Shown here: positions 1-64,000 of the stretch, piece by piece
How the letters are laid out: every line of letters starts with the position of its first letter
Numbering within the stretch: the stretch's first letter is position 1
Assembly (NCBI RefSeq): GCF_002797895.1
Contig: NZ_PGES01000001.1
Coordinates: 5,828,001-5,892,000, forward strand
Length of the DNA stretch: 64,000 bases
From: Janthinobacterium sp. 67
GTDB lineage: Bacteria; Pseudomonadota; Gammaproteobacteria; Burkholderiales; Burkholderiaceae_D
Reading direction: 5' to 3'
Position numbers and translations under genes: made by a program
Notes under the pieces: model-generated
The model's database searches: none
What the model saw: the letters and a program-made list of their open reading frames with translations, nothing else
What the model was told of the DNA's origin: nothing

Positions 1-1652
1 AAGGCGTGCACGTGGCGGTCGAGCACTTGGAACACGGCGCTGGCGTCGAGGTGGGTGGTGATTTCCTGGCCGATGGCCGACAGCCGCTCCAGGGTGTCGC
101 TCGTTTGCTGCAGCACTTCGGCGCGTCGCGCTTCGGAGGCGGCCAGTTCGCGGTGGTGATAGCCTTCCGAGCGCGCATGTTCCGTCTGGTGGTAGACCTG
201 CATGGCGGTGGCGCGGTTGCTCGCCTGCTGGGTGTGGCTTTTTTCGCGCGCCACGCCCGCCGCGAGGGCGATATCGTAGGCGCGCGCATAGTCGCCCGCA
301 TGCGCGTATTCGCGCGCCAGCGCATCGAGCAGTTCGCCGGGCGGCACATAGCCGTCGATGGAGTCGGCCACCTGCAGCGCCTGGTGCAGGAAATGCAGGG
401 CGGGATTGCGTTCCTGCATGCCTGCGGGCGGCGGCAAGTCGTTGCGTGCGTGCAGCATGGACAGCACGCGCAGCGCCGCCACCTGGTGCATGGCGTCGCC
501 CTGCGCGGTGGCCAGCTGGCAAGCCCGTTCGGCCGCCTGCAGCGCTTCGTCCGGACGGTCCAGATAGGACAGCGCGTGGGCGCTGCCGCGCTGCGCCATG
601 CTGCGGAAATCGGCCTGGCCCAGCGCTTCGGCCCGCTGCGCCAGGCGGCTGAAGGCGTCGAGCGCCGTGTCGTAATCGCCCTTGTCCAGGCTCAGTTCAC
701 CGAGGTGGAACAGGGCGTTGGCATAGGTGCGCGCGCCCGCCACGGGGGCCAGGATGTGCAGCGCTTCGCGCAGCAAGTCTTCCGCCGTGCCCAGGCGCCC
801 CAGCTTGCGCATGGTCTCGGCCGTATGCGTCTGGCAGGCGCCGATGCTGCGCGGCCAGCCGGTGGGGCGCGCCAGGTCCAGCGCGCACTGCATCCATTCG
901 AGGGCCGATTCGTTGTCGTTGAGGCTGGAGAAGCAGTCGCCGATATTGATGGCGGCCGTGATCGCGCCGCGCAACTGGCCGCTTTCCAGCGCCGCCTCGT
1001 AGCTTTGCATGTAGTGGCCGGCGGCCGTGCCCAGGTCGCGCGACGTATGCGCCAGCAAGCCGCGGAAGTCGTGCACCCAGGCGGCCAGCGGCGCGGGCAG
1101 CTTGCCGCCGGCGCCGTCGATCTGAAAGTGGCCGCCCCAGCGGGCCTGGGCGGCCGGCGCATCGCGCAGGACGGCCCAGCGCGCCGTGGCCGCGTCGGCC
1201 AGGCTGGCGCGCATCGCATCGCCGGCGCCGCGCGCTTGCTGCGCCGCGGCCAGCAGTTCGGCATCGCAGCGGGCATGGTCGCCGCGGTCGACGGCGATCG
1301 AGGACAGCAGCCAGTGGGCATCGGCGCAGCCGGCGCCGTCGCCGTGCGCGTCGCAGGTGGCGCGCGCCGCCGTGGCCAGGCTTTCCGCGGAGTCGAGCGC
1401 GCCTTGCAGCCAGGCCACTTCCGCCTGCACCAGTTGCAGGCGCGCGCGCGCCCGTTCCTGCGCGCCCGCTTCCAGGCCGGCCAGCGGCAGCAGCAGCTGC
1501 GCTTCTTCGCTCAGTTGAATTGCTCTGGCGCAATCGCGCTGGCGCAAATGCCAGGACAGCAACAACAGCAGCGGTACGCGCCCGGCGCCGCGCAACGGCA
1601 GCAATGCGCTTTCCCACTGCGCTACGTCATGTTCGAGCGCGAACATTTCCAT
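1..1652 (-). CDS. TPR-like / GAF signalling protein, 3' end outside window
   Basis: The minus-strand frame is open from an ATG at 1652 to the window edge, so at least 550 residues are present and the C-terminus is missing. A GGGGAG ribosome site precedes the start. The first ~480 residues are Ala/Leu-rich helical repeats resembling degenerate TPRs, with blocks such as WLLSSIAVDRGD. They lead into a short helix rich in Glu/Arg and then into IGQEITTHLDASAVFQVLD, which looks like the beginning of a GAF domain. In Oxalobacteraceae this arrangement usually precedes a GGDEF (diguanylate cyclase) or histidine kinase output domain, but no output domain is visible here. Role inferred: cytoplasmic sensing coupled to signalling. 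No signal peptide or membrane segment is seen. Confidence 0.75.
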   Translation of the reverse strand, partial: MEMFALEHDVAQWESALLPLRGAGRVPLLLLLSWHLRQRDCARAIQLSEEAQLLLPLAGLEAGAQERARARLQLVQAEVAWLQGALDSAESLATAARATCDAHGDGAGCADAHWLLSSIAVDRGDHARCDAELLAAAQQARGAGDAMRASLADAATARWAVLRDAPAAQARWGGHFQIDGAGGKLPAPLAAWVHDFRGLLAHTSRDLGTAAGHYMQSYEAALESGQLRGAITAAINIGDCFSSLNDNESALEWMQCALDLARPTGWPRSIGACQTHTAETMRKLGRLGTAEDLLREALHILAPVAGARTYANALFHLGELSLDKGDYDTALDAFSRLAQRAEALGQADFRSMAQRGSAHALSYLDRPDEALQAAERACQLATAQGDAMHQVAALRVLSMLHARNDLPPPAGMQERNPALHFLHQALQVADSIDGYVPPGELLDALAREYAHAGDYARAYDIALAAGVAREKSHTQQASNRATAMQVYHQTEHARSEGYHHRELAASEARRAEVLQQTSDTLERLSAIGQEITTHLDASAVFQVLDRHVHA

Positions 1653-1826
1653 TCAAGCATTCTCCCCGCAAACAGTGGCGCCAGCCTGCGACCGCACAGG
1701 CCATGTGTCATCGCATTGTAAGCTGCATTCAGGGGAATTGTTCAGTGCGCCAGTCAGAATTCTGCGTCCGGCATGGCGCCACAGGCGAGGGCGGTTGGCC
1801 CCGTCGTTCGATGGCGGACCAGGCGC

Positions 1827-2282
1827 CTAGCGCGACACGAGGCGGATGCTGGTGCCGCCATTCGCGGTGCTGGCGCTGCGCGTGTCGGCAGGCACGTGCA
1901 AGCCGGGCAGGAACTGGGCGTCGTCGATCACCACGTGCGTGCCTTCGTTGCTGAAGACGAAGTTGGCGCCCTTTTTGCTGACGAACTGGCCGGGGCCGGT
2001 GGGGTAGATTTCCACGCTGGGTTTTTCCTGCCATTCGCGGTCATCGATCAGGCGGCCAAAAAAATGGTTGTCCTGCTGGTGGACTTCCAGGCGTTGTCCA
2101 TTCGACAGGCGGTATTGCTGTTCGATGTCGAAGGCTTCCTGGGCCGTGACGTGATAGTAGGAACCCGAGGTCACGCGCACGCTGTCCGTGGCTTGTGGTG
2201 CGGCGGCGGTTTGCGCCTGGGCGGCGGCGCCGGCAAGTGCGAAGAGGGTGGCGAGGAGGGGGAGGACGCGTTTGGTATGCAT
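1827..2282 (-). CDS. Secreted hypothetical protein
   Basis: A 151-residue protein with a clear Sec signal peptide: basic MHTKR, a Leu/Ala core, then probable cleavage after AQAQ near residue 24. The mature part is polar, with no recognised domain. The ATG at 2282 was preferred over an in-frame GTG at 2291 because the ribosome site AAGGTGA sits just ahead of the ATG and covers the GTG. I do not recognise the family. Likely periplasmic or surface-associated. It is monocistronic: the next gene upstream (rsgA) ends 266 bases away and the next downstream gene starts beyond 1652. Confidence 0.7.
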   Translation of the reverse strand: MHTKRVLPLLATLFALAGAAAQAQTAAAPQATDSVRVTSGSYYHVTAQEAFDIEQQYRLSNGQRLEVHQQDNHFFGRLIDDREWQEKPSVEIYPTGPGQFVSKKGANFVFSNEGTHVVIDDAQFLPGLHVPADTRSASTANGGTSIRLVSR

Positions 2283-2482
2283 GACATTCACCTTCGATCA
2301 GAATGGCTGGATGGATGGAAATTAGATCGTGTGGTCGCTGGCAGGTTTCCGGCAGGGACTGGTGTCAAGTTAGCAAACACGCCTGGCCATCGCCAGCGAC
2401 AGGCGATGGAAGGCAGGTTTTAGGCGATGAAGTGCGTAAAACGGCAGACGAATGGTTTTGGGATTAAAAACGGAAAGCGAAC

Positions 2483-2520
2483 TCGACGGCAAAATTAAAT
2501 TTTGCCGGCCGAGGTTTTTT
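2483..2520 (+). terminator. Strong intrinsic terminator, plus strand, with no plus-strand gene before it
   Basis: CGGCAAAATT at 2487-2496 and AATTTTGCCG at 2498-2507 form a perfect 10-bp stem around one A. It is extended by CTCG/CGAG outside it and followed by GTTTTTT. The T-run lies on the plus strand only, so this is not the obvious end of the minus-strand rsgA operon that stops at 2549. Confidence 0.6.
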
Positions 2521-2548
2521 GGCGCTATTTTTGCGTTGCGGCGGGAGC

Positions 2549-3454
2549 TTAGTACAGGGTCTGCGCCGATTCGTGCAGCAGCTGGCCGTACAGGGTGTGG
2601 CGCATCTTGGCGATCTTGCCTTCAGACACGGCTTGCAGGATGGCGCACTGCGGCTCGATCAGGTGGCGGCAGTTATAGAACTTGCAGCCGCCCAGGTAGG
2701 GCTGGAATTCGCGGAAGGCCCGCTCCAGCATGCCTTCGGACAGGTGGTACAGGCCGAATTCCTGGAAGCCGGGCGAATCGATGATGGAGCTGTTCGCGCC
2801 CAGTTCGTCGAGCTTGTACAGGCGCGTAAAGGTCGTCGTGTGCTTGCCCGTGTCGAGCGCGGCCGAGATTTCACGCACGGCGATGTCCGCGTCCGGCACC
2901 AGCAGGTTGATCAGCGACGACTTGCCCATGCCCGATTGGCCGATCAGGATCGACGACTGGCCCGCCAGCAGCGGCGCCAGCGTGGCCACGGCATGTTCCG
3001 GTTCGGCGCGCGCCGACACTTCATCGACGGGATAGCCCATCGAGGAATACGGCAGCAGGCGTTCGCGGGCGCGTTCCAGCGACGCGGTCACGTCCGTCTT
3101 GTTGAGGATGATGCGCGCCTCGATGCCGGCCGCGTCGGCCGCCACCAGCGAGCGCGAGATCAGGTCGTCGGCAAAGCCCGGTTCCGTCGCCACGACGATG
3201 AACAGCTGCGTCAGGTTGGCAGCCAGTAATTTCGATTTGTACTGGTCCGAACGGTACAGCAGGGTCTTGCGTTCCTCGATGCGGTCGATGACGGCCTGGT
3301 CGCTGGACGTGCGCGTCAGGTGCACGATGTCGCCCACGGCCACATTGGTTTTCTTGCCGCGCGTCACGCATTGCAGCTTGGCGCCGTCCACGTCGGCCAG
3401 GTAATGGCGGCCGTGGGCGGCGATGATGATGCCCGTCAACTTGCCTTCGCTCAT
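2549..3454 (-). CDS. rsgA: Ribosome small-subunit-dependent GTPase A
   Basis: A 301-residue circularly permuted GTPase that acts in late 30S ribosome maturation. It has an N-terminal OB-fold (about 1-80), then G motifs in permuted order: NKTD at 118-121, P-loop GQSGMGKSS at 172-180, DSPG at 226-229. A C-terminal zinc knuckle uses C257, C262, H264 and C270. Length and motif order are typical of RsgA/YjeQ. The frame stays open upstream, but the true start is the ATG at 3454, which overlaps the stop of the dehydratase gene as ATGA; this implies translational coupling as the last gene of a three-gene minus-strand operon. Confidence 0.96.
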
Positions 3455-3816
3455 GGGGCCACCTGGCTGCTCTGGTAGATGAGGTCTGCCTTGGCGGCGC
3501 AGATGAAGTCGTTTTCGGACAGGCCGCCGGCGCCCTGGTTGACCGAGTGCGTGTCGTAGCGCACGGCGCAGGTTTTGTAAGTAATGATGAGCTCCGGATG
3601 GTGGTCTTGCGTATGGATCATATAGGCCAGGGCGTTCACGAACGCCAGGGTCTGGTAGTAATTCTTGAAGCCGAAGTCGCGGCACAGCTTGCCGTTTTGC
3701 AGCGTCCACTGGGGCAGCAGGGCGTGCAGGGTGGCGATGTCCGAGTCGCCCAGCGCCTGCTGGCGCGGCGCGCAGCTCAGTTGGGCCAGGTCTTGCGAAG
3801 TCGATGGCGTATTCAT
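3451..3816 (-). CDS. phhB: Pterin-4a-carbinolamine dehydratase
   Basis: A 121-residue protein of the PCD/DCoH family, which dehydrates 4a-hydroxytetrahydrobiopterin to regenerate the cofactor used by aromatic amino-acid hydroxylases. The signature DHHPEL at 71-76 holds the catalytic His pair, and the second part of the active site, YDTHSV with H90, is present. It overlaps the upstream M48 protease gene and the downstream rsgA by four bases each, so the three are almost certainly co-translated. No phenylalanine hydroxylase gene lies nearby, so its substrate here may be another pterin. Cytoplasmic. Confidence 0.93.
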
Positions 3817-5093
3817 GCGAGAACCCCTTTCAGGTGGCGGATGCGCACGCTGGCCGGCGGGTGGCTATCGTAAAAGGCCGAGTGCAGCGGGTCGGGCGTC
3901 AGGGTCGACGCGTTGTCTTCATACATTTTGACGAGGGCCGAGACGAGATCGTCCGCTTGCGTGTGCGTGGCGGCAAAGGCGTCCGCTTCGAATTCGTGCT
4001 TGCGCGAGCTGAGCGACGTCAACGGTCCCAGCAGGAAAGTGAAGACGGGCAAGGCCAGCATGAACAGCAGCAGGGCCAGCGCGTCCGTCGGCTGGCCAGT
4101 GAGCGCCAGGGCGACCGGGTCGACACCGAGGCCCGCATAGAACCACGGCTGCGTCTTCAGGTAACCCAGCAGTGCCAGGAAGCCCAGCGAGATGACGAAC
4201 ATCATGGCGATGCGCTTGACGATGTGCTTGAGCTTGAAGTGGCCCAGTTCATGCGCCAGCACGGCCTCGATTTCCTGCGGCGCCAGGCGCGACAGCAGGG
4301 TGTCGAAGAATACGATGCGCTTGTTGGCGCCAAAACCCGAGAAATAGGCATTGCCGTGGGCGCTGCGCTTCGAGCCATCCATGACGAACAGGCCTTTCGA
4401 GGCGAAACCGACGCGCTGCATCAAGCCTTCGATGCGGCTTTTCAGGGATTCGTCGGCCAGCGGCGTAAATTTGTTGAACAGGGGAGCGATGACGGTGGGG
4501 AACAGCACCATCATCAGCAGCTGGAAGCCGCTCCAGACGAACCACGCGTACAGCCACCACAGGCCGCCCGATTTGGCCATCAGGGTCAGCACGACCCAGA
4601 TCAGCGGCAGGCCGATGGCCGCGCCCAGGCCCACGCCCTTGAGCATGTCCATGAAGAACAGCTTGCGCGCCATGGTGTTGAAGCCGAAGCGCTGCTCCAG
4701 CACGAACTGGCGGTAGTAATCGAAGGGCAGGTCGATCAGGCCGGAAATGGCGGCAAAGGCGGCGATCAGGCCGATCTGGTACAGCATGGGCGAACCCGGC
4801 CCCGTCAGTTCGTTCAGGTACAGCGCCAGCCATTGCAGGCCGCCCAGCAAGGTAAAACCGATCAGCACGGCGTAGTTGACCAGCAGGGTCAGCAGGCCGA
4901 ACTTGGTCTTGGCCACCGTGTAGTCGGCCGCCTTCTGGTGCGCGGCGAGCGGGATTTTTTCCGCGAATTCGGGCGGAACAGCCGCGCGGTGGGCCAGCAC
5001 GTGGCGAATCTGCCGTGAAGCGAGCCAGAAGCGCACGGCCAGGGTCAAAACGAGGACGGATACAAACAAAATCGAAAACGCGAGTGAATACAT
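3813..5093 (-). CDS. M48 family (Ste24-like) membrane metalloprotease
   Basis: A 426-residue multi-spanning membrane protease. Hydrophobic segments lie near 3-22, 66-95, 104-122, 155-172, 178-203, 293-312 and 333-358. The zinc motif HELGH is at 281-285 in the context [12 protein letters not shown], with the third ligand in HEFEAD near E367. The N-terminal half matches the CAAX-protease (Ste24) extension rather than the shorter HtpX. Bacterial members are thought to act in membrane protein quality control, since prenylated substrates are not expected. It is the first gene of the operon with phhB and rsgA, and is divergent from orn with only 56 bases between. Confidence 0.9.
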
Positions 5094-5149
5094 TCTGTGC
5101 CTGTGAGAAAATGGCTGATTATTTAGTTTGATTAGGCCAAGAGAGAATT

Positions 5150-5758
5150 ATGTCACAAGCGACCGACTTAACTGCAGCCACCTCTGCATCCGCCCCCGCA
5201 CCCACCGTGCCGGCACGTCCAAACGAGATGAACCTGGTCTGGGTCGACATGGAAATGACGGGCCTGGAGCCCGATACCGACCGCATCATCGAGGTGGCGG
5301 TCGTGGTGACGGACATGCATTTGAACCTGCTGGCCGAAGGCCCCGTGTTCGTGATTCACCAGTCGGATGAAACCCTGAACAAGATGGATGCCTGGAACAA
5401 GGGTACGCACGGCCGCTCGGGCCTGATCGACAAGGTCAAGGCGTCGACCGTGACGGAAGCGCAGGCGGAAGCGGAACTGATCGCGTTCCTGAAGAAATAC
5501 GTACCGGCAGGCAAGTCGCCCATGTGCGGCAACACCATCGGCCAGGACCGCCGCTTCATGGTGCGCGGCATGCCGAAGCTGGAAGCGTTCTTCCACTATC
5601 GCAACGTTGACGTGTCAACACTGAAAGAGCTGTGCAAGCGCTGGAAACCGGAAATCGCCACCGGTTTCAAGAAACACCAGAAGCATACGGCGCTGGCCGA
5701 TATTCTTGAGTCGATCGAAGAATTGAAGTACTACCGCGAGCACTTCATCAAGTTGTAA
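5150..5758 (+). CDS. orn: Oligoribonuclease
   Basis: A 202-residue DEDDh 3'-to-5' exonuclease that degrades 2-5 nt RNAs and linear pGpG from c-di-GMP turnover. The first acidic pair is D33 and E35 in [19 protein letters not shown] carries the second Asp block, and the His-Asp block is KHTALADI. Compared with E. coli Orn, the N-terminus has an extra ~22 residues rich in Ala, Thr and Pro with no obvious function. A later start at Met27 is possible but lacks a ribosome site, while the ATG at 5150 follows GAGAGAATT. It is transcribed divergently from the M48 protease operon. Confidence 0.96.
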
Positions 5759-5765
5759 TGATGTT

Positions 5766-5875
5766 GTCGGCTTACGCGCTGCGCGCTAAGCCGACCTACG
5801 GGCCAGCCACCGCCGCTGGCGTAGGTCGGCGTAGGTCGGCGTAGGTCGGCTTAGCACCCCGGCGCGTAAGCCGAC
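5766..5875. repeat. REP-like palindromes with a 10-bp tandem repeat
   Basis: Two imperfect palindromes built from GTCGGCTTA and TAAGCCGAC (5766-5795 and 5846-5875) flank three exact tandem copies of GTAGGTCGGC at 5821-5850. The right-hand palindrome overlaps the 3' end of the minus-strand gene that stops at 5851, encoding its last residues SAYAPGC. The structure resembles REP/BIME elements mobilised by RAYT transposases. No transposase is visible in the window. Confidence 0.7.
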
Positions 5876-6216
5876 ACATCCGCCGCCTCAAAGACAAGGC
5901 TGTGCCAAGCGCCATCCTCACCCTGCCACTCCAGCGCAAACGGTCCCGTTTGCCGTAAAGCCGTGATCCAGCGCACCGCGCCTGGCTGGCGGAAATAGGC
6001 CGCGCACTGGCCGAACAGCTGGCCCAGCCGGCACAGCACCAATCCCTCGCCCGCCACGGCGCACCATTGCTCATTCGCATCGATCAAGGCCACGGCCGGG
6101 TCGCCATAGAACTCGCCCAGGCTCGCTTGCCGGCCATCGGCCGCCGTCACCGTGGCCTGTTCGTATTCGTGCTGCACGCTATATGCGGCGCTGCGCGCCA
6201 ATTCCTGCTGAGTCAT
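5851..6216 (-). CDS. Small hypothetical protein coupled to LysR regulator
   Basis: A 121-residue soluble protein without signal peptide. It contains blocks such as LGEFYGDPAVALIDANEQWCAVAGEG and a Trp-rich C-terminus (FALEWQGEDGAWHSLVF). I do not recognise the family. The start at 6216 overlaps the LysR stop as ATGA, so both come from one transcript. The C-terminal seven residues and the stop codon lie inside a REP-like palindrome, suggesting the repeat landed at the gene end and replaced the original terminus. Function unknown. Confidence 0.75.
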   Translation of the reverse strand: MTQQELARSAAYSVQHEYEQATVTAADGRQASLGEFYGDPAVALIDANEQWCAVAGEGLVLCRLGQLFGQCAAYFRQPGAVRWITALRQTGPFALEWQGEDGAWHSLVFEAADVSAYAPGC

Positions 6217-7157
6217 GCGGTCTCCACGGTGGGCCAGACGGTTTCCTGGTCGGCGCGCGCCTCGGCGATCAGCCATTCGCAGAATGCATGCACGAGGGGC
6301 CGCGTTTCCGCCTGGGGCGAGCGCAGCAGATAATAGCAGTGGGGGCCGCGCACGGCGTGTTCGAACACGCGCACCAGGCGGCCCGAGCGCAGATCGTCGC
6401 CGATCAGGGGGCTGGCGGCTATGGCCACGCCCTGGCCGCTGGCGGCCGCGTCCAGGCATAAATACGTGTGCGAAAAGCGCGCGCCGCTGTTGCCGCTATT
6501 GCCGCTGTAATGCACGCCGCAGCTGTGCAGCCAGCGCGTCCAGTCGATTTCGCCGGGCAGGTGCACCTCCGGCTCGTCGTGCAGCAGCGGATAGCGCAGC
6601 AGGTCGGCCGGCTGGCGCAGGCTGGCCGCGTTGGCGCGAAAGCCGGGGCTGCAGACGGCGGAAAACCATTCTTCCATCAGTAAATCCACTTTGAGGCCCG
6701 GATAGCGTCCCGGTCCCAGGCGGATGGCCACGTCCACGCCATCGCGCGCCAGGTCGACGGGGTGCATCGACGCCAGCACGCGCAGTTCGATCTGCGGATA
6801 GCGGTCGCGCAGCCGGCCCAGGCGCGGCATCAGCCAGCGCGAGACGAGCGAGCTGGTGGCCGTCACCGTCACCACCTTGTCATCGCCCTGGCGCCGCGCC
6901 TGCTCGGACACGTCGGCCAGCTGGTTGAGGATCGGCCCCAGCGAGGCCGCATAGCGCTGGCCGGCATTGGTCAGCACGACGCCGCGCGGCAGGCGCTGGA
7001 ACAGTACGATGCCCAGCCATGCTTCCAGCTGCTTGACGTGGTGGCCGATGGCGCCGGCCGACACGTGCAATTCTTCGCCCGCGCGCTGGAAGCCTTCATG
7101 GCGGGCGGCCGCCTCAAAGGCGTGCAGGGCGGCAAGTGGGGGCAAGGGACGTGACAT
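6213..7157 (-). CDS. LysR-family regulator, GcvA-like
   Basis: A 314-residue LysR-type transcription factor. The N-terminal winged HTH (about 1-65) includes LAALHAFEAAARHEGFQRAG and the recognition-helix region SAGAIGHHVKQLE; the C-terminal effector domain begins about residue 92. The opening LPPLAALHAFEAAARH is typical of the GcvA subgroup. A longer open frame exists upstream, but the ATG at 7157 begins the conserved domain. It overlaps the downstream small gene by ATGA. It is divergent from the EamA transporter across 237 bases, so that transporter is a plausible target (inference). The effector is unknown. The run YSGNSGNSGARF is a small internal Gly/Asn/Ser repeat in the effector domain. 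Confidence 0.9.
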   Translation of the reverse strand: MSRPLPPLAALHAFEAAARHEGFQRAGEELHVSAGAIGHHVKQLEAWLGIVLFQRLPRGVVLTNAGQRYAASLGPILNQLADVSEQARRQGDDKVVTVTATSSLVSRWLMPRLGRLRDRYPQIELRVLASMHPVDLARDGVDVAIRLGPGRYPGLKVDLLMEEWFSAVCSPGFRANAASLRQPADLLRYPLLHDEPEVHLPGEIDWTRWLHSCGVHYSGNSGNSGARFSHTYLCLDAAASGQGVAIAASPLIGDDLRSGRLVRVFEHAVRGPHCYYLLRSPQAETRPLVHAFCEWLIAEARADQETVWPTVETA

Positions 7158-7340
7158 GGCGTTCTCAGGAGAATTGAGCCTCAGTATTATTGGGCCTATC
7201 CGTGAAGAATATTGGTTTGTTTCATTTTGCGCAAGCGAATATGATGCCGTCACTGCGTGAAGCGACCCGCAATAGGATTTACGCATGCATCATCTCCCGG
7301 CCTTGCTGGGCATTTATATTTGCAACGTTACAACGCCTGG

Positions 7341-7367
7341 AAAACCGTCGCGATACGCAGCAGGTTT
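7341..7367 (+). repeat. Miniature copy of the AAAACCG...GCAGGTTT element
   Basis: The 27-bp segment AAAACCGTCGCGATACGCAG followed by CAGGTTT carries only the two ends of the longer structured element seen at 11621-11719 and 23165-23277, with the interior absent. It lies in the LysR/EamA intergenic region. Confidence 0.5.
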
Positions 7368-7394
7368 GCCCAAGTGTACTCAAAGAGGTTAGTC

Positions 7395-8294
7395 ATGTCT
7401 GATCGCCGCGCCGTTGCGCTGGTGTTGCTGTCGGCCGCCGGTTTCGGCAGTTCCGCAGTGTTTGCCAAGGCGGCCTATGCGTCCGGGGTCAACCCGTCGA
7501 CCATGCTGGCCTTGCGTTTCGTCATCGCCGCCATGCTGTTGCTGCCGCTCGTGTGGCTCGGTGGCTGGCGCTTGCCGCGCGGCCGCCTGCTGGCCGGCTA
7601 CATGCTGATGGGCCTGATGTACACGGCCCAGTCGCAAGGCTATTTCAATGCCCTCATGTATGCCAGCAGCGGCCTGTGCGGCATGCTGCTGTACGTGTAT
7701 CCCGTGCTGGTCACCATCCTCGCGCTGGCGCTGGGCTGGGAAAAGCTGGACCGGCGCATGCTGGTGCTGATGGCGCTGGCCATTGCCGGCATGGCCATCA
7801 CCCTGGGCGGCAAGCTGCAGGGTCAGCCCATCGGCATCGCCCTCGCATTGATGGCGGCCGGCGTGTACGCCGTGTACATCCTGTTTGGCAACAGCCTGGC
7901 CAAAAGCCGCGAGAATATTCACCCATTGGCGGCCTGCGTCGTGATTTTGGGGACGGCAGGCCTGTCGAACAGCGCGATCGCCCTGTGGCAGGGCGTGTCC
8001 TTGCCGGGCACGGCGACGGGCTGGCTGGCCGTCAGCGCCATCGCCCTGTTCTCGACGGCCATCGCCATTGCCGCCTTCTTTGCCGGCGTGGCGCAGATCG
8101 GCGCGGCCAAGGCCTCGATTATTTCCACGTTCGAGCCCGTGATCACGATGGCCTTCGGCGTGACCTTGCTGAAGGAGTCCGTCAGCGGCACGCAATTGCT
8201 GGGCGGCGCCATGGTGCTGGCCGCCGTCGTCCTGCTGGCGCAGCGGCCCACTGCCAAGCCGGTATCCATGCCGGCCGTGCAGGCCAGCGCCTGA
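7395..8294 (+). CDS. EamA/DMT-family inner-membrane exporter
   Basis: A 299-residue membrane protein with about ten hydrophobic segments arranged as two EamA repeats (roughly 5-135 and 150-285). N-terminal AGFGSSAVFAKAAY and the end of the second repeat, FEPVITMAFGVTLLKESVSGTQLLGG, are typical of the family. The ATG at 7395 is preceded by AAAGAGG; the frame is open further upstream but without a ribosome site. Family members export amino acids, purines or other small metabolites; the substrate cannot be told. It is divergent from a LysR gene that may control it. A strong terminator follows at 8338. Confidence 0.92.
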   Translation: MSDRRAVALVLLSAAGFGSSAVFAKAAYASGVNPSTMLALRFVIAAMLLLPLVWLGGWRLPRGRLLAGYMLMGLMYTAQSQGYFNALMYASSGLCGMLLYVYPVLVTILALALGWEKLDRRMLVLMALAIAGMAITLGGKLQGQPIGIALALMAAGVYAVYILFGNSLAKSRENIHPLAACVVILGTAGLSNSAIALWQGVSLPGTATGWLAVSAIALFSTAIAIAAFFAGVAQIGAAKASIISTFEPVITMAFGVTLLKESVSGTQLLGGAMVLAAVVLLAQRPTAKPVSMPAVQASA

Positions 8295-8337
8295 CTTTTT
8301 TTCCGAACTGATCGGTTGTATCGATCGGTCTCCTTTG

Positions 8338-8374
8338 GCGCCGCGACGGGTTTCCTGTCGCGGCGCTTTTTTTT
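8338..8374 (+). terminator. Intrinsic terminator after EamA gene
   Basis: GCGCCGCGAC (8338-8347) pairs perfectly with GTCGCGGCGC (8357-8366), followed by eight T residues. Confidence 0.9.
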
Positions 8375-8395
8375 GCCGGACACAAATATCTCTTG

Positions 8396-8418
8396 ATTGC
8401 GAATGATTCTCATTTATA
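8396..8418 (+). promoter_or_regulatory. Fur box upstream of hmuS
   Basis: The complementary strand reads AAATGAGAATCATTCGCAA, close to the Fur consensus GATAATGATAATCATTATC and to boxes common in betaproteobacterial iron genes. It lies about 70 bases ahead of the hmuS start, so iron (Fur) repression is expected. Confidence 0.8.
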
Positions 8419-8486
8419 ATTGATTTCAAGATTCCCCACCACCAGCCAGCCCATGCCAGCCAGTGTTCGCCTTGAAAGGAGACACC

Positions 8487-9581
8487 GTGACGAGCATGCC
8501 CCCTATTTGCAATACCGAGATGATCGCCGGCGAATTTGCCCGCCTGCGCCGCGAGAAAAAAGCCCGCCACCGCGACTTCGCCGAGCAACTGGCCATTTCC
8601 GAAGGCGAGCTGATCGCCTCGCATGCGGGCCTGTCGCTGGCCAACGGCGCCTTGCTGGGCGCCGTGCGCCTGCAGCCCGACTGGCCCGCCATCGTCCAGG
8701 CGCTGGAAGCGCTGGGCGAAGTCATGGCGCTGACGCGCAACGCCTCGTGCGTCCATGAAAAGACGGGCGTCTATCGAAATGCCAGCCACAACAACCACGT
8801 GGGCCTGGTGCTCGGCGGCGACATCGACTTGCGCGTGTTCTACCGTCAGTGGGCGCATGGCTTTGCCGTACGCGAGATGGGAGAAAAGGAAGTGCAGCGC
8901 AGCCTGCAGTTTTTCGACGCGGCCGGCCAGGCCGTGCACAAGATTTTCATGAAGCCGCACAGCGATATTGCCGCTTATGACGCGCTGGTCGCGCATTTCG
9001 CCGACGCGGACCAGGCGGCCGGCATCGCCGTGAAGGCGCCGGCGCCGGCGCCGGCCGAATTGCCCGACGCGCAGATCGACGTGGCCGGCTTTCGCGCCGC
9101 CTGGGCAGACTTGCGCGACACGCATGAATTTTTCACCATGTTGAAAAAATATTCGGTCTCGCGCCTGCAGGGCCTGCGCCTGGCCGAGGCGCGCTTCGTG
9201 CAGCAGCTCGACAAATCCTGCGTGCTCGACCTGCTCAACGACGCCGCCCTTGAAAAAGTATCGATCATGGCCTTCGTCGGCAATGCCGGCATGATCCAGA
9301 TCCATTCGGGACCCGTGCACAAGATCGCCGTGATGGGACCGTGGATCAATGTCCTCGATGCGCGCTTCAACCTGCATTTGCGCGAAGACCATGTCGCCAG
9401 CGCCTGGGTGGTGAAAAAACCGACGGTCGATGGCCTGGTGACGTCGGTGGAACTGTTCGACGCGAATGGCGACACCATCGTCATGTTCTTCGGCGAACGC
9501 AAGCCGGGCGTGCACGAGCTGTGCGAATGGCGCCATATCGTCGACCGGGTGGTGCGGGAGGGCGAGCTATGCGCCGCATGA
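8487..9581 (+). CDS. hmuS: Hemin-degrading factor HmuS/HemS/ChuS family
   Basis: A 364-residue cytoplasmic protein with two HemS-type repeats (about 15-165 and 195-355) that binds heme and in ChuS-like members opens the ring. LRDTHEFFTMLKKY near residue 213 corresponds to the motif that supplies the heme-ligating His in HemS/ChuS. An Ala/Pro linker (KAPAPAPAELP) joins the repeats. The GTG at 8487 was chosen because AAAGGAG sits five bases before it; an earlier in-frame ATG at 8463 would include this ribosome site. It overlaps the hmuT stub downstream by 13 bases. A Fur box lies upstream. The receptor and ABC genes normally beside it are absent. Confidence 0.92.
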   Translation: MTSMPPICNTEMIAGEFARLRREKKARHRDFAEQLAISEGELIASHAGLSLANGALLGAVRLQPDWPAIVQALEALGEVMALTRNASCVHEKTGVYRNASHNNHVGLVLGGDIDLRVFYRQWAHGFAVREMGEKEVQRSLQFFDAAGQAVHKIFMKPHSDIAAYDALVAHFADADQAAGIAVKAPAPAPAELPDAQIDVAGFRAAWADLRDTHEFFTMLKKYSVSRLQGLRLAEARFVQQLDKSCVLDLLNDAALEKVSIMAFVGNAGMIQIHSGPVHKIAVMGPWINVLDARFNLHLREDHVASAWVVKKPTVDGLVTSVELFDANGDTIVMFFGERKPGVHELCEWRHIVDRVVREGELCAA

Positions 9582-9751
9582 TCGCCGCCAGCGTGGCGCG
9601 CCGCATCGCGCTGAAAAAAACGGGGGCGGGCGCGCTGGCCCTGGCCGCGCCGATGCAGGTGCTGGCCGCCGTGCCAGACGCGGCCAAGCCGGTGGCCAAG
9701 GCGCGGCGCATCGTCAGCGTGGGCAGCGGGGGGCGTTACAAGAGGGGATAA
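9569..9751 (+). pseudogene. hmuT: 5' remnant of hemin ABC transporter substrate-binding protein
   Basis: A 60-residue frame starts inside the hmuS stop region and encodes an N-terminus expected for HmuT: basic residues, a hydrophobic segment ALALAAPMQVLAA and then KARRIVSVG, the beginning of the mature heme/B12-binding fold. In intact proteins RIVSVGG continues into ALTEI-type sequence; here it switches to SGGRYKRG and stops. About 80 percent of the gene, and the expected permease and ATPase genes hmuU and hmuV, are missing, replaced directly by the terminator of the convergent SEC-C gene. I read this as a deletion scar; identification rests on a short stretch. Confidence 0.65.
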
Positions 9752-9752
9752 G

Positions 9753-9776
9753 AAAACGCCGGGACAGTGCCCGGCG
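9753..9776 (-). terminator. Intrinsic terminator of SEC-C gene
   Basis: Read on the minus strand, CGCCGGG and CCCGGCG form a 7-bp stem around CACTGT, followed by TTTTC. It begins 13 bases past the stop at 9789. Confidence 0.75.
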
Positions 9777-9788
9777 CGAATGACTTGA

Positions 9789-10487
9789 TTACTCGGCTGC
9801 CGGCTCGGCGCCGCAGCATTTCTTGAACTTCTTGCCGCTGCCGCAAGGGCAGTCGTCGTTGCGGCCCACTTTCGGCTCTTCGCGCTTCATGGTTTGCACG
9901 GGAGCCTTGCGGCGCGGGACCCAGAATCGGTGGATGGCCGGCAGGTTCGCTTCCAGTTCCTGCGCCAGCTTGTGCGCCTTGACCGGGTCTTCCACCAGTT
10001 TCAGCTCTTCTTCCTTGATTTCGTCGGCGCCCAGCAGGTAGATAGGCTGCATCAGTTCGGCCACTTCGGAATCCCAGATCTCGTTCCACGAGCCCGGACG
10101 CAGTTCCATGCCGTCCCAGAAGCCCCAGCACCAGGCTTCGGCATCGATCAGGGTCTGGCCTTCGTAGTCGTGTTCGACGAACAGGGCTTCGAACTCCTTC
10201 GGCGCCACTTCGAACGTCACCAGCACTTCATTCATGAAGCGCATGATCAGATTGACGATGCGTTCTTCTTCCTTGCTGTTCTTGAACTTCGGCGCGTCGT
10301 TGGCATCTTCGCCCCATACGCGCGGCAGCCATTCGGCCGGCATGATCGGCTCAGGACCGATGGCCACGGCCGTCAGATAGCCGTGCAGCATATCCATGGT
10401 CATCGCGTCTTCGGAGCACCGGTCCGACAACAGGAATTGGTCTAATTCGTCAAATTCTTTTTCTGATAATGGCTGTTCGAGTTGCAT
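9789..10487 (-). CDS. UPF0149/YecA-family protein with C-terminal SEC-C zinc motif
   Basis: A 232-residue cytoplasmic protein. Residues ~1-170 match the UPF0149 (YecA/YgfB) helical domain, with the typical [18 protein letters not shown] and WCWGFWDGM segments. The C-terminus carries the SEC-C metal-binding motif [14 protein letters not shown], the same zinc knuckle found at the end of SecA. E. coli YecA has the same architecture and has been linked to ribosomes and SecA. The start at 10487 gives [16 protein letters not shown]; upstream frame extension has no support. It is divergent from srkA, with 93 bases between. Confidence 0.92.
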
Positions 10488-10580
10488 GGCTTGCTCTTTT
10501 ATGAATGTAAGGCGCCAGTATACGCCTTGCGGCGCTTCAGCACCGAAGTGTTTGCACCTGCGGCCCGCGCGCGCCTTACA

Positions 10581-11603
10581 ATGTCGCTTATGCACAATGA
10601 AAACCAGCCGCACGAGGACGACCGGCCCGTCCATCCCTTTTCCGCCCTGAGCCCCGATTGCGTGCTCGACGCGCTCGATAGCGTGGGGCTGCGCGGCGAT
10701 GGCCGCCTGCTGGCCTTGAACAGCTATGAAAACCGCGTCTACCAGGTGGGCATCGAAGACAGCGCGCCGCTGGTGGCCAAGTTTTACCGCCCCGCGCGCT
10801 GGAGCGATACGGCCATCCTGGAAGAACACGCGTTCGTGTCCGAGCTGGTCGAGCGCGAAATCCAGGTGGTGCCGGCGCTGTCCATCAATGGCAGCACCCT
10901 GCACCAGTACCAGGGCTTCCGCTTTGCCGTCTTCCCCCGTCATGGCGGACGCGCGCCCGAGCTGGACGACCCGGCCACGCTGGAATGGATAGGGCGCTTC
11001 ATCGGCCGCATCCACGCCGTCGGCGCGCTGTCGACCTACAAGGAACGGCCGGCGCTCGATCACCAGACGTTCGGCGTCGAACCGCGCGAGTTTCTGCTGG
11101 AGGGTAATTTCCTGCCGCCCGAACTGCTGGCCGCCTATTCCAGCGTGGCGCAGCAGGCGCTCGACGGCGTCAAGCGCTGCTATGACCGCGCGGGCGACGT
11201 GGCCATGCTGCGCACGCACGGCGACTGCCATGGCGGCAACGTGCTGTGGACGGACGCCGGCCCCCATTTCGTCGATTTCGACGACAGCCGCATGGGACCG
11301 GCCATCCAGGACCTGTGGATGATGCTGTCGGGCGAGCGCAGCGACCAGGTGCGCCAGATGGGCGACATCCTGGCCGGCTACGAGGATTTTTGCGATTTCG
11401 ACCCGCGCCAGTTGTACCTGGTCGAAGCGCTGCGCACCCTGCGCCTGATCCATTATTCGGCCTGGCTGGCGCGCCGCTGGGACGACCCCGCCTTCCCCGT
11501 CGCCTTCCCGTGGTTTAACACGCAGCGCTACTGGCAGGACCGCATCCTGGAATTGCGCGAACAGGTGGCGTTGATGGACGAGGCGCCTTTGTGGCCCATC
11601 TGA
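10581..11603 (+). CDS. srkA: Stress response kinase A (YihE family)
   Basis: A 340-residue eukaryotic-like Ser/Thr kinase of the APH/RdoA fold, which in E. coli protects against programmed death under envelope stress. [12 protein letters not shown] and [19 protein letters not shown] form the nucleotide-binding lobe. The catalytic loop HGDCHGGN is at residues 213-220 with the metal site [10 protein letters not shown] after it. Two start codons are possible (10581 and 10590); neither has a strong ribosome site, and family alignment does not decide. Cytoplasmic. It is followed at 11621 by a structured repeat rather than a simple terminator. Confidence 0.94.
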
Positions 11604-11620
11604 ATGCATATTTTGCCAAT

Positions 11621-11719
11621 AAAACCGTAGCGAGCGGCAGTGATTTGCGTCCGAGAAGCGCAACTGGGCTGACGCCCAGTGAGCATCGCCGGACACAAAG
11701 CGCGACGCGCAGTAGGTTT
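11621..11719 (+). repeat. Structured intergenic element, copy A
   Basis: It begins AAAACCGTAGCGAGC and ends GCGCAGTAGGTTT. Inside, TTTGCGTCCG (11644-11653) pairs with CGGACACAAA (11690-11699) with one mismatch, enclosing a perfect hairpin ACTGGGC-TGAC-GCCCAGT (11663-11680). Outer ends AAACC/GGTTT also pair. Copy B at 23165-23277 shares both ends but has a different stem sequence that still pairs. Confidence 0.65.
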
Positions 11720-11848
11720 GATTGGTGAAATGATGAAAAGGGCGGTAAAAGGCGCTCTTCTTGCCGCGCTGATTTGTGCATGCCTGTTCGATAATGGTGG
11801 TAATAAATTCCCATAAGCAACGGAATTCACCCGAACAAGCGAGAAATC

Positions 11849-14284
11849 ATGCAAGCACAGCAAAATCAGCGCCAGGCCGCCTCCCTTACCGTCGCGTATT
11901 CCGCCGACGACGAGTTCGACCAGGACAGCATCGTCTCGCTGCATGATTTCAAGGACCTGGAAAGCAAGGCGGAAGCGCCTGCCGCCGCCATCACGCCCGA
12001 GCTGCAAGCCGAAGCACAGGCCGAGCCGGCAGTCGAAGCCGACAGCAAGGCACCCGCCGCCGAACGCCAGAAAATGGAATTGAAAGCCATCCACGAGGCG
12101 ATCGCCCGTGTGGAAGCGGAAGCGAAGGCCACCTGCGCCGCCGAAAGCCGGGCCCTGGCCGAGGCACGCGTGCGCTCGCTGGCCGAGGACCGCGCCGCCA
12201 TCGACGCGGCCGCCGCCGCCGCCGCGCAGCAAAATGCGCAGGCCGCTGAAGAAGCGATTGCCGCCAACCGCGAACGTCTCGATACCATGCGCGCCGCCGC
12301 GCAAGCGAGCGTGGCCCGCCTGGAAGCCGTCAAGCAGGAGACGGCGGAACTGCGCGCCCGCGTGGAGTCCGACAATGAAATCCGCCTGGCCGCCGAACAG
12401 CGCGCCCGCGCCGAGCAGGAAAGCCGCTTGCGCGCCAGCGAGCAGGTGGCCGTGCAGTCGGAACTGGCCGAGCAGGCCGCCCGCGCCGCCGAGGAATTGC
12501 AGGCGCAGACGGAGCAGGCGCGCCTGCAGGCCGTCGAGCGCGTCGCCGCCGTGCAGGCGGCCAAGGAAGAAATGGTGGGCATCGCCTCGGCCGACGCGCG
12601 AGTGGCCGTGCTGGCCCGCGAACGCGAGCGCCATGCGCACGGCGCGCGCCAGACGGCGCAGATGCTGGCCGAAGCGGAAAGCGAAGCGCTGGACTTGACG
12701 GTGCAGCGCGAGCGCGCCGACCAGATCGCGCTGGAATCGGCATTCAATCGCGCCGCCGCCGAAGTGCGCGCCCTGGAAGAAGCGCGCGCGCTGGCGCACC
12801 TGGAACAGGAACGCGAAGCCATCGCGCTGGCGCAGGCGGAATCGGAACGCCATGCGGCGCAGTCGCTGCGTTTGCGCCTGCAGACGGAAAAGGAATTGCG
12901 CGACGCGGCCATCCACCGCGAGCGCCTGGAAATGGTCGCCGTGGCCAGCGCGCAGGCGCGCCGCGATGCCGACGTGCGCATCCTGGCCGCCACCGAAGCG
13001 CGCATCGAGGTGGACCGCCAGCTGCGCGCCGTGGCGCTGGCCCGCGTGGCTGCCGAACAGGATGCGGAAATCGCCGGCCACGCCAAGCTGGAAGCGGAAA
13101 CAGCGGCTCTCGAAGAAACCAAGGCCCGCGAAGCGGCCGAGCAGGCCGCCGCCGTGGCCGCCGCCCGCGAACTGGAAGAGCAGCAGCGCGCCGCCAGCCT
13201 GGCGCAGGAACGCGCCGAACTGGCGCGCCAGGCGTCGGAACTGGCCGCCAGCCAGAACGACGCCGAGCAGGCCGAAGTCGATGCCGGCAAGGCGACCTTG
13301 GCCGCGCAGGCGCAAGTGTCGCAACTGGCGCAGGAAAAAGCCCGTCAGGCAGAGCAGCTGCTGCAGGCGGAGCAGGAGCGCCTGGCCGCCGAACAAGCCG
13401 CCATCACCGCCTTGAAAGAAAAGCTGGAAGCGGAAGCGCTGGCGTTTGGCGCGGCGCAGGAACGCATCGCCGCCGAAGGCGCGCAAGCGGAACTGCTGCG
13501 CGGCCAGCACGCGGCCGAACTGGCCTTGCGGGAAGCGGCGCAAAAGGAAGCGGACGCCATCCGCATCCTGATGGACCAGGCCCTCGTCGAAGGCGAACAG
13601 AAAGCCGCTGCCGCGCAAGCCGTGCAGGCGCAGGCGCGCCTGGCCGTGGAACTGGGCCAGGTGCATAGCGAGCGCGCCCGCGTGGAAGAAGACAAGGCGC
13701 AAGCGGCCGAAGCGCTGCTGGCGTCCGAGCGCGATTTCGTCGCGGCCGAACGCGAGTCGCTGGCCCTGATCGCGCAAAAACTGGTGCAGCAGCGCCAGAC
13801 CAGCAGCGCCGAAGAGCGCGCCTCGCAAGCCATCGCCGGCCGCCTGGAAGCGGAAAAGCAGGCGACGGCGGCTGCCGAAGCGCGCGCCGCCCTGGAGCAG
13901 CAGGCGCTCGACGCCATGCGCCAGCGCGAGCAGCTGGAACTGGCCGCGCAGCAGGCCGCCAGCGAGAAGCTCGACGCGCAGCAAGCCTTGCTGGCCAGCG
14001 CCCAGGCCCATGCGGCCCTGCAGCGCAAGGCGGCCGAGACGACGCGCGCGATGGCGGCTGCCAAGCAGCAGTTGCTGGAACGGGAAATGGAGCGTGCGCA
14101 GCAGCAAGAGCGCGAACTGGCCGCCCTGCGCGCCAGCCTGGAGCAGCCGCAAAGCGCGTTTTCCAGCTCATTGACCGCCGCCCGCGCGAAAGCCGAACAG
14201 GTGAGTTCGGCCAGCTTGACGCGGGAAGTGATCGAGCGGCTGACGCAGCCGAATGACGCGGGAGCCGTGTGGCGTTCGCGCTGA
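11849..14284 (+). CDS. Large Ala/Glu/Arg-rich coiled-coil protein
   Basis: An 811-residue protein almost entirely predicted to be alpha-helical coiled coil from about residue 70 to 780, built of Ala, Glu, Gln and Arg with few Gly or Pro. The first ~70 residues are acidic and less regular (SADDEFDQDSIVSLHDFKDLE), and the C-terminal 30 residues contain REVIERLTQPNDAGAVWRSR. No signal peptide, membrane segment or ATPase motif is seen, so it is not an SMC-type enzyme. Such proteins can form cytoplasmic filaments or scaffolds, but I recognise no family. The ATG at 11849 has a weak GAGAAA site. It stands alone between a structured repeat and a nested palindrome. The composition leaves long antisense frames open. 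Confidence 0.8.
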   Translation: MQAQQNQRQAASLTVAYSADDEFDQDSIVSLHDFKDLESKAEAPAAAITPELQAEAQAEPAVEADSKAPAAERQKMELKAIHEAIARVEAEAKATCAAESRALAEARVRSLAEDRAAIDAAAAAAAQQNAQAAEEAIAANRERLDTMRAAAQASVARLEAVKQETAELRARVESDNEIRLAAEQRARAEQESRLRASEQVAVQSELAEQAARAAEELQAQTEQARLQAVERVAAVQAAKEEMVGIASADARVAVLARERERHAHGARQTAQMLAEAESEALDLTVQRERADQIALESAFNRAAAEVRALEEARALAHLEQEREAIALAQAESERHAAQSLRLRLQTEKELRDAAIHRERLEMVAVASAQARRDADVRILAATEARIEVDRQLRAVALARVAAEQDAEIAGHAKLEAETAALEETKAREAAEQAAAVAAARELEEQQRAASLAQERAELARQASELAASQNDAEQAEVDAGKATLAAQAQVSQLAQEKARQAEQLLQAEQERLAAEQAAITALKEKLEAEALAFGAAQERIAAEGAQAELLRGQHAAELALREAAQKEADAIRILMDQALVEGEQKAAAAQAVQAQARLAVELGQVHSERARVEEDKAQAAEALLASERDFVAAERESLALIAQKLVQQRQTSSAEERASQAIAGRLEAEKQATAAAEARAALEQQALDAMRQREQLELAAQQAASEKLDAQQALLASAQAHAALQRKAAETTRAMAAAKQQLLEREMERAQQQERELAALRASLEQPQSAFSSSLTAARAKAEQVSSASLTREVIERLTQPNDAGAVWRSR

Positions 14285-14308
14285 GAGTCTGAGAACCCGA
14301 TAACAGCC

Positions 14309-14375
14309 GGGGTCGGACCCTAATGGGGAAACGCAGTCCAATGGACTGCGTTTCAATCGCGCAGCGACCGACCCC
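14309..14375. repeat. Nested palindrome with GGGGTCGG/CCGACCCC ends
   Basis: Outer arms GGGGTCGG (14309-14316) and CCGACCCC (14368-14375) enclose a perfect 12-bp hairpin AAACGCAGTCCA-A-TGGACTGCGTTT (14329-14353). It lies between two convergent genes and may serve as a bidirectional transcription stop. GGGTCGGACCC-type arms recall dispersed repeats of betaproteobacteria; no second copy lies in this window. Confidence 0.7.
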
Positions 14376-14407
14376 AGTCCTGGGTTTGGGTTACGTCTGT
14401 ATCTTCC

Positions 14408-15361
14408 TCAAAACTTCCTGCCCACGCCGACCAGGAACACATCGGCATCGCGGTGGTAATCCGTCACCACCCGGTTCCACACCACGTGCGCCACCCAGTG
14501 GCGGTTGACGTGGTAGCGGGCCACGGCCGACAGCAGGCCGTTCAGGCGCGCGTCGTGGCCCGGAGTGTCGCGTGCATCCCACGCCATGTACGGGCCGCCG
14601 CCCATGCCGAATTCCACTTTTTCATTGAGCGAGCGTATCAGCCACAGCTGGGCGGCCAGGCCGCGCCGGTGCGCCAGCGCCGTGCCGCCTTCGTCGATGA
14701 GGGTGGCGCTCCAGTCCACGTATTTTCCTGCCGCGCGCCGGTATTCCAGGGTGAACGGGCGCGCGGTTTCGGAGCGGAAACTGTTGACGATGGTGTGGCC
14801 CGTCGATAGGGTCAGGGTGTCGTCGTATGCCCAGTTCTGCAAGTGCAGCTTGGCGCCGGGCACGCCGTCATAGCGGTAGCCGGCGCCGATCAGCAGGTGC
14901 GTCGTGTTGTCCTTGCCGTCTGGCTTGATCCGGTTGAGCTGTGCCTGCGCATACCAGCGGTTGTCGAATTGCCAGCGCGCCTGCAGGCTGGCGATGGACC
15001 CCCAGCCATGGTCATTGGCGAAGTTGTGGAGGCCGTCGTCCGTCCTGGCCGTGTCGAAGAAAAAATAGCGGCCCACGCCGGCGCCCAGCATCAGCCCTTG
15101 CTCCACGTTTTTCGTGCGCAGCCACACCTGGCCCGCCATGCCGTCGCGGTGATGGTCTTGCGGGTGTCCCTCGTTGATGTACGACAGGCTGACGGCGCTG
15201 TAGGTGTTCACGGGCTGCGTGTAGCTGACGGCGGCGACAAAGGTGCGCTCATTGGTCGCGTTCACTTTCAGGGCGCCGGCCATGCCGGAGATATCCTGTG
15301 CCTGAGCGGACAGGGGGAGCGAGGCGGCCAGCAAGGCCAGGGCGGTGTATGGCAGGCGCAT
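14408..15361 (-). CDS. Probable outer-membrane beta-barrel protein
   Basis: A 317-residue protein with a signal peptide ending SAQAQ near residue 22. The mature part is rich in alternating aromatic/hydrophobic strands (for example FVAAVSYTQPVNTYSAVSLSYINEG and LHLQNWAYDDTLTLSTGH) and ends with the aromatic terminus VGRKF expected of barrels inserted by the BAM complex. About 12 strands could be drawn by eye. I recognise no family or substrate. It ends convergently with the coiled-coil gene across the nested palindrome. Monocistronic as far as visible. Confidence 0.75.
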   Translation of the reverse strand: MRLPYTALALLAASLPLSAQAQDISGMAGALKVNATNERTFVAAVSYTQPVNTYSAVSLSYINEGHPQDHHRDGMAGQVWLRTKNVEQGLMLGAGVGRYFFFDTARTDDGLHNFANDHGWGSIASLQARWQFDNRWYAQAQLNRIKPDGKDNTTHLLIGAGYRYDGVPGAKLHLQNWAYDDTLTLSTGHTIVNSFRSETARPFTLEYRRAAGKYVDWSATLIDEGGTALAHRRGLAAQLWLIRSLNEKVEFGMGGGPYMAWDARDTPGHDARLNGLLSAVARYHVNRHWVAHVVWNRVVTDYHRDADVFLVGVGRKF

Positions 15362-15585
15362 GACGTTTTCCAGTGACAGGTGAATACACGCTAAAGGTCG
15401 TCTGGCGGGGCATCATGCGATTGCGCAAGAATCTTGCACATTGGCTACATTTATGGACTGTATTGGCCAGAACTCAGCACAAGTGTATAAGAAAGTGAGA
15501 ATGTGTGAGGCGCGCCAATGATGAGGCGGGAGGGGAGGCGCCGGCCTGGAAGGGCTGGCCGGCGCGATGCTGCCGAATTGTGGTG

Positions 15586-15960
15586 TTACTGGCTCAAGAC
15601 GACTTTATCGGCAAAATATTCCGTCTCGCCGAAGCATTGCGTGGGCACGCCCTTGTGCTGGCTGTAGGTGACGAGAATGCGCTTGCCGGCGGCGGCCGTC
15701 AGCTGCTTCGCCACCTCTTCATCGCGCACGCTGAACTGGAATTTTTCCGGGATGGTGCCCGGCAGCGCCGTCAGCAGCAATTCCCCCTCCCATGTCTTGC
15801 AGATCCAGCCCCGCTTGGAGAACTTCTGCAGGTAGCCCGCCCGTTCGCCTTCCGAGTACGAGAAGCTGAGGGCCATCCACGTGTAGGCTGCCAGCAGCAG
15901 GAAGCCGGCCACGAGGAAGATGGCGAAGGCGAAGGTGACTTTTTTGGTCGTAGGGGTCAT
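15586..15960 (-). CDS. Single-span membrane-anchored hypothetical protein
   Basis: A 124-residue protein with one N-terminal hydrophobic helix (about 9-30) and a small extracytoplasmic domain with the blocks YSEGERAGYLQKFSKRG and CKTWEGELLL. Similar short proteins are widespread in Gram-negative genomes without a known function. It starts 24 bases after the terA stop, on the same strand, and is therefore probably the last gene of the Ter operon, though no good ribosome site is seen. A GC-rich hairpin GCGCCGGCC/GGCCGGCGC at 15538-15565 lies 20 bases past its stop and may end the transcript, but it lacks a T-run. Confidence 0.75.
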   Translation of the reverse strand: MTPTTKKVTFAFAIFLVAGFLLLAAYTWMALSFSYSEGERAGYLQKFSKRGWICKTWEGELLLTALPGTIPEKFQFSVRDEEVAKQLTAAAGKRILVTYSQHKGVPTQCFGETEYFADKVVLSQ

Positions 15961-15984
15961 GGTTGGGTTGTCTAGGTAAAAGGA

Positions 15985-17229
15985 TCAGTCCTTGCGGCCG
16001 GCTTTCCAGTTCAGGCCGAAATTGTAGCGTTCGTCCATGGCCTGGTGCGCCGTGATTTTACCTTGGCCGCCGAAGTATTCCACCAATTTTGTCACCTGCA
16101 GGTTGCCGCCGTGGTTTTCCAGCATGGCGATGGCGCACATGGCGTGCTGGCTGTCGCTGTCGAGGCGCACTTCCACGGTCGGCTGGCCGGGAATCTCGAT
16201 CGTCACGACGCCATCGGTGGCGGCCCAGTTCGGCACGCCTTCGTAGATGAAGGCGTAGACGAGCACGCGCTTGATCTGGTCGAAATGGGTGCCGTTGATG
16301 AAGATGTTTTCGCCGCTGCTGATGCTGCCCGTGCGGTCGTCGCCTTCCAGGTGGATGTACGGCGGACGGTCGTAGGCGCCCCAGCTGTTGCCCAGCGCCT
16401 GCACGGCGCTTTTGCTGCCGTTGCTCATCTCGAACAGGCAGCCGATATCGAGGTCGATGCCGCCCGAACGGCCGGCCGGCTTGTTGAACAGTTTGCCGAG
16501 GAAGCCCGTGTCCAGTTTCGAGGCGGGCGCCTGGCCTTGCGACGCGTTCTGGTTCCAGTTCAGGTTGACCCGGATGCGGCCATAGCCGCCGCTGTCGCGC
16601 TTGTCGAGCGAAATCTTGTCGCCGCGTTTTTCCAGGCGAATTTTCGACAGCGAGATCTTATTTGCCGGCGGCGGGGCCGCTGGCGTGGGCACCGGGATCG
16701 GTGCTGGCGCAGGGGAAGACGAAGCGGCCTCGCTGCCGCCAAAGTGCTTCAGCAGGGCCGCCAGGCCGCCCGCGAAACCCTGGCCCACGGCGCCGAAGCG
16801 CCAGCTGCCGTCGCGGCGATACAGTTCGCCGATGATGACGGCTTTTTCATCCTGGAAGTCCGTGCCCGTGAAGGCGAACGTGGCTGCCTGGCCCAGCGCC
16901 ATGCTGGAGTTGCCCAGCGCGCGCATGCTGCCATGTTCCGTCGCCGCGGTAAACACCAGCTTGTCGATCGAGGCGGGCAGGCGCGACAGGTCGACCTTGA
17001 AGGTGGAGCGGGGGCCGTTCAGCTCCACCGTGACGGCGTTGTCCGGCGCGCTTTTCTGGTTGTAGAACACCATGTAGCGGTCGTCCGACAGCTTGCCTGC
17101 CGCATCGACGCCGAAGCAGCTGACGTCCACTTCCATCGAACCCGATGCGATATCGAGGGTGACGGCAAACGGGCCGTTCAAGCCCAGGTCAGCCAGTTTG
17201 CCTTTTTGTCCGCGTGTGAAATTGGTCAT
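15985..17229 (-). CDS. terA: TerA-type tellurium resistance protein (TerD domain plus C-terminal TerA domain)
   Basis: A 414-residue cytoplasmic protein. Residues ~1-165 form a TerD domain with the family pattern ...DSRYMVFYNQ-like block (here SDDRYMVFYNQKSAPDN) and the ending FGAVGQGFAGGLAALLKHFGG. A Pro/Ala linker (about 170-190) follows, then a C-terminal domain with LDIGCLFEMSNGSKSAVQALG, HLEGDDRTGSISSGENIFING and WAATDGVVTIEIPG, as in TerA. TerD domains bind calcium at the membrane face. The start at 17229 overlaps the CitE-like gene stop by four bases. It is the downstream Ter-domain gene of the operon. Confidence 0.9.
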   Translation of the reverse strand: MTNFTRGQKGKLADLGLNGPFAVTLDIASGSMEVDVSCFGVDAAGKLSDDRYMVFYNQKSAPDNAVTVELNGPRSTFKVDLSRLPASIDKLVFTAATEHGSMRALGNSSMALGQAATFAFTGTDFQDEKAVIIGELYRRDGSWRFGAVGQGFAGGLAALLKHFGGSEAASSSPAPAPIPVPTPAAPPPANKISLSKIRLEKRGDKISLDKRDSGGYGRIRVNLNWNQNASQGQAPASKLDTGFLGKLFNKPAGRSGGIDLDIGCLFEMSNGSKSAVQALGNSWGAYDRPPYIHLEGDDRTGSISSGENIFINGTHFDQIKRVLVYAFIYEGVPNWAATDGVVTIEIPGQPTVEVRLDSDSQHAMCAIAMLENHGGNLQVTKLVEYFGGQGKITAHQAMDERYNFGLNWKAGRKD

Positions 17230-18212
17230 GGTCGTGCAATCCCTTCGTCGCTTGAGAGTTGAGTCAATGTGGTAGTGGGCAGGTGCGCGGGCGCCGCGTC
17301 GGCCGCATGGCGGATGCCGAACAGGCGCGCCTGCTCGATGATGCGCAAGGCCCAGCTGCTGTGCGTGGCCACTTCGCACATCGATTCCTGCATGCGGAAC
17401 ACGGCCGGGCTGTCCGGGTCGATGATGCGCAGCGCCAGTTCGATGTCGGACTGCGCCACCTGGTAGTGGCGCTCGATCTGCGGCACCTGGTCCGGGTGGA
17501 TGGCCGTCTTGGCGATCATGCCGTGTGCCATGTCCTGCGCCACTTCCACGTCGAGCCACCCGCCCTGCGACAGGTGCTCGAAGACGGGCGCCGTCAGCTG
17601 GAAGCCGTGCGGCTTGAAGGTGGTGACCAGGCGGCCGATGACCTGGCCCAGCGGCGTCTGGTAAATGGTGCCGCTGGTGGGGCGGCGCAGTCCCAGCAGG
17701 GCCAGCAGATCATTGCCGCCGATGCGCAGGGCCAGGATGCGGCGCCGCACTTCCGGCGCCGACAGCTCGATGCGGAACTGCTTCATTTCCTCGTCGTCGA
17801 ACACTTCCGCCGTTTCCAGCGTCGGCATGAGCCAGTGGTGCGTGTGGCGCACCAGCTCGAAATACGCGCTGAAATTGCTGCGCGTGGATTTCGGCAGCAC
17901 GAAGCCGCTCAATTTGTCGGCGCCGGGCATGGCCAGCACGCGCGCCAGCACTTCGAGATTGCGCACGCGCACGAAGCGCAAGGTATCCGAGTCGTCGCCC
18001 ATGTTTTGCAGCGCCAGCGACAGGTTGAACAGCGCGTAACTGAGGTCGCGTTCCGCGATGGCGTCTTCGGTGCAAAGAATGACCGAACGCAGATGGCTGA
18101 ATTTGTCGCCATTGGCGATCGCCAGCAAGTCCTTGTGCGTGGTCGGCACATACATGGAGGCGCCCAGCGCCGCCTTATGTTCGCTTTGTGGGTGTAGGGA
18201 GTTGTTATCCAT
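17226..18212 (-). CDS. HpcH/HpaI (CitE-like) aldolase/lyase of Ter operon
   Basis: A 328-residue TIM-barrel protein of the citrate-lyase-beta-like family. VPTTHKDLLAIANG, SVILCTEDAI (a metal/substrate loop), FVRVRN and LPKSTR follow the barrel order. Further on are METLETAEVF-type and LRIGGNDLL, and GMIAKTAIHPDQV near the end carries the typical KxxIHP motif. In Ter loci this enzyme is one of the predicted biosynthetic steps for an uncharacterised nucleoside-like metabolite (Anantharaman, Iyer and Aravind 2012). It starts inside the StiP gene end with an eight-base overlap (ATGGATAA) and ends overlapping terA by four bases. Confidence 0.88.
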   Translation of the reverse strand: MDNNSLHPQSEHKAALGASMYVPTTHKDLLAIANGDKFSHLRSVILCTEDAIAERDLSYALFNLSLALQNMGDDSDTLRFVRVRNLEVLARVLAMPGADKLSGFVLPKSTRSNFSAYFELVRHTHHWLMPTLETAEVFDDEEMKQFRIELSAPEVRRRILALRIGGNDLLALLGLRRPTSGTIYQTPLGQVIGRLVTTFKPHGFQLTAPVFEHLSQGGWLDVEVAQDMAHGMIAKTAIHPDQVPQIERHYQVAQSDIELALRIIDPDSPAVFRMQESMCEVATHSSWALRIIEQARLFGIRHAADAAPAHLPTTTLTQLSSDEGIARP

Positions 18213-19311
18213 CGACTGCGCTCCTGATAAGGGCGACCGCCTGGTAAGGCAGCGCCGGTTCTACTGTGACGGGTATGGCTTTTTCCTGCGCCAGAAGCAG
18301 CAAATGTGCCACGTCCGGCGCATTCGTGTCGCGCACGATCAGGCGCTCGGGCACGCGGCGCAGCAGCACGCGCGTCGCTTCACCGATGCCCGGCTTGATC
18401 AGGTTGATGTCGCTGATGCCGTATGCCTGCTGCGCGGCGGCCATGTAGGCTTGCGAGCGGGCCGCCATCGCCGGCGCATCGCTCGCTTCGGCCAGCGGCA
18501 CGCCGCTGCTGGCGGCAATGGCCATGGCGTCGGCCACCAGGCCGTCGGCGAAAGCGCGCGACTGGTCGTGCTGCTCGAACTGCGCGTAGTACACGCAGCC
18601 GTGGAAGTCGTCGGGACCGATGGCATCATTGAGCACGGAGCGGCTCACCAGGCCCGAGACGGTGGCGTTCAGGATGCTCGACGGGATCAGGTAGTCGCTG
18701 GCCGAGGCGGCGCAGGCGGCCGTGCCGGCCAGGTCGGACAGCACGAACAGGCCGCCGTCGATGGCCGTGCCATGCGCGGCATTGAAGTCGTTGACGGTCT
18801 GGCGCAGTTCGCGCGAGATCACGCCCTTGCCCGTCCAGCCGTCGACGAAGACGAGGGAAGCGTCGCCATGGCCCTGTGCCAGGATGTGCCGCAGGGCGTT
18901 CGCATCGATGCCGCGGTCGCGGATGATGGAGACGGAATAGTGGCTGCAGTCGCGCTGGAACACCTGGCGCAGCAAGTGGCCCAGGATCACGCCCACGGGC
19001 GTGCCGGCGCGCGCCAGCGATACCAAGGTGATGGGCCCGGTGCGACGCGCCGCGATCAGGGCGGCCAGGCGCAGGCAGTCGCGCGCCATCTGCAGGCGAT
19101 TGGCCGCAAACGCGCTCTGGAACAACGCCAGGTAGGCGGGCGAGGGCAAGGATTCCGGCGACAGCATTTCGCTGTAGTGGCGCTGGCCAGACTGGATCAG
19201 ACGCTCTTTTTCGGCCAGGTCGAGGATGGGCTCGAGCGCCATCGGCGTGAGCAGGAACTCCACGTCTTCCTGGCGGTAGCTGCCGCTGAAATGCTGCGTG
19301 CCTTCGGTCAT
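18205..19311 (-). CDS. StiP-family protein with C-terminal PELOTA domain (Ter operon)
   Basis: A 368-residue protein. The N-terminal two thirds open with GSYRQEDVEFLLTP and contain LVSLARAGTPVGVILGHLL and LVFVDGWTGKGVISRELR; these are the signatures of the StiP family, described both as a stress-induced cysteine protease and as a phosphoribosyltransferase-like fold. The last ~80 residues (RERLIVRDTN-like block, VPERLIVRDTNAPDVAHLLL) look like the PELOTA RNA-binding domain often fused to it in Ter loci. The start at 19311 overlaps the HAD gene by ATGA; the stop overlaps the CitE-like gene. Biochemical activity is not settled, so no symbol is given. Confidence 0.85.
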   Translation of the reverse strand: MTEGTQHFSGSYRQEDVEFLLTPMALEPILDLAEKERLIQSGQRHYSEMLSPESLPSPAYLALFQSAFAANRLQMARDCLRLAALIAARRTGPITLVSLARAGTPVGVILGHLLRQVFQRDCSHYSVSIIRDRGIDANALRHILAQGHGDASLVFVDGWTGKGVISRELRQTVNDFNAAHGTAIDGGLFVLSDLAGTAACAASASDYLIPSSILNATVSGLVSRSVLNDAIGPDDFHGCVYYAQFEQHDQSRAFADGLVADAMAIAASSGVPLAEASDAPAMAARSQAYMAAAQQAYGISDINLIKPGIGEATRVLLRRVPERLIVRDTNAPDVAHLLLLAQEKAIPVTVEPALPYQAVALIRSAVDG

Positions 19312-20060
19312 AGCGCCGCCACCGTGAGTGCCGCCAGCTGGGTACCGTTGGGGATGATGGCGTAGTCGCAGGCAGCCATGAAGCGCGCGTCCGAACGGCT
19401 GTCGCCCATGCCGAAGCTGACGATGGGGCCGTGTTCGGCTTCCAGTTCCGCGCGCAGGTAGGCCACGGCGCGCGCCTTGTTCAAGGTCTTCGGCAGCACG
19501 GCCAGGTTGTTGCCGTTGCGGTGGATGAAGTAGTCGGAACCTTCCGCCGCGATCCACTGCCGCAGCACCTGCTCTTCGATGTCGGCCAGGCGCTCGCCGC
19601 GCGCTTCATGGTCCTTGACGACGATGTAGAACGGCGTGTCGTAATCCTCGATCAGGCGCGCGCGCGAAGGCATGCCCGTCCTGGTCTGGAAATCGTCGAT
19701 GATGCGCATCGCGTCCCGCAGGCCGGGCAAGGCCGTCTGCATGTCGTTCTGCATCAGGGCCAGCCAGCCAGCGTCGAGCGCACCACCCGGCTGCAGCACG
19801 ATGCCGCCGTAATCGAGCACGCTGTAGCTGGTAAACGGCAGGTCGACGCGGCGGAAGGCGTCGCCATTTCTCGCCGTGGCGGGTATCAGGGTCATGCCGC
19901 TTTGCGCGAACTCGAAGAAGGCGCGCTGGCGCGCCGTCGTAAACGAGCAGGCGTCGCCATTTTTCAAATAGGCGGCCGCTTGCAGGTCGGTCTCGCCCGG
20001 GCATTTTTTCGGGGTCTGGAACAGTGTGTCGTCCAGGTCAACAAACAGGAATTTCTTCAA
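19308..20060 (-). CDS. HAD-family phosphatase of Ter operon
   Basis: A 250-residue Cof/sucrose-phosphatase-like HAD hydrolase. Motif I is DLDDT at residues 8-12, motif II is PATARN, and motif IV is GMGDSRSD with the metal-binding Asp residues. The segment between motifs II and IV (about 85-190) is a C2 cap that would set substrate range. In Ter operons the HAD enzyme is predicted to dephosphorylate the pathway intermediate. The first 23 bases overlap the phosphoribosyltransferase gene end, and the stop overlaps the StiP gene start by ATGA. Cytoplasmic. Confidence 0.9.
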   Translation of the reverse strand: MKKFLFVDLDDTLFQTPKKCPGETDLQAAAYLKNGDACSFTTARQRAFFEFAQSGMTLIPATARNGDAFRRVDLPFTSYSVLDYGGIVLQPGGALDAGWLALMQNDMQTALPGLRDAMRIIDDFQTRTGMPSRARLIEDYDTPFYIVVKDHEARGERLADIEEQVLRQWIAAEGSDYFIHRNGNNLAVLPKTLNKARAVAYLRAELEAEHGPIVSFGMGDSRSDARFMAACDYAIIPNGTQLAALTVAAL

Positions 20061-21195
20061 TTGTGGTCTCTGACTGAAAGTGGAACAGGCGGCCGTTCAA
20101 CTGGCCGGCGAGTTGCATGAGGGCCGGGCTGGCCGGGGTTTCATGGCAGATGAAAACGTGCTGGTACTGGCCAGGCGCCACGTTGTACAGGTAATTGGCG
20201 ATGCCTTCGCCGTAGTTGTCGTCGCAGTGGACGATGTGGCCGACGGAGCCCCATGACAAAATCGGCGAGCGCGTGGTCGATTGCACCACGACGTTCTTGC
20301 CCAGCGCTTCGAGTTCGCGCGCCAGCAGGAACGACGGGTGCATGAATTCGCCCGTGCCCAGCACGAGCACGGAGTCGCCTGCGCCGATTTCCTGCGCCAG
20401 CCGCACGGCCAGGCCTTGCGGCGGCGTCAGGGCGCGTCCCACGCCGATGCGGCCGAACGCGGGACTGGCGCCCCGTTCCGCATTCGCCTCGAAGCGCTGC
20501 GCGCTGGCCGCCACGGGAGCCGGCGCAGCGCCGGCCTGGAAGGCATACTGGCCGGAGAGCGCCGCGCCTATGCTGGTGGGCAGGCCGAAACGCTCGCTCA
20601 AGCCCGCATTGGCGGCCTGGCCCATGAAGTTGGTGATCACGCCCAGGTGCAGCTTTTCCAGCTGCGGATAGCGCGCGCGGCACACTTGCACCAGGTTGGC
20701 GAAGGTGTTGCCGGTCGACGCTTCATCGTCGATCAGCACCAGGCTGCTGGCCGTGGAAAACAGGGCGCTGGCCGCGTCCGACAAATGCAAAAACTGGCGC
20801 GGCGCGTGGCTGTGCGATTCCTCGAATTCGAAGAAGGGCACCGTGCCCACGCGGTAGCGCGAGCTGTGCAAAAACAACGCTTTTCCGTTCGGGTTGGCGC
20901 GCAGCCACGCTTCGAACACGCCCTGGCCCAGGCCGACGGCCGTTTCCGCCATGGCGATGAAGACGACGGGACCGGGCAGGCTGGGAGGGATCTGCGCGGC
21001 CAGGTCGTCGTGGATGGTTTGCATGGCGCGCGGCGTGACGGGCCAGTGTTTGCCCAGCACTTTTGAAAGGAACAGGAAGCCGCGCTTGGCGTTGGCGCGC
21101 GCGGCAAAGCCGATCAGCCAGTCCAGCGGAAAGCGCGCCTCGTCCACTTTCAAGGTCAGCTCGCCCGTGGGCATCTGCTGCTTGACGAGGTTCAT
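20038..21195 (-). CDS. Phosphoribosyltransferase with TRSP domain (Ter operon)
   Basis: A 385-residue protein. The PRPP-binding loop VLIDDEASTGNT lies near residues 153-164 and is preceded by a type-I PRTase-like core containing VVFIAMAETAVGLGQGVFE. The C-terminal ~130 residues, including VLVLGTGEFMHPSFLLARELE and QSTTRSPI, match the TRSP domain found next to Ter-type PRTases. It probably attaches ribose-5-phosphate to an unknown base, the first committed step of the proposed nucleoside-like metabolite (family knowledge plus inference). The start overlaps the ATP-grasp stop by ATGA. An Ala-rich stretch near residues 222-235 joins the two domains. Confidence 0.9.
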   Translation of the reverse strand: MNLVKQQMPTGELTLKVDEARFPLDWLIGFAARANAKRGFLFLSKVLGKHWPVTPRAMQTIHDDLAAQIPPSLPGPVVFIAMAETAVGLGQGVFEAWLRANPNGKALFLHSSRYRVGTVPFFEFEESHSHAPRQFLHLSDAASALFSTASSLVLIDDEASTGNTFANLVQVCRARYPQLEKLHLGVITNFMGQAANAGLSERFGLPTSIGAALSGQYAFQAGAAPAPVAASAQRFEANAERGASPAFGRIGVGRALTPPQGLAVRLAQEIGAGDSVLVLGTGEFMHPSFLLARELEALGKNVVVQSTTRSPILSWGSVGHIVHCDDNYGEGIANYLYNVAPGQYQHVFICHETPASPALMQLAGQLNGRLFHFQSETTIEEIPVC

Positions 21196-22229
21196 GGCAG
21201 CTCCACGGCGTAGGCGGCTTCGCCCACGCGCATGCCTTCGGCGATGGCGGGCACGGCGAGCTTGTCAAAGCCCTGGTCGAAACCTGCCAGCGCCAGGTAG
21301 GGCAAATTCGGGCCGGCCGCGCAAGCCATGCCGATGCCGCCCGACATGCGCGGGTTGATCTCCAGCAGCGCCAGGCCGTTCGCGCCTTCGCGGAACTGGA
21401 TGTTGAAGACGCCATTCAGGCGGTAGTCGCGCGCCAGTTTCTCGCAGGCCGCCAGCAAGTCGGCGCGCAGCTCGATCAGCTGGCCGCTGCCGCCCCCGTG
21501 CAGCTTCTTGCGCGGCACGGCGCAAACGAGCGTGCCCTGGTCTGCCACGCAGTCGGCGCTGTATTCGTGGCCATCGAGGTATTCCATCAGCAGCAGGGTC
21601 TTGAACGATGCCATCTGCGCCAGGCCGTTGCGCAATTCCTGCGCATTGATCTGGTAGGCGGCGCCGGCCAGCAGCAGCTGGGCGCTGGTGCGCTCCTCAT
21701 CGAGAATGGCAAAGCCCAGGGCATACACGGATTCGGACGGCTTGATGCACAGCTTGCGATGCAGCGGGCGCAGCTCGGTGTAGGCGGCGTCGTATTCTGC
21801 AATGGTGGTCACGGCGCGGTAGTCGGCCGGGCGCGCCATCGGCAGATCGAGGCCGTCGCAGAAGCGCGCCTTGTCGTGCATCAGGGTCAGGGTCTCTTCG
21901 CTGGCCACGCTGAGCACGCGCGTGCCGATGGCGGCGAAGCGCGCGCTGGCGCTGCCGATCAGGCCCGCTTCCTTGCCGGGCCAGAAAATCGTGATGCCCC
22001 GCTCGCGGCAAAATTCCAGGCACCACTCGACATAATCGAGACCCGTGAGGCCTGACGGCTCGACCGCATATTCGTGGGCCGCCAAAAAGGCGGCAGCGTG
22101 CGCATTCGTATTGCTGCACACGATGTGATAGCGGGGCACGCCGTTTGTCGCGGCCATGTCGGCTTCGCGGATCAAACGCATGGCCGTGCCGACCGAGGAA
22201 AATGTTTTGTTGAACCAGACTCTTTGCAT
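21192..22229 (-). CDS. ATP-grasp ligase of Ter operon
   Basis: A 345-residue ATP-grasp enzyme. After an N-terminal Rossmann-like part (1-110), KLCIKPSESVYALGFAI forms the ATP-binding loop, LLMEYLDGHEYSADCV the hinge, and LLEINPRMSGGIGMA supplies the metal-binding Glu and Asn. Members form amide-like bonds between a carboxylate and an amine using ATP. In Ter loci it is part of the conserved biosynthetic core with PRTase, HAD, StiP and CitE-like proteins. A terminator-like hairpin lies only ~20 bases ahead of its start at 22229, and it may therefore be a control point. Confidence 0.9.
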   Translation of the reverse strand: MQRVWFNKTFSSVGTAMRLIREADMAATNGVPRYHIVCSNTNAHAAAFLAAHEYAVEPSGLTGLDYVEWCLEFCRERGITIFWPGKEAGLIGSASARFAAIGTRVLSVASEETLTLMHDKARFCDGLDLPMARPADYRAVTTIAEYDAAYTELRPLHRKLCIKPSESVYALGFAILDEERTSAQLLLAGAAYQINAQELRNGLAQMASFKTLLLMEYLDGHEYSADCVADQGTLVCAVPRKKLHGGGSGQLIELRADLLAACEKLARDYRLNGVFNIQFREGANGLALLEINPRMSGGIGMACAAGPNLPYLALAGFDQGFDKLAVPAIAEGMRVGEAAYAVELP

Positions 22230-22244
22230 GTACGGTGACCGGGT

Positions 22245-22275
22245 AAAAGAAAAGGCGCGCGCAGGTGCGCGCGCG
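22245..22275 (-). terminator. Terminator-like hairpin between AIM24 gene and ATP-grasp gene
   Basis: On the minus strand GCGCGCGCACCTGCGCGCGC folds into a GC-rich hairpin followed by CTTTTCTTTT. It sits inside the Ter gene series, immediately upstream of the ATP-grasp start, so it should stop most transcripts coming from AIM24 or act as an attenuator. Confidence 0.65.
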
Positions 22276-22323
22276 GGGAGTGTAGCTAGAAAAACTTAAC
22301 CTGGCCTTAGAAAAACGCCAGCC

Positions 22324-22352
22324 CAGACCTGCTGCGCATCGTGGACGGTTTT
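22324..22352 (-). repeat. Miniature copy of the AAAACCG...GCAGGT element, minus strand
   Basis: The minus strand reads AAAACCGTCCACGATGCG then CAGCAGGTCT, close to the miniature copy at 7341-7367 and to the ends of the long copies A and B. It lies just past the AIM24 stop. Confidence 0.45.
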
Positions 22353-22368
22353 GGCGGGCGTTTGGGGA

Positions 22369-23088
22369 TCAGCCGGCTTTGCCCGACGCCGTCCACTTCA
22401 GGAAGGCGTCGCGGTTGCGCGAGCAAATAAATACTTTGCCCGAGCCGGAAAAGCGCAGCACGATGCCTTCGCCGCTGGTGACGCTATTGACGATATTGCC
22501 GAGGAAACCGCCGATGCCGCCGCCACTGCCCGAGCCGCCGCCCGTGGTCACGGAAATCTCGTATTTCAGGCTGTTGTCCCAGCAGACCACGTGGGAATTG
22601 TCGATCACGACGTCCTTGCCCGGCTCGACGTCGAGCTGGAACATGGAGCCGAAGCCCGACACCACCACTTGCCCCGTGCCGGCCGTCTCCATGACGAAGA
22701 AGCCGCCCGACTGGGCGAACAGGGCGTTGCCGATGCTTTGCGTGCGCACCTTCATTTCCGTGCCCGAGGTGGCGGCGACAAAGGCGCCGTCGTTGAGCAG
22801 GTACTGGCGCGCGCCCACGTCGACCACTTCGATGGCGCCCGGCAGGGTGGGCGAGAGCAGGCAGTCGCCGCTGCCGCGCACCGCTTCGATATGCTGCTGG
22901 AAGAACGATTCGCCATTCGCGAAGCGGCGCATGATGGCGCTGCCCAGGCCGCCCGTCATCTTGCCCTTCAAGTCGAGCGCCGTCTCCATCATCACCATCG
23001 CATCGGATTCGCAATAGATGGTTTCACCCTGCTTCATGCTGACGTGCAGGAATGGATCGACGTCGCCCGTGACACTAAATACTGGCAT
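22369..23088 (-). CDS. AIM24 / TIGR00266 family protein
   Basis: A 239-residue protein of the AIM24 beta-helix family, usually a single-domain protein of unknown role. It contains VSMKQGETIYCESDAMVMME near the start, then GGLGSAIMRRFANGESFF, the family hallmark, and a Gly/Ser-rich loop (GGGSGSGGGIGGFLGN) near the C-terminus. No signal peptide. In Ter loci AIM24-like genes are recurrent companions of TerD, suggesting a part in the same membrane-associated complex (inference). Upstream lies structured element B and terD; downstream lie miniature element D and a terminator-like hairpin. Confidence 0.88.
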   Translation of the reverse strand: MPVFSVTGDVDPFLHVSMKQGETIYCESDAMVMMETALDLKGKMTGGLGSAIMRRFANGESFFQQHIEAVRGSGDCLLSPTLPGAIEVVDVGARQYLLNDGAFVAATSGTEMKVRTQSIGNALFAQSGGFFVMETAGTGQVVVSGFGSMFQLDVEPGKDVVIDNSHVVCWDNSLKYEISVTTGGGSGSGGGIGGFLGNIVNSVTSGEGIVLRFSGSGKVFICSRNRDAFLKWTASGKAG

Positions 23089-23164
23089 GATAAATCTCCA
23101 AAAAAAAGCCGCCTGATCTGTGCAGGCGGCAGTAATGATATGACATTAAGATAATTCACCTCGG

Positions 23165-23277
23165 AAAACCGTAGCGAGCAAGCTCGATTTCGGGTTAAGT
23201 CGCGCAGCTGTACGGAGGTACGGGACCGCCGAGGTAGCGAGCAACGCAGGCCCGAAAGTGAGCGGCGCAGCAGGTTT
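23165..23277 (+). repeat. Structured intergenic element, copy B
   Basis: It begins AAAACCGTAGCGAGC and ends GCGCAGCAGGTTTA, like copy A. TTTCGGG (23188-23194) pairs perfectly with CCCGAAA (23251-23257) and encloses CGGAGGT-ACGGG-ACCGCCG, an inner hairpin with one mismatch. It separates terD from the AIM24 gene. It is antisense to the operon when read from AAAACCG. Confidence 0.65.
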
Positions 23278-23289
23278 AACGAGCGTGAA

Positions 23290-23865
23290 TTAGGCGTTGA
23301 CGCCGAACGAACGTGCGAGGGGGCCCAGGCCGCCGTTGAAGCCCTGGCCGATGGCCTTGAACTTCCATTCGCCGTTGTAGCGGTAGATTTCGCCGAAGAT
23401 CATCGCCGTTTCCGTCGAGCTGTCTTCGGACAGGTCGTAGCGGGCGATTTCTTTTTCGCCTTCCGCGTTCAGGCAACGGATGAAGGCTTTCGAGACCATG
23501 CCGAAGTTCTGGCGGCGCGCATCGGCGTCGTGGATGGTGACGGTGATGCTGATGCGGTCGATGTCGTTTGGCACGCGGGTCAGGTCGATTTCGATGCGCT
23601 CATCGTCGCCTTCGCCTTCGCCCGTGGTGTTGTCGCCCGTGTGGACGACGGAGCCATCGGTCGACTTCAGGTTGTTGTAGAAGATGAAGTCAGAGTCGCC
23701 ACGGACTTTGCCGTCGCTTTTCAGGAGGAACGCGCTACCGTCAAGGTCGAAGGTGGCGCCGTCCGTCGAACGAGGATCCCAGCCGAGGCCGACGATGATC
23801 TTCTTCAGGTTCGGTGCTTCCTTGCTCAGGTTGACGTTGCCGCCTTTTTGCAAACTGATTGCCAT
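23290..23865 (-). CDS. terD: TerD-family calcium-binding stress protein
   Basis: A 191-residue TerD protein of standard length. It opens [20 protein letters not shown] and contains the acidic calcium-binding segments [17 protein letters not shown] and [19 protein letters not shown], ending with [33 protein letters not shown]. TerD domains bind calcium tightly and are thought to work at the inner face of the membrane with TerC. The start at 23865 has a strong AAAAGGAG site. Upstream is TerC, with a hairpin GGGGG-CGGAA-CCCCC at 23949-23963 between them; downstream is element B. No TerB or TerE/Z paralogue is present in the window. Confidence 0.95.
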
Positions 23866-23967
23866 GTGGTGCTCCTTTTCAGTAAATAACTCAAACATGC
23901 CTGCATGGGATGAGCGCGCATGGCGCTCGTGCCATTACTCTTTCAATTGGGGGCGGAACCCCCGATT

Positions 23968-25050
23968 TCAAGCTTGTGCCGCGTGCCGTTTGCGATAACG
24001 CAAGGATGACCACAGCGAGACCAGGATGAAAGCCACGCCCGACAGGCCCGTGAACCACTCCGGAATATGGTATTTGACGGACGCCAGCATGATCAGGGCG
24101 AGGATGCCGATCGCATAATGGGCACCGTGCTCGAGGTAGACGAATTCGTCCAGGGTACCCTTGTGCACGAGGAAGACCGTCATCGAACGCACGAACATGG
24201 CGCCGATGGCCAGGCCCAGCATGATGACGACGACGTCGTTGGTGATGGCGAAGGCGCCGATCACGCCGTCAAAGCTGAACGAGGCATCCAGCACTTCCAG
24301 GTACAGGAAGCCGCCGATACTGCCGCGTGCCACGCTTTTTACCAGGTCGCCATTGCCGTTGCGGGCTGGCGCGGCGCCTTCTTCTTCGTCATCCTGCAAG
24401 TCCGGTTCGCCTTCTTCCAGCAAGCCGCTGATCCAGTTCACGCCGATGTAGACGGCGATGCCGACGATGCCCGACGCGAGCACGCTGTATTTTTCATCGA
24501 CCGGCCCCATGGCCACGCAAGCGGCCACGGCGCCCATGGTGATCAGCACGGCCAGGCTTTCGGTGCCCAGCGCGTTGACTTTTTCCTCGGCCCAGCCCAG
24601 CCAGTGCAATTCCTTCTCGTCGTCGAACAGGAAGTTCAGGAAGACCAGCAGCAGGAAAGCGCCGCCGAAGGCCGCCACTTGCGCATGGTTGTCCGTCAGG
24701 TGCTTGGCATACACGTCCGGCGTCGTGGTGGCCATGGTCCACACGTCGACCAGGCTCAGGCCCGTGGCGACGGAAACGATGACGAGCGGGAACAGCAGCC
24801 GCATGCCGAAGACGGCCACGAGGATACCGACCGTCAAGAACAGTTTTTGCCAGAATTCATTCCAGTGGCGCAAGACCGAGGCGTTGACCACGGCATTGTC
24901 GAACGACAGCGACACTTCCATGATGCCCAGCACGCCCGTGATCCACAGCGCCTGGATCATGCCCGGCATGCCGCCATGGCTGTAACCCCACCAGCCCGAC
25001 ACCGCCATCAGGACAAAAGTGACTAAAAAGGAAATTCTGAAATGCCGCAT
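23968..25050 (-). CDS. terC: TerC/DUF475-family integral membrane protein
   Basis: A 360-residue membrane protein with about nine hydrophobic segments. The conserved acidic intramembrane motif occurs twice: MEVSLSFDNAVVNASVL near residues 44-60 and LEVLDASFSFDGVIGAFAI near 253-271. This is the TerC/DUF475 pattern, and such acidic pairs are thought to handle metal ions. A charged loop near residues 217-232 (EEGEPDLQDDEEEG) faces the cytoplasm, where TerD domains are expected to dock. It is the first gene of the minus-strand Ter series and is divergent from the YuiD-type gene. Confidence 0.9.
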   Translation of the reverse strand: MRHFRISFLVTFVLMAVSGWWGYSHGGMPGMIQALWITGVLGIMEVSLSFDNAVVNASVLRHWNEFWQKLFLTVGILVAVFGMRLLFPLVIVSVATGLSLVDVWTMATTTPDVYAKHLTDNHAQVAAFGGAFLLLVFLNFLFDDEKELHWLGWAEEKVNALGTESLAVLITMGAVAACVAMGPVDEKYSVLASGIVGIAVYIGVNWISGLLEEGEPDLQDDEEEGAAPARNGNGDLVKSVARGSIGGFLYLEVLDASFSFDGVIGAFAITNDVVVIMLGLAIGAMFVRSMTVFLVHKGTLDEFVYLEHGAHYAIGILALIMLASVKYHIPEWFTGLSGVAFILVSLWSSLRYRKRHAAQA

Positions 25051-25298
25051 GAGTACCCCGTTGCAAGTATGAAAGACGTTTGATTATCCGCGCCGCTGTG
25101 CGCGCCGCACTCAGTGTTGATATACGTCAATTGTTGTATATGCCATGATTTTATATGATCGCCGGCGGCGGCGGCGTTTTTATGGCCTGGCAATGGACAG
25201 TTCTGCTGGCGCGGCTGATCTGCGATAATTGCGGCGCGCCTGTCTGGCTGCCGCAGCCCCTGACACACTCTCGACATATATATAAGAAGGAATACCCC

Positions 25299-25724
25299 GT
25301 GGATATCGCTTACCTCGTCACGCCCCTGATCGCCTGGATCCTGGTCGGACCGATCAAATTCCTGATCAACAGTGCCCGCACGCGGCAATGGGCGTTCGGC
25401 CTGGTCGGCAATGGCGGTTTTCCCAGCAACCATAGCGCCGTCGTGTCCAGCATGGCAACGCTGATCGCCTTGCGCGAAGGCATCGGCCATCCCGCCTTCG
25501 GCGTGGCCGTGACCTTGGCCTTCATCGTCATCATCGACGCCAACAGCCTGCGCCAGCACGTGGGCAAGCAGGCTGCCGCCATCAACCGCCTGGCCAAGGA
25601 AGCGGGCAGCGCCGCGCACAAGACCTTGCGCGAGCGCATGGGCCACACGCTGGTGGAAATCGCCGGCGGCCTGTGCACGGGCGTGGCCATCGGTTTCCTG
25701 ATCAACACCGTGTTTGCCCGGTAG
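25299..25724 (+). CDS. YuiD/DUF212 divergent PAP2-family membrane protein
   Basis: A 141-residue membrane protein of the divergent PAP2 (YuiD) family. GNGGFPSNHSAVVSSMATLIALREG corresponds to the Ser-His part of the phosphatase site, and SLRQHVGKQAAAINRL supplies the second His. Three to four hydrophobic segments. The GTG at 25299 was chosen because AAGAAGGAA lies just upstream and the sequence before it is not protein-like. Lipid-phosphate or undecaprenyl-phosphate processing is possible, but activity is unproven for the family. It is divergent from terC and followed by a strong terminator. Confidence 0.88.
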   Translation: MDIAYLVTPLIAWILVGPIKFLINSARTRQWAFGLVGNGGFPSNHSAVVSSMATLIALREGIGHPAFGVAVTLAFIVIIDANSLRQHVGKQAAAINRLAKEAGSAAHKTLRERMGHTLVEIAGGLCTGVAIGFLINTVFAR

Positions 25725-25742
25725 GCGTCTTTCCCCTGCAAT

Positions 25743-25772
25743 GCAAAACCCCGCTTGAAGGCGGGGTTTTGC
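25743..25772 (+). terminator. Intrinsic terminator after YuiD-type gene
   Basis: GCAAAACCCCGC pairs perfectly with GCGGGGTTTTGC around TTGAAG. The T-run is inside the 3' arm and the stem is symmetrical, so it could work in both directions. Confidence 0.85.
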
Positions 25773-25963
25773 GTTTCAGGGCGTAAAAACTACGTTTCAT
25801 CCATTGAATAAAGCATTACAGGAAACGGCCGATTGACATGCCCGGATGCGCTCATGGATACTTTGGCGCTTGTGGTTTTAATAAAAATAAATGCTTGCTA
25901 TCGCCTGCAGCCTTATCCGGGCCGCCGGGACGGTCGTGGCGCTATCTATCCGGAGAAATACCC

Positions 25964-27136
25964 ATGTTGCGCAAAACCCTGTTTGTTCTGGCAATCGCTT
26001 CTGCCCTGACCGCCTGCGGCAAAGAGTCCAAAGATCCCGGCAAGGGCGGCAAGGATGGCAAGGAACAGGCGGGCGCCGCCGTCAATCTGCTCGTCTCTCC
26101 GGAAGACTTGCTGACCATCCAGAGCAATGCGCTGGCGTCCGGCCCCGTCATCACCGGTTCCGTGCAGCCCGAGCGCAACGCGGACTTGCGCGCCGAAGTG
26201 TCGGCCGTCGTGATCCAGGTACTGAAGGAAAATGGCGAAATCGTCAAACGGGGCGACGTGCTCGTGCGCCTGGACGAAACGGCCATCCGCGACAGCCTCA
26301 ATTCGGCCGAGGAAGCGAGCCGTGCTTCGAGCCAGGTGCTGGAACAGTCCGAACGCATGTTCCAGCGCATGAAAACCCTGCGCGCCTCGGGCATGACGTC
26401 GACGCAGGCGCTGGAAGACGCGGAAATCCGCCGCAACAATGCGCAAAGCGATCTGTCGGCCGCGAAAAGCCGCGCCGCCCAGGCCCGCCAGCAGTTGCAG
26501 CGCACCCTCGTGCGCGCGCCGTTCGACGGCATCGTGAGCGAGCGCAAGGTCTCGAATGGCGATACGGCGCAAGTCGGCAAGGAATTGATCAAGGTCATCG
26601 ATCCGACCAGCATGCGCCTCGAAGGCCTGGTGTCGGCCGACAAGATCGGCGTCGTCAAGGTGGGCCAGCCCGTGCTGTTCCGCATCAATGGCTATCCGGG
26701 CCAGGATTTCGCGGGCAAGGTGCGCCGTGTCGATCCTGCCGCCAACGCCGTCACGCGCCAGGTGGCCGTGCTGGTCGATTTCAACGACAAGGAACAGCCG
26801 CGCGTGGCGGGCCTGTACGCGGAAGGGCGCATCGAGACGGAAACCGTCAGCGCGCTGATGATCCCCGACTCGGCCCTAGTGAAGGCGGGCGACGTCACGT
26901 ACACGTGGAAAGTCAAGGACAAGGCCTTGCATAAAGTGAATTTGCGCATCGGCGCGCGCGACGTGCGCACGGGCCAATGGGAAGTGCAAAGCGGCCTGGC
27001 CAGCGGCGATACCGTGCTGCGCACGCCGGGCTCGACCTTCAAGGATGGGCAGAAAGTGGAATTGACGGCAGCCAAAGCCGTGCCCGCCGCCGCCGTGGCC
27101 AGCAGCAGCGTCGCCGTTGCCGGTAAAGGAAACTAA
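25964..27136 (+). CDS. RND efflux periplasmic adaptor lipoprotein (system 1)
   Basis: A 390-residue membrane fusion protein. The N-terminal lipobox is LTAC with Cys18 as lipidation site. It has the biotinyl-lipoyl/hairpin arrangement: VSAVVIQVLKENGEIVKRGDVL, a coiled-coil hairpin about residues 105-190, then TLVRAPFDGIVSERKVSNGDTA, and C-terminal beta-barrel domains. The ATG at 25964 follows CGGAGAAAT; the frame is open upstream but not protein-like. It links the RND pump to an outer-membrane channel. The pump gene follows after three bases. No regulator gene lies beside it. Confidence 0.92.
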   Translation: MLRKTLFVLAIASALTACGKESKDPGKGGKDGKEQAGAAVNLLVSPEDLLTIQSNALASGPVITGSVQPERNADLRAEVSAVVIQVLKENGEIVKRGDVLVRLDETAIRDSLNSAEEASRASSQVLEQSERMFQRMKTLRASGMTSTQALEDAEIRRNNAQSDLSAAKSRAAQARQQLQRTLVRAPFDGIVSERKVSNGDTAQVGKELIKVIDPTSMRLEGLVSADKIGVVKVGQPVLFRINGYPGQDFAGKVRRVDPAANAVTRQVAVLVDFNDKEQPRVAGLYAEGRIETETVSALMIPDSALVKAGDVTYTWKVKDKALHKVNLRIGARDVRTGQWEVQSGLASGDTVLRTPGSTFKDGQKVELTAAKAVPAAAVASSSVAVAGKGN

Positions 27137-27139
27137 GCC

Positions 27140-30100
27140 ATGTTCCTTTCCGATTTCAGTATCAAGCGGCCCACGGCCACCATCGTCCTGATCCTGGCGA
27201 TGATGTGCGTCGGCTTGCTGGCGCTCAAGAAACTGCGCGTCAACCAGAATCCGGACGTCGAAGTGCCGTTCATCGTCGTCAGCATTCCTTACCCTGGCGC
27301 ATCGCCCGACACGGTCGAGCGCGAAGTGGTGAACCGCCTGGAAAAGTCGCTGCAGAGCATTTCCGGCGTGACCGAGGTCAACAGCGATTCCAACGAGGGG
27401 GCCGCCAGCATCTTCCTGAAGTTTTCCTTCAATACCAATTTGATCGAAGCGTCCGACAATATCCGCAATGCGATTGCCGCCGTGCGCTACAAGTTGCCGA
27501 CGGAAATGCGCGAACCGATCTTGCAGCGCATCGACCCGGCTGCCGAACCGATCATGCAGCTGGCGCTGTCGTCGAATTCGCAAAGCCACGCGGAAATTTC
27601 GCGCCTGGCCGAGGACGTGCTGTCGGACCGCTTCCGCACCGTCGATGGCGTGGCGCTCGTCAACGTGGGCGGTTCGCTCAAGCGCGAACTGTCCGTGCTG
27701 CTGAGGGCGGAAAAATTGCGTGAATACAATGTGTCCGTCAGCGACGTCGTCACCGCCTTGCGCAACCAGAATACCAATGCCCCCGTGGGCAAGGTGCGCG
27801 GCACGCTGGACGAGAAAAGCATCCGCCTCGTGGGCCGCATCGAGTCGCCAAGCGACTTCGAAAAAGTGGTGATCAAGCGCCGCGGCGACGAAATCGTGCG
27901 CCTGGCGCAAGTGGCCACCATCGAAGATGGCTTTGCCGAAGTCAACAGCCTGAGCATGCGCAGCGGCAAGCCCAACGTGGGCATTTCGATCACCCGCGTG
28001 CGCGACGCTTCCACCGTCAGCGTGGCCAACAAGATCCGCGACATGGTGGCGGAAATCAACAAGACCTTGCCGAAAGGCACGATCCTCCAAGTGACGCGCG
28101 ACGGCGGCGAAAACGCCCAGCACAGCTTGAACAACGTGATCGAATCGCTGGTGCTGGGTGCCGTGCTGACGATCTTCGTCGTCTACGCCTTTTTGAACTC
28201 CTGGCGTTCGACCCTGATCACGGCGCTGAGCCTGCCCACGTCCGTGATTGCCGCCTTCATCGCCGTGTGGCTGTGCGGCTTTACCCTGAACTTCATGACC
28301 TTGCTGGGTCTGTCGCTGGCCATCGGCGTGCTGATCGATGACGCCATCGTCGTGCGCGAAAACATCGTGCGCCACATGCAGATGGGCAAGGACCGCCGCA
28401 CGGCCGCGCTGGAAGGCACGGCCGAGATCGGCATGGCCGTGGCCGCCACGACCTTCTCCATCATCGCCGTCTTCATTCCCGTGGCCTTCATGCCGGGGAT
28501 CTCGGGCGAATGGTTCCGTCCGTTTGCCTTGACGGTGACGTGCTCGGTGCTCGTCAGCCTGGGCATCTCGTTTACGCTCGACCCCATGCTGTCGGCCTAC
28601 TGGGGTGACCCGGTCGAGGAACATTCGGCGCCGAAAAAAGGCATCGGCCGCGTGCTGGAAAAATTCAACCACTGGTTCGACCACCAGGCCGACCGCTATG
28701 GCCGCGTGATCGCCTGGGCCCTGCATCACCGCCGCTGGATGGCCGTCATCGCCTTCGGCAGCCTGGTGGGCGCCATCGTTCTGCATGCAACGCATGGCGG
28801 CACGAGTTTCCTGCCTGCATCCGATTCGGGCAACCTGATGATCAATGTGCGCACGCCATCGTCGAGCAGCATCGAGTATTCGCGTCTGAAACTGGAAGCG
28901 GCGGCCGTGCTGGCGCGTACCTTGCCTGAAACCAAGGATACCAACAGCTCCATCAATGCGGGCGGCGGACGTGTGTATGTCGACATCGGCAAGCGCAACA
29001 CCCGCAAGCGTTCGGCCAAGGAAATCGCGGTCGAGCTGCGCGAGAAGATGTCGCGCCTGGTGGGCGCCGAATACGTGGTGCAGGATGACTTGAGCAACGG
29101 TTCGCAAAAACCGATCCAGGTGGAATTCACGGGCCCGGATTCGCGCAAGCTGATGGAAATCACGAATGCCTACATGGACAAGCTGCGCGCCATTCCCGGC
29201 GCCGTCGACGTGGGCCTGTCCGAGCAGGACCCGAAGAACGAGCTGCAGATTGAGCTCAACCGTGGCCTGGCCAACTCGATGGGTATTTCCGTCAACGACG
29301 CGGCGCAATCGTTGCGTGTGGCCTTTGCCGGCGTGGAAGTGGGCGACTGGGTCGATCCGACGGGCGAGACGCGCGACGTGGCCGTGCGCCTGCATCCCGA
29401 CGACCGCGTGGCCTCGGAAAATATCGAGCGCCTGCCGATCAGCGTGACGGGCACGTCGCAAATGGTGCCGCTCGACCAGATTGCCACCATTACCATGGGC
29501 AAGGGCCCGTCCGGCATCGAGCACAAGAATGGCAAGCGCACGATCACCGTGTCGGCCAATGCGCAAGGCCGCTCGAACGGCGAAGTGACGAGCGACGCCA
29601 TGAAGCTGGCCAATTCCATCGACTTCCCGCCTGGCTACGGCCTGGCGCTGGGCGGCGCGGGACAAGACCAGCAAGAGCTGTTCACGGAAATGCTGATCGC
29701 GCTGGTGATGGGTATCGGCCTGATGTATTTGATCCTGGTGATGCAGTTTGGTTCCTTCACGGCGCCGGTGGCCGTGATGATGTCCTTGCCGCTCAGCCTG
29801 ATCGGCGTGGTGGTGGCGCTGGTGATCACGAACAACACCCTCAACCTGATGAGCTTTATCGGCATCATCATGCTGATGGGCCTGGTCGCCAAGAATGCCA
29901 TCCTGCTGCTGGACGCGGCGCGCAAGCGCGAGGAAGAGGGCCATGGCCGCGAAGACGCGCTCATGTATGCGGGCCGCATGCGGCTGCGCCCCATCCTGAT
30001 GACGACGTTCGCGCTGATCGCCGGCATGTTCCCCGTGGCGCTGGGCCTGGGCGAGGGCGGCGAGTTCTACCGCCCGTTGGCGATCGCCATTATCGGCGGC

Positions 30101-30361
30101 ACCATCACCTCGACGATTCTGACCCTGCTGGTCGTGCCGACCTTCTATGACAGCATCGAGATCGCCCGTGATGGCGCCGTGGCCAAGTTCCACCGCCGCG
30201 CCGCGCGCATGCCCGTGGCTTTTGCCCTGATCCTGACCTTGCTCGAGTGCGTGCTGACCCTGCTGCTGGTGCGCTTCGTCTACCGCATGCTGAAGAAGGC
30301 CGTGCTGTTCCTGATGGGACGCCGCGCGCCGAAAGCGGTGCCGGTCGGCCTGCAAAAGTAA
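27140..30361 (+). CDS. RND-type efflux permease (system 1) with extra C-terminal helix
   Basis: A 1073-residue HAE1-type proton antiporter. N-terminal FSIKRPTATIVLILAMM begins TM1. The proton-relay Asp pair is D400-D401 in GVLIDDAIVVREN of TM4. Two large periplasmic loops lie near 35-335 and 560-865. After the normal end of TM12 (LTLLVVPTFYDSIE) about 60 further residues follow, including a hydrophobic stretch MPVAFALILTLLECVLTLLLVRFVY that should be a thirteenth helix. Substrate unknown. It forms an operon with the upstream adaptor but has no outer-membrane factor of its own; the one at 30543 may be shared. Confidence 0.93.
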   Translation: MFLSDFSIKRPTATIVLILAMMCVGLLALKKLRVNQNPDVEVPFIVVSIPYPGASPDTVEREVVNRLEKSLQSISGVTEVNSDSNEGAASIFLKFSFNTNLIEASDNIRNAIAAVRYKLPTEMREPILQRIDPAAEPIMQLALSSNSQSHAEISRLAEDVLSDRFRTVDGVALVNVGGSLKRELSVLLRAEKLREYNVSVSDVVTALRNQNTNAPVGKVRGTLDEKSIRLVGRIESPSDFEKVVIKRRGDEIVRLAQVATIEDGFAEVNSLSMRSGKPNVGISITRVRDASTVSVANKIRDMVAEINKTLPKGTILQVTRDGGENAQHSLNNVIESLVLGAVLTIFVVYAFLNSWRSTLITALSLPTSVIAAFIAVWLCGFTLNFMTLLGLSLAIGVLIDDAIVVRENIVRHMQMGKDRRTAALEGTAEIGMAVAATTFSIIAVFIPVAFMPGISGEWFRPFALTVTCSVLVSLGISFTLDPMLSAYWGDPVEEHSAPKKGIGRVLEKFNHWFDHQADRYGRVIAWALHHRRWMAVIAFGSLVGAIVLHATHGGTSFLPASDSGNLMINVRTPSSSSIEYSRLKLEAAAVLARTLPETKDTNSSINAGGGRVYVDIGKRNTRKRSAKEIAVELREKMSRLVGAEYVVQDDLSNGSQKPIQVEFTGPDSRKLMEITNAYMDKLRAIPGAVDVGLSEQDPKNELQIELNRGLANSMGISVNDAAQSLRVAFAGVEVGDWVDPTGETRDVAVRLHPDDRVASENIERLPISVTGTSQMVPLDQIATITMGKGPSGIEHKNGKRTITVSANAQGRSNGEVTSDAMKLANSIDFPPGYGLALGGAGQDQQELFTEMLIALVMGIGLMYLILVMQFGSFTAPVAVMMSLPLSLIGVVVALVITNNTLNLMSFIGIIMLMGLVAKNAILLLDAARKREEEGHGREDALMYAGRMRLRPILMTTFALIAGMFPVALGLGEGGEFYRPLAIAIIGGTITSTILTLLVVPTFYDSIEIARDGAVAKFHRRAARMPVAFALILTLLECVLTLLLVRFVYRMLKKAVLFLMGRRAPKAVPVGLQK

Positions 30362-30399
30362 GTCAGGCAGCCTCGGCTGGGTAATCCTTGTGCCAGGTC

Positions 30400-30427
30400 A
30401 AAGAGCCTTCTTCGGAAGGCTCTTTTT
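30400..30427 (+). terminator. Intrinsic terminator between the two RND systems
   Basis: GAGCCTTC-TTCG-GAAGGCTC followed by five T residues; flanking A-run gives a longer stem AAGAGCCTTC/GAAGGCTCTT. Nearly identical to the hairpin at 36388-36413. Confidence 0.85.
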
Positions 30428-30542
30428 ACGTCTGGTGCTCTACAATCGTAGAACGGGTGGGCGGGATCGCCAGCCCGTAATGGAATACTTTTGCCCCCCT
30501 TTTCAACGGTGATGTGATACTGCAACGTATCGGACAAGAACC

Positions 30543-32048
30543 ATGTTCTCCAGCATCCGGCAGCCCATACTCGGCATCCTCATGGCATGCCTGCTGGCCG
30601 CTTGCGCCGTGGGGCCGGACTTCCGGCGTCCCGCCGCTCCCGGCGGTGGCGATGGCTACACGCCGGCACCGTTGCCGGCGCAAACGGCGGCGGCGCCCGG
30701 TCCCGCTGGCCTGGCGCAGCGCTTCGTGCCGGGCCAGGATATCCCCGCGCAATGGTGGTCGCTATTCCAGTCGCCGGCGCTGGACCAGCTGGTGCGCGGC
30801 GCCCTCGCGCGCAATCCCGGCCTGGCGTCGGCCCAGGCGGCCTTGCGCCAGGCCGATGAAAACTACCGCGCCCTGTCGGGCAGCCTGCTGTATCCCGAGG
30901 TGGGCGCCCAGCTGGGCGCCAGCCGCGAAAAAAACAGCGGCCTGGAAGGGACGGGCGGCGTCCTCAATTTGTACAATGCCTCGGTGAATGTGTCGTATGC
31001 GCTCGATGTGTTTGGCGGCAACAAGCGCCAGCTGGAAAGCCTGCAAGCCCAGGCCGAATATCAGCAGTACCAGCTGGAAGCGGCCTACCTGGCCCTGACG
31101 GCCAACCTGGTGACGACGGCCATACGCGAAGCATCCTTGCGCGCCCAGCTGCAGGCCACCGGCGAGATACTCGACGCGCAGCAGAAGCAGCTGGAGCTGA
31201 TCGAACAGCAACTGCGCTTTGGCGCCATCGGCCGCGCCACGGTGCTGGTCCAGCGCAACACGGTGGCGCAGACGCGGGCCAGCGTGCCGCCGCTGGAAAA
31301 AGCCCTGGCCCTGACGCGCCACCAGCTGTCCGTGTATGCGGGCCGCTTGCCCAGCGAGCCCGGCATGCCTGAATTCGACCTGGCGTCGCTGCGCCTGCCG
31401 CAGGACTTGCCCGTTTCGCTGCCGTCGGTCCTCGTGCGCCAGCGCCCCGACATCCGCGCCAGCGAAGCGCTGCTGCAGCAGGCCAGCGCGCAGATCGGCG
31501 TTGCCACGGCAGCCATGTATCCGCAGTTCACCTTGACGGGCAATGTCGGCGCGCTGTCCACCAGCGTTTCCGCGCTGCTGCACGCCAGCTCTTCCGTGTG
31601 GGGCGTGGCGGCCGGGCTGGCCCAGCCCATTTTCAATGGCGGCGCGCTGCGCGCCCGCCGGCGTGCCGCCATCGCCGCCTACGAGGGGGCGGCCGCCACA
31701 TACCGCGCCACCGTGCTGGGCGCCTTCCAGAACGTGGCGGACAGCCTGCGCGCCCTCGATGCCGACGCTGCCGCCTTGCAGCAGCAAGCCGAGGTGGAGG
31801 CGCTGGCCAGCGAATCGCTGGCGCTCAGTACGCAGCAATTCAAGCTGGGCGCCATCAGCTACCTGAGCCTGCTGGACGCCCAGCGCACCTACCAGCAAGC
31901 CAGGGTGGGCCTGGTGCAGGCGCAGGCGGCCCGCTATGCCGATAGCGCCGCGCTGTTCCAGGCGCTGGGCGGCGGCTGGTGGAACCGTCCCGCGCTGCAG
32001 GCCGTTTCCACTGCGACAAGCTTGCCGGTGGCGGCGAGCGCGGACTGA
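30543..32048 (+). CDS. NodT-family outer-membrane efflux lipoprotein (system 2)
   Basis: A 501-residue TolC-like outer-membrane factor. The lipobox LLAAC gives Cys21 as the first mature residue, followed by AVGPDFRRPAAP as in NodT/OprM proteins. The mature part has two repeats of long helices and barrel strands, with WWSLFQSPALDQLVRGALARNP at the start of repeat one and the typical LPVSLPSVLVRQRPDIRASEALLQQA at the hinge. It ends with GGGWWN followed by a disordered tail. It is the first gene of the second RND operon; the adaptor follows after 70 bases. It may also serve system 1. Confidence 0.93.
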   Translation: MFSSIRQPILGILMACLLAACAVGPDFRRPAAPGGGDGYTPAPLPAQTAAAPGPAGLAQRFVPGQDIPAQWWSLFQSPALDQLVRGALARNPGLASAQAALRQADENYRALSGSLLYPEVGAQLGASREKNSGLEGTGGVLNLYNASVNVSYALDVFGGNKRQLESLQAQAEYQQYQLEAAYLALTANLVTTAIREASLRAQLQATGEILDAQQKQLELIEQQLRFGAIGRATVLVQRNTVAQTRASVPPLEKALALTRHQLSVYAGRLPSEPGMPEFDLASLRLPQDLPVSLPSVLVRQRPDIRASEALLQQASAQIGVATAAMYPQFTLTGNVGALSTSVSALLHASSSVWGVAAGLAQPIFNGGALRARRRAAIAAYEGAAATYRATVLGAFQNVADSLRALDADAAALQQQAEVEALASESLALSTQQFKLGAISYLSLLDAQRTYQQARVGLVQAQAARYADSAALFQALGGGWWNRPALQAVSTATSLPVAASAD

Positions 32049-32118
32049 CGGGCTTGGCACCGGCAGTCTTGCGGCGCACGCGCAATGGCAGCCGCAAGCA
32101 ATGACTAGGAGCGTATCC

Positions 32119-33267
32119 ATGACGAAACGCACGAAACGCATGTTCATCATGCTGGGAACCGTGGTGCTGTTGATTGCCCTGCTGGCGCTGGGATTTTTCC
32201 TGCACATCCGCCAGCTCATGGCCAGCGCGCCCAAGCCCACGCCGCAGACGGTGTCGGCGACCATCATCCGCAAGGTCGAGTGGCAGCCGCACCTGTCGTC
32301 CGTGGGCACCCTGGTGGCCGTGCGCGGCGTCGACGTGACGAGCGAAATCGCCGGCCTCGTCAGATCCATCCATTTCAAGTCCGGCCAGGAGGTGAGAGCG
32401 GGGCAAGTGCTGCTGCAGCTGAACGCGGACGCCGACCTGGCGCAGCTGCGCGCGCTGGAGGCGGCGGCCGAACTGGCCGCATCCGTGCTGGCGCGCGACC
32501 GCCAGCAATTTGCCGTGCAGGCGATCAGCCAGGCGCAGGTCGACAACGACGTGGCCGACGTGAAAAGCCGCAAGGCCCTGGCGGCCCAGCAGGCGGCGCT
32601 GGTGGACAAGAAAACCATCCGCGCGCCGTTCGCGGGCAAGCTCGGCATCACCACCGTCAATCCGGGCCAGTACCTCAATCCCGGCGACAAGATCGTCACC
32701 TTGCAAACCATCGATCCCATCTATGTCGACTTCCATATTCCGCAAAAGCAGCTGGGCGGCCTGCAGGTGGGGCAGCTACTGAACCTGTCCAGCGATGCGC
32801 ATGCGAACACGGCGTTTGCGGGCAAGGTCAGCGCCATCAGTTCCAAGGTCGATCCCGCCACGCGCAACGTGCAGGTGGAGGCCACGGTGGCCAATCCGCA
32901 GCGGCAGTTGTTGCCGGGCATGTTTGCCAACGTCAAGGTGGAAGTGGGCGACAAGAAACAGTACCTGACCTTGCCGCAGACGGCGATCACCTACAACCCG
33001 TATGGCTCCACCGTCTTCGTCGTGCATCCGGCCCCGCCGCCCAAGGTCGGCGCGCCTCCGCCGGCGGCAGGCGAACGGGTGGTGCGGCAAGTATTCGTGA
33101 CGACCGGTGAAACACGGGGCGACCAGGTGGCCGTACTGACGGGGCTCACCGAGGGGCAGCAGGTCGTCACCAGCGGGCAGATCAAGCTCAAGAACGGCAG
33201 TCCCGTGGTGATCAGCAACGTCGTCGAGCCGCGCAACAATCCGCAGCCCACGCCGCAGGAACACTGA
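32119..33267 (+). CDS. RND efflux periplasmic adaptor (system 2)
   Basis: A 382-residue membrane fusion protein anchored by an N-terminal helix (about 8-28) instead of a lipid. LVAVRGVDVTSEIAGLVRSIHF and KKTIRAPFAGKLGITTVNPGQYL are the lipoyl half-motifs; the alpha hairpin between them is short. C-terminal barrel parts follow (VDFHIPQKQLGGLQVG). A Pro-rich loop PAPPPKVGAPPPAAG lies near residue 297-311. The ATG at 32119 was chosen over 32101 because CTAGGAG sits nine bases ahead of it. It lies between the outer-membrane factor and the permease of the same operon, MexJ-like in order and type. Confidence 0.9.
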   Translation: MTKRTKRMFIMLGTVVLLIALLALGFFLHIRQLMASAPKPTPQTVSATIIRKVEWQPHLSSVGTLVAVRGVDVTSEIAGLVRSIHFKSGQEVRAGQVLLQLNADADLAQLRALEAAAELAASVLARDRQQFAVQAISQAQVDNDVADVKSRKALAAQQAALVDKKTIRAPFAGKLGITTVNPGQYLNPGDKIVTLQTIDPIYVDFHIPQKQLGGLQVGQLLNLSSDAHANTAFAGKVSAISSKVDPATRNVQVEATVANPQRQLLPGMFANVKVEVGDKKQYLTLPQTAITYNPYGSTVFVVHPAPPPKVGAPPPAAGERVVRQVFVTTGETRGDQVAVLTGLTEGQQVVTSGQIKLKNGSPVVISNVVEPRNNPQPTPQEH

Positions 33268-33276
33268 GGCGCCGTC

Positions 33277-36200
33277 ATGAACTTCACCGATCTCTTTATC
33301 CGCCGGCCCGTGCTGGCGATGGTGGTAAGCCTGCTGCTGGTGGTGCTGGGCTTGCGCTCCCTGTTCAGCTTGCCAATCAACCAGTATCCGAAGACGCAGA
33401 ACGCCGTCGTGACGATCTCCACCACCTATTACGGTGCCGATGCGCAGACGGTGGCCGGGTTCATCACGCAGCCGCTGGAATCGGCCATTGCCCAGGCGCA
33501 GGGCATCGATTATCTGTCCTCGTCCAGCAGCAGCGGCGTGTCGACCATCACGGCCACCTTGCGTCTCAATTACGACGCGAACCGGGCGCTGACGGAAATC
33601 AATACCCAGGTCAGTTCCGTGAAAAACCAGCTGCCGGCCCAGGCGCAGACGCCCGTGCTGACGGTGGAGAGAGGGCAGACGACGGACGCCATGTACCTGG
33701 GCTTTTACAGCAAGACCTTGCCGACGAATAATGTGACGGATTACCTGAGCCGCGTGGTCAAGCCCAAGCTCGATTCCGTCAGCGGCGTGCAGACGGCGGA
33801 ACTGCTGGGCGCGCGCCTGTTCGCCCTGCGCGCCTGGCTCGATGCGGACAAGATGGCCGCGTTCGGCGTGACGGCGGCCGAGGTCAGCACCGCCCTGGGC
33901 AATAACAATTACCTGGCCGCGCTGGGCTCCAGCAAGGGCCAGATGGTGACCATTCCCCTGACGGCCGGCACGGATCTGCATTCGGTCGAGGAGTTCAGGC
34001 AGCTCGTCGTCAAGCGCAGCGGCGACTCCATCGTGCGTTTGCAAGACCTGGCCACCGTCGTGCTGGGTTCGGAAAACTATGATTTCAACGTGGCCTTCAG
34101 TGGCGTGCGTTCCGTCTTCATCGGCATCAAGGTGGCGCCGGAAGCCAATATCCTCGACGTGGCCCAGCGCGTGCGCGCCAGTTTCCCCGATATCCAGGCC
34201 CAGCTGCCAGCCGGGCTGACGGGGGAAATCGTGTACGACTCGACCTTCTTCATCAATACGTCGATCCGGGAAGTCATCAAGACCCTCGTCGAGGCGCTGC
34301 TGATCGTCACCATCGTCATCTATCTGTTCCTGGGCAGCTTGCGGGCCGTGATCGTACCCGTGATCGCCATGCCGCTGTCCCTGATCGGCACGTTTACGGC
34401 CATGCTGGCGCTCGGCTATTCCATCAACTTGCTGACCTTGCTGGCCATCGTGCTGGCCATCGGCCTCGTCGTCGTCGACGACGCCATCATCGTCGTGGAA
34501 AACGTGGACCGCCACATGAAGCAGGGCCAGCCGCCGCTGGAAGCGAGCCTGCTGGCGGCACGCGAACTGGGCAGCCCCATCCTGGCCATGACGGTGGTGC
34601 TCATCGCCGTGTACGTGCCCATCGGTTTTCAGGGCGGCCTGACGGGCGCGCTGTTCACCGAATTCGCCTTCACCCTGGCCGGCGCCGTGGCCGTGTCTGG
34701 CGTGGTGGCCCTGACCCTGTCGCCCATGATGTGTTCGCGCTTTTTCCGTCCGGAACAGGACAGCGGCCGCTTCGTGCAAGCGATCGACCGCGTCTTCGGC
34801 AAGGTGCATGATACGTATTTGCGCCTGCTGCACGCGCTGCTCGATACCTGGGTGGTGCTCATCGTCCTGGCGGCGATCTTGATGGTGGTGCTGGGGTTGA
34901 TGTTCAAGATGGCGCAGTCCGAGCTGGCGCCCGAGGAAGACCAGGGCGTCGTGCTGTCGCAAGTGGTGGGCGACCCGACGGCCACGTCGGACCAGATGCA
35001 GGTGTATGCCGAGCAAATCTACCAGGTGGCCAAGGCCATGCCCGAATACAGCCAGATGTTCCAGATCACGGGCGTGCCGACCGTCAACTCCGGTTTTGGC
35101 GGCATGCTGATGACGCCCTGGGACGAGCGCACGCGCAGCGCCCAGGAAGTGCAGCAAGACTTGCAGGCGGGCTGGAACCGGATTGCCGGCGCCCGCGTGG
35201 CCGCCTTCCAGTTTCCCGCCTTGCCCGGTTCCTCGGGTTTGCCCGTGCAGTTCGTCATCGCCACCACGGAACCGTTTGAAAACCTCGACGCCATCGCGCA
35301 GCAGGTGCTGGAAAAGGCGCGCGCATCGGGCAAGTTCTATTTCATCGATACGGACTTGAAAATCGACAAGCCGCAAGCGACCGTCGTGGTCGACCGCGAC
35401 AGTGTCGCCGCGCTGGGCATGACGCAGCAGGACGTGGGCTCGGCCCTGGGAGCCGCCTTGGGCGGAGGCTACGTCAATTACTTTTCCATCGCCGGGCGCT
35501 CATACAAGGTGATCCCGCAGGTGCTGCAGGTGGACCGCCTGAACCCGTCGGCCGTGCTGGATTTTCATATCAAGACGCCCAATGGCACGATGATACCGGC
35601 CAGTACCGTCGCGCACATCCAGTACGACGTCGTGCCCGAATCGATCAACCGCTTCCAGCAGCTGAACTCCGTCACCTTGTCCGGTGTGTCCGGCGCCTCG
35701 CAGGGCGAAGTGCTGGACTTCATGCGCGAGACGCTGGCCCAAGTGGCGCCCAGTGGCTACACGGCCGATTACGCTGGCCAGTCGCGCCAGTTCGTGCAGG
35801 AATCGGGCGGCTTCATCGTCACCATGCTGTTTGCCGTGGTGATCGTCTTCCTGGCGCTGGCGGCCCAGTTCGAGAGCTTCCGCGACCCTGTCGTGATCCT
35901 CGTTTCCGTGCCGCTGGCCTTGTTTGGCGCCACCATGTTCATCTTCCTCGGCTTTGCATCGATCAATATCTACACGGAAGTGGGCCTGGTGACCTTGATG
36001 GGATTGATCAGCAAGCATGGCATCCTGATCGTGGAAGTGGCCAATCAGCTGCAAAAGACGGGCAAGAGCAAGCGCGAGGCCGTCGAAGCGGCCGCAGCCG
36101 TGCGCCTGCGTCCCATCCTGATGACGACGGCCGCCATGGTGTTCGGCGTGCTGCCGCTGGTGATCGCCTCGGGCGCGGGCGCGGCCGGGCGCCACGCGAT

Positions 36201-36339
36201 GGGGCTGGTGATTTTCACGGGCTTGTCCATCGGCACTTTGTTTACCCTGTTCGTCGTGCCGGCCATGTATCTGTTCCTGGCGGCGGACCATCAGGCGCTG
36301 GGCGCCCGGAGCACAGCGACAGCGGCGCCAGCCCACTGA
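33277..36339 (+). CDS. RND-type efflux permease (system 2), MexK-like
   Basis: A 1020-residue HAE1 family pump. It opens MNFTDLFIRRPVLAMVVSLLLVVLG and has the TM4 proton-relay pair D401-D402 in GLVVVDDAIIVVEN. Periplasmic loops, 12 helices and the ending LFTLFVVPAMYLFLAADHQ agree with a normal-length pump. Gene order (outer-membrane factor, adaptor, pump) differs from common adaptor-pump-factor operons. Substrate class unknown; close relatives export biocides and macrolides. Nine bases separate it from the adaptor. A bidirectional terminator follows. Confidence 0.93.
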   Translation: MNFTDLFIRRPVLAMVVSLLLVVLGLRSLFSLPINQYPKTQNAVVTISTTYYGADAQTVAGFITQPLESAIAQAQGIDYLSSSSSSGVSTITATLRLNYDANRALTEINTQVSSVKNQLPAQAQTPVLTVERGQTTDAMYLGFYSKTLPTNNVTDYLSRVVKPKLDSVSGVQTAELLGARLFALRAWLDADKMAAFGVTAAEVSTALGNNNYLAALGSSKGQMVTIPLTAGTDLHSVEEFRQLVVKRSGDSIVRLQDLATVVLGSENYDFNVAFSGVRSVFIGIKVAPEANILDVAQRVRASFPDIQAQLPAGLTGEIVYDSTFFINTSIREVIKTLVEALLIVTIVIYLFLGSLRAVIVPVIAMPLSLIGTFTAMLALGYSINLLTLLAIVLAIGLVVVDDAIIVVENVDRHMKQGQPPLEASLLAARELGSPILAMTVVLIAVYVPIGFQGGLTGALFTEFAFTLAGAVAVSGVVALTLSPMMCSRFFRPEQDSGRFVQAIDRVFGKVHDTYLRLLHALLDTWVVLIVLAAILMVVLGLMFKMAQSELAPEEDQGVVLSQVVGDPTATSDQMQVYAEQIYQVAKAMPEYSQMFQITGVPTVNSGFGGMLMTPWDERTRSAQEVQQDLQAGWNRIAGARVAAFQFPALPGSSGLPVQFVIATTEPFENLDAIAQQVLEKARASGKFYFIDTDLKIDKPQATVVVDRDSVAALGMTQQDVGSALGAALGGGYVNYFSIAGRSYKVIPQVLQVDRLNPSAVLDFHIKTPNGTMIPASTVAHIQYDVVPESINRFQQLNSVTLSGVSGASQGEVLDFMRETLAQVAPSGYTADYAGQSRQFVQESGGFIVTMLFAVVIVFLALAAQFESFRDPVVILVSVPLALFGATMFIFLGFASINIYTEVGLVTLMGLISKHGILIVEVANQLQKTGKSKREAVEAAAAVRLRPILMTTAAMVFGVLPLVIASGAGAAGRHAMGLVIFTGLSIGTLFTLFVVPAMYLFLAADHQALGARSTATAAPAH

Positions 36340-36384
36340 GGCACCGTGGCGCCTCGTGATGGGGAGAATTGCTGCGCTGTGCAA

Positions 36385-36414
36385 GAAAAAGAGCCTTCGT
36401 CGGAAGGCTCTTTG
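36385..36414. terminator. Bidirectional terminator between RND operon and lipoprotein gene
   Basis: GAGCCTTC-GTCG-GAAGGCTC with AAAAA on the left and TTT on the right. It suits both the plus-strand RND operon and the minus-strand lipoprotein gene ending at 36477. Confidence 0.8.
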
Positions 36415-36476
36415 CTGCGTATGCTGCCGCAGGCTTTGTGTTGCTGGCGTTCCGGCCGGTCGCCGGAACGCGGCTG

Positions 36477-36824
36477 TTAGCTGTTGCGCGGCGGTGGGGT
36501 GGTGCCGGTACCGGTTCCTGTGCCGGTACCGGTCCCGGTGCCCGGCGTGGTGCCATTGTTGGGCGTGGTGGCCGGCGGCGTGGTCGTGCCGTCGGGATTG
36601 GTGGTGGTGCCCGGTGCAACGGATGGGGTGGCGGGTGTGGTGGCGTCCGGCGTGGTGGTGCCGCTGGTACCAGAAGTGCCGCTGCCGCCTGTGCCGGGTG
36701 TGGTGGCGGGCGTGGCCGGGGCGGTGGTGGTCGATTCGTTGTGCTTGTTGCAGCCGCCCAGCAGCGCGCATACGATGGCGGTGCCGAGGACAAGCTTGCT
36801 GGTGCTAGGGAGTGGGGCCGTCAT
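36477..36824 (-). CDS. Small lipoprotein with Thr/Pro/Gly low-complexity domain
   Basis: A 115-residue predicted lipoprotein: signal peptide with lipobox LLGGC (Cys25), then KHNESTTT and a mature part made almost only of Thr, Gly, Pro, Ala and Ser, ending in six Gly-Thr dipeptides and TPPPRNS. The dipeptides are encoded by near-identical six-base units (GGTACC-like), which could vary in number by slippage. The start has a strong ribosome site AAAGGAAC. It is probably a surface-exposed, extended linker-like protein; no family recognised. Monocistronic. Confidence 0.75.
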   Translation of the reverse strand: MTAPLPSTSKLVLGTAIVCALLGGCNKHNESTTTAPATPATTPGTGGSGTSGTSGTTTPDATTPATPSVAPGTTTNPDGTTTPPATTPNNGTTPGTGTGTGTGTGTGTTPPPRNS

Positions 36825-37081
36825 GATTGTTCCTTTCTCGTTGGAAAGCTGTCGTGGGTGATCCTACCTTGCCAGGTTGCCTGCCACAGTGCGGGCAGGC
36901 TATCGCAGCAGTGCTGGCATCGCTTGCAAAAATTAGAGTAGGCAGGCGCGCGCAGGTTCACCGGATTTACAAATCAGCGGCCATCGGCGCAAGGAGAGGC
37001 GATCCGCTTTGATATGGCGCAAACGTGCCACGTGAACGAGAGGCAGTGGGCCAGGACAGGACGCCCTGGCCGCAGCGGTGT

Positions 37082-38005
37082 TTATTTCGACGACGAAACC
37101 TTGCTCACTTCTACTTCCCAATCCACGCCCGATTCGACGTGGTGTTTGGCGGCAAAGTCGCCCTGGCTGATGGCGACGGCCACGTCGAGCAGGCTGTTCA
37201 GGTAGACGAGCGGCTTGCCCTTGGCGACGCCGCCAAACGTGTGCTCGAACGGCGCCGTCACCTTGGCCACTTGCTTGCCTTTGTGCAGGATGCGCACTTG
37301 CAGCGGATCGTGCAGTTTGACCTGCAATTCATCGAGCAGGGATTTCGGGATATTCGTCCACACGTTGCCGTATTTGACGTCCAGCACGGGCACGATGCCG
37401 CGGATGGTATTGCCGTCGCGTACAGGTTTCTGATACGCGATCTTGACCACGGCTTCGCTTGGCAGCTGCGGGCCCACCTGTTCATAGCTGATGGCGCCCG
37501 AGGCCAGGCGCGCACCGACATAGGCGTACACGTCGCGGCCATGGAAGGTGTACGACTCGGCGGAGCCAGCCAGGCGGTTGACCTTTTCATCGATTTCACG
37601 CAGTTCCGCCACGCCGTCGCGCTCGGCGATCAGGGTGAACAGGCCATTGTCCGGCCCCACGAAGTAGCGTCCACCCTTGGTTTTCAGCACCACCGACTTG
37701 CGATTGGTCCCCACGCCCGGGTCGATGACGGACACGAACACAGTGCCTTGCGGCCAGTAGTTGGCCGTCTGGTACAAACGGTAGGCGCCCAGCCAGATAT
37801 CGTAGTCGGGAATCTGGTGCGTCAGGTCCGAGATGGTGAGCTGGGGATCGACGCCATAGGCGACGCCATGCATGGCGGACACGGCGCCATCGGCCGTGCC
37901 GAAGTCCGTCATCAGCACCAGCGGCGCGGCGGCCTGGGCGGCAGACAGCATGAGCGCGCTCAGGCAGGCACCGGCGACGAGGTGGGAGATTTTCTTGATG
38001 ATCAT
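37082..38005 (-). CDS. Exported SAM hydroxide adenosyltransferase-family protein (DUF62)
   Basis: A 307-residue protein of the SAM hydrolase/chlorinase/fluorinase superfamily. It starts with a signal peptide (ISHLVAGACLSALMLSAAQA, cleavage near residue 25), which is unusual because SAM is cytoplasmic. After it come LMTDFGTADG with the catalytic Asp, VIDPGVGTNRKSVVLKT with the Arg, and FHGRDVYAYV with the His; the Asp-Arg-His triad marks water-using hydrolases rather than halogenases. It starts 17 bases after the TonB receptor stop, so they form one operon. Periplasmic location inferred. A GC hairpin GGCCAGG/CCTGGCC at 37049-37071 follows. Confidence 0.88.
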   Translation of the reverse strand: MIIKKISHLVAGACLSALMLSAAQAAAPLVLMTDFGTADGAVSAMHGVAYGVDPQLTISDLTHQIPDYDIWLGAYRLYQTANYWPQGTVFVSVIDPGVGTNRKSVVLKTKGGRYFVGPDNGLFTLIAERDGVAELREIDEKVNRLAGSAESYTFHGRDVYAYVGARLASGAISYEQVGPQLPSEAVVKIAYQKPVRDGNTIRGIVPVLDVKYGNVWTNIPKSLLDELQVKLHDPLQVRILHKGKQVAKVTAPFEHTFGGVAKGKPLVYLNSLLDVAVAISQGDFAAKHHVESGVDWEVEVSKVSSSK

Positions 38006-38022
38006 GTGTTCTTTCCGTGGCC

Positions 38023-40521
<2,499 letters not shown>

Positions 40522-40626
40522 GGTGGTGTCCTTTAAGCTTGTTCATCTGAAAACAATTGAATGAGCTTAAGGGAGGTTGTTGCCTGGGCGAACGATTCTT
40601 TATGGATATGCTTATGGCTGTTGTTT

Positions 40627-41505
40627 TTATGCCGCCAGATTGCGCAGCAGCGCGGGAATCTCGGCCGGGATTTCGCGCGCCAGGTAGCCGAGGATGCCGA
40701 AGCGCAGGGCCAGCTGTTCGCCCGCCAGCGCATGCAGGGCAATGCCCCAGGCGCACGCCTGCTCCAACGGCGCGCCGCGCGCGGCCAGGCCCGTGATGAT
40801 GCCGGCCAGAGTGTCGCCGGAGCCGGAAATGGCCAGGCCGATATTGCCGCCTGCATGTGTCCAGTTGGTGCCATCGGGCATGGCGATGACGGTCAGCGCG
40901 CCTTTCAGGGCGACGATGGCATTCCAGCGCCGCGCCGCGTCCACGGCGCAGGCATGCGGGGCGGCCAGCACGGCGTCTTTCGACAGGCCCATCAGCTGGG
41001 CCAGTTCGCCCGCGTGCGGCGTCAGCAGCACGGGCTGGTCAAAACGGAAGTGCGCGGGCTTGCGCACCATTTGCATGGCGCAGGCGTCAAGGATCAGACG
41101 GCTATTCGCAAACAGGGGCAGCAAATGGCGCATCAGCTCGCAGCTGGCGGCCGTGTCGCACATGCCTGGCCCGACGAGCACGGCATCGACCTTGCCGGCC
41201 AGCGGCGCCAGCTGGTGTTGCGCTTCGTGGCGGAAGCCGCCCAGCGCCGTTTCGTCCAGGCCGATGACCCGCGCCTCGGGCATGGCGACGGCCACTTGCG
41301 CCGCCACCGACGCGCCCGTCGCCAGCGTCAGCTTGCCCGCGCCCGCGCGCAGGGCGGCCGTGGCCGCCAGCAAGATGGCGCCCGGCATTTCCGCCGAGCC
41401 GGCGACGATCAGCAAATGGCCGCGTACTTCCTTGTCGCCATCGGGCTGGGGCATGGGCAGGGGCCAGGAACGCAACTGGGTAGCGGTGATGTCGGTGGTG
41501 TCCAT
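40627..41505 (-). CDS. nnrD: ADP-dependent NAD(P)H-hydrate dehydratase
   Basis: A 292-residue YjeF C-terminal-domain enzyme that repairs hydrated NAD(P)H. GHLLIVAGSAEMPGAILLAATAALRAGAGKLTLAT opens the ribokinase-like fold, and LVGPGM, LLTPHAGELAQLMG and the active-site ISGSGDTLAGII are present. The epimerase half (NnrE) that is often fused to it is absent, so it must be encoded elsewhere. Cytoplasmic. It is followed on the same strand by the TonB receptor only after 105 bases, with AT-rich DNA between, so they are probably separate units. Confidence 0.92.
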   Translation of the reverse strand: MDTTDITATQLRSWPLPMPQPDGDKEVRGHLLIVAGSAEMPGAILLAATAALRAGAGKLTLATGASVAAQVAVAMPEARVIGLDETALGGFRHEAQHQLAPLAGKVDAVLVGPGMCDTAASCELMRHLLPLFANSRLILDACAMQMVRKPAHFRFDQPVLLTPHAGELAQLMGLSKDAVLAAPHACAVDAARRWNAIVALKGALTVIAMPDGTNWTHAGGNIGLAISGSGDTLAGIITGLAARGAPLEQACAWGIALHALAGEQLALRFGILGYLAREIPAEIPALLRNLAA

Positions 41506-41536
41506 GCATGAGCTCCGAAAAAACTAGGATTTGGGA

Positions 41537-42301
41537 CTAGGACTTAGGCGCGGCCGGCATGTCGGGCTGGGCCGTGACGGGTGTGCCCGCCGCTTCCAAA
41601 GGCGCGACGAAGTTGCACAGGTCCAGCTGCAACTTGCCGTGCTTGCCCAAGGCCGGGTTGAAAGCGTACGAGGTGACGCCGCAGTTGGGCACGTCGGCCG
41701 CCTTGTCGATGGCCAGGATGGCTTGCTCGTCGCAGCGTTCCAGCAGGTAGCGGAAGCAATTGACGATGACCTGGTGGCCGACGATCAGCACCCGTTCTCC
41801 CCGGTATTCGCGGGTGATGGTGTCGAGCACGCTGCGCAGGCGCAGGATGACGTCGCACCAGCTTTCGCCACCGGGCGGACGGAAATAGAACTTGCCCACG
41901 TGCTGGCGCTGCTCGTGCAGTTCCGGGTACTTGCTGGCGATGCCGTGCACGGTCAGGCGGTCGAGGATGCCGAATTCCTTTTCGCGCAGGCGCTCGTCGG
42001 CCACCACGGCGTTCAAGCTGTCCGCATCGATGCGCGCCAGCACGGCTTGCGCCGTCTGCTGCGCCCGCACGTACGGCGAATACAGCACGACGGTCGGTTG
42101 TTGTTCAGGGGGGAGGGTGGCGAACCAGTCGCCCAGGGCTTGCGCCTGGCGCGCGCCAAGCTCGGAGAGGGGAACGTCGACATCGCGCTCGGCGATGGCG
42201 ATCAACAGCTGTTTTTCCGCTTCGGCGGCATCGCGCGCCACGTTGCCGGCACTTTGGCCGTGACGCACGATCCAGATTTGCTGCGGCCATTTCTGTTCCA
42301 T
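41537..42301 (-). CDS. Histidine phosphatase (phosphoglycerate-mutase-like) family protein
   Basis: A 254-residue protein of the phosphohistidine phosphatase branch. The phospho-accepting His lies in IVRHGQSAGN (residues 11-20) and the second catalytic His in VLIVGHQVIVN. The insertion YFRPPGGESWCDVILRLRSVLDTI matches cobC/GpmB-like enzymes. The ATG at 42301 (MEQKWPQQIWIVRHG) has GGAGGAAGG about ten bases before it; an upstream in-frame start would add a non-conserved tail. The substrate is unknown. It lies on the same strand as nnrD, 31 bases upstream, so they may be co-transcribed. Confidence 0.88.
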   Translation of the reverse strand: MEQKWPQQIWIVRHGQSAGNVARDAAEAEKQLLIAIAERDVDVPLSELGARQAQALGDWFATLPPEQQPTVVLYSPYVRAQQTAQAVLARIDADSLNAVVADERLREKEFGILDRLTVHGIASKYPELHEQRQHVGKFYFRPPGGESWCDVILRLRSVLDTITREYRGERVLIVGHQVIVNCFRYLLERCDEQAILAIDKAADVPNCGVTSYAFNPALGKHGKLQLDLCNFVAPLEAAGTPVTAQPDMPAAPKS

Positions 42302-42381
42302 CGCCTTGCGCCTTCCTCCGTATTTATTGCTAATAAATATAGACGAAAGCGGCAAGGCGCGGCGCGCCGCTGGATAGATTT

Positions 42382-43782
42382 TTAGGCTGCGTGTTCCGCT
42401 TCGTCCAGGTCGGGCGCGTCGTCGCTGTTGTAGACGGCCAGGTCGGTCTCGCCCATGACCCGGCTGGTGACGGTGCCGGCCGTGATCGAGCCGCTGACGT
42501 TCAGCGCCGTGCGGCCCATGTCGATCAGCGGTTCGACGGAGATCAGCAAGCCGGCCAGCGCGACGGGCAAGTCCATCGCCGACAGCACGATCAGCGCGGC
42601 AAACGTGGCGCCGCCGCCCACGCCGGCCACGCCGACGGAACCGATGGTGATGATGGCCAGCAGGGGCAGCAGGAAGCTGACCGTGAAGGGATCGACGCCG
42701 ACGGTCGGGGCGATCATGACGGCCAGCATGGCCGGATAGATGCCGGCGCAGCCGTTCTGGCCGATGGTCGAACCGAACGAGGCGGCGAAGTTGGCGATGC
42801 CTTCCGGCGTGCCCAGGCGCTGCGTTTGCGTCTGCACGCTCATCGGGATCGAACCGGCGCTGGTGCGCGACGTGAACGCGAAGGCCAGCACGGGGAAGAC
42901 TTTTTTCACGAAGCGCAGCGGGTTCAGGCCCACGCCGGCGATGATGGCCAGGTGCACGAGGAACATCAAAATCAGCGCGCTGTACGAAGCGACGACGAAG
43001 TTGATCAATTTCAAGATGTCCGTGTAGCTCGACGAGGCCACCACTTCAAACATCAGCGCGAACACGCCGTACGGCGTCAGGCGCAGCACCAGGGTAACCA
43101 TGCGCATGACGATGGCGTGCGCCACTTTCATGAAGTGCTCGAACGAGGCAAAAATCTCCGGCTTTTTCGCCGCAATGCCCGTGGCCGAGATGCCGATGAA
43201 GATCGAGAACACGACCACGGCGATGGTCGACGTCTTGCGCGCGCCCGTCATGTCGAGGAAGGGATTGGTCGGCACGAAGCTGACCAGCAGTTTCGGCAGG
43301 GACAGGGCCTTCGCCGTTTCCAGCGAGCCTTGCAGCTGCACGCCGCGCGCCACTTCGGCGGCGCTCGACGTCAGGCCGACAGCCGTCAGGCCGAACAGCT
43401 TGGCCATCAAAATGCCCAGCGCGGCGGCGACGGTCGTCGTGATGAGCAGGGTGCCGATGGTCAGCGCGCTGATCTTGCCCAGCGAGCTCGCGTCCTTGAG
43501 TTTCAGGATGGCGGAAATGATGGACACCATGATCAGCGGCATGATGATCATCTGCAGCAGTTTGACGTAGCCGCTGCCGACGATGTCCATGTATTCATTG
43601 GTGCCCGCGATGATGGGCGAGCCGGCGCCGTACAGCCACTGCACGGCCGCACCGAGCAGCACGCCCAGGCCCAGGCCCGTGAAGACGCGCACGGTAAACG
43701 TCGCGTGTTTGCGTTGCTGATGGAACATGAAAGCGAAGACGAGCAACGCAACGAGCAGGTTCAGGATGATGTTAATTGCCAT
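42382..43782 (-). CDS. tcyP: L-cystine:cation symporter, TcyP family
   Basis: A 466-residue sodium/proton:dicarboxylate symporter-fold membrane protein. KLLQMIIMPLIMVSIISAI and FTSRTSAGSIPMSVQTQTQRLGTPEGIANFAASFGSTIGQNGCAGIYPAMLAVMIAP, given in short blocks SRTSAGSIP, STIGQNGCAGIYP, are closest to TcyP/YdjN cystine importers rather than DctA. About eight TM helices and two hairpin loops are expected. The C-terminal tail (SDDAPDLDEAEHAA) is acidic. The start ATG at 43782 begins MAINIILNLLVALLVF. Monocistronic; 80 bases separate it from the phosphatase gene downstream. Confidence 0.85.
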   Translation of the reverse strand: MAINIILNLLVALLVFAFMFHQQRKHATFTVRVFTGLGLGVLLGAAVQWLYGAGSPIIAGTNEYMDIVGSGYVKLLQMIIMPLIMVSIISAILKLKDASSLGKISALTIGTLLITTTVAAALGILMAKLFGLTAVGLTSSAAEVARGVQLQGSLETAKALSLPKLLVSFVPTNPFLDMTGARKTSTIAVVVFSIFIGISATGIAAKKPEIFASFEHFMKVAHAIVMRMVTLVLRLTPYGVFALMFEVVASSSYTDILKLINFVVASYSALILMFLVHLAIIAGVGLNPLRFVKKVFPVLAFAFTSRTSAGSIPMSVQTQTQRLGTPEGIANFAASFGSTIGQNGCAGIYPAMLAVMIAPTVGVDPFTVSFLLPLLAIITIGSVGVAGVGGGATFAALIVLSAMDLPVALAGLLISVEPLIDMGRTALNVSGSITAGTVTSRVMGETDLAVYNSDDAPDLDEAEHAA

Positions 43783-44044
43783 GAAGGGGCCTTATCTTGG
43801 TTTTATTCGAGACTGCACGGAGCACATAAACTGTACTACAACTGACAGCTGCCCCAGCCCGGGGCGGAAGGGCAAGCACTGTACAGTACTATGGTGGCGT
43901 TTTGCGCAATACCGCTGCGAATATTACGCTATATAAATATGCTTCACAGGTATAAGCCTTGTGGCTGATTGTGAATTTAGCTATTTCGTGCCAGCATGCT
44001 TTTCCCGTTTGCTAAGATGCGCCAGACTATTTGATAGGAAGAAG

Positions 44045-44422
44045 ATGAATGCATTAACTGAAGTACAAGTGCTCGATGCGGAAGAACGCTTGCGCCTGGC
44101 CATGATGGCTTCCGACGTGGCCGCGCTGAACGTCTTGCTGGCCGACGACTTGCTGTTTACCAATCACCTGGGCCACTTGCTGAGCAAGCATGCTGACCTG
44201 GCCGCGCACGAGCAGCGCCTGCTGGCCATCACCGACCTGCGCGCGTCCGAGCGCCATGTGCGGATCAACGGCAACGTGGCCGTCGTCTCCGTGCGCATGC
44301 AGCTGACGGGCACCTACCACGATGTGGAAACGCATGGCGACTTCCGTTTTACGCGCGTCTGGGCGCAGGATGCGGCCGGCGCGCTGCAAGTGATCGCCGC
44401 CCATTCCGGCGTCGTGGCTTGA
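44045..44422 (+). CDS. NTF2-like (DUF4440) small protein
   Basis: A 125-residue cytoplasmic protein of the SnoaL/NTF2-like fold. AEERLRLAMMASDVAALNVLLADDLLFTNHLGHLLSKH is the helical start and LRASERHVRINGNVAVVSVRMQLTG and DFRFTRVWAQ are the sheet strands. DUF4440-type members have no established reaction. The ATG at 44045 follows TAGGAAGAAG. The gene for a small membrane protein starts ten bases after its stop, so the two share a transcript. An AT-rich promoter-like stretch (TATATAAATA) lies near 43928. Confidence 0.85.
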   Translation: MNALTEVQVLDAEERLRLAMMASDVAALNVLLADDLLFTNHLGHLLSKHADLAAHEQRLLAITDLRASERHVRINGNVAVVSVRMQLTGTYHDVETHGDFRFTRVWAQDAAGALQVIAAHSGVVA

Positions 44423-44431
44423 GGAGTATCA

Positions 44432-44821
44432 GTGGATCATCGTTCCAAAGGGCAGCTGTTTGAAGCTGTCATCGCCGCCGGCCCGGCCACCCTGGCCATC
44501 ACGGCAGGCTATCCCGTGCTGCTGTACAACCTGGTGCGCACCTGGGCCGACGCTCCCGGCGCCAATGCCCTGGCCGCGCTGCTGCTGACGGGTGGCGTGT
44601 GGGCCTTGCTGGAATTCTGGCGCATCGCGCTGGCGACCGTGGCGCGCAAGGCATACGCATTCAACTGGCGCTTCTGGCTGGCCATCGCCAGTTTTCTTGC
44701 CTGCTTCGTGCGTTTCGTGCCGGACATGCCGGCCGGACTGATGCTGTTGTTGCTGGTGCTGCCGGCGCTGGCGTGGACGCATTTCATTTTGCTGCAGCTC
44801 AAGCGGCCCGCCAACTTGTAA
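44432..44821 (+). CDS. Small membrane protein
   Basis: A 129-residue protein with three to four hydrophobic helices (about 13-33, 44-66, 80-95 and 100-118). The start is GTG at 44432 with GAGGAG six bases before it. No domain recognised. Cytoplasmic C-terminus LQLKRPANL is basic. Ten bases after the NTF2-like gene, so likely co-expressed. It ends three bases from the convergent yigZ gene. Confidence 0.7.
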   Translation: MDHRSKGQLFEAVIAAGPATLAITAGYPVLLYNLVRTWADAPGANALAALLLTGGVWALLEFWRIALATVARKAYAFNWRFWLAIASFLACFVRFVPDMPAGLMLLLLVLPALAWTHFILLQLKRPANL

Positions 44822-44824
44822 GTT

Positions 44825-45430
44825 TCATTCTTCCTCTTCCGCTTCCGCTTTCAGCCAGACGATGCGGCCATTGCCCGCCTCATGCAGATGGGCCAGCAGG
44901 GCGGTGGCGGCCGTTTCAGGCAGGCTGAAGTCGAACAGCACGTGCTCGCCGTGTTCCACGTTCAGCAAGGTGGCGCCGGCGCCATCGAGTTCGCGGCGCA
45001 GCATGCCTTCCATCGCATACGGCACCGTGCAGCGCAAAGTTCTCTGGCGTACGATGGCCGTCTTTTCCGCCTGCAGCAGCGCTTGCGCCACGCTATCCGT
45101 GTAGGCGCGCACGAGGCCGCCCGCGCCCAGCTTGATCCCGCCAAAATAGCGCACGACGGTCGCCAGCACGCCTTCCAGGTCCTGGTGGCGCAGCACGTCG
45201 AGCATGGGCCGCCCGGCCGTGCCGCTCGGTTCGCCATCATCGACGGCCGCCGATTGCCCGCCCGCCAGCAGCGCCCAGCACACATGGCAGGCGCCCGGAT
45301 GCTGCGCCTTCAAGTCATTGACCACCTGCTGCGCGCTGGCGCGGTCCGTCATCGGCTGCACGCAGCCGATGAAACGGCTTTTCTTGATGATCAGTTCGCT
45401 GTGGACGGGAGTGGCAATGGTAAACGGCAT
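44825..45430 (-). CDS. yigZ: YigZ/IMPACT family protein
   Basis: A 201-residue protein of the UPF0029 (IMPACT) family. SRFIGCVQPM, AAVDDGEPSGTAGRPML and VVRYFGGIKLGAGGLVRAY are the family core motifs; the C-terminal ferredoxin-like domain runs from about 130 to 190 and ends KAEAEEEE. The bacterial protein has no firmly assigned reaction; the eukaryotic relative IMPACT regulates GCN2. The ATG at 45430 begins the conserved MPFTIATPV; earlier residues in the frame are not family-like. Cytoplasmic. Confidence 0.92.
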   Translation of the reverse strand: MPFTIATPVHSELIIKKSRFIGCVQPMTDRASAQQVVNDLKAQHPGACHVCWALLAGGQSAAVDDGEPSGTAGRPMLDVLRHQDLEGVLATVVRYFGGIKLGAGGLVRAYTDSVAQALLQAEKTAIVRQRTLRCTVPYAMEGMLRRELDGAGATLLNVEHGEHVLFDFSLPETAATALLAHLHEAGNGRIVWLKAEAEEEE

Positions 45431-45487
45431 GGCGGGTGCGAAGGCGGGCAAAGCAGCATGATAGAGTAAATGCGCGCCGTGGACGAG

Positions 45488-45754
45488 TCAGCTCGCTCGC
45501 GCGGCGGAAGCGGCCACCAGTTCGCGCAGCGCCGCATCGCGCACTTGCAGGATATCGAACAGTCCCAGCGCGTGCAGGGCGGGCAAGGCGTCGACAATGT
45601 CGCGCTCGGCAATGCTCCGTTCGGCGCTGCCGCTGGGCTCGTCCAGCCATAGCCTGGCATTGGCGAGGAAGGCGCCCACCGTGCCCTTGCGTACGGTCAC
45701 GCCATTGAACTGGCCCTGGTTTTGTTGATCCGGCAATACGTCTTCTGCGCGCAT
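45488..45754 (-). CDS. Small hypothetical protein
   Basis: An 88-residue soluble protein with a strong ribosome site (CAGGAG) before its ATG at 45754. It contains VTVRKGTVGAFLANARLWLDEP and IVDALPALHALGLFDIL. Similar short proteins occur in many proteobacteria without a known role, though I cannot name the family. It is 57 bases upstream of yigZ on the same strand and divergent from the AraC gene. Confidence 0.7.
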   Translation of the reverse strand: MRAEDVLPDQQNQGQFNGVTVRKGTVGAFLANARLWLDEPSGSAERSIAERDIVDALPALHALGLFDILQVRDAALRELVAASAARAS

Positions 45755-45820
45755 GGTGAACTCCTGAGATAGTAAGAGACTCCACTGTATGATGATCTGA
45801 TTGTCTTGCCTGCGCTGTTT

Positions 45821-46612
45821 ATGTCATTCGATACGTCAAATCCGCCAATCTTGTCGCCATCGCTGCCGCTGCGCGCCATACGCATTGCCCAGCCGCAGGA
45901 GAGGGTGACGGCGGCGCACCGCCACGCCAGCGGCCAGCTGTTCGGCGCCATGCGAGGCCTTTCCGTTGCCGCCGACAGCGGGCAGTGGGTAGTGCCGGCC
46001 AGCCATTGCGTATGGATGCCGCCCCATCACGTCCATGCCCTGCGGTCGCACGGCCCGTTTGCGGGCTGGAGCGTGTATGTGGACGAGACCAGTTGCGCCA
46101 GCTTGCCCGCCGCGCCGTGCGTGATGCGCGTCTCGGGCTTGCTGCGCGAAGCGGTGGACCGTGCCAGCACCTGGGACGATGTCGCGCTCGACGTGCGGCA
46201 AGCCCGTGTGGCGGGCGTGATCCTCGACGAAATCGCCGCCGCGCCGTACGAGCCCTTCGGCTTGCCCCTGCCCACGGACCCGCGCCTGCTGCGCGTGGCG
46301 CGCGCCATCCTCGATGACCTGGCCGACGAGCGGGGCGTGGAAGCGCTGGCCGCCTGGGCCGGCGTATCACCGCGCACCCTGGCCCGCCGTTTCACGCTCG
46401 AGACCGGCTTTACGCCCTCGGCCTGGCGCCAGCGCGCCCGCATCCTGCGTGCCCTGGAATTGTTGGCTAGTGGCCAGCCCGTCACGACGATTGCGCTGGA
46501 CTTGGGCTACGACAACGTCAGCGCCTTCATCGCCATGTTCAAGCGCGTGATGGGCGTGACGCCGGGCAAGTATGGGGAAGGCCCCGCGCCAGAAACTTAT
46601 TTTGTGGTGTAG
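45821..46612 (+). CDS. AraC-family transcription regulator
   Basis: A 263-residue regulator. An N-terminal cupin domain (about 15-110) includes ITAAHRHASGQLFGA-like sequence (VTAAHRHASGQLFGA) and VVPASHCVWMPPHHVHALRSHGP. The C-terminal double-HTH domain (about 160-255) has LAAWAGVSPRTLARRFTLETGF and TIALDLGYDNVSAFIAMFKRVMGVTPGKY. The ATG at 45821 was preferred to an upstream TTG. The last 16 bases overlap, in opposite orientation, the 3' end of an SDR oxidoreductase gene, which is a candidate target only by position. Effector unknown. Confidence 0.9.
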   Translation: MSFDTSNPPILSPSLPLRAIRIAQPQERVTAAHRHASGQLFGAMRGLSVAADSGQWVVPASHCVWMPPHHVHALRSHGPFAGWSVYVDETSCASLPAAPCVMRVSGLLREAVDRASTWDDVALDVRQARVAGVILDEIAAAPYEPFGLPLPTDPRLLRVARAILDDLADERGVEALAAWAGVSPRTLARRFTLETGFTPSAWRQRARILRALELLASGQPVTTIALDLGYDNVSAFIAMFKRVMGVTPGKYGEGPAPETYFVV

Positions 46613-47370
46613 CCGCCATTGATCAGGATAGTCTGACCGGTGATCCACCAGCCATCGCTGACCAGGTGCCGGATGAACGGGACTACGTCATGGATATCGG
46701 TGAGGCCGGTCTTGCTGAATCCGGAGAGTGCCGCGGCCGTCTTGTGGTACGCCACCGCGTCATCGCCTTCGGCGGGATAGAAAAACGGCGTGTCCATCGG
46801 ACCTGGCCCGACCGCCGTCACCGAGATGCCGCGCGCACCGAACTCCTTGGACGCCGCGCGGGTGTAGTGCTCCACCGGCGCCTTGGTGCCGGCATACGCG
46901 GCGTAGAAGGGCGTGAATGCACCCAGCAGCGAGGTGACCACGGTGCAGATCTTGCCATTGTCGTTGAGGTTCTTGCCGGCCTCCTTGAGAAAGAAGAAAG
47001 CGGTCTTGGAGTTGACCGCCGTCATTTCGTCGTATTCGGCTTCGCTGATCTCCGCGATCGGCTTCTTCAGCACCTTCCCAACGGTGTTAATCGCGATGTC
47101 CAGGTTGCCGACCGCGGCAATGGCGTCGGCGAACAGCTTCTCGACGGCCCCGGCCGTCGTCAGGTTGGCCTGGATTGCGACGGCTTGTGCGCCTGCGGCC
47201 TTGATCGCGGCCACGGTTGCCTCGGCATCGGCCTTGCTGGCTGCGCTGTTGTAGTGGATGGCCACTGCCTTGGCGCCTTGCTGCGCCAGGTCGCGGGCGA
47301 TCAGTCCCCCGAGGTTCTTGCCTCCTCCGGCGATGAGGACGGTCTTGCCTTTGATGCAATGGTCAGTCAT
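46597..47370 (-). CDS. SDR-family oxidoreductase
   Basis: A 257-residue short-chain dehydrogenase. The dinucleotide loop is AGGGKNLGGLIA (a variant of TGxxxGIG), NTVG holds the second motif, and the catalytic Tyr-Lys pair is in YAAYAGTKAPVEHYTRAASKE. The C-terminus reads WWITGQTILINGGYTTK. The ATG at 47370 follows CAAGGAG. Codon choice looks less GC-biased than in most neighbours, hinting at a different origin. It overlaps the AraC gene convergently by 16 bases and lies on the same strand as the LysR gene 148 bases upstream. Substrate unknown. Confidence 0.9.
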   Translation of the reverse strand: MTDHCIKGKTVLIAGGGKNLGGLIARDLAQQGAKAVAIHYNSAASKADAEATVAAIKAAGAQAVAIQANLTTAGAVEKLFADAIAAVGNLDIAINTVGKVLKKPIAEISEAEYDEMTAVNSKTAFFFLKEAGKNLNDNGKICTVVTSLLGAFTPFYAAYAGTKAPVEHYTRAASKEFGARGISVTAVGPGPMDTPFFYPAEGDDAVAYHKTAAALSGFSKTGLTDIHDVVPFIRHLVSDGWWITGQTILINGGYTTK

Positions 47371-47518
47371 GTCGATCTCCTTGGATACGTATTGGGAGGC
47401 TCGAGTATAAGCAGCATCCAATGGAAGATCAGCTACGCCCGGCTGGATGGATTGTCCAGAAAAACAGCCCAATCGGGACTGGCCAGGCCAGAATCAGCCA
47501 CGCCAGCCTCGCTGCGTT

Positions 47519-48424
47519 TCATGATTCGAGATGTGGCCGCATTAACGTTTCGAACCATTCGAAAAATGCATTCAGCCTGCGCGACAGTTGCTTGCGGTGC
47601 GAGAAAACGAGCGACACCGGCATGGACGCCGCGCGGAATTCCGGCATGACTTCAATGAGTTCGCCGCTGTCGAGCAGGTGTTGCACGTCGAAACGGGGAA
47701 TCTGGATCAATCCCACCCCCGCCACACAGCAGGCAATGTAATTTTCGGCGTTGTTGACGATCACCCGGCTGGGAATTGACAGTGATCGTTTGCGTCCCGC
47801 ATCCAGATACTCCCAGGGAGACTCTTTCGCGGCAGGACCGGAGGCATATCCAACCGTCCAGTGTCCTTTGCTCAAATCATCTGGCGTTGCCGGCACACCA
47901 TGCTCGCGTACATAGCCTAGACTGGCGCAGTTGATCAGTGCGATATGCCCGAGAGGACGCGCGACGATACTGCTGTCCTGCAACGTCCCGACGCGCACGG
48001 CACAGTCCACGCCTTCCTGCACCATGTCGATCGCACGGTCCGAGGAACTCAATATCAACTCGAGCCGGGGGTAGGCGCGTAAAAAGCCGGGCAGCGCCGG
48101 AGCGATCAGCCTGCGCCCGATGCGGCTGGGGGCATCCACGCAGAGTCGCCCTGAAATCTTGCTGTGCTGCACATGAAACAGTTGATCGATATCTTCCGCA
48201 TCCGCCAGAAGCGAACGAACGCGCTCGAGCAGGAGCATGCCATCCGCGGTCAGTTGTACTTGCCGCGTGGTGCGATGCAATAAGCGCGTGCCAATCACCA
48301 GTTCAAGCTGCTGTATGGCGGCGGAGATGGAGGCCCTCGGCATGCCCAGCGCATTGGCAGCCTTGATGAAACTCCCCATTTCAGCTACTTGTGTGAAAAC
48401 ACGGTACTGATTGAATTTGTCCAT
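47519..48424 (-). CDS. LysR-family regulator
   Basis: A 301-residue LysR regulator of the AaeR/YafC-like type: MDKFNQYRVFTQVAEMGSFIKAANALGMPRASISAAIQQLE, in short the HTH blocks VAEMGSFIKAANALG and PRASISAAIQQLE, then GTRLLHRTTRQVQLTADG. The effector domain starts near 90. It is upstream of the SDR gene on the same strand, so it may control that gene. Together they look like a small cassette beside tRNA-Lys genes. The upstream 255 bases to the tRNA hold an AT-rich promoter region and no gene. Confidence 0.9.
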   Translation of the reverse strand: MDKFNQYRVFTQVAEMGSFIKAANALGMPRASISAAIQQLELVIGTRLLHRTTRQVQLTADGMLLLERVRSLLADAEDIDQLFHVQHSKISGRLCVDAPSRIGRRLIAPALPGFLRAYPRLELILSSSDRAIDMVQEGVDCAVRVGTLQDSSIVARPLGHIALINCASLGYVREHGVPATPDDLSKGHWTVGYASGPAAKESPWEYLDAGRKRSLSIPSRVIVNNAENYIACCVAGVGLIQIPRFDVQHLLDSGELIEVMPEFRAASMPVSLVFSHRKQLSRRLNAFFEWFETLMRPHLES

Positions 48425-48637
48425 GAGTGTTTTTTATATCGCCTTGACCGTAATCAAAAATCAATCTATGGCGCAGCATACGCGATCGGCAGCGGTGTCG
48501 TGCGGACGGTCGAGCAGGCCAAAGCGGACGACAAAGCGGCCGTTTGCTCCCGCACCCAGCCTGGAATTTTTTGATCAAACAGCAAAAATCGGTCTTGCTG
48601 TATGCGGACGCTCAGTGGACCGGGAATGGGCCGGAAA

Positions 48638-48667
48638 ACAAAAAAGCCAACCGCGAACGGTTGGCTT
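48638..48667 (-). terminator. Terminator of tRNA-Lys pair 1
   Basis: On the minus strand AAGCCAACCG pairs with CGGTTGGCTT around TTCG, followed by TTTTT. It begins 13 bases past the tRNA end. Confidence 0.85.
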
Positions 48668-48679
48668 CTCTGAAGTATT

Positions 48680-48755
48680 TGGTAGGCCGTGCGGGATTCG
48701 AACCTGCGACCAACGGATTAAAAGTCCGCTGCTCTACCAGCTGAGCTAACGACCC
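48680..48755 (-). tRNA. tRNA-Lys (UUU)
   Basis: A 76-base cloverleaf with encoded CCA. The anticodon loop is CTTTTAA, giving anticodon UUU; GTTCGAATC is the T-loop and TAGCTCAGCTGGTAGAGC the D-arm. The first acceptor pair is G-U. Second gene of a tandem pair on this strand; sequence identical to the other three copies. Confidence 0.97.
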
Positions 48756-48825
48756 AAAAACTTTTACAACGGAACTGCGGTAACGCTGTGTCCATCAGCA
48801 TGCTTGCATGGTGACGACTGAATCT

Positions 48826-48901
48826 TGGTAGGCCGTGCGGGATTCGAACCTGCGACCAACGGATTAAAAGTCCGCTGCTCTACCAGCTGAGCTAACGACC
48901 C
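48826..48901 (-). tRNA. tRNA-Lys (UUU)
   Basis: Same 76-base sequence as the other three tRNA-Lys copies, anticodon UUU, CCA encoded. It is the promoter-proximal member of the pair; 70 bases separate it from the next copy. Confidence 0.97.
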
Positions 48902-48989
48902 AAGGGCGGCTATTATGACGGCCAAAGGCGGTTTTGGGAAGGGCGGGGATGGAAAAAAACCTTGCATGGCGCCCGGGTACGGCATAATA

Positions 48990-49008
48990 TAGGTAGATAG
49001 CCTACCTA
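48990..49008 (+). promoter_or_regulatory. Probable MarR operator
   Basis: TAGGTAG and CTACCTA form a perfect 7-bp inverted repeat around ATAGC, just downstream of a possible TAATAT -10 element and 14 bases before the MarR start. This is the usual place for an autorepressor site. Confidence 0.65.
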
Positions 49009-49021
49009 CTTATAAATTCTT

Positions 49022-49480
49022 ATGCCCACTACCGAAGATCTTCCCATCCCCGAACGCGCGCTGGCGCTGTCCGATGATTTGCGCACGGCGTTCAAGCGTT
49101 TGCTGCGTTCCATGCAGCGCGAAGGGGGCGAGCTGGAAGGCAGCGTGTCGATGATGCAATACATGCTGCTGGCCCTGATCCACGAACAACCGGGCATCGG
49201 CGTGGCCGCGCTGGCGCGCCTGCAGAATGTGCGCGGTCCCACCGTCAGCGCGCAGGTCAAGTCGCTGGAAGAGGCGGGACTGGTCGAGCGCGGCGCGCCC
49301 GATCCGCAGGATCGGCGCCGCTCGGGGCTGCAGGTGTCCGCGCAAGGTCTGGCCATCCTCGAAACCCTGCGTGCGCGGCGCCGCGATGTGCTGGCGCAGC
49401 GCATTGCCCGTCTTACGCCGCAGCAGATCGATGCGCTGGAAGCGGCCATGCAGCCGCTGCTTGAGATCGGACAAGCATGA
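49022..49480 (+). CDS. MarR-family repressor
   Basis: A 152-residue winged-helix regulator. VAALARLQNVRGPTVSAQVKSLEEAGLVERGAP is the recognition region, given in short blocks LQNVRGPTVSAQVKSLE and AGLVERG; DPQDRRRSGLQVSAQGL is the wing. The ATG at 49022 lies right after the inverted repeat that probably is its operator. The stop overlaps the start of an MFS exporter gene by ATGA, so repressor and pump are one operon, with the pump most likely induced by its own substrates. Effector unknown. Confidence 0.93.
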   Translation: MPTTEDLPIPERALALSDDLRTAFKRLLRSMQREGGELEGSVSMMQYMLLALIHEQPGIGVAALARLQNVRGPTVSAQVKSLEEAGLVERGAPDPQDRRRSGLQVSAQGLAILETLRARRRDVLAQRIARLTPQQIDALEAAMQPLLEIGQA

Positions 49481-50976
49481 GCCGCCACGATCAAGCCGCA
49501 GGCGCAGAAAAGGACGCTGTAAAACCCGTCACCGAGCGCGAAGTGCGCGCCATCTACCTGGGCCTGATGGCCGTGCTGGGCCTCGGTGCGCTGGACCAGA
49601 GCATCGTCGCCACGGCCTTGCCGCGCATCGTCGATGACCTGGGCGGCATGGCGCATCTGTCGTGGGTGGTGACGGCGTACGTGCTGGCCTCGACGGCCAC
49701 CATGCCCCTGTACGGCAAGCTGGCCGACCAGTACGGCCGCCGCCCCATGATCTTCACGGCCCTGCTGACCTTTCTGCTCGGCTCCGTGCTGTGCGGGTTG
49801 GCGCAGAACATGACGGAGCTGATCATTTTCCGCGCCATCCAAGGTCTCGGTGCGGGCGGCTTCATGCCGCTGGCGCAAATCATCATCGGCGACATCGTGC
49901 CGCCGGCCGAGCGGGGCAAGCGGCAGGGCATGGTGCCCATCGTGTATGCCGTCACCAGCGTACTCGGCCCCGTGCTGGGTGGCGTGATCACGGATGCTTT
50001 GTCGTGGCACTGGATTTTCTATGTCAACCTGCCCATCGGTGTCGCCGCCTTTGTCATCATCGCGCGCGCCATGCGCAAGCCCGTGCGCATGCATGCGCAC
50101 AAGATCGACTATCTGGGATCGGCCTTGCTGACGGGCGCCATCACGGCGGCCCTGCTGGTGCTGGCGCTGGGCGGCACCGAGTGGCCGTGGGATGCGCTGG
50201 CCATCAAAGTGTGCGGCGGCGTCGCCGTGCTGCTGGGGATCTGGCTGGCCTTCCACGTGGGCAGGGTCGATGAGCCCGTGCTGCCGCCCGACCTGTTCGA
50301 AAACCGCACCTTCAATATCGCCAGCCTGGTCATGGCCGTGACCTTCATGGGGTTGATGGGCGCCAGCGTCTTCTTTCCCCTGTTCTTCCAGCTGGTGATG
50401 GGCACGAGTCCGGCGCAGTCCGGCGTGATGACGGTGCCGATGATGGTGGGGCTGGTGGCCTCGTCTATCTTCAACGGCCGAGTGCTGTCGCGTTCGGGCA
50501 AGTACAAGATGGTGCAGGTGGCGGGATTGGCGGTGGCGCTGCTGGCGTTTGCCGTGCTGGCCTGGGGCATGGAAACGTCGCGCGGTTACTGGATCATCGA
50601 GCCGGCCATCTTCTTCCTCGGCACGGGGCTGGGACTGGTGATGCCGAACATGACGATCGCCGTGCAAAATGCCTTGCCCCTGGCGCGGCGCGGCGTGGGC
50701 ACGGCCATGCTGGCCTTTTTCCGCTCGCTGGGCGGCTTGCTGGGCGTGACGGCGTCCGGCGCCATTCTCGCGCATCAGTTGCACAAGCACGGCGTGGAAG
50801 CCGTCTCGGCGCTGGGCGCGCAGGCGGCCACGCAGACGGTGGACGTGTACCGTCATGCGATCGCCAGCGTGTTTGGCGCCGGCGCCGTGCTGCTGCTATT
50901 GGGGCTGATCTTCCTGCTGTTCCTGCCGGAACTGCCCCTGGAGGGGCATCCGGCAACGGTCAAGGACGATCAATAG
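49477..50976 (+). CDS. DHA2-family MFS multidrug exporter (EmrB/QacA type)
   Basis: A 499-residue exporter with 14 predicted helices. LDQSIVATALPRIVDDLGG is the DHA2 TM1 motif, LADQYGRRPMI is motif A, and VLGPVLGGVITDALSWHWIFYVNLPIG is motif C with flank. It starts at ATG 49477, translationally coupled to the MarR gene. No EmrA-type adaptor is encoded beside it, so it probably works alone across the inner membrane. Its 3' end overlaps the convergent old-yellow-enzyme gene by seven bases. Confidence 0.93.
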   Translation: MSRHDQAAGAEKDAVKPVTEREVRAIYLGLMAVLGLGALDQSIVATALPRIVDDLGGMAHLSWVVTAYVLASTATMPLYGKLADQYGRRPMIFTALLTFLLGSVLCGLAQNMTELIIFRAIQGLGAGGFMPLAQIIIGDIVPPAERGKRQGMVPIVYAVTSVLGPVLGGVITDALSWHWIFYVNLPIGVAAFVIIARAMRKPVRMHAHKIDYLGSALLTGAITAALLVLALGGTEWPWDALAIKVCGGVAVLLGIWLAFHVGRVDEPVLPPDLFENRTFNIASLVMAVTFMGLMGASVFFPLFFQLVMGTSPAQSGVMTVPMMVGLVASSIFNGRVLSRSGKYKMVQVAGLAVALLAFAVLAWGMETSRGYWIIEPAIFFLGTGLGLVMPNMTIAVQNALPLARRGVGTAMLAFFRSLGGLLGVTASGAILAHQLHKHGVEAVSALGAQAATQTVDVYRHAIASVFGAGAVLLLLGLIFLLFLPELPLEGHPATVKDDQ

Positions 50977-52058
50977 CGCTCGAGCCAGTGCGCGTACGGC
51001 GCCGGCAGGGTCCACGAGGCGCGTTCCACGCCGAGTTCCTTGGCGGCAAAGTATGCCCAGTGCGGATTGGCCAGGTGCGCCTTGCCGACCATCACCACGT
51101 CGAGTTGCTCGTCCTTGACGACGCGCTCGGCAATCGCTGGCGTGCCGAAGCCCCAGGCGGAAGAGACGGGCACACCCGCTTCGCGACGCACGCGTTCGGC
51201 AATCGGCCCCATGAAGGCGGGGCCCCATGGAATCGACACGTCGGGAATGGTAAAACCCATGCTGACGCTGATCATGTCCATGCCCGCGTCCTTGAACTGG
51301 CGCACGAGGCCGATCGATTCGAGCAGGGTTTGCTCGTCGCGGCCGTCAAATTCCAGCACGCCGAAGCGGATCGTCAACGGCAGGTGCTCGGGCCACACTT
51401 CGCGCACGGCTTTCAATGTTTCCAGCAGGAAGCGGCTGCGGTTTTCCAGGCTGCCGCCATAGATATCGTCGCGCTGGTTCGAGTGGGCGGAAAAGAAGCT
51501 TTGCGCCAGGTAGCCGTGGGCGAAGTGCAGCTCCAGCCATTCGAAGCCCACTTCGCGGGCGCGCACGGCTGCGTCGACGAAGTTCTGTTTCACGCGGGCG
51601 ATATCGTCGAGGTCCATGGCGCGCGGCACTTTCGGCAGGCCGCCGCCGAAGGCGATGGCGGACGGGGCGATGGTTTGCCAGCCGCGCGCGTCACCCTCTA
51701 CGATATGGTCGTCGCCTTCCCATGGACGGTTGGAACTGGCCTTGCGGCCCGCATGGGCGATCTGGATGCCGGGCACGGAGCCGGCCGCCTTGATGGCTTT
51801 CACGACAGGCACGAAGGCTTGCGCTAGGTCATCGTTCCAGATACCCGTGCAGCCGGGCGTGATGCGGCCTTCCGGCGCCACGGCCGTCGCTTCGACGATC
51901 ACCAGGCCGGCGCCGCCACGGGCCATGCCCGCGTAATGCGACAGATGCCAGTCGTTGGCCACGCCATCGACGGCCATGTACTGGCACATGGGCGGCACGG
52001 CGATGCGGTTGCGCAGGGTGACGTTTTTGAGAGTGTAGGGCTGGAAGAGGGCGGACAT
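50970..52058 (-). CDS. Old-yellow-enzyme family NADH:flavin oxidoreductase
   Basis: A 362-residue FMN TIM-barrel enzyme of the YqjM/XenA branch. It opens LFQPYTLKNVTLRNRIAVPPMCQY, has GIQIAHAGRKAS with the flavin-side His, FEWLELHFAHGYLAQSFFSAHSNQRDDIYGGSLENR (short blocks LHFAHGYL and YGGSLENR), and ends in MVGKAHLANPHWAYFAA. Reduces activated C=C or nitro bonds with NAD(P)H. It is divergent from an ArsR-type repressor gene across 91 bases, so repressor control is likely, and its 3' end overlaps the MFS gene by seven bases. Confidence 0.92.
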   Translation of the reverse strand: MSALFQPYTLKNVTLRNRIAVPPMCQYMAVDGVANDWHLSHYAGMARGGAGLVIVEATAVAPEGRITPGCTGIWNDDLAQAFVPVVKAIKAAGSVPGIQIAHAGRKASSNRPWEGDDHIVEGDARGWQTIAPSAIAFGGGLPKVPRAMDLDDIARVKQNFVDAAVRAREVGFEWLELHFAHGYLAQSFFSAHSNQRDDIYGGSLENRSRFLLETLKAVREVWPEHLPLTIRFGVLEFDGRDEQTLLESIGLVRQFKDAGMDMISVSMGFTIPDVSIPWGPAFMGPIAERVRREAGVPVSSAWGFGTPAIAERVVKDEQLDVVMVGKAHLANPHWAYFAAKELGVERASWTLPAPYAHWLERY

Positions 52059-52149
52059 GGTGGCCTTTGTGTTTGTTGGTGGTGTAGGGAAATATTGATT
52101 CGGTAGTTCGTAAATATTCGAAGAATGGAATTAGTATAGCGCATGCTGT

Positions 52150-52503
52150 ATGATTCTGCTCATGCGTCCACACAAACATCCTCCCGCCAGCGAATTCGTG
52201 CTCGAAAGAGTGCTGTACGCCTTGAGCGATTCCATTCGCCTCGACATCGTGCGCCACCTGGCCAGGGTGGACGCGGCCGCTTGCGGCGACCTCGACGGCG
52301 GGCGGCCGAAGTCGACCGTTTCCCACCATTTCAAGGTCTTGCGCGAAGCGGGCCTCGTCTACACGGAAAACGCGGGCACGACGCACATGAACACCTTGCG
52401 CCGCGCCGATATCGAGAGCCGTTTTCCCGGCCTGCTCGACGCCATCCTGGCGCAGCAGCCATTGGCGCCCGCATCGCCGGACGCGGGCGGACAGGCAGTC
52501 TAG
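52150..52503 (+). CDS. ArsR-family winged-helix regulator
   Basis: A 117-residue winged HTH protein. LERVLYALSDSIRLDIVRHLA and KSTVSHHFKVLREAGLVYTEN are the HTH core. No metal-binding Cys pair of the classic ArsR alpha-3 site is present, so it probably senses something other than arsenic, perhaps an electrophile related to the adjacent old-yellow enzyme. Start ATG 52150 or 52162. The 91-base region between it and the divergent enzyme gene holds ATTCG/CGAAT-type inverted repeats (about 52083-52127) that could be its operator. Confidence 0.88.
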   Translation: MILLMRPHKHPPASEFVLERVLYALSDSIRLDIVRHLARVDAAACGDLDGGRPKSTVSHHFKVLREAGLVYTENAGTTHMNTLRRADIESRFPGLLDAILAQQPLAPASPDAGGQAV

Positions 52504-52625
52504 CCGCCTGCCGTGCCCCGCCATTTGCCAGGCTCGGCTATCATGTCGGCCTTTCGGTAAATCCTCGGCCGCGCGCCTGTTGCGCGCATGGCTGGCGACA
52601 CTACCTGGCACGGCAAGGATAGGGA

Positions 52626-53756
52626 ATGACGGCAGTAGCAGCGGTATCACAGGCGGACCTGGCACATCGTCCGCAGTTTGGCTGGATCAATGGTTTGAAG
52701 GCGGGCGCGGCGCAGCTGATCGTGTTGCATCACCTGGCGTTTTACGGGCCCATGTCCGACTACGTGCAGCCCCTGTGGCCCGCGCTGCTGGACTGGCTCG
52801 GCGGCAGCGCGCGCATCGCCGTGCAAGTATTTCTCGTCATCGGCGGCTTTCTCGTCGCCAAATCCCTCTCGCCCGCCGGCCATCCCGGCATTGCTTCCCC
52901 GCTGCAGGCGATCTGGCGCCGCTATGCCAAGCTGGCGCCACCTTTCCTGGTGGCCACCTTGCTTGCCGCCATCATCACGCCCGTCGCCGGTATCTGGATG
53001 CAGCACGATTCCATGTCGGCCGCCGTCACCCTGGGCCAGTTGAGTGCCCATGCCTTGCTGCTGCACGGCGTGCTGGGCTATGAATCGCTGTCGGCCGGCG
53101 CCTGGTACGTGGCCATCGATTTCCAGCTGTACCTGCTGACGGTGTCGCTGCTGTGGCTGGGCGGCCGCCTGGCGGGCCAGCGGCGCGGGCGCTGGCTGAT
53201 GCCGCTGGCCGTCACTGCGGGCATCACCTTTTCCTTGCTGTATTTCAATCTCGACGCGGGTTGGGACAATTGGGCGCCGTATTTCTTCGGTAGCTACGGC
53301 CTGGGCATGCTGGCCTGGTGGGCCAGCGACCCGGCCCGCAAACCCGGCGCCATGACGGTGCTCATGGTCATGATGGCGGTTCCCGTCCTGCTGGCCCTGG
53401 CCGTCGACTACCGCAGCCGCATCGCCCTGGCCCTGATCGTCGCCTGCGCCCTGATCCTGTTCGGCCGTGCCCGCACGCCGTCGCAGGGCGGCGCCTGGAA
53501 CGTCATCAACGCCCTGGGCCGCATCTCGTATGCCGTGTTCCTCGTCCACTTCCCCGTCAGCCTGCTGGTCAATGCCTTGTTTGTCACCTATGTTCCGTTG
53601 GAGCCAGAGTGGCAGGCGCTGGGCATGCTGACGGCCTGGGGCGCCAGCCTGGCGGCCGGCGCCGCGTTTTACCGGTGGGTGGAAGTGCCGCTGGGGCGGG
53701 TGATGGGGAGCGTGGTGGCGCATCTGGCCGGGCGGCCGGCGCTGGTGTCGCGTTAG
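52626..53756 (+). CDS. OafA/YrhL-type membrane acyltransferase
   Basis: A 376-residue acyltransferase-3 protein with about ten helices. LIVLHHLAFYGP near residue 32 carries the conserved His, followed by IAVQVFLVIGGFLVAKSL, a typical helix. RISYAVFLVHFPVSLL near the C-terminus matches the family. Members transfer acetyl or other acyl groups to surface polysaccharides. The ATG at 52626 follows AGGGA. It stands alone, 122 bases after the ArsR gene, and the direct-repeat tRNA segment follows. Acceptor unknown. Confidence 0.85.
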   Translation: MTAVAAVSQADLAHRPQFGWINGLKAGAAQLIVLHHLAFYGPMSDYVQPLWPALLDWLGGSARIAVQVFLVIGGFLVAKSLSPAGHPGIASPLQAIWRRYAKLAPPFLVATLLAAIITPVAGIWMQHDSMSAAVTLGQLSAHALLLHGVLGYESLSAGAWYVAIDFQLYLLTVSLLWLGGRLAGQRRGRWLMPLAVTAGITFSLLYFNLDAGWDNWAPYFFGSYGLGMLAWWASDPARKPGAMTVLMVMMAVPVLLALAVDYRSRIALALIVACALILFGRARTPSQGGAWNVINALGRISYAVFLVHFPVSLLVNALFVTYVPLEPEWQALGMLTAWGASLAAGAAFYRWVEVPLGRVMGSVVAHLAGRPALVSR

Positions 53757-53948
53757 AAACTCGGAGCGGGCTTCTTGAGCTTCAACCTTCCACTGAATCG
53801 GCAGCATGGCCGTCAGTCTGCGGCGTGACGATTTTCTTCAGTTGCGCCATGACTGTCTCGTGCGAGGCGGTAAGAGATGTATCGCAGGTGGCAAGGCGTT
53901 TGATTTGTGTCAGGGGGAGGGTGTCCCGTGCAAGTGACGCTGCTGAAA

Positions 53949-53978
53949 ACAAAAAAGCCAACCGCGAACGGTTGGCTT
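53949..53978 (-). terminator. Terminator of tRNA-Lys pair 2
   Basis: Same AAGCCAACCG/CGGTTGGCTT hairpin with T-run as at 48638-48667. Confidence 0.85.
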
Positions 53979-53990
53979 CTCTGAAGTATT

Positions 53991-54066
53991 TGGTAGGCCG
54001 TGCGGGATTCGAACCTGCGACCAACGGATTAAAAGTCCGCTGCTCTACCAGCTGAGCTAACGACCC
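53991..54066 (-). tRNA. tRNA-Lys (UUU)
   Basis: 76 bases, anticodon UUU, CCA encoded, same sequence as the other copies. Promoter-distal gene of the pair next to cpoB. Confidence 0.97.
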
Positions 54067-54155
54067 AAAAACTTTTTACAACAACTTCGGTAACACTGTG
54101 CCGTAAAAAAATGCTTGCTATAACAACTCGCAAGCAGATCAGTACTGCGTATTCG

Positions 54156-54231
54156 TGGTAGGCCGTGCGGGATTCGAACCTGCGACCAACGGATTAAAAG
54201 TCCGCTGCTCTACCAGCTGAGCTAACGACCC
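54156..54231 (-). tRNA. tRNA-Lys (UUU)
   Basis: 76 bases, anticodon UUU, CCA encoded. It starts 67 bases past the cpoB stop. In E. coli a lysine/valine tRNA cluster likewise follows cpoB, so this pair is probably in the ancestral position. Confidence 0.97.
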
Positions 54232-54298
54232 GAAGAAGAAAGATTATAGGGGGTGCCCGGGATTCTGTCAAACCTAACGGGCAACTTTTTCCCTGCTT

Positions 54299-55057
54299 TT
54301 ACTTTTTGCCGGCCCGTTCCTTGGCGGCCTGGGCCGCGCTGGAGTCCGGGTAGCGCGAGATCAGGGCGTTCAGCGTCTTGGTGGCGTTGGCCTTGTCTTT
54401 CAGCTCCGTGTAGCAGCTGGCGATGTTGAGCATGGCGTCGGCCGCCTTCGGGCTGTCCGGGTAGTTCTTCAGCACTGCCTGCTGGGCCGTGATGGCGTTC
54501 TTGCAGTCGCGCTGGGCGTAATAGGCGTTGCCCAGCCAGTATTGCGCGTTGGCCGCGTAGGCCGATTCCGGGTAGCGCTTGACGAAGCCGTCCAGGGCCG
54601 AGACGGCGCCCTTGTAGTCGCCCGACTTGAACAGGCCGAACGCGGATTCGTATGCGCTTTGCTCGGATACGCCCACGGCCGCTTCCTGGCCGTCGATGGT
54701 GACCTGGCGCGGTTCGAGCTTGCGCAGGCGCGCGTCGATGTCGGTGTAGAAATCCTTCTGGCGCTTTTGCACGTTCGCCAGGTCGTTGCCCAGTACTTCG
54801 ATCTGGCCGCGCAGGCGGGCGATCTCTTGCATGGTCTGGTCGTGCTGGTTGATCAGGCTCAGGGTGCTGGTCTTGTCCGCCTTGGCGTCGATGCGGCTGT
54901 TCAGGTCGCGCGCCATGGCGTCGACCTTGGCGCGCAGCTCGAGGATGGCCTTGCGCGCTTCGTCGTCATCGAACAGGGCGGCGTTGGCGTGCAGGGGCAG
55001 GTAGGCAAACGCGGCCATCAAGGCGGCGGCGACGCCGGCTTTCGAGAATGTCATCAT
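54299..55057 (-). CDS. cpoB: Cell-division coordinator / Tol-Pal system protein CpoB (YbgF)
   Basis: A 252-residue periplasmic protein. A signal peptide ends at HANA near residue 25, an N-terminal coiled coil (about 30-120) mediates trimerisation, and C-terminal TPRs (about 130-245) include YESAFGLFKSGDYKGAVSAL and PESAYAANAQYWLGNAYYAQ. CpoB links PBP1B-dependent wall synthesis to Tol constriction. Two adjacent Met codons (55057, 55054) are possible. It is the last gene of the Tol-Pal cluster, but a hairpin terminator lies between pal and it, so part of its expression may come from its own promoter. Confidence 0.95.
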   Translation of the reverse strand: MMTFSKAGVAAALMAAFAYLPLHANAALFDDDEARKAILELRAKVDAMARDLNSRIDAKADKTSTLSLINQHDQTMQEIARLRGQIEVLGNDLANVQKRQKDFYTDIDARLRKLEPRQVTIDGQEAAVGVSEQSAYESAFGLFKSGDYKGAVSALDGFVKRYPESAYAANAQYWLGNAYYAQRDCKNAITAQQAVLKNYPDSPKAADAMLNIASCYTELKDKANATKTLNALISRYPDSSAAQAAKERAGKK

Positions 55058-55093
55058 GGGTCGGGCTTTCTAAGGTTACGCAAACATGCAAAC

Positions 55094-55128
55094 GGGGCGC
55101 CGGGCGGTGAATCACCGCGCTGCGCCCC
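55094..55128 (-). terminator. Hairpin between pal and cpoB
   Basis: On the minus strand GGGGCGC-AG-CGCGGTG-ATT-CACCGC-CCG-GCGCCCC followed by GTTTG. It could partly terminate tol-pal transcripts before cpoB, or just stabilise the pal mRNA 3' end. Confidence 0.6.
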
Positions 55129-55191
55129 ATTATTATGCCTATGACTGGCCAGTTAGGTAAGCGCCAATGCTGCCGCGCTCACCCGTCAACA

Positions 55192-55713
55192 TCAATAAAC
55201 GATGTCAGCGCGGCGGTTTTCTGCCCATGCTGCTTCGTTGCTGCCTTGTGCTTTAGGCTTTTCTTTGCCCAGCGACACGGCTTCCATTTGGCCTTCTGGC
55301 ACGCCCAGGGCTGCCATCGACTTGCGCACGGCTTCAGCACGTTTCTGGCCCAGGGCCAGGTTGTACTCAGCGCCACCGCGTTCATCGGTGTTACCTTGGA
55401 TCAGGATCTTGCGGCTAGGCGTTTTCACCAGGTAAGCAGCGTGGTTTTGCACGACTGGGGTGTCCGCTTCACGCACGACGTATTTGTCGAAGTCGAAGTA
55501 GATGCTGCGGTTAGCCAACACGCCTTTTGGATCGTCCAGTGGATCGACCGATGCGGTCGTTACTGGCTGAACTTGACGGGTGTCAACTGGAGCTGCGACT
55601 TTTTCAGGAGCGCGCTCAACCACTGGGGTCTCGGCTACTTTGACTGGGGTGCTGCAGGCGGACAGCAGAGCTGCGGTAGCGGCGATGAAAGCCAAGCTTT
55701 TAAAGTTACTCAT
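55192..55713 (-). CDS. pal: Peptidoglycan-associated lipoprotein Pal
   Basis: A 173-residue outer-membrane lipoprotein. The lipobox LLSAC places the lipidated Cys at 20; a Pro/Val/Thr-rich linker (about 25-60) leads to the OmpA-like peptidoglycan-binding domain with SIYFDFDKYVV and ILIQGNTDERGGAEYNLALGQKRAEAVR (in short GNTDERGGAEYN and LGQKRAEAV). It binds TolB and meso-diaminopimelate. The ATG at 55713 follows CCGGAG. 43 bases after tolB, same strand, one operon. Confidence 0.97.
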   Translation of the reverse strand: MSNFKSLAFIAATAALLSACSTPVKVAETPVVERAPEKVAAPVDTRQVQPVTTASVDPLDDPKGVLANRSIYFDFDKYVVREADTPVVQNHAAYLVKTPSRKILIQGNTDERGGAEYNLALGQKRAEAVRKSMAALGVPEGQMEAVSLGKEKPKAQGSNEAAWAENRRADIVY

Positions 55714-55756
55714 TTTTATTCTCCGGGTCATGGTTAAAGGTGAAACTGTACAGCAT

Positions 55757-57034
55757 TTACTTCATGAAAGGACCCCAGGTGGGCTCCTTGATATTGCCAG
55801 CTTGCGTAGTCAAACGCTGTTTGACGCGGCCATCCACCGATACCACTGCCAGCGACTTGCGTCGTCCGGATTCGGTCGCGTACATGATATATTTCCCGTT
55901 GGGCGAAAAGCTCGGTGATTCGTCGTTGGCGGTGTCCGACAGGCGCAGTTCCTGGCCACTAGCCAGGTCGAGCGCGTAGAGCTGGAAATTGCCGTCGCGA
56001 CGGGAAATATAAGCAAGTGTCTTCCCGTCGGACGAGATCCGCGGGCTGATGTTGTAGGAGCCGCCAAACGTCACGCGCTTGGCTTCGCCACCGCTGGCCG
56101 ACATGCGGTAGATTTGTGGTCCGCCGCTGCGATCGCTGGTGAAGTAAATGCTTTGGCCATCGGCCGAGAATTGAGGTTCCGTATCGATGCCGCTGCTGGT
56201 GCTGACGCGGCGCAAACCGCTGCCGTCGGCATTGACGGTATAGACTTGGGTATGGCCATCGCGCGACAGGGCCACGGCCAGGCGCGAGCCGTCCGGGCTC
56301 CAGCTCGGCGCCGAATTGCTGCCTTTTTCATTCGATACGATGGTGCGCTGGCGCGTCACCAGGTTTTGCACGTAGACGATCGGCTTTTTCTTTTCAAACG
56401 AGACATACGCGACCTTGGTGCCGTCCGGCGACCAGGCTGGCGAAATGATCGGCTCGTTCGAGCGCAGGGCGACCTGGATGCCTTCGCCATCGGCGTCGGC
56501 CACTTCCAGCCGGTACTCGCGGCCCGATTGCGTGACGTAGGCGATGCGCGTGGCGAACGCGCCCTTGACGCCCGTCAGCTTTTCATAGATGTCGTCGGCG
56601 ATCTTGTGCGCCAGCAAGCGGTTGAACTGCGGGGCGGCCGCATTGTTCATGCTGGAAATCTGGGCGCCCTTGATGGTGTCGAACAGCTTGTAGCGCACGT
56701 CCAGGCGGCCGTCGGCCATGCTTTGCACGGTACCCGCCGCCAGCGCGTCGGCGCCGCGCGACTTCCACTGCTCGTAGCTGACGGGCGCCGTTTCCGATAC
56801 GGGCGCATCGGCGTCGATCAGCTTGAACACGCCGCTGCGCGCCAGGTCGGCCTTGATGATGCCGGACAGCGATTGCGGCGCCGCCGATTCATTGACGAAG
56901 CTGGCGACAGCGACCGGGATCTGGTTGCTGCCGATTCCCGTAATCTCCACGCGCAGCTGCGCCTGGGCGCCGGTCGCGCCCAGCATCAGGCCGGCGCAGA
57001 GCACGACATAGCTCATTTTTTTCATGGTCATCAT
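55757..57034 (-). CDS. tolB: Tol-Pal system periplasmic beta-propeller protein TolB
   Basis: A 425-residue periplasmic protein: signal peptide ending GAQAQ near residue 25, an N-terminal alpha/beta domain (about 27-150) and a six-bladed WD40-like propeller with repeats such as ISPAWSPDGTKVAYVSFE, APSWSPDGSRLAVALSRDG and PQFSADGQSIYFTSDRSGG. It bridges Pal and TolA. The start at 57034 (MMTMKKMSYVVL) overlaps the tolA stop by ATGA; a later Met at 57025 is also possible. Confidence 0.96.
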   Translation of the reverse strand: MMTMKKMSYVVLCAGLMLGATGAQAQLRVEITGIGSNQIPVAVASFVNESAAPQSLSGIIKADLARSGVFKLIDADAPVSETAPVSYEQWKSRGADALAAGTVQSMADGRLDVRYKLFDTIKGAQISSMNNAAAPQFNRLLAHKIADDIYEKLTGVKGAFATRIAYVTQSGREYRLEVADADGEGIQVALRSNEPIISPAWSPDGTKVAYVSFEKKKPIVYVQNLVTRQRTIVSNEKGSNSAPSWSPDGSRLAVALSRDGHTQVYTVNADGSGLRRVSTSSGIDTEPQFSADGQSIYFTSDRSGGPQIYRMSASGGEAKRVTFGGSYNISPRISSDGKTLAYISRRDGNFQLYALDLASGQELRLSDTANDESPSFSPNGKYIMYATESGRRKSLAVVSVDGRVKQRLTTQAGNIKEPTWGPFMK

Positions 57035-58050
57035 TTAGGCAAATCCTTCATCTCGAATATGAGTTCAATCTCGCGTTCCACGGTGCCGTCTTTTTTCTTC
57101 GGCAGTGGCGACGATTTATTAATGGCGTTTTCCACCGAGCTGTCATACGCCGGCAGGCCGCTGCTTTTAATCTTTCGGACCGAAATAATTTCCCCAGTTG
57201 GCAGTTGCTCGATCTTGAACACGGCGCGCGGGTTGCCCGGCACGTCCGTGCTACCGCTGTATGCGATATTGCTCTTGATCTTGCTCGTCAGGGCAGCGAC
57301 ATAGCCGCTGTCCTTGCGTGGCGCGGTCGCTTTCGCGGCCGTGCCCGTCGTGCCGGCGCCCGCCGCACCCGTGATGCGGCTCATTTCCGCAGCGCGCGCC
57401 TTGTCGGCGGCTTTTTTCTCTTCCGCCGCTTTTTTCGCCTTGGCAGCTTTTTCCGCCGCCGCTTTTTTCTCGGACAGTTCCTTCTCGGCTTTTTCTTCCG
57501 CCGCTTTTTCTTTCTCTTTGGCCTGCTTGGCTTTCTCCAGCTTGTCGGCCTTTTCTTTTTCCAGCTTTTCAGCCTTGTCTTTTTCTTTCTGCTTCTGTTT
57601 TTCCAGTTCGCGTTTTTCTTCCTCGCGTTCCTTCTGTTCCTGCTTGCGCCGCTCTTCGGCCGCCGCTTTTTCTTTCTCTTCCTTCAGCTTGGCCTTCTTG
57701 CGCTCGAGGGCGATCTCCGCTTCGCGCAGGTCGACCTTCGGCTCGGGCGCGGCCACCGGCGGCGGTGGCGGCGGGGCCGGCTGTTCCACTTGCGGTTCAG
57801 GCGGCGGCGTTGGCGTCGGCTCCGGTTCCGTCGCCACTTCGGGCGGCGGCGCGGCCGTCTGCACTTTCATGTCCCATACTTCCGCTTCGACGGCTACAGG
57901 CTCCGTATTTTGCCAGTGTACGCCCACCCACAGGAAAAACAGCAGGCCAAGATGCATCGCCAGCGCCAGGCCCAGCGAGGGCCAGCGGCTGCGTTCGCGC
58001 GGCACGCTGTAGGGCTTGCCGAGTACATGGTCGATTTGTTTGGTCTGCAA
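57031..58050 (-). CDS. tolA: TolA, inner-membrane-anchored Tol-Pal protein
   Basis: A 339-residue protein: N-terminal helix (about 26-43) in the inner membrane, a Pro-rich stretch, a long Lys/Glu/Ala helix (about 105-235) that spans the periplasm, and a C-terminal domain (about 250-339) resembling TonB, with SYVAALTSKI-like DSGYVAALTSKIKSNI. It transmits proton-motive force from TolQR to TolB-Pal. The only usable start is TTG at 58050, since stop codons lie close upstream and the next Met falls inside the membrane helix. No strong ribosome site is seen. It overlaps tolB by four bases. Confidence 0.93.
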   Translation of the reverse strand: MQTKQIDHVLGKPYSVPRERSRWPSLGLALAMHLGLLFFLWVGVHWQNTEPVAVEAEVWDMKVQTAAPPPEVATEPEPTPTPPPEPQVEQPAPPPPPPVAAPEPKVDLREAEIALERKKAKLKEEKEKAAAEERRKQEQKEREEEKRELEKQKQKEKDKAEKLEKEKADKLEKAKQAKEKEKAAEEKAEKELSEKKAAAEKAAKAKKAAEEKKAADKARAAEMSRITGAAGAGTTGTAAKATAPRKDSGYVAALTSKIKSNIAYSGSTDVPGNPRAVFKIEQLPTGEIISVRKIKSSGLPAYDSSVENAINKSSPLPKKKDGTVEREIELIFEMKDLPK

Positions 58051-58099
58051 AGTCTAGTCTATCTAAAAACGGTCAAGTCTGGAAAACACGATGCTGCGC

Positions 58100-58540
58100 T
58101 TACTTGGTGGCCAGGCCGACGCGGGTAATGCCCATTTTTTTTGCTTCCGAAATGAGCTGGATCACGTCGTCGTACTTGCTTTCCTTGTCGCCCGCGATCA
58201 TCACGGGATAGTCGGGATTGCTTTCATGCAGGCCGCGCAGCTTGCGCAGCAGGGCGTCGCGGTTCGGTTCCGTTTCCGGTGACAGCTGTTCCTTGCCGAT
58301 GACGCCGATCGACAGCGAACCATTTGGTTTCAGCACGATCTGAATATAGTCATCGGGCGGTTTCGCCGACTTTTCCGCGTTGGGCAAGTTCACCACGCTG
58401 GGATTGTTCGACGACGGCATCACCATGAAAATGATCAGCAGCACCAGCATCACGTCGATGTACGGCACGACGTTGATCTCGGACTTGAACTTGCGGCCAC
58501 GGCCGCCGCGCATGCCGCCGCTATTGAATGAGGAACCCAT
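58100..58540 (-). CDS. tolR: TolR, ExbD-family proton-channel subunit
   Basis: A 146-residue protein with one helix (about 28-43) carrying the essential Asp in VPYIDVMLVLLIIFMV. A Gly/Arg-rich cytoplasmic N-terminus precedes it and a periplasmic peptidoglycan-binding domain follows. It forms the proton channel with TolQ. The start has GAGGGAGCAGC upstream. 15 bases after tolQ. Confidence 0.96.
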   Translation of the reverse strand: MGSSFNSGGMRGGRGRKFKSEINVVPYIDVMLVLLIIFMVMPSSNNPSVVNLPNAEKSAKPPDDYIQIVLKPNGSLSIGVIGKEQLSPETEPNRDALLRKLRGLHESNPDYPVMIAGDKESKYDDVIQLISEAKKMGITRVGLATK

Positions 58541-58555
58541 GGACGCTGCTCCCTC

Positions 58556-59245
58556 TTAGCGCGACTGGCGCTGCAAGATGTTGGAGAATTCCTCGACGAA
58601 GCTCTCGAAGCGGATCGCCAGGCGGTCGATGTCGTGCGAAAAACGGTTGTAGGCGACGACGGCGGGAATCGCGGCGAACAGGCCGATGGCGGTGGCGATC
58701 AGCGCTTCGGCAATGCCGGGCGCGACGGCCGCCAGGGTGGCTTGTTGCACGTTGGCCAGGCCGCGGAAGGCGTTCATGATGCCCCAGACGGTACCGAGCA
58801 AGCCGATGTACGGCGAGACGGAACCGACGGAAGCGAGGAAGGCCAGGTGCGATTCGAGCACGTCCATTTCACGCTGGAAGGCGGCGCGCATGGCGCGGCG
58901 TGCGCCGTCGAGCACGGCACCCACGTCCAGCGCTTCGCGCGAACCGTAGGAAGCCTTGCCCTTGATGAATTCACCCATGCCGGCGTCGAAGATGCGGGCC
59001 AGCGCGCCGCTCTGGTCGCGGTTGCCGCTGGCGTTCTGGTGCAGCGCATGCAGGTTGCCGCCGGCCCAGAAGCTGCGTTCGAATTCGATGGTTTGCTTGC
59101 GCGCCTGGCGCACGGCAAACATCTTGCGGAAAATGTAGGTCCAGCTGGTCAGGGAAATCAGCAGCAGCAGGGCCATGATCAGTTGCACGATCAGGTGGGC
59201 ATTGGTGATGAGCGCGAGGAAAGAAAGATCTTGTGTAACGTTCAT
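58556..59245 (-). CDS. tolQ: TolQ, MotA/ExbB-family proton-channel subunit
   Basis: A 229-residue inner-membrane protein with three helices (about 15-40, 135-160 and 170-195). The conserved VGSVSPYIGLLGTVWGIMNAF and AEALIATAIGLFAAIPAVVAYN segments are present. It forms the energised TolQR complex that drives TolA during cell constriction. 46 bases after ybgC. Confidence 0.96.
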   Translation of the reverse strand: MNVTQDLSFLALITNAHLIVQLIMALLLLISLTSWTYIFRKMFAVRQARKQTIEFERSFWAGGNLHALHQNASGNRDQSGALARIFDAGMGEFIKGKASYGSREALDVGAVLDGARRAMRAAFQREMDVLESHLAFLASVGSVSPYIGLLGTVWGIMNAFRGLANVQQATLAAVAPGIAEALIATAIGLFAAIPAVVAYNRFSHDIDRLAIRFESFVEEFSNILQRQSR

Positions 59246-59291
59246 TGGCTGGCAGTCTGTTGGGTGAATTATCCGGGGTGGCGGGTGGGGT

Positions 59292-59693
59292 TCAGGCGGC
59301 GCGCATGCGGGCCGCTACCGCATCGGGCACGGCGCGCGGGCGCAGTGCCGAATCGACGCAGCCGATCTTGACGCGTGCCGTGTTGAGCAGGCGGTCGCCG
59401 CACCAGGCTTGTTGCAGGAAAACGATGGAGGCGCGCCCCATTTTCTCTATGCTTAATGTCAATCTTACCGTGTCATCGAGCCTGGCTGGCGCATGATAGT
59501 CGGCGTTGACGCTTTTGACAACGAACATCGCGTCGTGCTGCTCGAGCAATTCCTGCTGGCCCACGCCGATGGCGCGCAGCCATTCGGTGCGCGCGCGCTC
59601 GAAGAATTTCAGGTAGTTAGCGTAATAGACGATGCCGCCGGCGTCGGTGTCTTCATAGTAGACACGTACGTTCCAGGTAAAGACTGAAGGCAT
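59292..59693 (-). CDS. ybgC: Acyl-CoA thioesterase YbgC
   Basis: A 133-residue hot-dog thioesterase. VRVYYEDTDAGGIVYYANYLKFFERARTEWLR (in short YYEDTDAGGIVYYANY) holds the catalytic Asp, and the rest of the hot-dog fold follows. YbgC acts on short-chain or phospholipid-related acyl-CoA/ACP and is the conserved first gene of tol-pal clusters. The start at 59693 fits E. coli YbgC; a longer start at 59729 is possible but less conserved. Confidence 0.94.
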   Translation of the reverse strand: MPSVFTWNVRVYYEDTDAGGIVYYANYLKFFERARTEWLRAIGVGQQELLEQHDAMFVVKSVNADYHAPARLDDTVRLTLSIEKMGRASIVFLQQAWCGDRLLNTARVKIGCVDSALRPRAVPDAVAARMRAA

Positions 59694-59936
59694 GTTTATT
59701 GCGCCAGTAGTGAGATTGAGCAACATTTTACGCGATTTTTCTTCTTGTGACTGTGGGCGCTTGCTGGAAAGCCATGCAAAAGCTGCATATAAGTTGCACC
59801 GCAGCATTGTAAAACGGAGGGCTGCAATGGCAAGCCCCGTAACATACGCTTACATGCATGAGCAAAGTTTACATCCAGCTTAAGACGACGGAGCGGCGCT
59901 GCCCGGGCGGCGATTATAGCCGCACGCTTGCATTCC
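59694..59936. other. Gene-free region upstream of ybgC and glyA
   Basis: The 518 bases between the divergent ybgC and glyA genes hold no convincing gene. This left part contains AT-rich runs suitable for a minus-strand tol promoter (for example around 59700-59760) and no recognised motif. The right part holds the glyA promoter and ZTP riboswitch. Confidence 0.6.
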
Positions 59937-59965
59937 TTGCTCAATTTGGGCACTTAACTTACAAT
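59937..59965 (+). promoter_or_regulatory. Probable sigma-70 promoter of glyA
   Basis: TTGCTC at 59937-59942, 17 bases, then TACAAT at 59960-59965. Initiation near 59972 would place the riboswitch at the very start of the transcript. Confidence 0.6.
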
Positions 59966-59981
59966 TTGCATTCCATTACGT

Positions 59982-60100
59982 CTCACGTGACTGGCGAAAA
60001 GTCGGGCGATCTCCATGAGTGGTGATCGGCAATCCGGCGAAAGGTGGGCACCCACCGGGAAACGTGAGATTTTTCATCAGCCGTTCGCCTGGGTAGCCAC
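59982..60100 (+). promoter_or_regulatory. ZTP (pfl) riboswitch upstream of glyA
   Basis: CTCACGT (59982-59988) pairs with ACGTGAG (60062-60068). Between them lie TGACTGGCG, AATCCGGCGAAA and CCACCGGGAAA, all hallmarks of the pfl motif; the 3' domain CCGTTCGCCTGGG (60081-60093) matches the conserved CCGCCUGGG. The class binds ZTP/ZMP, signalling low 10-formyl-tetrahydrofolate, and often controls glyA. The expression platform is not obvious; about 110 bases separate the aptamer from the ATG. Confidence 0.85.
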
Positions 60101-60212
60101 TATGGAAAAGCACGAAGAGGCTGCCTGTCCAATGTTGTTATTCACTTAACGCCGGCTCCCCTCATTCGATCCAATCTGCCAGTACAAGCACCCTCATACT
60201 TGGAGTTTTTAC

Positions 60213-61460
60213 ATGTTTGCAAAAGATCATACCCTCGCCAACGTCGATCCTGAATTGTTCGCCGTCATTCAAAAAGAGAACACGCGCCAGCACGATCACA
60301 TCGAACTGATCGCGTCGGAAAACTACACGTCGCCGGCCGTAATGGAAGCGCAAGGCTCGCAGCTGACGAACAAGTATGCCGAAGGCTATCCAGGCAAGCG
60401 CTACTACGGCGGCTGCGAATACGTCGACGTGGCCGAGCAACTGGCTATCGACCGCGTGAAACAGCTGTTCGGCGCCGAATGCGCGAACGTGCAGCCGAAC
60501 TCGGGCTCGCAGGCAAACCAGGGCGTGTTCTTCGCCATGCTGAAACCAGGCGACCTGATCATGGGTATGTCGCTGGCCGAAGGCGGCCACCTGACCCACG
60601 GCATGCCGCTGAACATGTCCGGCAAATGGTTTGACGTCGTCTCCTACGGCTTGACGGCGGAAGAAGACATCGACTACGAGGCAATGGAGCGCCTGGCCCG
60701 CGAACGCAAGCCGAAACTGATCATCGCCGGCGCGTCCGCCTTCTCGAAAAAGATCGACTTCGAACGCTTCAGCAAGATCGCCAAGGAAGTCGGCGCCTAC
60801 TTCATGGTCGACATGGCCCACTACGCCGGCCTGATCGCCGCCGGCCTGTACCCGAACCCGGTGCCGTTCGCCGACTTCGTCACCTCGACCACGCACAAAT
60901 CGCTGCGCGGCCCGCGCGGCGGCATCATCCTGATGAAGGCCGAACACGAAAAAGCCATCAACTCGGCCATCTTCCCTGGCATCCAGGGCGGCCCGCTGAT
61001 GCACGTGATCGCCGGCAAGGCCGTCGCCTTCAAGGAAGCGCTGAGCCCTGAATTCGTCGAATACCAGAAGCAAGTGATCAAGAACGCCGACGTGCTGGCG
61101 AAAACCCTGATCAAGCGCGGCCTGCGCATCGTGTCCGGCGGCACCGAATCGCACGTCATGCTGGTCGACCTGCGCGCCAAGAACCTGACAGGCAAGGAAG
61201 CTGAAGCCATCCTCGGTTCCGCGCACATCACCTGCAACAAGAACGGCATCCCGAACGACCCGCAAAAGCCATTCGTCACCTCGGGCATCCGCCTGGGCAG
61301 CCCGGCGATGACGACGCGCGGTTTCAAGGAAGCGCAAGCGGAAGAAGTGGGCAACCTGATCGCCGACGTGCTGGACAATCCGCATGACGCCGCCACCATC
61401 GAGCGCGTGAAAGCGGCCGTGAAAGTGCTGGCCGACGCGCACCCTGTGTACGCCGCATAA
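60213..61460 (+). CDS. glyA: Serine hydroxymethyltransferase
   Basis: A 415-residue PLP enzyme that interconverts serine and glycine, loading tetrahydrofolate with a one-carbon unit. The Schiff-base Lys is K229 in [15 protein letters not shown], and [20 protein letters not shown] and YYGGCEYVD are typical. Length and motifs fit bacterial GlyA throughout. It is under a ZTP riboswitch, so folate shortage should raise or lower its expression. nrdR follows 143 bases later, with two alternative hairpins and a GC-rich terminator-like stem between them. Confidence 0.98.
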
Positions 61461-61468
61461 TAATTTGT

Positions 61469-61510
61469 CCAGAATGTGTCATACAGAGTAAGATTCTGGA
61501 TGACACATTC
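61469..61510 (+). repeat. Overlapping alternative hairpins after glyA
   Basis: CCAGAAT (61469-61475) can pair with ATTCTGG (61493-61499), whereas GAATGTGTCAT (61472-61482) can pair with ATGACACATTC (61500-61510). The two share bases and cannot form together in full. Confidence 0.6.
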
Positions 61511-61521
61511 CTTCGTGCCCC

Positions 61522-61551
61522 AGGGCGCCCGGAGTGATTCGGGCGCCCTTT
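61522..61551 (+). terminator. GC-rich terminator between glyA and nrdR
   Basis: AGGGCGCCCG pairs with CGGGCGCCCT around GAGTGATT, followed by TTTG. Confidence 0.75.
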
Positions 61552-61603
61552 GTACAAGGGCGGCGATTTCCCGTAATTATTACTATAAAGTTGTAGCCAG
61601 CCC

Positions 61604-62065
61604 ATGAAATGTCCATTTTGCCAGCACGGCGATACCCAGGTTCTCGATACGCGCGTATCGGAGGAAGGGGATGCCATTCGGCGCCGCCGCCGCTGCGGCA
61701 AATGCGACAAGCGTTTTACGACTTACGAACGCATTGAACTTATCATGCCGGCCGTCGTCAAAAAGAATGGCAGCCGGACGGAGTTCGCTGCGGATAAGTT
61801 GCGCGGCAGTTTGATGCTGGCCTTGCGCAAGCGTCCCGTCGCGGCCGCCTCCGTGGATACGGCCATTGCCTCCATCCAGGAAAAACTGCTGACCAGCGGT
61901 CAGCGTGAAGTCGATTCCGGCTATATCGGCGAACTCGTCATGCAGGAACTCAAGCGCCTGGACAAGATCGCCTACATCCGCTTCGCTTCCGTCTACAAGA
62001 ATTTCGAAGACCTGGCCGAGTTCCAGGACGCAATCGCCGAAGTGGGGCAGGCGCGCAAGCCCTGA
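61604..62065 (+). CDS. nrdR: Transcriptional repressor NrdR
   Basis: A 153-residue repressor of ribonucleotide reductase genes. The N-terminal zinc ribbon uses C3, C6, C31 and C34 (MKCPFC...CGKC); the ATP-cone domain (about 49-139) senses ATP/dATP. Typical length. It follows glyA, a common arrangement in betaproteobacteria. A terminator lies 27 bases past its stop. Confidence 0.97.
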
Positions 62066-62094
62066 CCTCACCTTCTTGTTCACCTTCTTGAAGG

Positions 62095-62119
62095 CGGGGC
62101 TGCTTATGCGCCCCGTTTT
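62095..62119 (+). terminator. Terminator after nrdR
   Basis: CGGGGC (62095-62100) pairs with GCCCCG (62110-62115), followed by TTTT. Confidence 0.7.
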
Positions 62120-62298
62120 CACCACGCCAAGGTTTGTCTGGCAAGCGGCCTGATCAATACCAACGCTGTTCTTCCCACCTTATTGCCGTGTTGTTTGCGC
62201 CAGCGCAGACCCGGCTTTTTGCGCGCGCCTATCTTGTAGCTGGGCCGTGCGTCCGTGCGGCTCCGGTCCTGGTTTCATTCTGTCCGCAGGAGAAGCTC

Positions 62299-62883
62299 AT
62301 GCACAGCGGTGCGCGCGGTCTGATCGGTGGCAGCAGCCTCGTCGAGGTGCTCGTGTCGCTGCTGCTGTTGGCGCTGGGCCTGCTCGGCGCCAGCATCCTG
62401 CAACTGAATTCCCTGCGCGCACGCCATGAGTCGGCGCTATTGTCGGCGGGCGTGCAACTGGCCGCGGGCATGGCCGAACGCATGCGCGCGAATAGCGTAC
62501 TCATGAATGGCCCCGATACGGGCAATCCCTACCTGAACGTGGCCTACGCAGCGGCGGACGGTGGCGACACTGGCGGCGGCGCGCCGGACTGCTTTGGCGC
62601 CACGCTCTGCAGCGCGGCCGACCTGGCGCAATTCGATATCGCCGAGTGGAAACAGCAACTGCATGTGGCCTTGCCCGGCGCGCGCCTGCATATCTGCCGC
62701 GACACTTCCGCGTGGGATGCGCCCGCCCAAGGCTTGCAGTGGGCGTGCAGCGGCGGCATGGGCGCGCCCATCGTCATCAAGCTGGGCTGGCGCGGCCGCC
62801 TGCCCGATGGTTCACCCGCCGTGAATGCGGCAGGCGAGTCGTTGCCCAGGCTGGCATTCCAGCTGGGCGGGGGCGGCGCATGA
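62299..62883 (+). CDS. pilV: Minor type IV pilin PilV
   Basis: A 194-residue prepilin-like protein. The short leader MHSGARGLIGG is cut before SSLVEVLVSLLLLALGLLGA, with Glu at +5 of the mature protein as required for assembly. The soluble part is typical of PilV, containing AAGMAERMRANS and DLAQFDIAEWKQQL. The ATG at 62299 follows GCAGGAG; the frame is open upstream but not protein-like. It overlaps pilW by ATGA. Part of the priming complex of the type IVa pilus. Confidence 0.9.
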   Translation: MHSGARGLIGGSSLVEVLVSLLLLALGLLGASILQLNSLRARHESALLSAGVQLAAGMAERMRANSVLMNGPDTGNPYLNVAYAAADGGDTGGGAPDCFGATLCSAADLAQFDIAEWKQQLHVALPGARLHICRDTSAWDAPAQGLQWACSGGMGAPIVIKLGWRGRLPDGSPAVNAAGESLPRLAFQLGGGGA

Positions 62884-63848
62884 ACGAGGTCCTGTATAGG
62901 TATCGCGGCATGAGCCTGGTCGAATTGCTGGTGGCCCTGTCGCTGGGCGCGCTGCTGATGCTGGCCGCCAGTAGCGTGCTGCTGGCGGCCAGCGGCAGTT
63001 ATGGCGACCAGTCCGCCAGTGCGCGGCTCGACGACAACGGCCGCTATGCGCTCGACACCATTGCCCGCGCCGTGCGCCAGACGGCGTACGTGAACTGGGA
63101 CAGCAGCGCCGCGCCCGTCGCCCATGCCGATGACGACAGCGCCAATGTGGCTGGGCTCGACGCGCGCACTCTGGGCAAGAACAGCGAGGGCATCGGCGGC
63201 GCGCTGCCCGGCGCCCTGCACGGCAGCGACGTGCTGGCCCTGCGTTATTACGGCGCCGGCAAGGAAGAGGGCGGCGACGGTTCCGTGCTCAATTGCGCGG
63301 GCTTCGGCGTGGGCGCCGCGCAAACGCAGGCGCAGCGGGGCTGGAGCATTTTCTATGTAGCGCAGGGCGCCGATGGCGAGGGCGAGCTGCGCTGCAAATA
63401 CCGGGGCGCGAACGGCTGGGGCGCGGACGCCATCATCCGTGGCGTCGACGGTTTCCAGGTGCTGTATGGCCTCGACACGGATACGCCGCCCGACGGCGTG
63501 GCGAACCGTTACGTCAACGCCAGCGCGCTCGACGCCTACGATGCGGCACTGGTGCTGGAGGGGGCGGATGAAGCCGCCCGCCAGCGCGATCTGTACCGGC
63601 GCACGCACTGGAAGCGCGTGGCCAGCGTGCGCGTGGCCCTGTTGCTGCACGGCGAGGCCGGCCAGGCGGACAAGCTGGCGGAACTGGGACCGGCGCAGTT
63701 CGACCTGTTCGGCAAGGCCTATGCCGAGGCGCACGGCGCAGGCGACACGGGCGTGCGCATCGCGCGCGCGTCCTTGCCCGCCGCGACGCGCTCCCGGCTG
63801 CGGCAACTGGTGCAGACGAGCATCATGCTGCGCAACGGGCCGGCCTAG
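62880..63848 (+). CDS. pilW: Minor type IV pilin PilW
   Basis: A 322-residue minor pilin. The leader MNEVLYRYRG is followed by MSLVELLVALSLGALLMLAASSV with Glu at +5. The large pseudopilin domain has ARLDDNGRYALDTIARAVRQ and DGFQVLYGLDTDTPPDGVANRYV. Translationally coupled to pilV; pilX starts 12 bases after its stop. It acts with PilV, PilX and FimU-like pilins, and PilY1, at the pilus tip. Confidence 0.9.
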   Translation: MNEVLYRYRGMSLVELLVALSLGALLMLAASSVLLAASGSYGDQSASARLDDNGRYALDTIARAVRQTAYVNWDSSAAPVAHADDDSANVAGLDARTLGKNSEGIGGALPGALHGSDVLALRYYGAGKEEGGDGSVLNCAGFGVGAAQTQAQRGWSIFYVAQGADGEGELRCKYRGANGWGADAIIRGVDGFQVLYGLDTDTPPDGVANRYVNASALDAYDAALVLEGADEAARQRDLYRRTHWKRVASVRVALLLHGEAGQADKLAELGPAQFDLFGKAYAEAHGAGDTGVRIARASLPAATRSRLRQLVQTSIMLRNGPA

Positions 63849-63860
63849 GCGGGCGGCGCG

Positions 63861-64000
63861 ATGGCTGGCACGGGCGTCAACTGTCGCAAACCGTGGCGTC
63901 TGCCTCGTGTACGCCACGGCGGCGCCACTCTGGTGTATGTGCTGTGCCTGCTGGTGATCATCTTGCTGCTGGGCGTATCGGCGGCGCAGATGGCCTTGCA
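63861..64000 (+). CDS. pilX: PilX-like minor pilin, 3' end outside window
   Basis: Only the first 46 codons are visible. After MAGTGVNCRKPWRLPRVRHGG comes the hydrophobic ATLVYVLCLLVIILLLGVSA, matching the N-terminal region of PilX. Position +5 after the likely Gly cleavage site is not Glu, as seen for some PilX proteins, though the exact cleavage site is uncertain. Gene position directly after pilW supports the name. Confidence 0.7.
   Translation, partial: MAGTGVNCRKPWRLPRVRHGGATLVYVLCLLVIILLLGVSAAQMAL

Follow-up and report, generated by a model that had tools for sequence, protein, structure and literature searches.

According to the accessible text of the published accounts, the biosynthetic module of Ter systems is predicted to produce a nucleoside-like metabolite (PMC8115787, PMC4633105), and one model proposes that the PRTase and HAD enzymes make a signal that TerD senses and to which TerC responds (PMC7824862). 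TerC proteins are described as acting in Mn export and in the metal loading of exported proteins (PMC12096827), and terC of Klebsiella affects the responses to tellurite, Zn, Mn, and phage (PMC12054061). The occurrence of AIM24 beside TerD is credited to Anantharaman 2012, under the name "group I" (PMC5822837); the AIM24-TerD pairing is already published and is not new. In the accessible literature on the Ter module and its domains, we found no study that names the product.

This study analyzed a 64,000-nucleotide stretch of the 6.4-Mb genome of Janthinobacterium sp. 67 (C1:5828001-5892000), hereafter termed the window. Domains were called by Pfam matches exceeding curated cut-offs, with NCBIfam as a second profile set, and the preferred starts of terA, StiP, and terD were chosen from the translations of the window. 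The matches bore out the nine named genes of the original prediction, in the given order and on one strand: terC, terD, AIM24, ATP-grasp, PRTase-TRSP, HAD, StiP-PELOTA, CitE-like, and terA are consecutive on the minus strand, and a gene for a 124-aa membrane protein follows terA. The features, in window positions, were as follows.

25838-27136 and 27140-30361, plus strand: membrane-fusion and RND pump flank genes (Pfam HlyD and ACR_tran)
25155..25724, plus strand: DUF212 (divergent PAP2) flank gene (Pfam 110 bits)
23968..25050, minus strand: terC of the DUF475 type, probable resident of the site (Pfam DUF475 353 bits and TerC 60 bits; NCBIfam NF010614 530.6 bits over its cut-off)
23290..23865, minus strand: terD (Pfam TerD 291 bits; preferred start 23865)
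23108..23130, minus strand: terminator-like hairpin in the terD/AIM24 gap (8-bp stem and U8; -15.7 kcal/mol, z -3.2)
22369..23088, minus strand: AIM24 family protein (Pfam AIM24 188 bits; NCBIfam TIGR00266 133 bits over its cut-off)
22255..22274, minus strand: terminator-like hairpin in the AIM24/ATP-grasp gap (8-bp stem; -17.8 kcal/mol, z -5.6)
21192..22229, minus strand: ATP-grasp enzyme (Pfam ATPgrasp_Ter 148 bits)
20038..21195, minus strand: PRTase_2-TRSP protein (Pfam PRTase_2 198 bits, TRSP 71 bits)
19308..20060, minus strand: HAD phosphatase with a TTG start (Pfam Hydrolase_3 28.8 bits, cut-off 20.9)
18205..19311, minus strand: StiP-PELOTA protein (Pfam StiP 331 bits, PELOTA_1 113 bits; preferred start 19311)
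17226..18212, minus strand: CitE-like C-C lyase (Pfam C-C_Bond_Lyase PF15617 303 bits)
15985..17229, minus strand: terA (Pfam TerD domain 118 bits; relatives carry long TerA homologues; preferred start 17229)
15586..15960, minus strand: 124-aa one-span membrane protein (neither a Pfam nor an NCBIfam match; homologues in the family)
11849..14284, plus strand: 811-aa gene flanking the conserved site (without a Pfam match)

The Ter-module family set, which we compiled for comparison from Pfam names and the accessible text of citing papers (ATP-grasp, PRTase-TRSP, HAD, StiP-PELOTA, and CitE-like genes together with TerD-domain genes), was complete in the window. A strong match to the lyase (E <= 1.3e-86) was present in 41 of the 195 family genomes, 13 within the genus and 28 outside it, and the gene order from ATP-grasp to the lyase was identical in all 19 module loci fetched from outside the genus (in L050, the ATP-grasp gene was cut by the contig end). 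The Pfam set and this order support the proposal of a Ter locus carrying the full published enzyme set. The module is an intact member of the known Ter system, and its chromosomal setting is new. AIM24 accompanied the module in 3 of the 19 fetched loci (L047, L059, and L060). Within Janthinobacterium sp. 67, the window copy was the sole match to PF15617. PADLOC called no system on nine proteins, an Rfam scan returned four weak matches of which none reached the gathering score, and a search of a plasmid collection returned four partial matches, each confined to the terD part.

The locus had also been described as a compact form without TerB or TerE/Z. This description holds for the locus itself, in which neither TerB nor a second TerD-type gene was found, but not for the genome, which carries TerD-domain, TerD-vWA, and TerB-domain genes elsewhere. 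The genome has two further ter loci, one (L009) with TerC, TerD, AIM24, and a second TerD-domain protein and the other (L008) with TerD, a TerA-like protein, and a TerD-vWA protein; the TerB-domain genes lie at C1:933225 and C1:6007133, outside all three loci. The names "TerE/Z-like" and "TerF-like" are labels of this analysis.

The six genes from ATP-grasp to terA overlapped at all five junctions, by 4, 23, 4, 8, and 4 nt. The pattern was repeated in eight further genus loci (one per genome), whose gene starts were projected from those of the window; the StiP/lyase junction alone varied, at 8 or 11 nt. The predicted overlaps of 4-23 bases were thereby confirmed in the window and in eight other loci, and their retention in all nine genus loci supports the idea of a co-translated enzyme set; we infer that the six genes would be made as a coupled set. 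The terA and membrane protein genes did not overlap, being separated by 24 nt in the window and by 24 to 128 nt across the nine genus loci.

We further analyzed the enzyme motifs in alignments of 16 to 27 rows per protein, from which homologues below 80 bits or below 80% of the query were omitted. The results revealed that the DDExxTGxT loop of the PRTase was invariant in 21/21 rows and the HAD motif residues in 27/27, and that the ATP-grasp motif residues were kept in 19/19 and the Arg, Glu, and Asp residues of the lyase in 24/24. We take these invariant residues to be the catalytic ones of their families. An alignment check on the integrity of the enzymes, proposed with the original prediction, thus returned intact motifs in the PRTase, HAD, ATP-grasp, and lyase proteins.

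To place the locus on the chromosome, we compared the genomes that carry the 124-aa protein, homologues of which were found in 60 of the 195 family genomes. The open reading frame is, given these family homologues, a real gene, and its closest named relatives are from Janthinobacterium. Within the genus, terC lies approximately 8 kb upstream of the membrane protein gene on the same strand in 13/13 genomes. The gene also occurs in 47 family genomes from other genera, and 32 of these have a same-strand terC no more than 3 kb upstream. A DUF212 gene is found on the far side of terC in 29 of these 32 close pairs, which form one chromosomal block; the membrane-fusion and RND pump genes come next after DUF212 in all 20 of the longer block loci, and the 811-aa gene is present on the side of the membrane protein gene in 20 of the 29. 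Between the same borders, L066 contains nothing, L084 contains terD, and L070 and L095 contain terC and terD, and the borders in the window enclose terC, terD, AIM24, and the complete module. In G144, the nearest genome by TerC (79%), the site (L082) is free of the module, which is located elsewhere (L060).

A tree of 33 TerC proteins placed the window TerC with 11 TerCs adjacent to the membrane protein gene (support 97/95). The branch uniting the other 25 with the window was weak (85/75), L071 fell outside the group despite its adjacent membrane protein gene, and the second TerC of the genome (L009) belonged to a different group (100/100). In the tree labels, G001 and G009 are given as "cassette" though the membrane protein gene lies <=3 kb from terC, and "cassette" is assumed for L103. 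The AIM24 tree was unresolved. Together, the TerC tree and the site comparison suggest that the window TerC is a resident of the site and separate from the module. The simplest reading of these comparisons is that the genus ancestor acquired the module between the resident terC and the membrane protein gene; the direction of the event, insertion as opposed to loss in many genera, is our inference.

The best explanation as a whole, to which we assign a probability of roughly 70%, is that terD, AIM24, the enzymes, and TerA constitute the known Ter-dependent module, placed in the genus ancestor between a resident terC and the membrane protein gene, with the pathway roles proposed below. This explanation draws on which genes are present, on their order and overlaps, on the invariant motifs, on the shorter site forms in relatives, and on the position of TerC in the tree. 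Coupled synthesis, the enzyme roles, the binding by TerD and TerA, and the link to TerC form its conditional part, and function follows the published prediction as given in the accessible text. The ATP-grasp and CitE-like enzymes would build an acyl or amide precursor, to which the PRTase would add ribose-5-phosphate from PRPP before the HAD enzyme removes phosphate. StiP-PELOTA may then act on the product or carry it to RNA. TerD and TerA would bind the product or metal near the membrane; during envelope, metal, or phage stress, this binding may be linked to the export of metals by TerC.

The membrane protein gene had been put forward as an undescribed Ter member that should be conserved with terA in relatives. 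It was not so conserved outside the genus: the gene was found in 0/19 fetched module loci, several of which stop at contig ends, and was instead linked to terC in 32 of the 47 genomes. In an order-level search, the gene was detected in 72 of 349 genomes, 67 of them outside the family, and none of the 28 non-family loci checked (28 of the 67 matching genomes) had terC within approximately 1.5 kb; in a phylum sample, the gene was detected in 6 of 349 genomes, all six from Burkholderiales. These counts suggest a gene of Burkholderiales, often located next to terC in this family. Because many relatives have terC and the membrane protein gene next to each other, the trailing gene is probably a resident neighbor and not a Ter member, and its product may be co-transcribed with terA yet work outside the module.

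The strongest of the alternatives makes the membrane protein a genuine TerC partner and thereby a component of the TerC part of the system; a periplasmic OB-like domain might, for instance, help load metal into exported proteins. We regard this as possible, with the odds somewhat against it. The 32/47 linkage favors a partnership, as does the association in presence between TerC and the membrane protein gene (counts of 53, 7, 33, and 102; Fisher p 2e-17, kinship uncorrected), and G001, G009, and G019 keep the neighborhood apart from the usual flank genes. However, 29 of the 32 pairs lie in one conserved block, and a shared position may account for them. Moreover, 7 of the remaining 15 genomes lack a DUF475 TerC and 8 have TerC elsewhere (two, G108 and G189, at contig edges and scored as unlinked in this count). 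These 7 genomes and the 28/28 non-family loci without a nearby terC weaken the idea of an obligate TerC partner. The predicted model of the protein comprised one long helix followed by an OB-like order of elements, in agreement with the b-b-b-a-b-b order of a five-stranded barrel (mean pLDDT 67.8), and its top Foldseek matches were OB-fold SSB proteins (best E 1.5e-3, none at E <= 0.001). C54 and C109 were invariant in 24/24 chosen relatives. The name "6-phosphogluconate dehydrogenase" attached to some UniRef relatives is impossible for a 124-aa one-span protein.

The original prediction treated the locus as one unit from terC to the membrane protein gene. The single strand, the small gaps, the similar positions of terC and the membrane protein gene in 13/13 genus genomes, and the terA/membrane-gene gap, in which no terminator-like hairpin was found in nine genus loci, are consistent with one operon acting as one functional unit. 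However, a hairpin on the coding strand separated terD from AIM24 in 9/9 genus loci, and another separated AIM24 from ATP-grasp in 3/9; these make it doubtful that everything from terC to the membrane protein gene is transcribed as one RNA, and relatives have the module and the membrane protein gene apart. We therefore consider one operon unlikely. The whole region contained 18 terminator-like sites, compared with 9.4 (sd 3.6) expected from shuffles, so a single such site counts for little; as a sequence-level argument, the 9/9 conservation of the terD/AIM24 hairpin is a stronger point than any lone predicted site. A search for sigma-70-type promoters in 15300-25300 returned 0 matches versus 1.8 expected.

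StiP could also be a cysteine protease, as the Pfam name of PF11202 implies, that cuts a Ter protein or signal carrier and takes no part in nucleoside chemistry, a role that we consider improbable. In its favor, C239 was invariant in 25/25 close rows and H237 in 26/26; against it, no Cys was invariant across the 26 homologues of the one alignment, mainly owing to row L118, which lacks C239. A still less probable proposal is that StiP is a non-protease, a second divergent enzyme of the phosphoribosyltransferase fold joined to an L7Ae-like RNA-binding domain, and that the Ter pathway ends on RNA. If this were true, stress would lead to the transfer of the metabolite or its base to a structured RNA, or to its exchange in such an RNA. 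The Foldseek matches of the whole StiP-PELOTA model were PLP-dependent enzymes and proteins of the L7Ae type, all with E above 0.001; a PDB sequence search returned only L7Ae-type proteins for the whole protein and two chance-level matches for the N-domain. In hhalign against a PF00156 cluster (PRPP-synthetase-like), StiP gave no match and the PRTase of the locus scored 50%. Similarity of the StiP N-domain to phosphoribosyltransferases is weakly indicated, with possible novelty. The fold and RNA partner of StiP-PELOTA would be the most telling about the pathway and are the most interesting point of the locus.

The Ter biosynthetic module is a prediction of 2012. Nine genomes of the genus keep the enzyme set with its overlaps, and a single strong lyase copy is present in this genome, so deletion combined with metabolomics is feasible. 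The site comparison drops one candidate gene, that of the membrane protein, and parts the resident TerC from the module.

Compared with the Ter module of Anantharaman, Iyer and Aravind (2012), in its accessible description, the window shares ATPgrasp_Ter, PRTase_2, TRSP, StiP, PELOTA_1, C-C_Bond_Lyase, HAD, TerD, and AIM24; it differs in its position, flanked on one side by a resident terC of the DUF475 type and on the other by an unrelated gene for a membrane protein, and in having no TerB, TerY, TelA, or vWA in the locus. The ter locus of the Klebsiella plasmid pK2044 (PMC8115787), as far as its accessible account extends, likewise combines Ter genes with a predicted biosynthetic set, but comprises two opposite-strand operons (the terXYW set of 14 genes and terZABCDEF), whereas the window locus occupies one strand, is chromosomal, and is without terZ/B/E/F. 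The window TerC shares the TerC family with MeeF and MeeY of Bacillus subtilis, in the accessible text of PMC12096827, but represents the DUF475 type and scores below the cut-off of the YkoY model TIGR03716. In contrast to L7Ae/L30e RNA-binding proteins, the L7Ae-like domain in the window is fused to StiP.

Two additional ter loci were identified in the genome of the window, L008 and L009, and this same genome (G000) contains two TerB-domain genes, both of which lie apart from the three ter loci (the Ter locus of the window, L008, and L009):

L008 8771-12011, TerD, TerA-like, and TerD-vWA genes
L009 6195-9552, TerC-TerD-AIM24-TerD cassette
G000:C1:933225-933578, TerB-domain gene
G000:C1:6007133-6007450, TerB-domain gene

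The locus L066 2793-7545 in genome G003 represents the same chromosomal site as that of the window, and its interval from the membrane protein gene to the DUF212 gene carries no ter gene. The 124-aa family of this membrane protein (15586-15960 in the window) is named '6-phosphogluconate dehydrogenase' in some UniRef entries, which is evidently a misnaming.

Two further genes of the window encode an 811-aa protein rich in Ala and Glu (11849-14284) and a 317-aa protein (14408-15361), neither of which had a match in the Pfam search. The site-locus comparison revealed that the 811-aa protein gene is kept next to the site in other genera, and that same-place homologues of the 317-aa protein occur in L023, L025, and L082 only. 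Judged by its sequence, the 317-aa protein looks like an outer-membrane protein.
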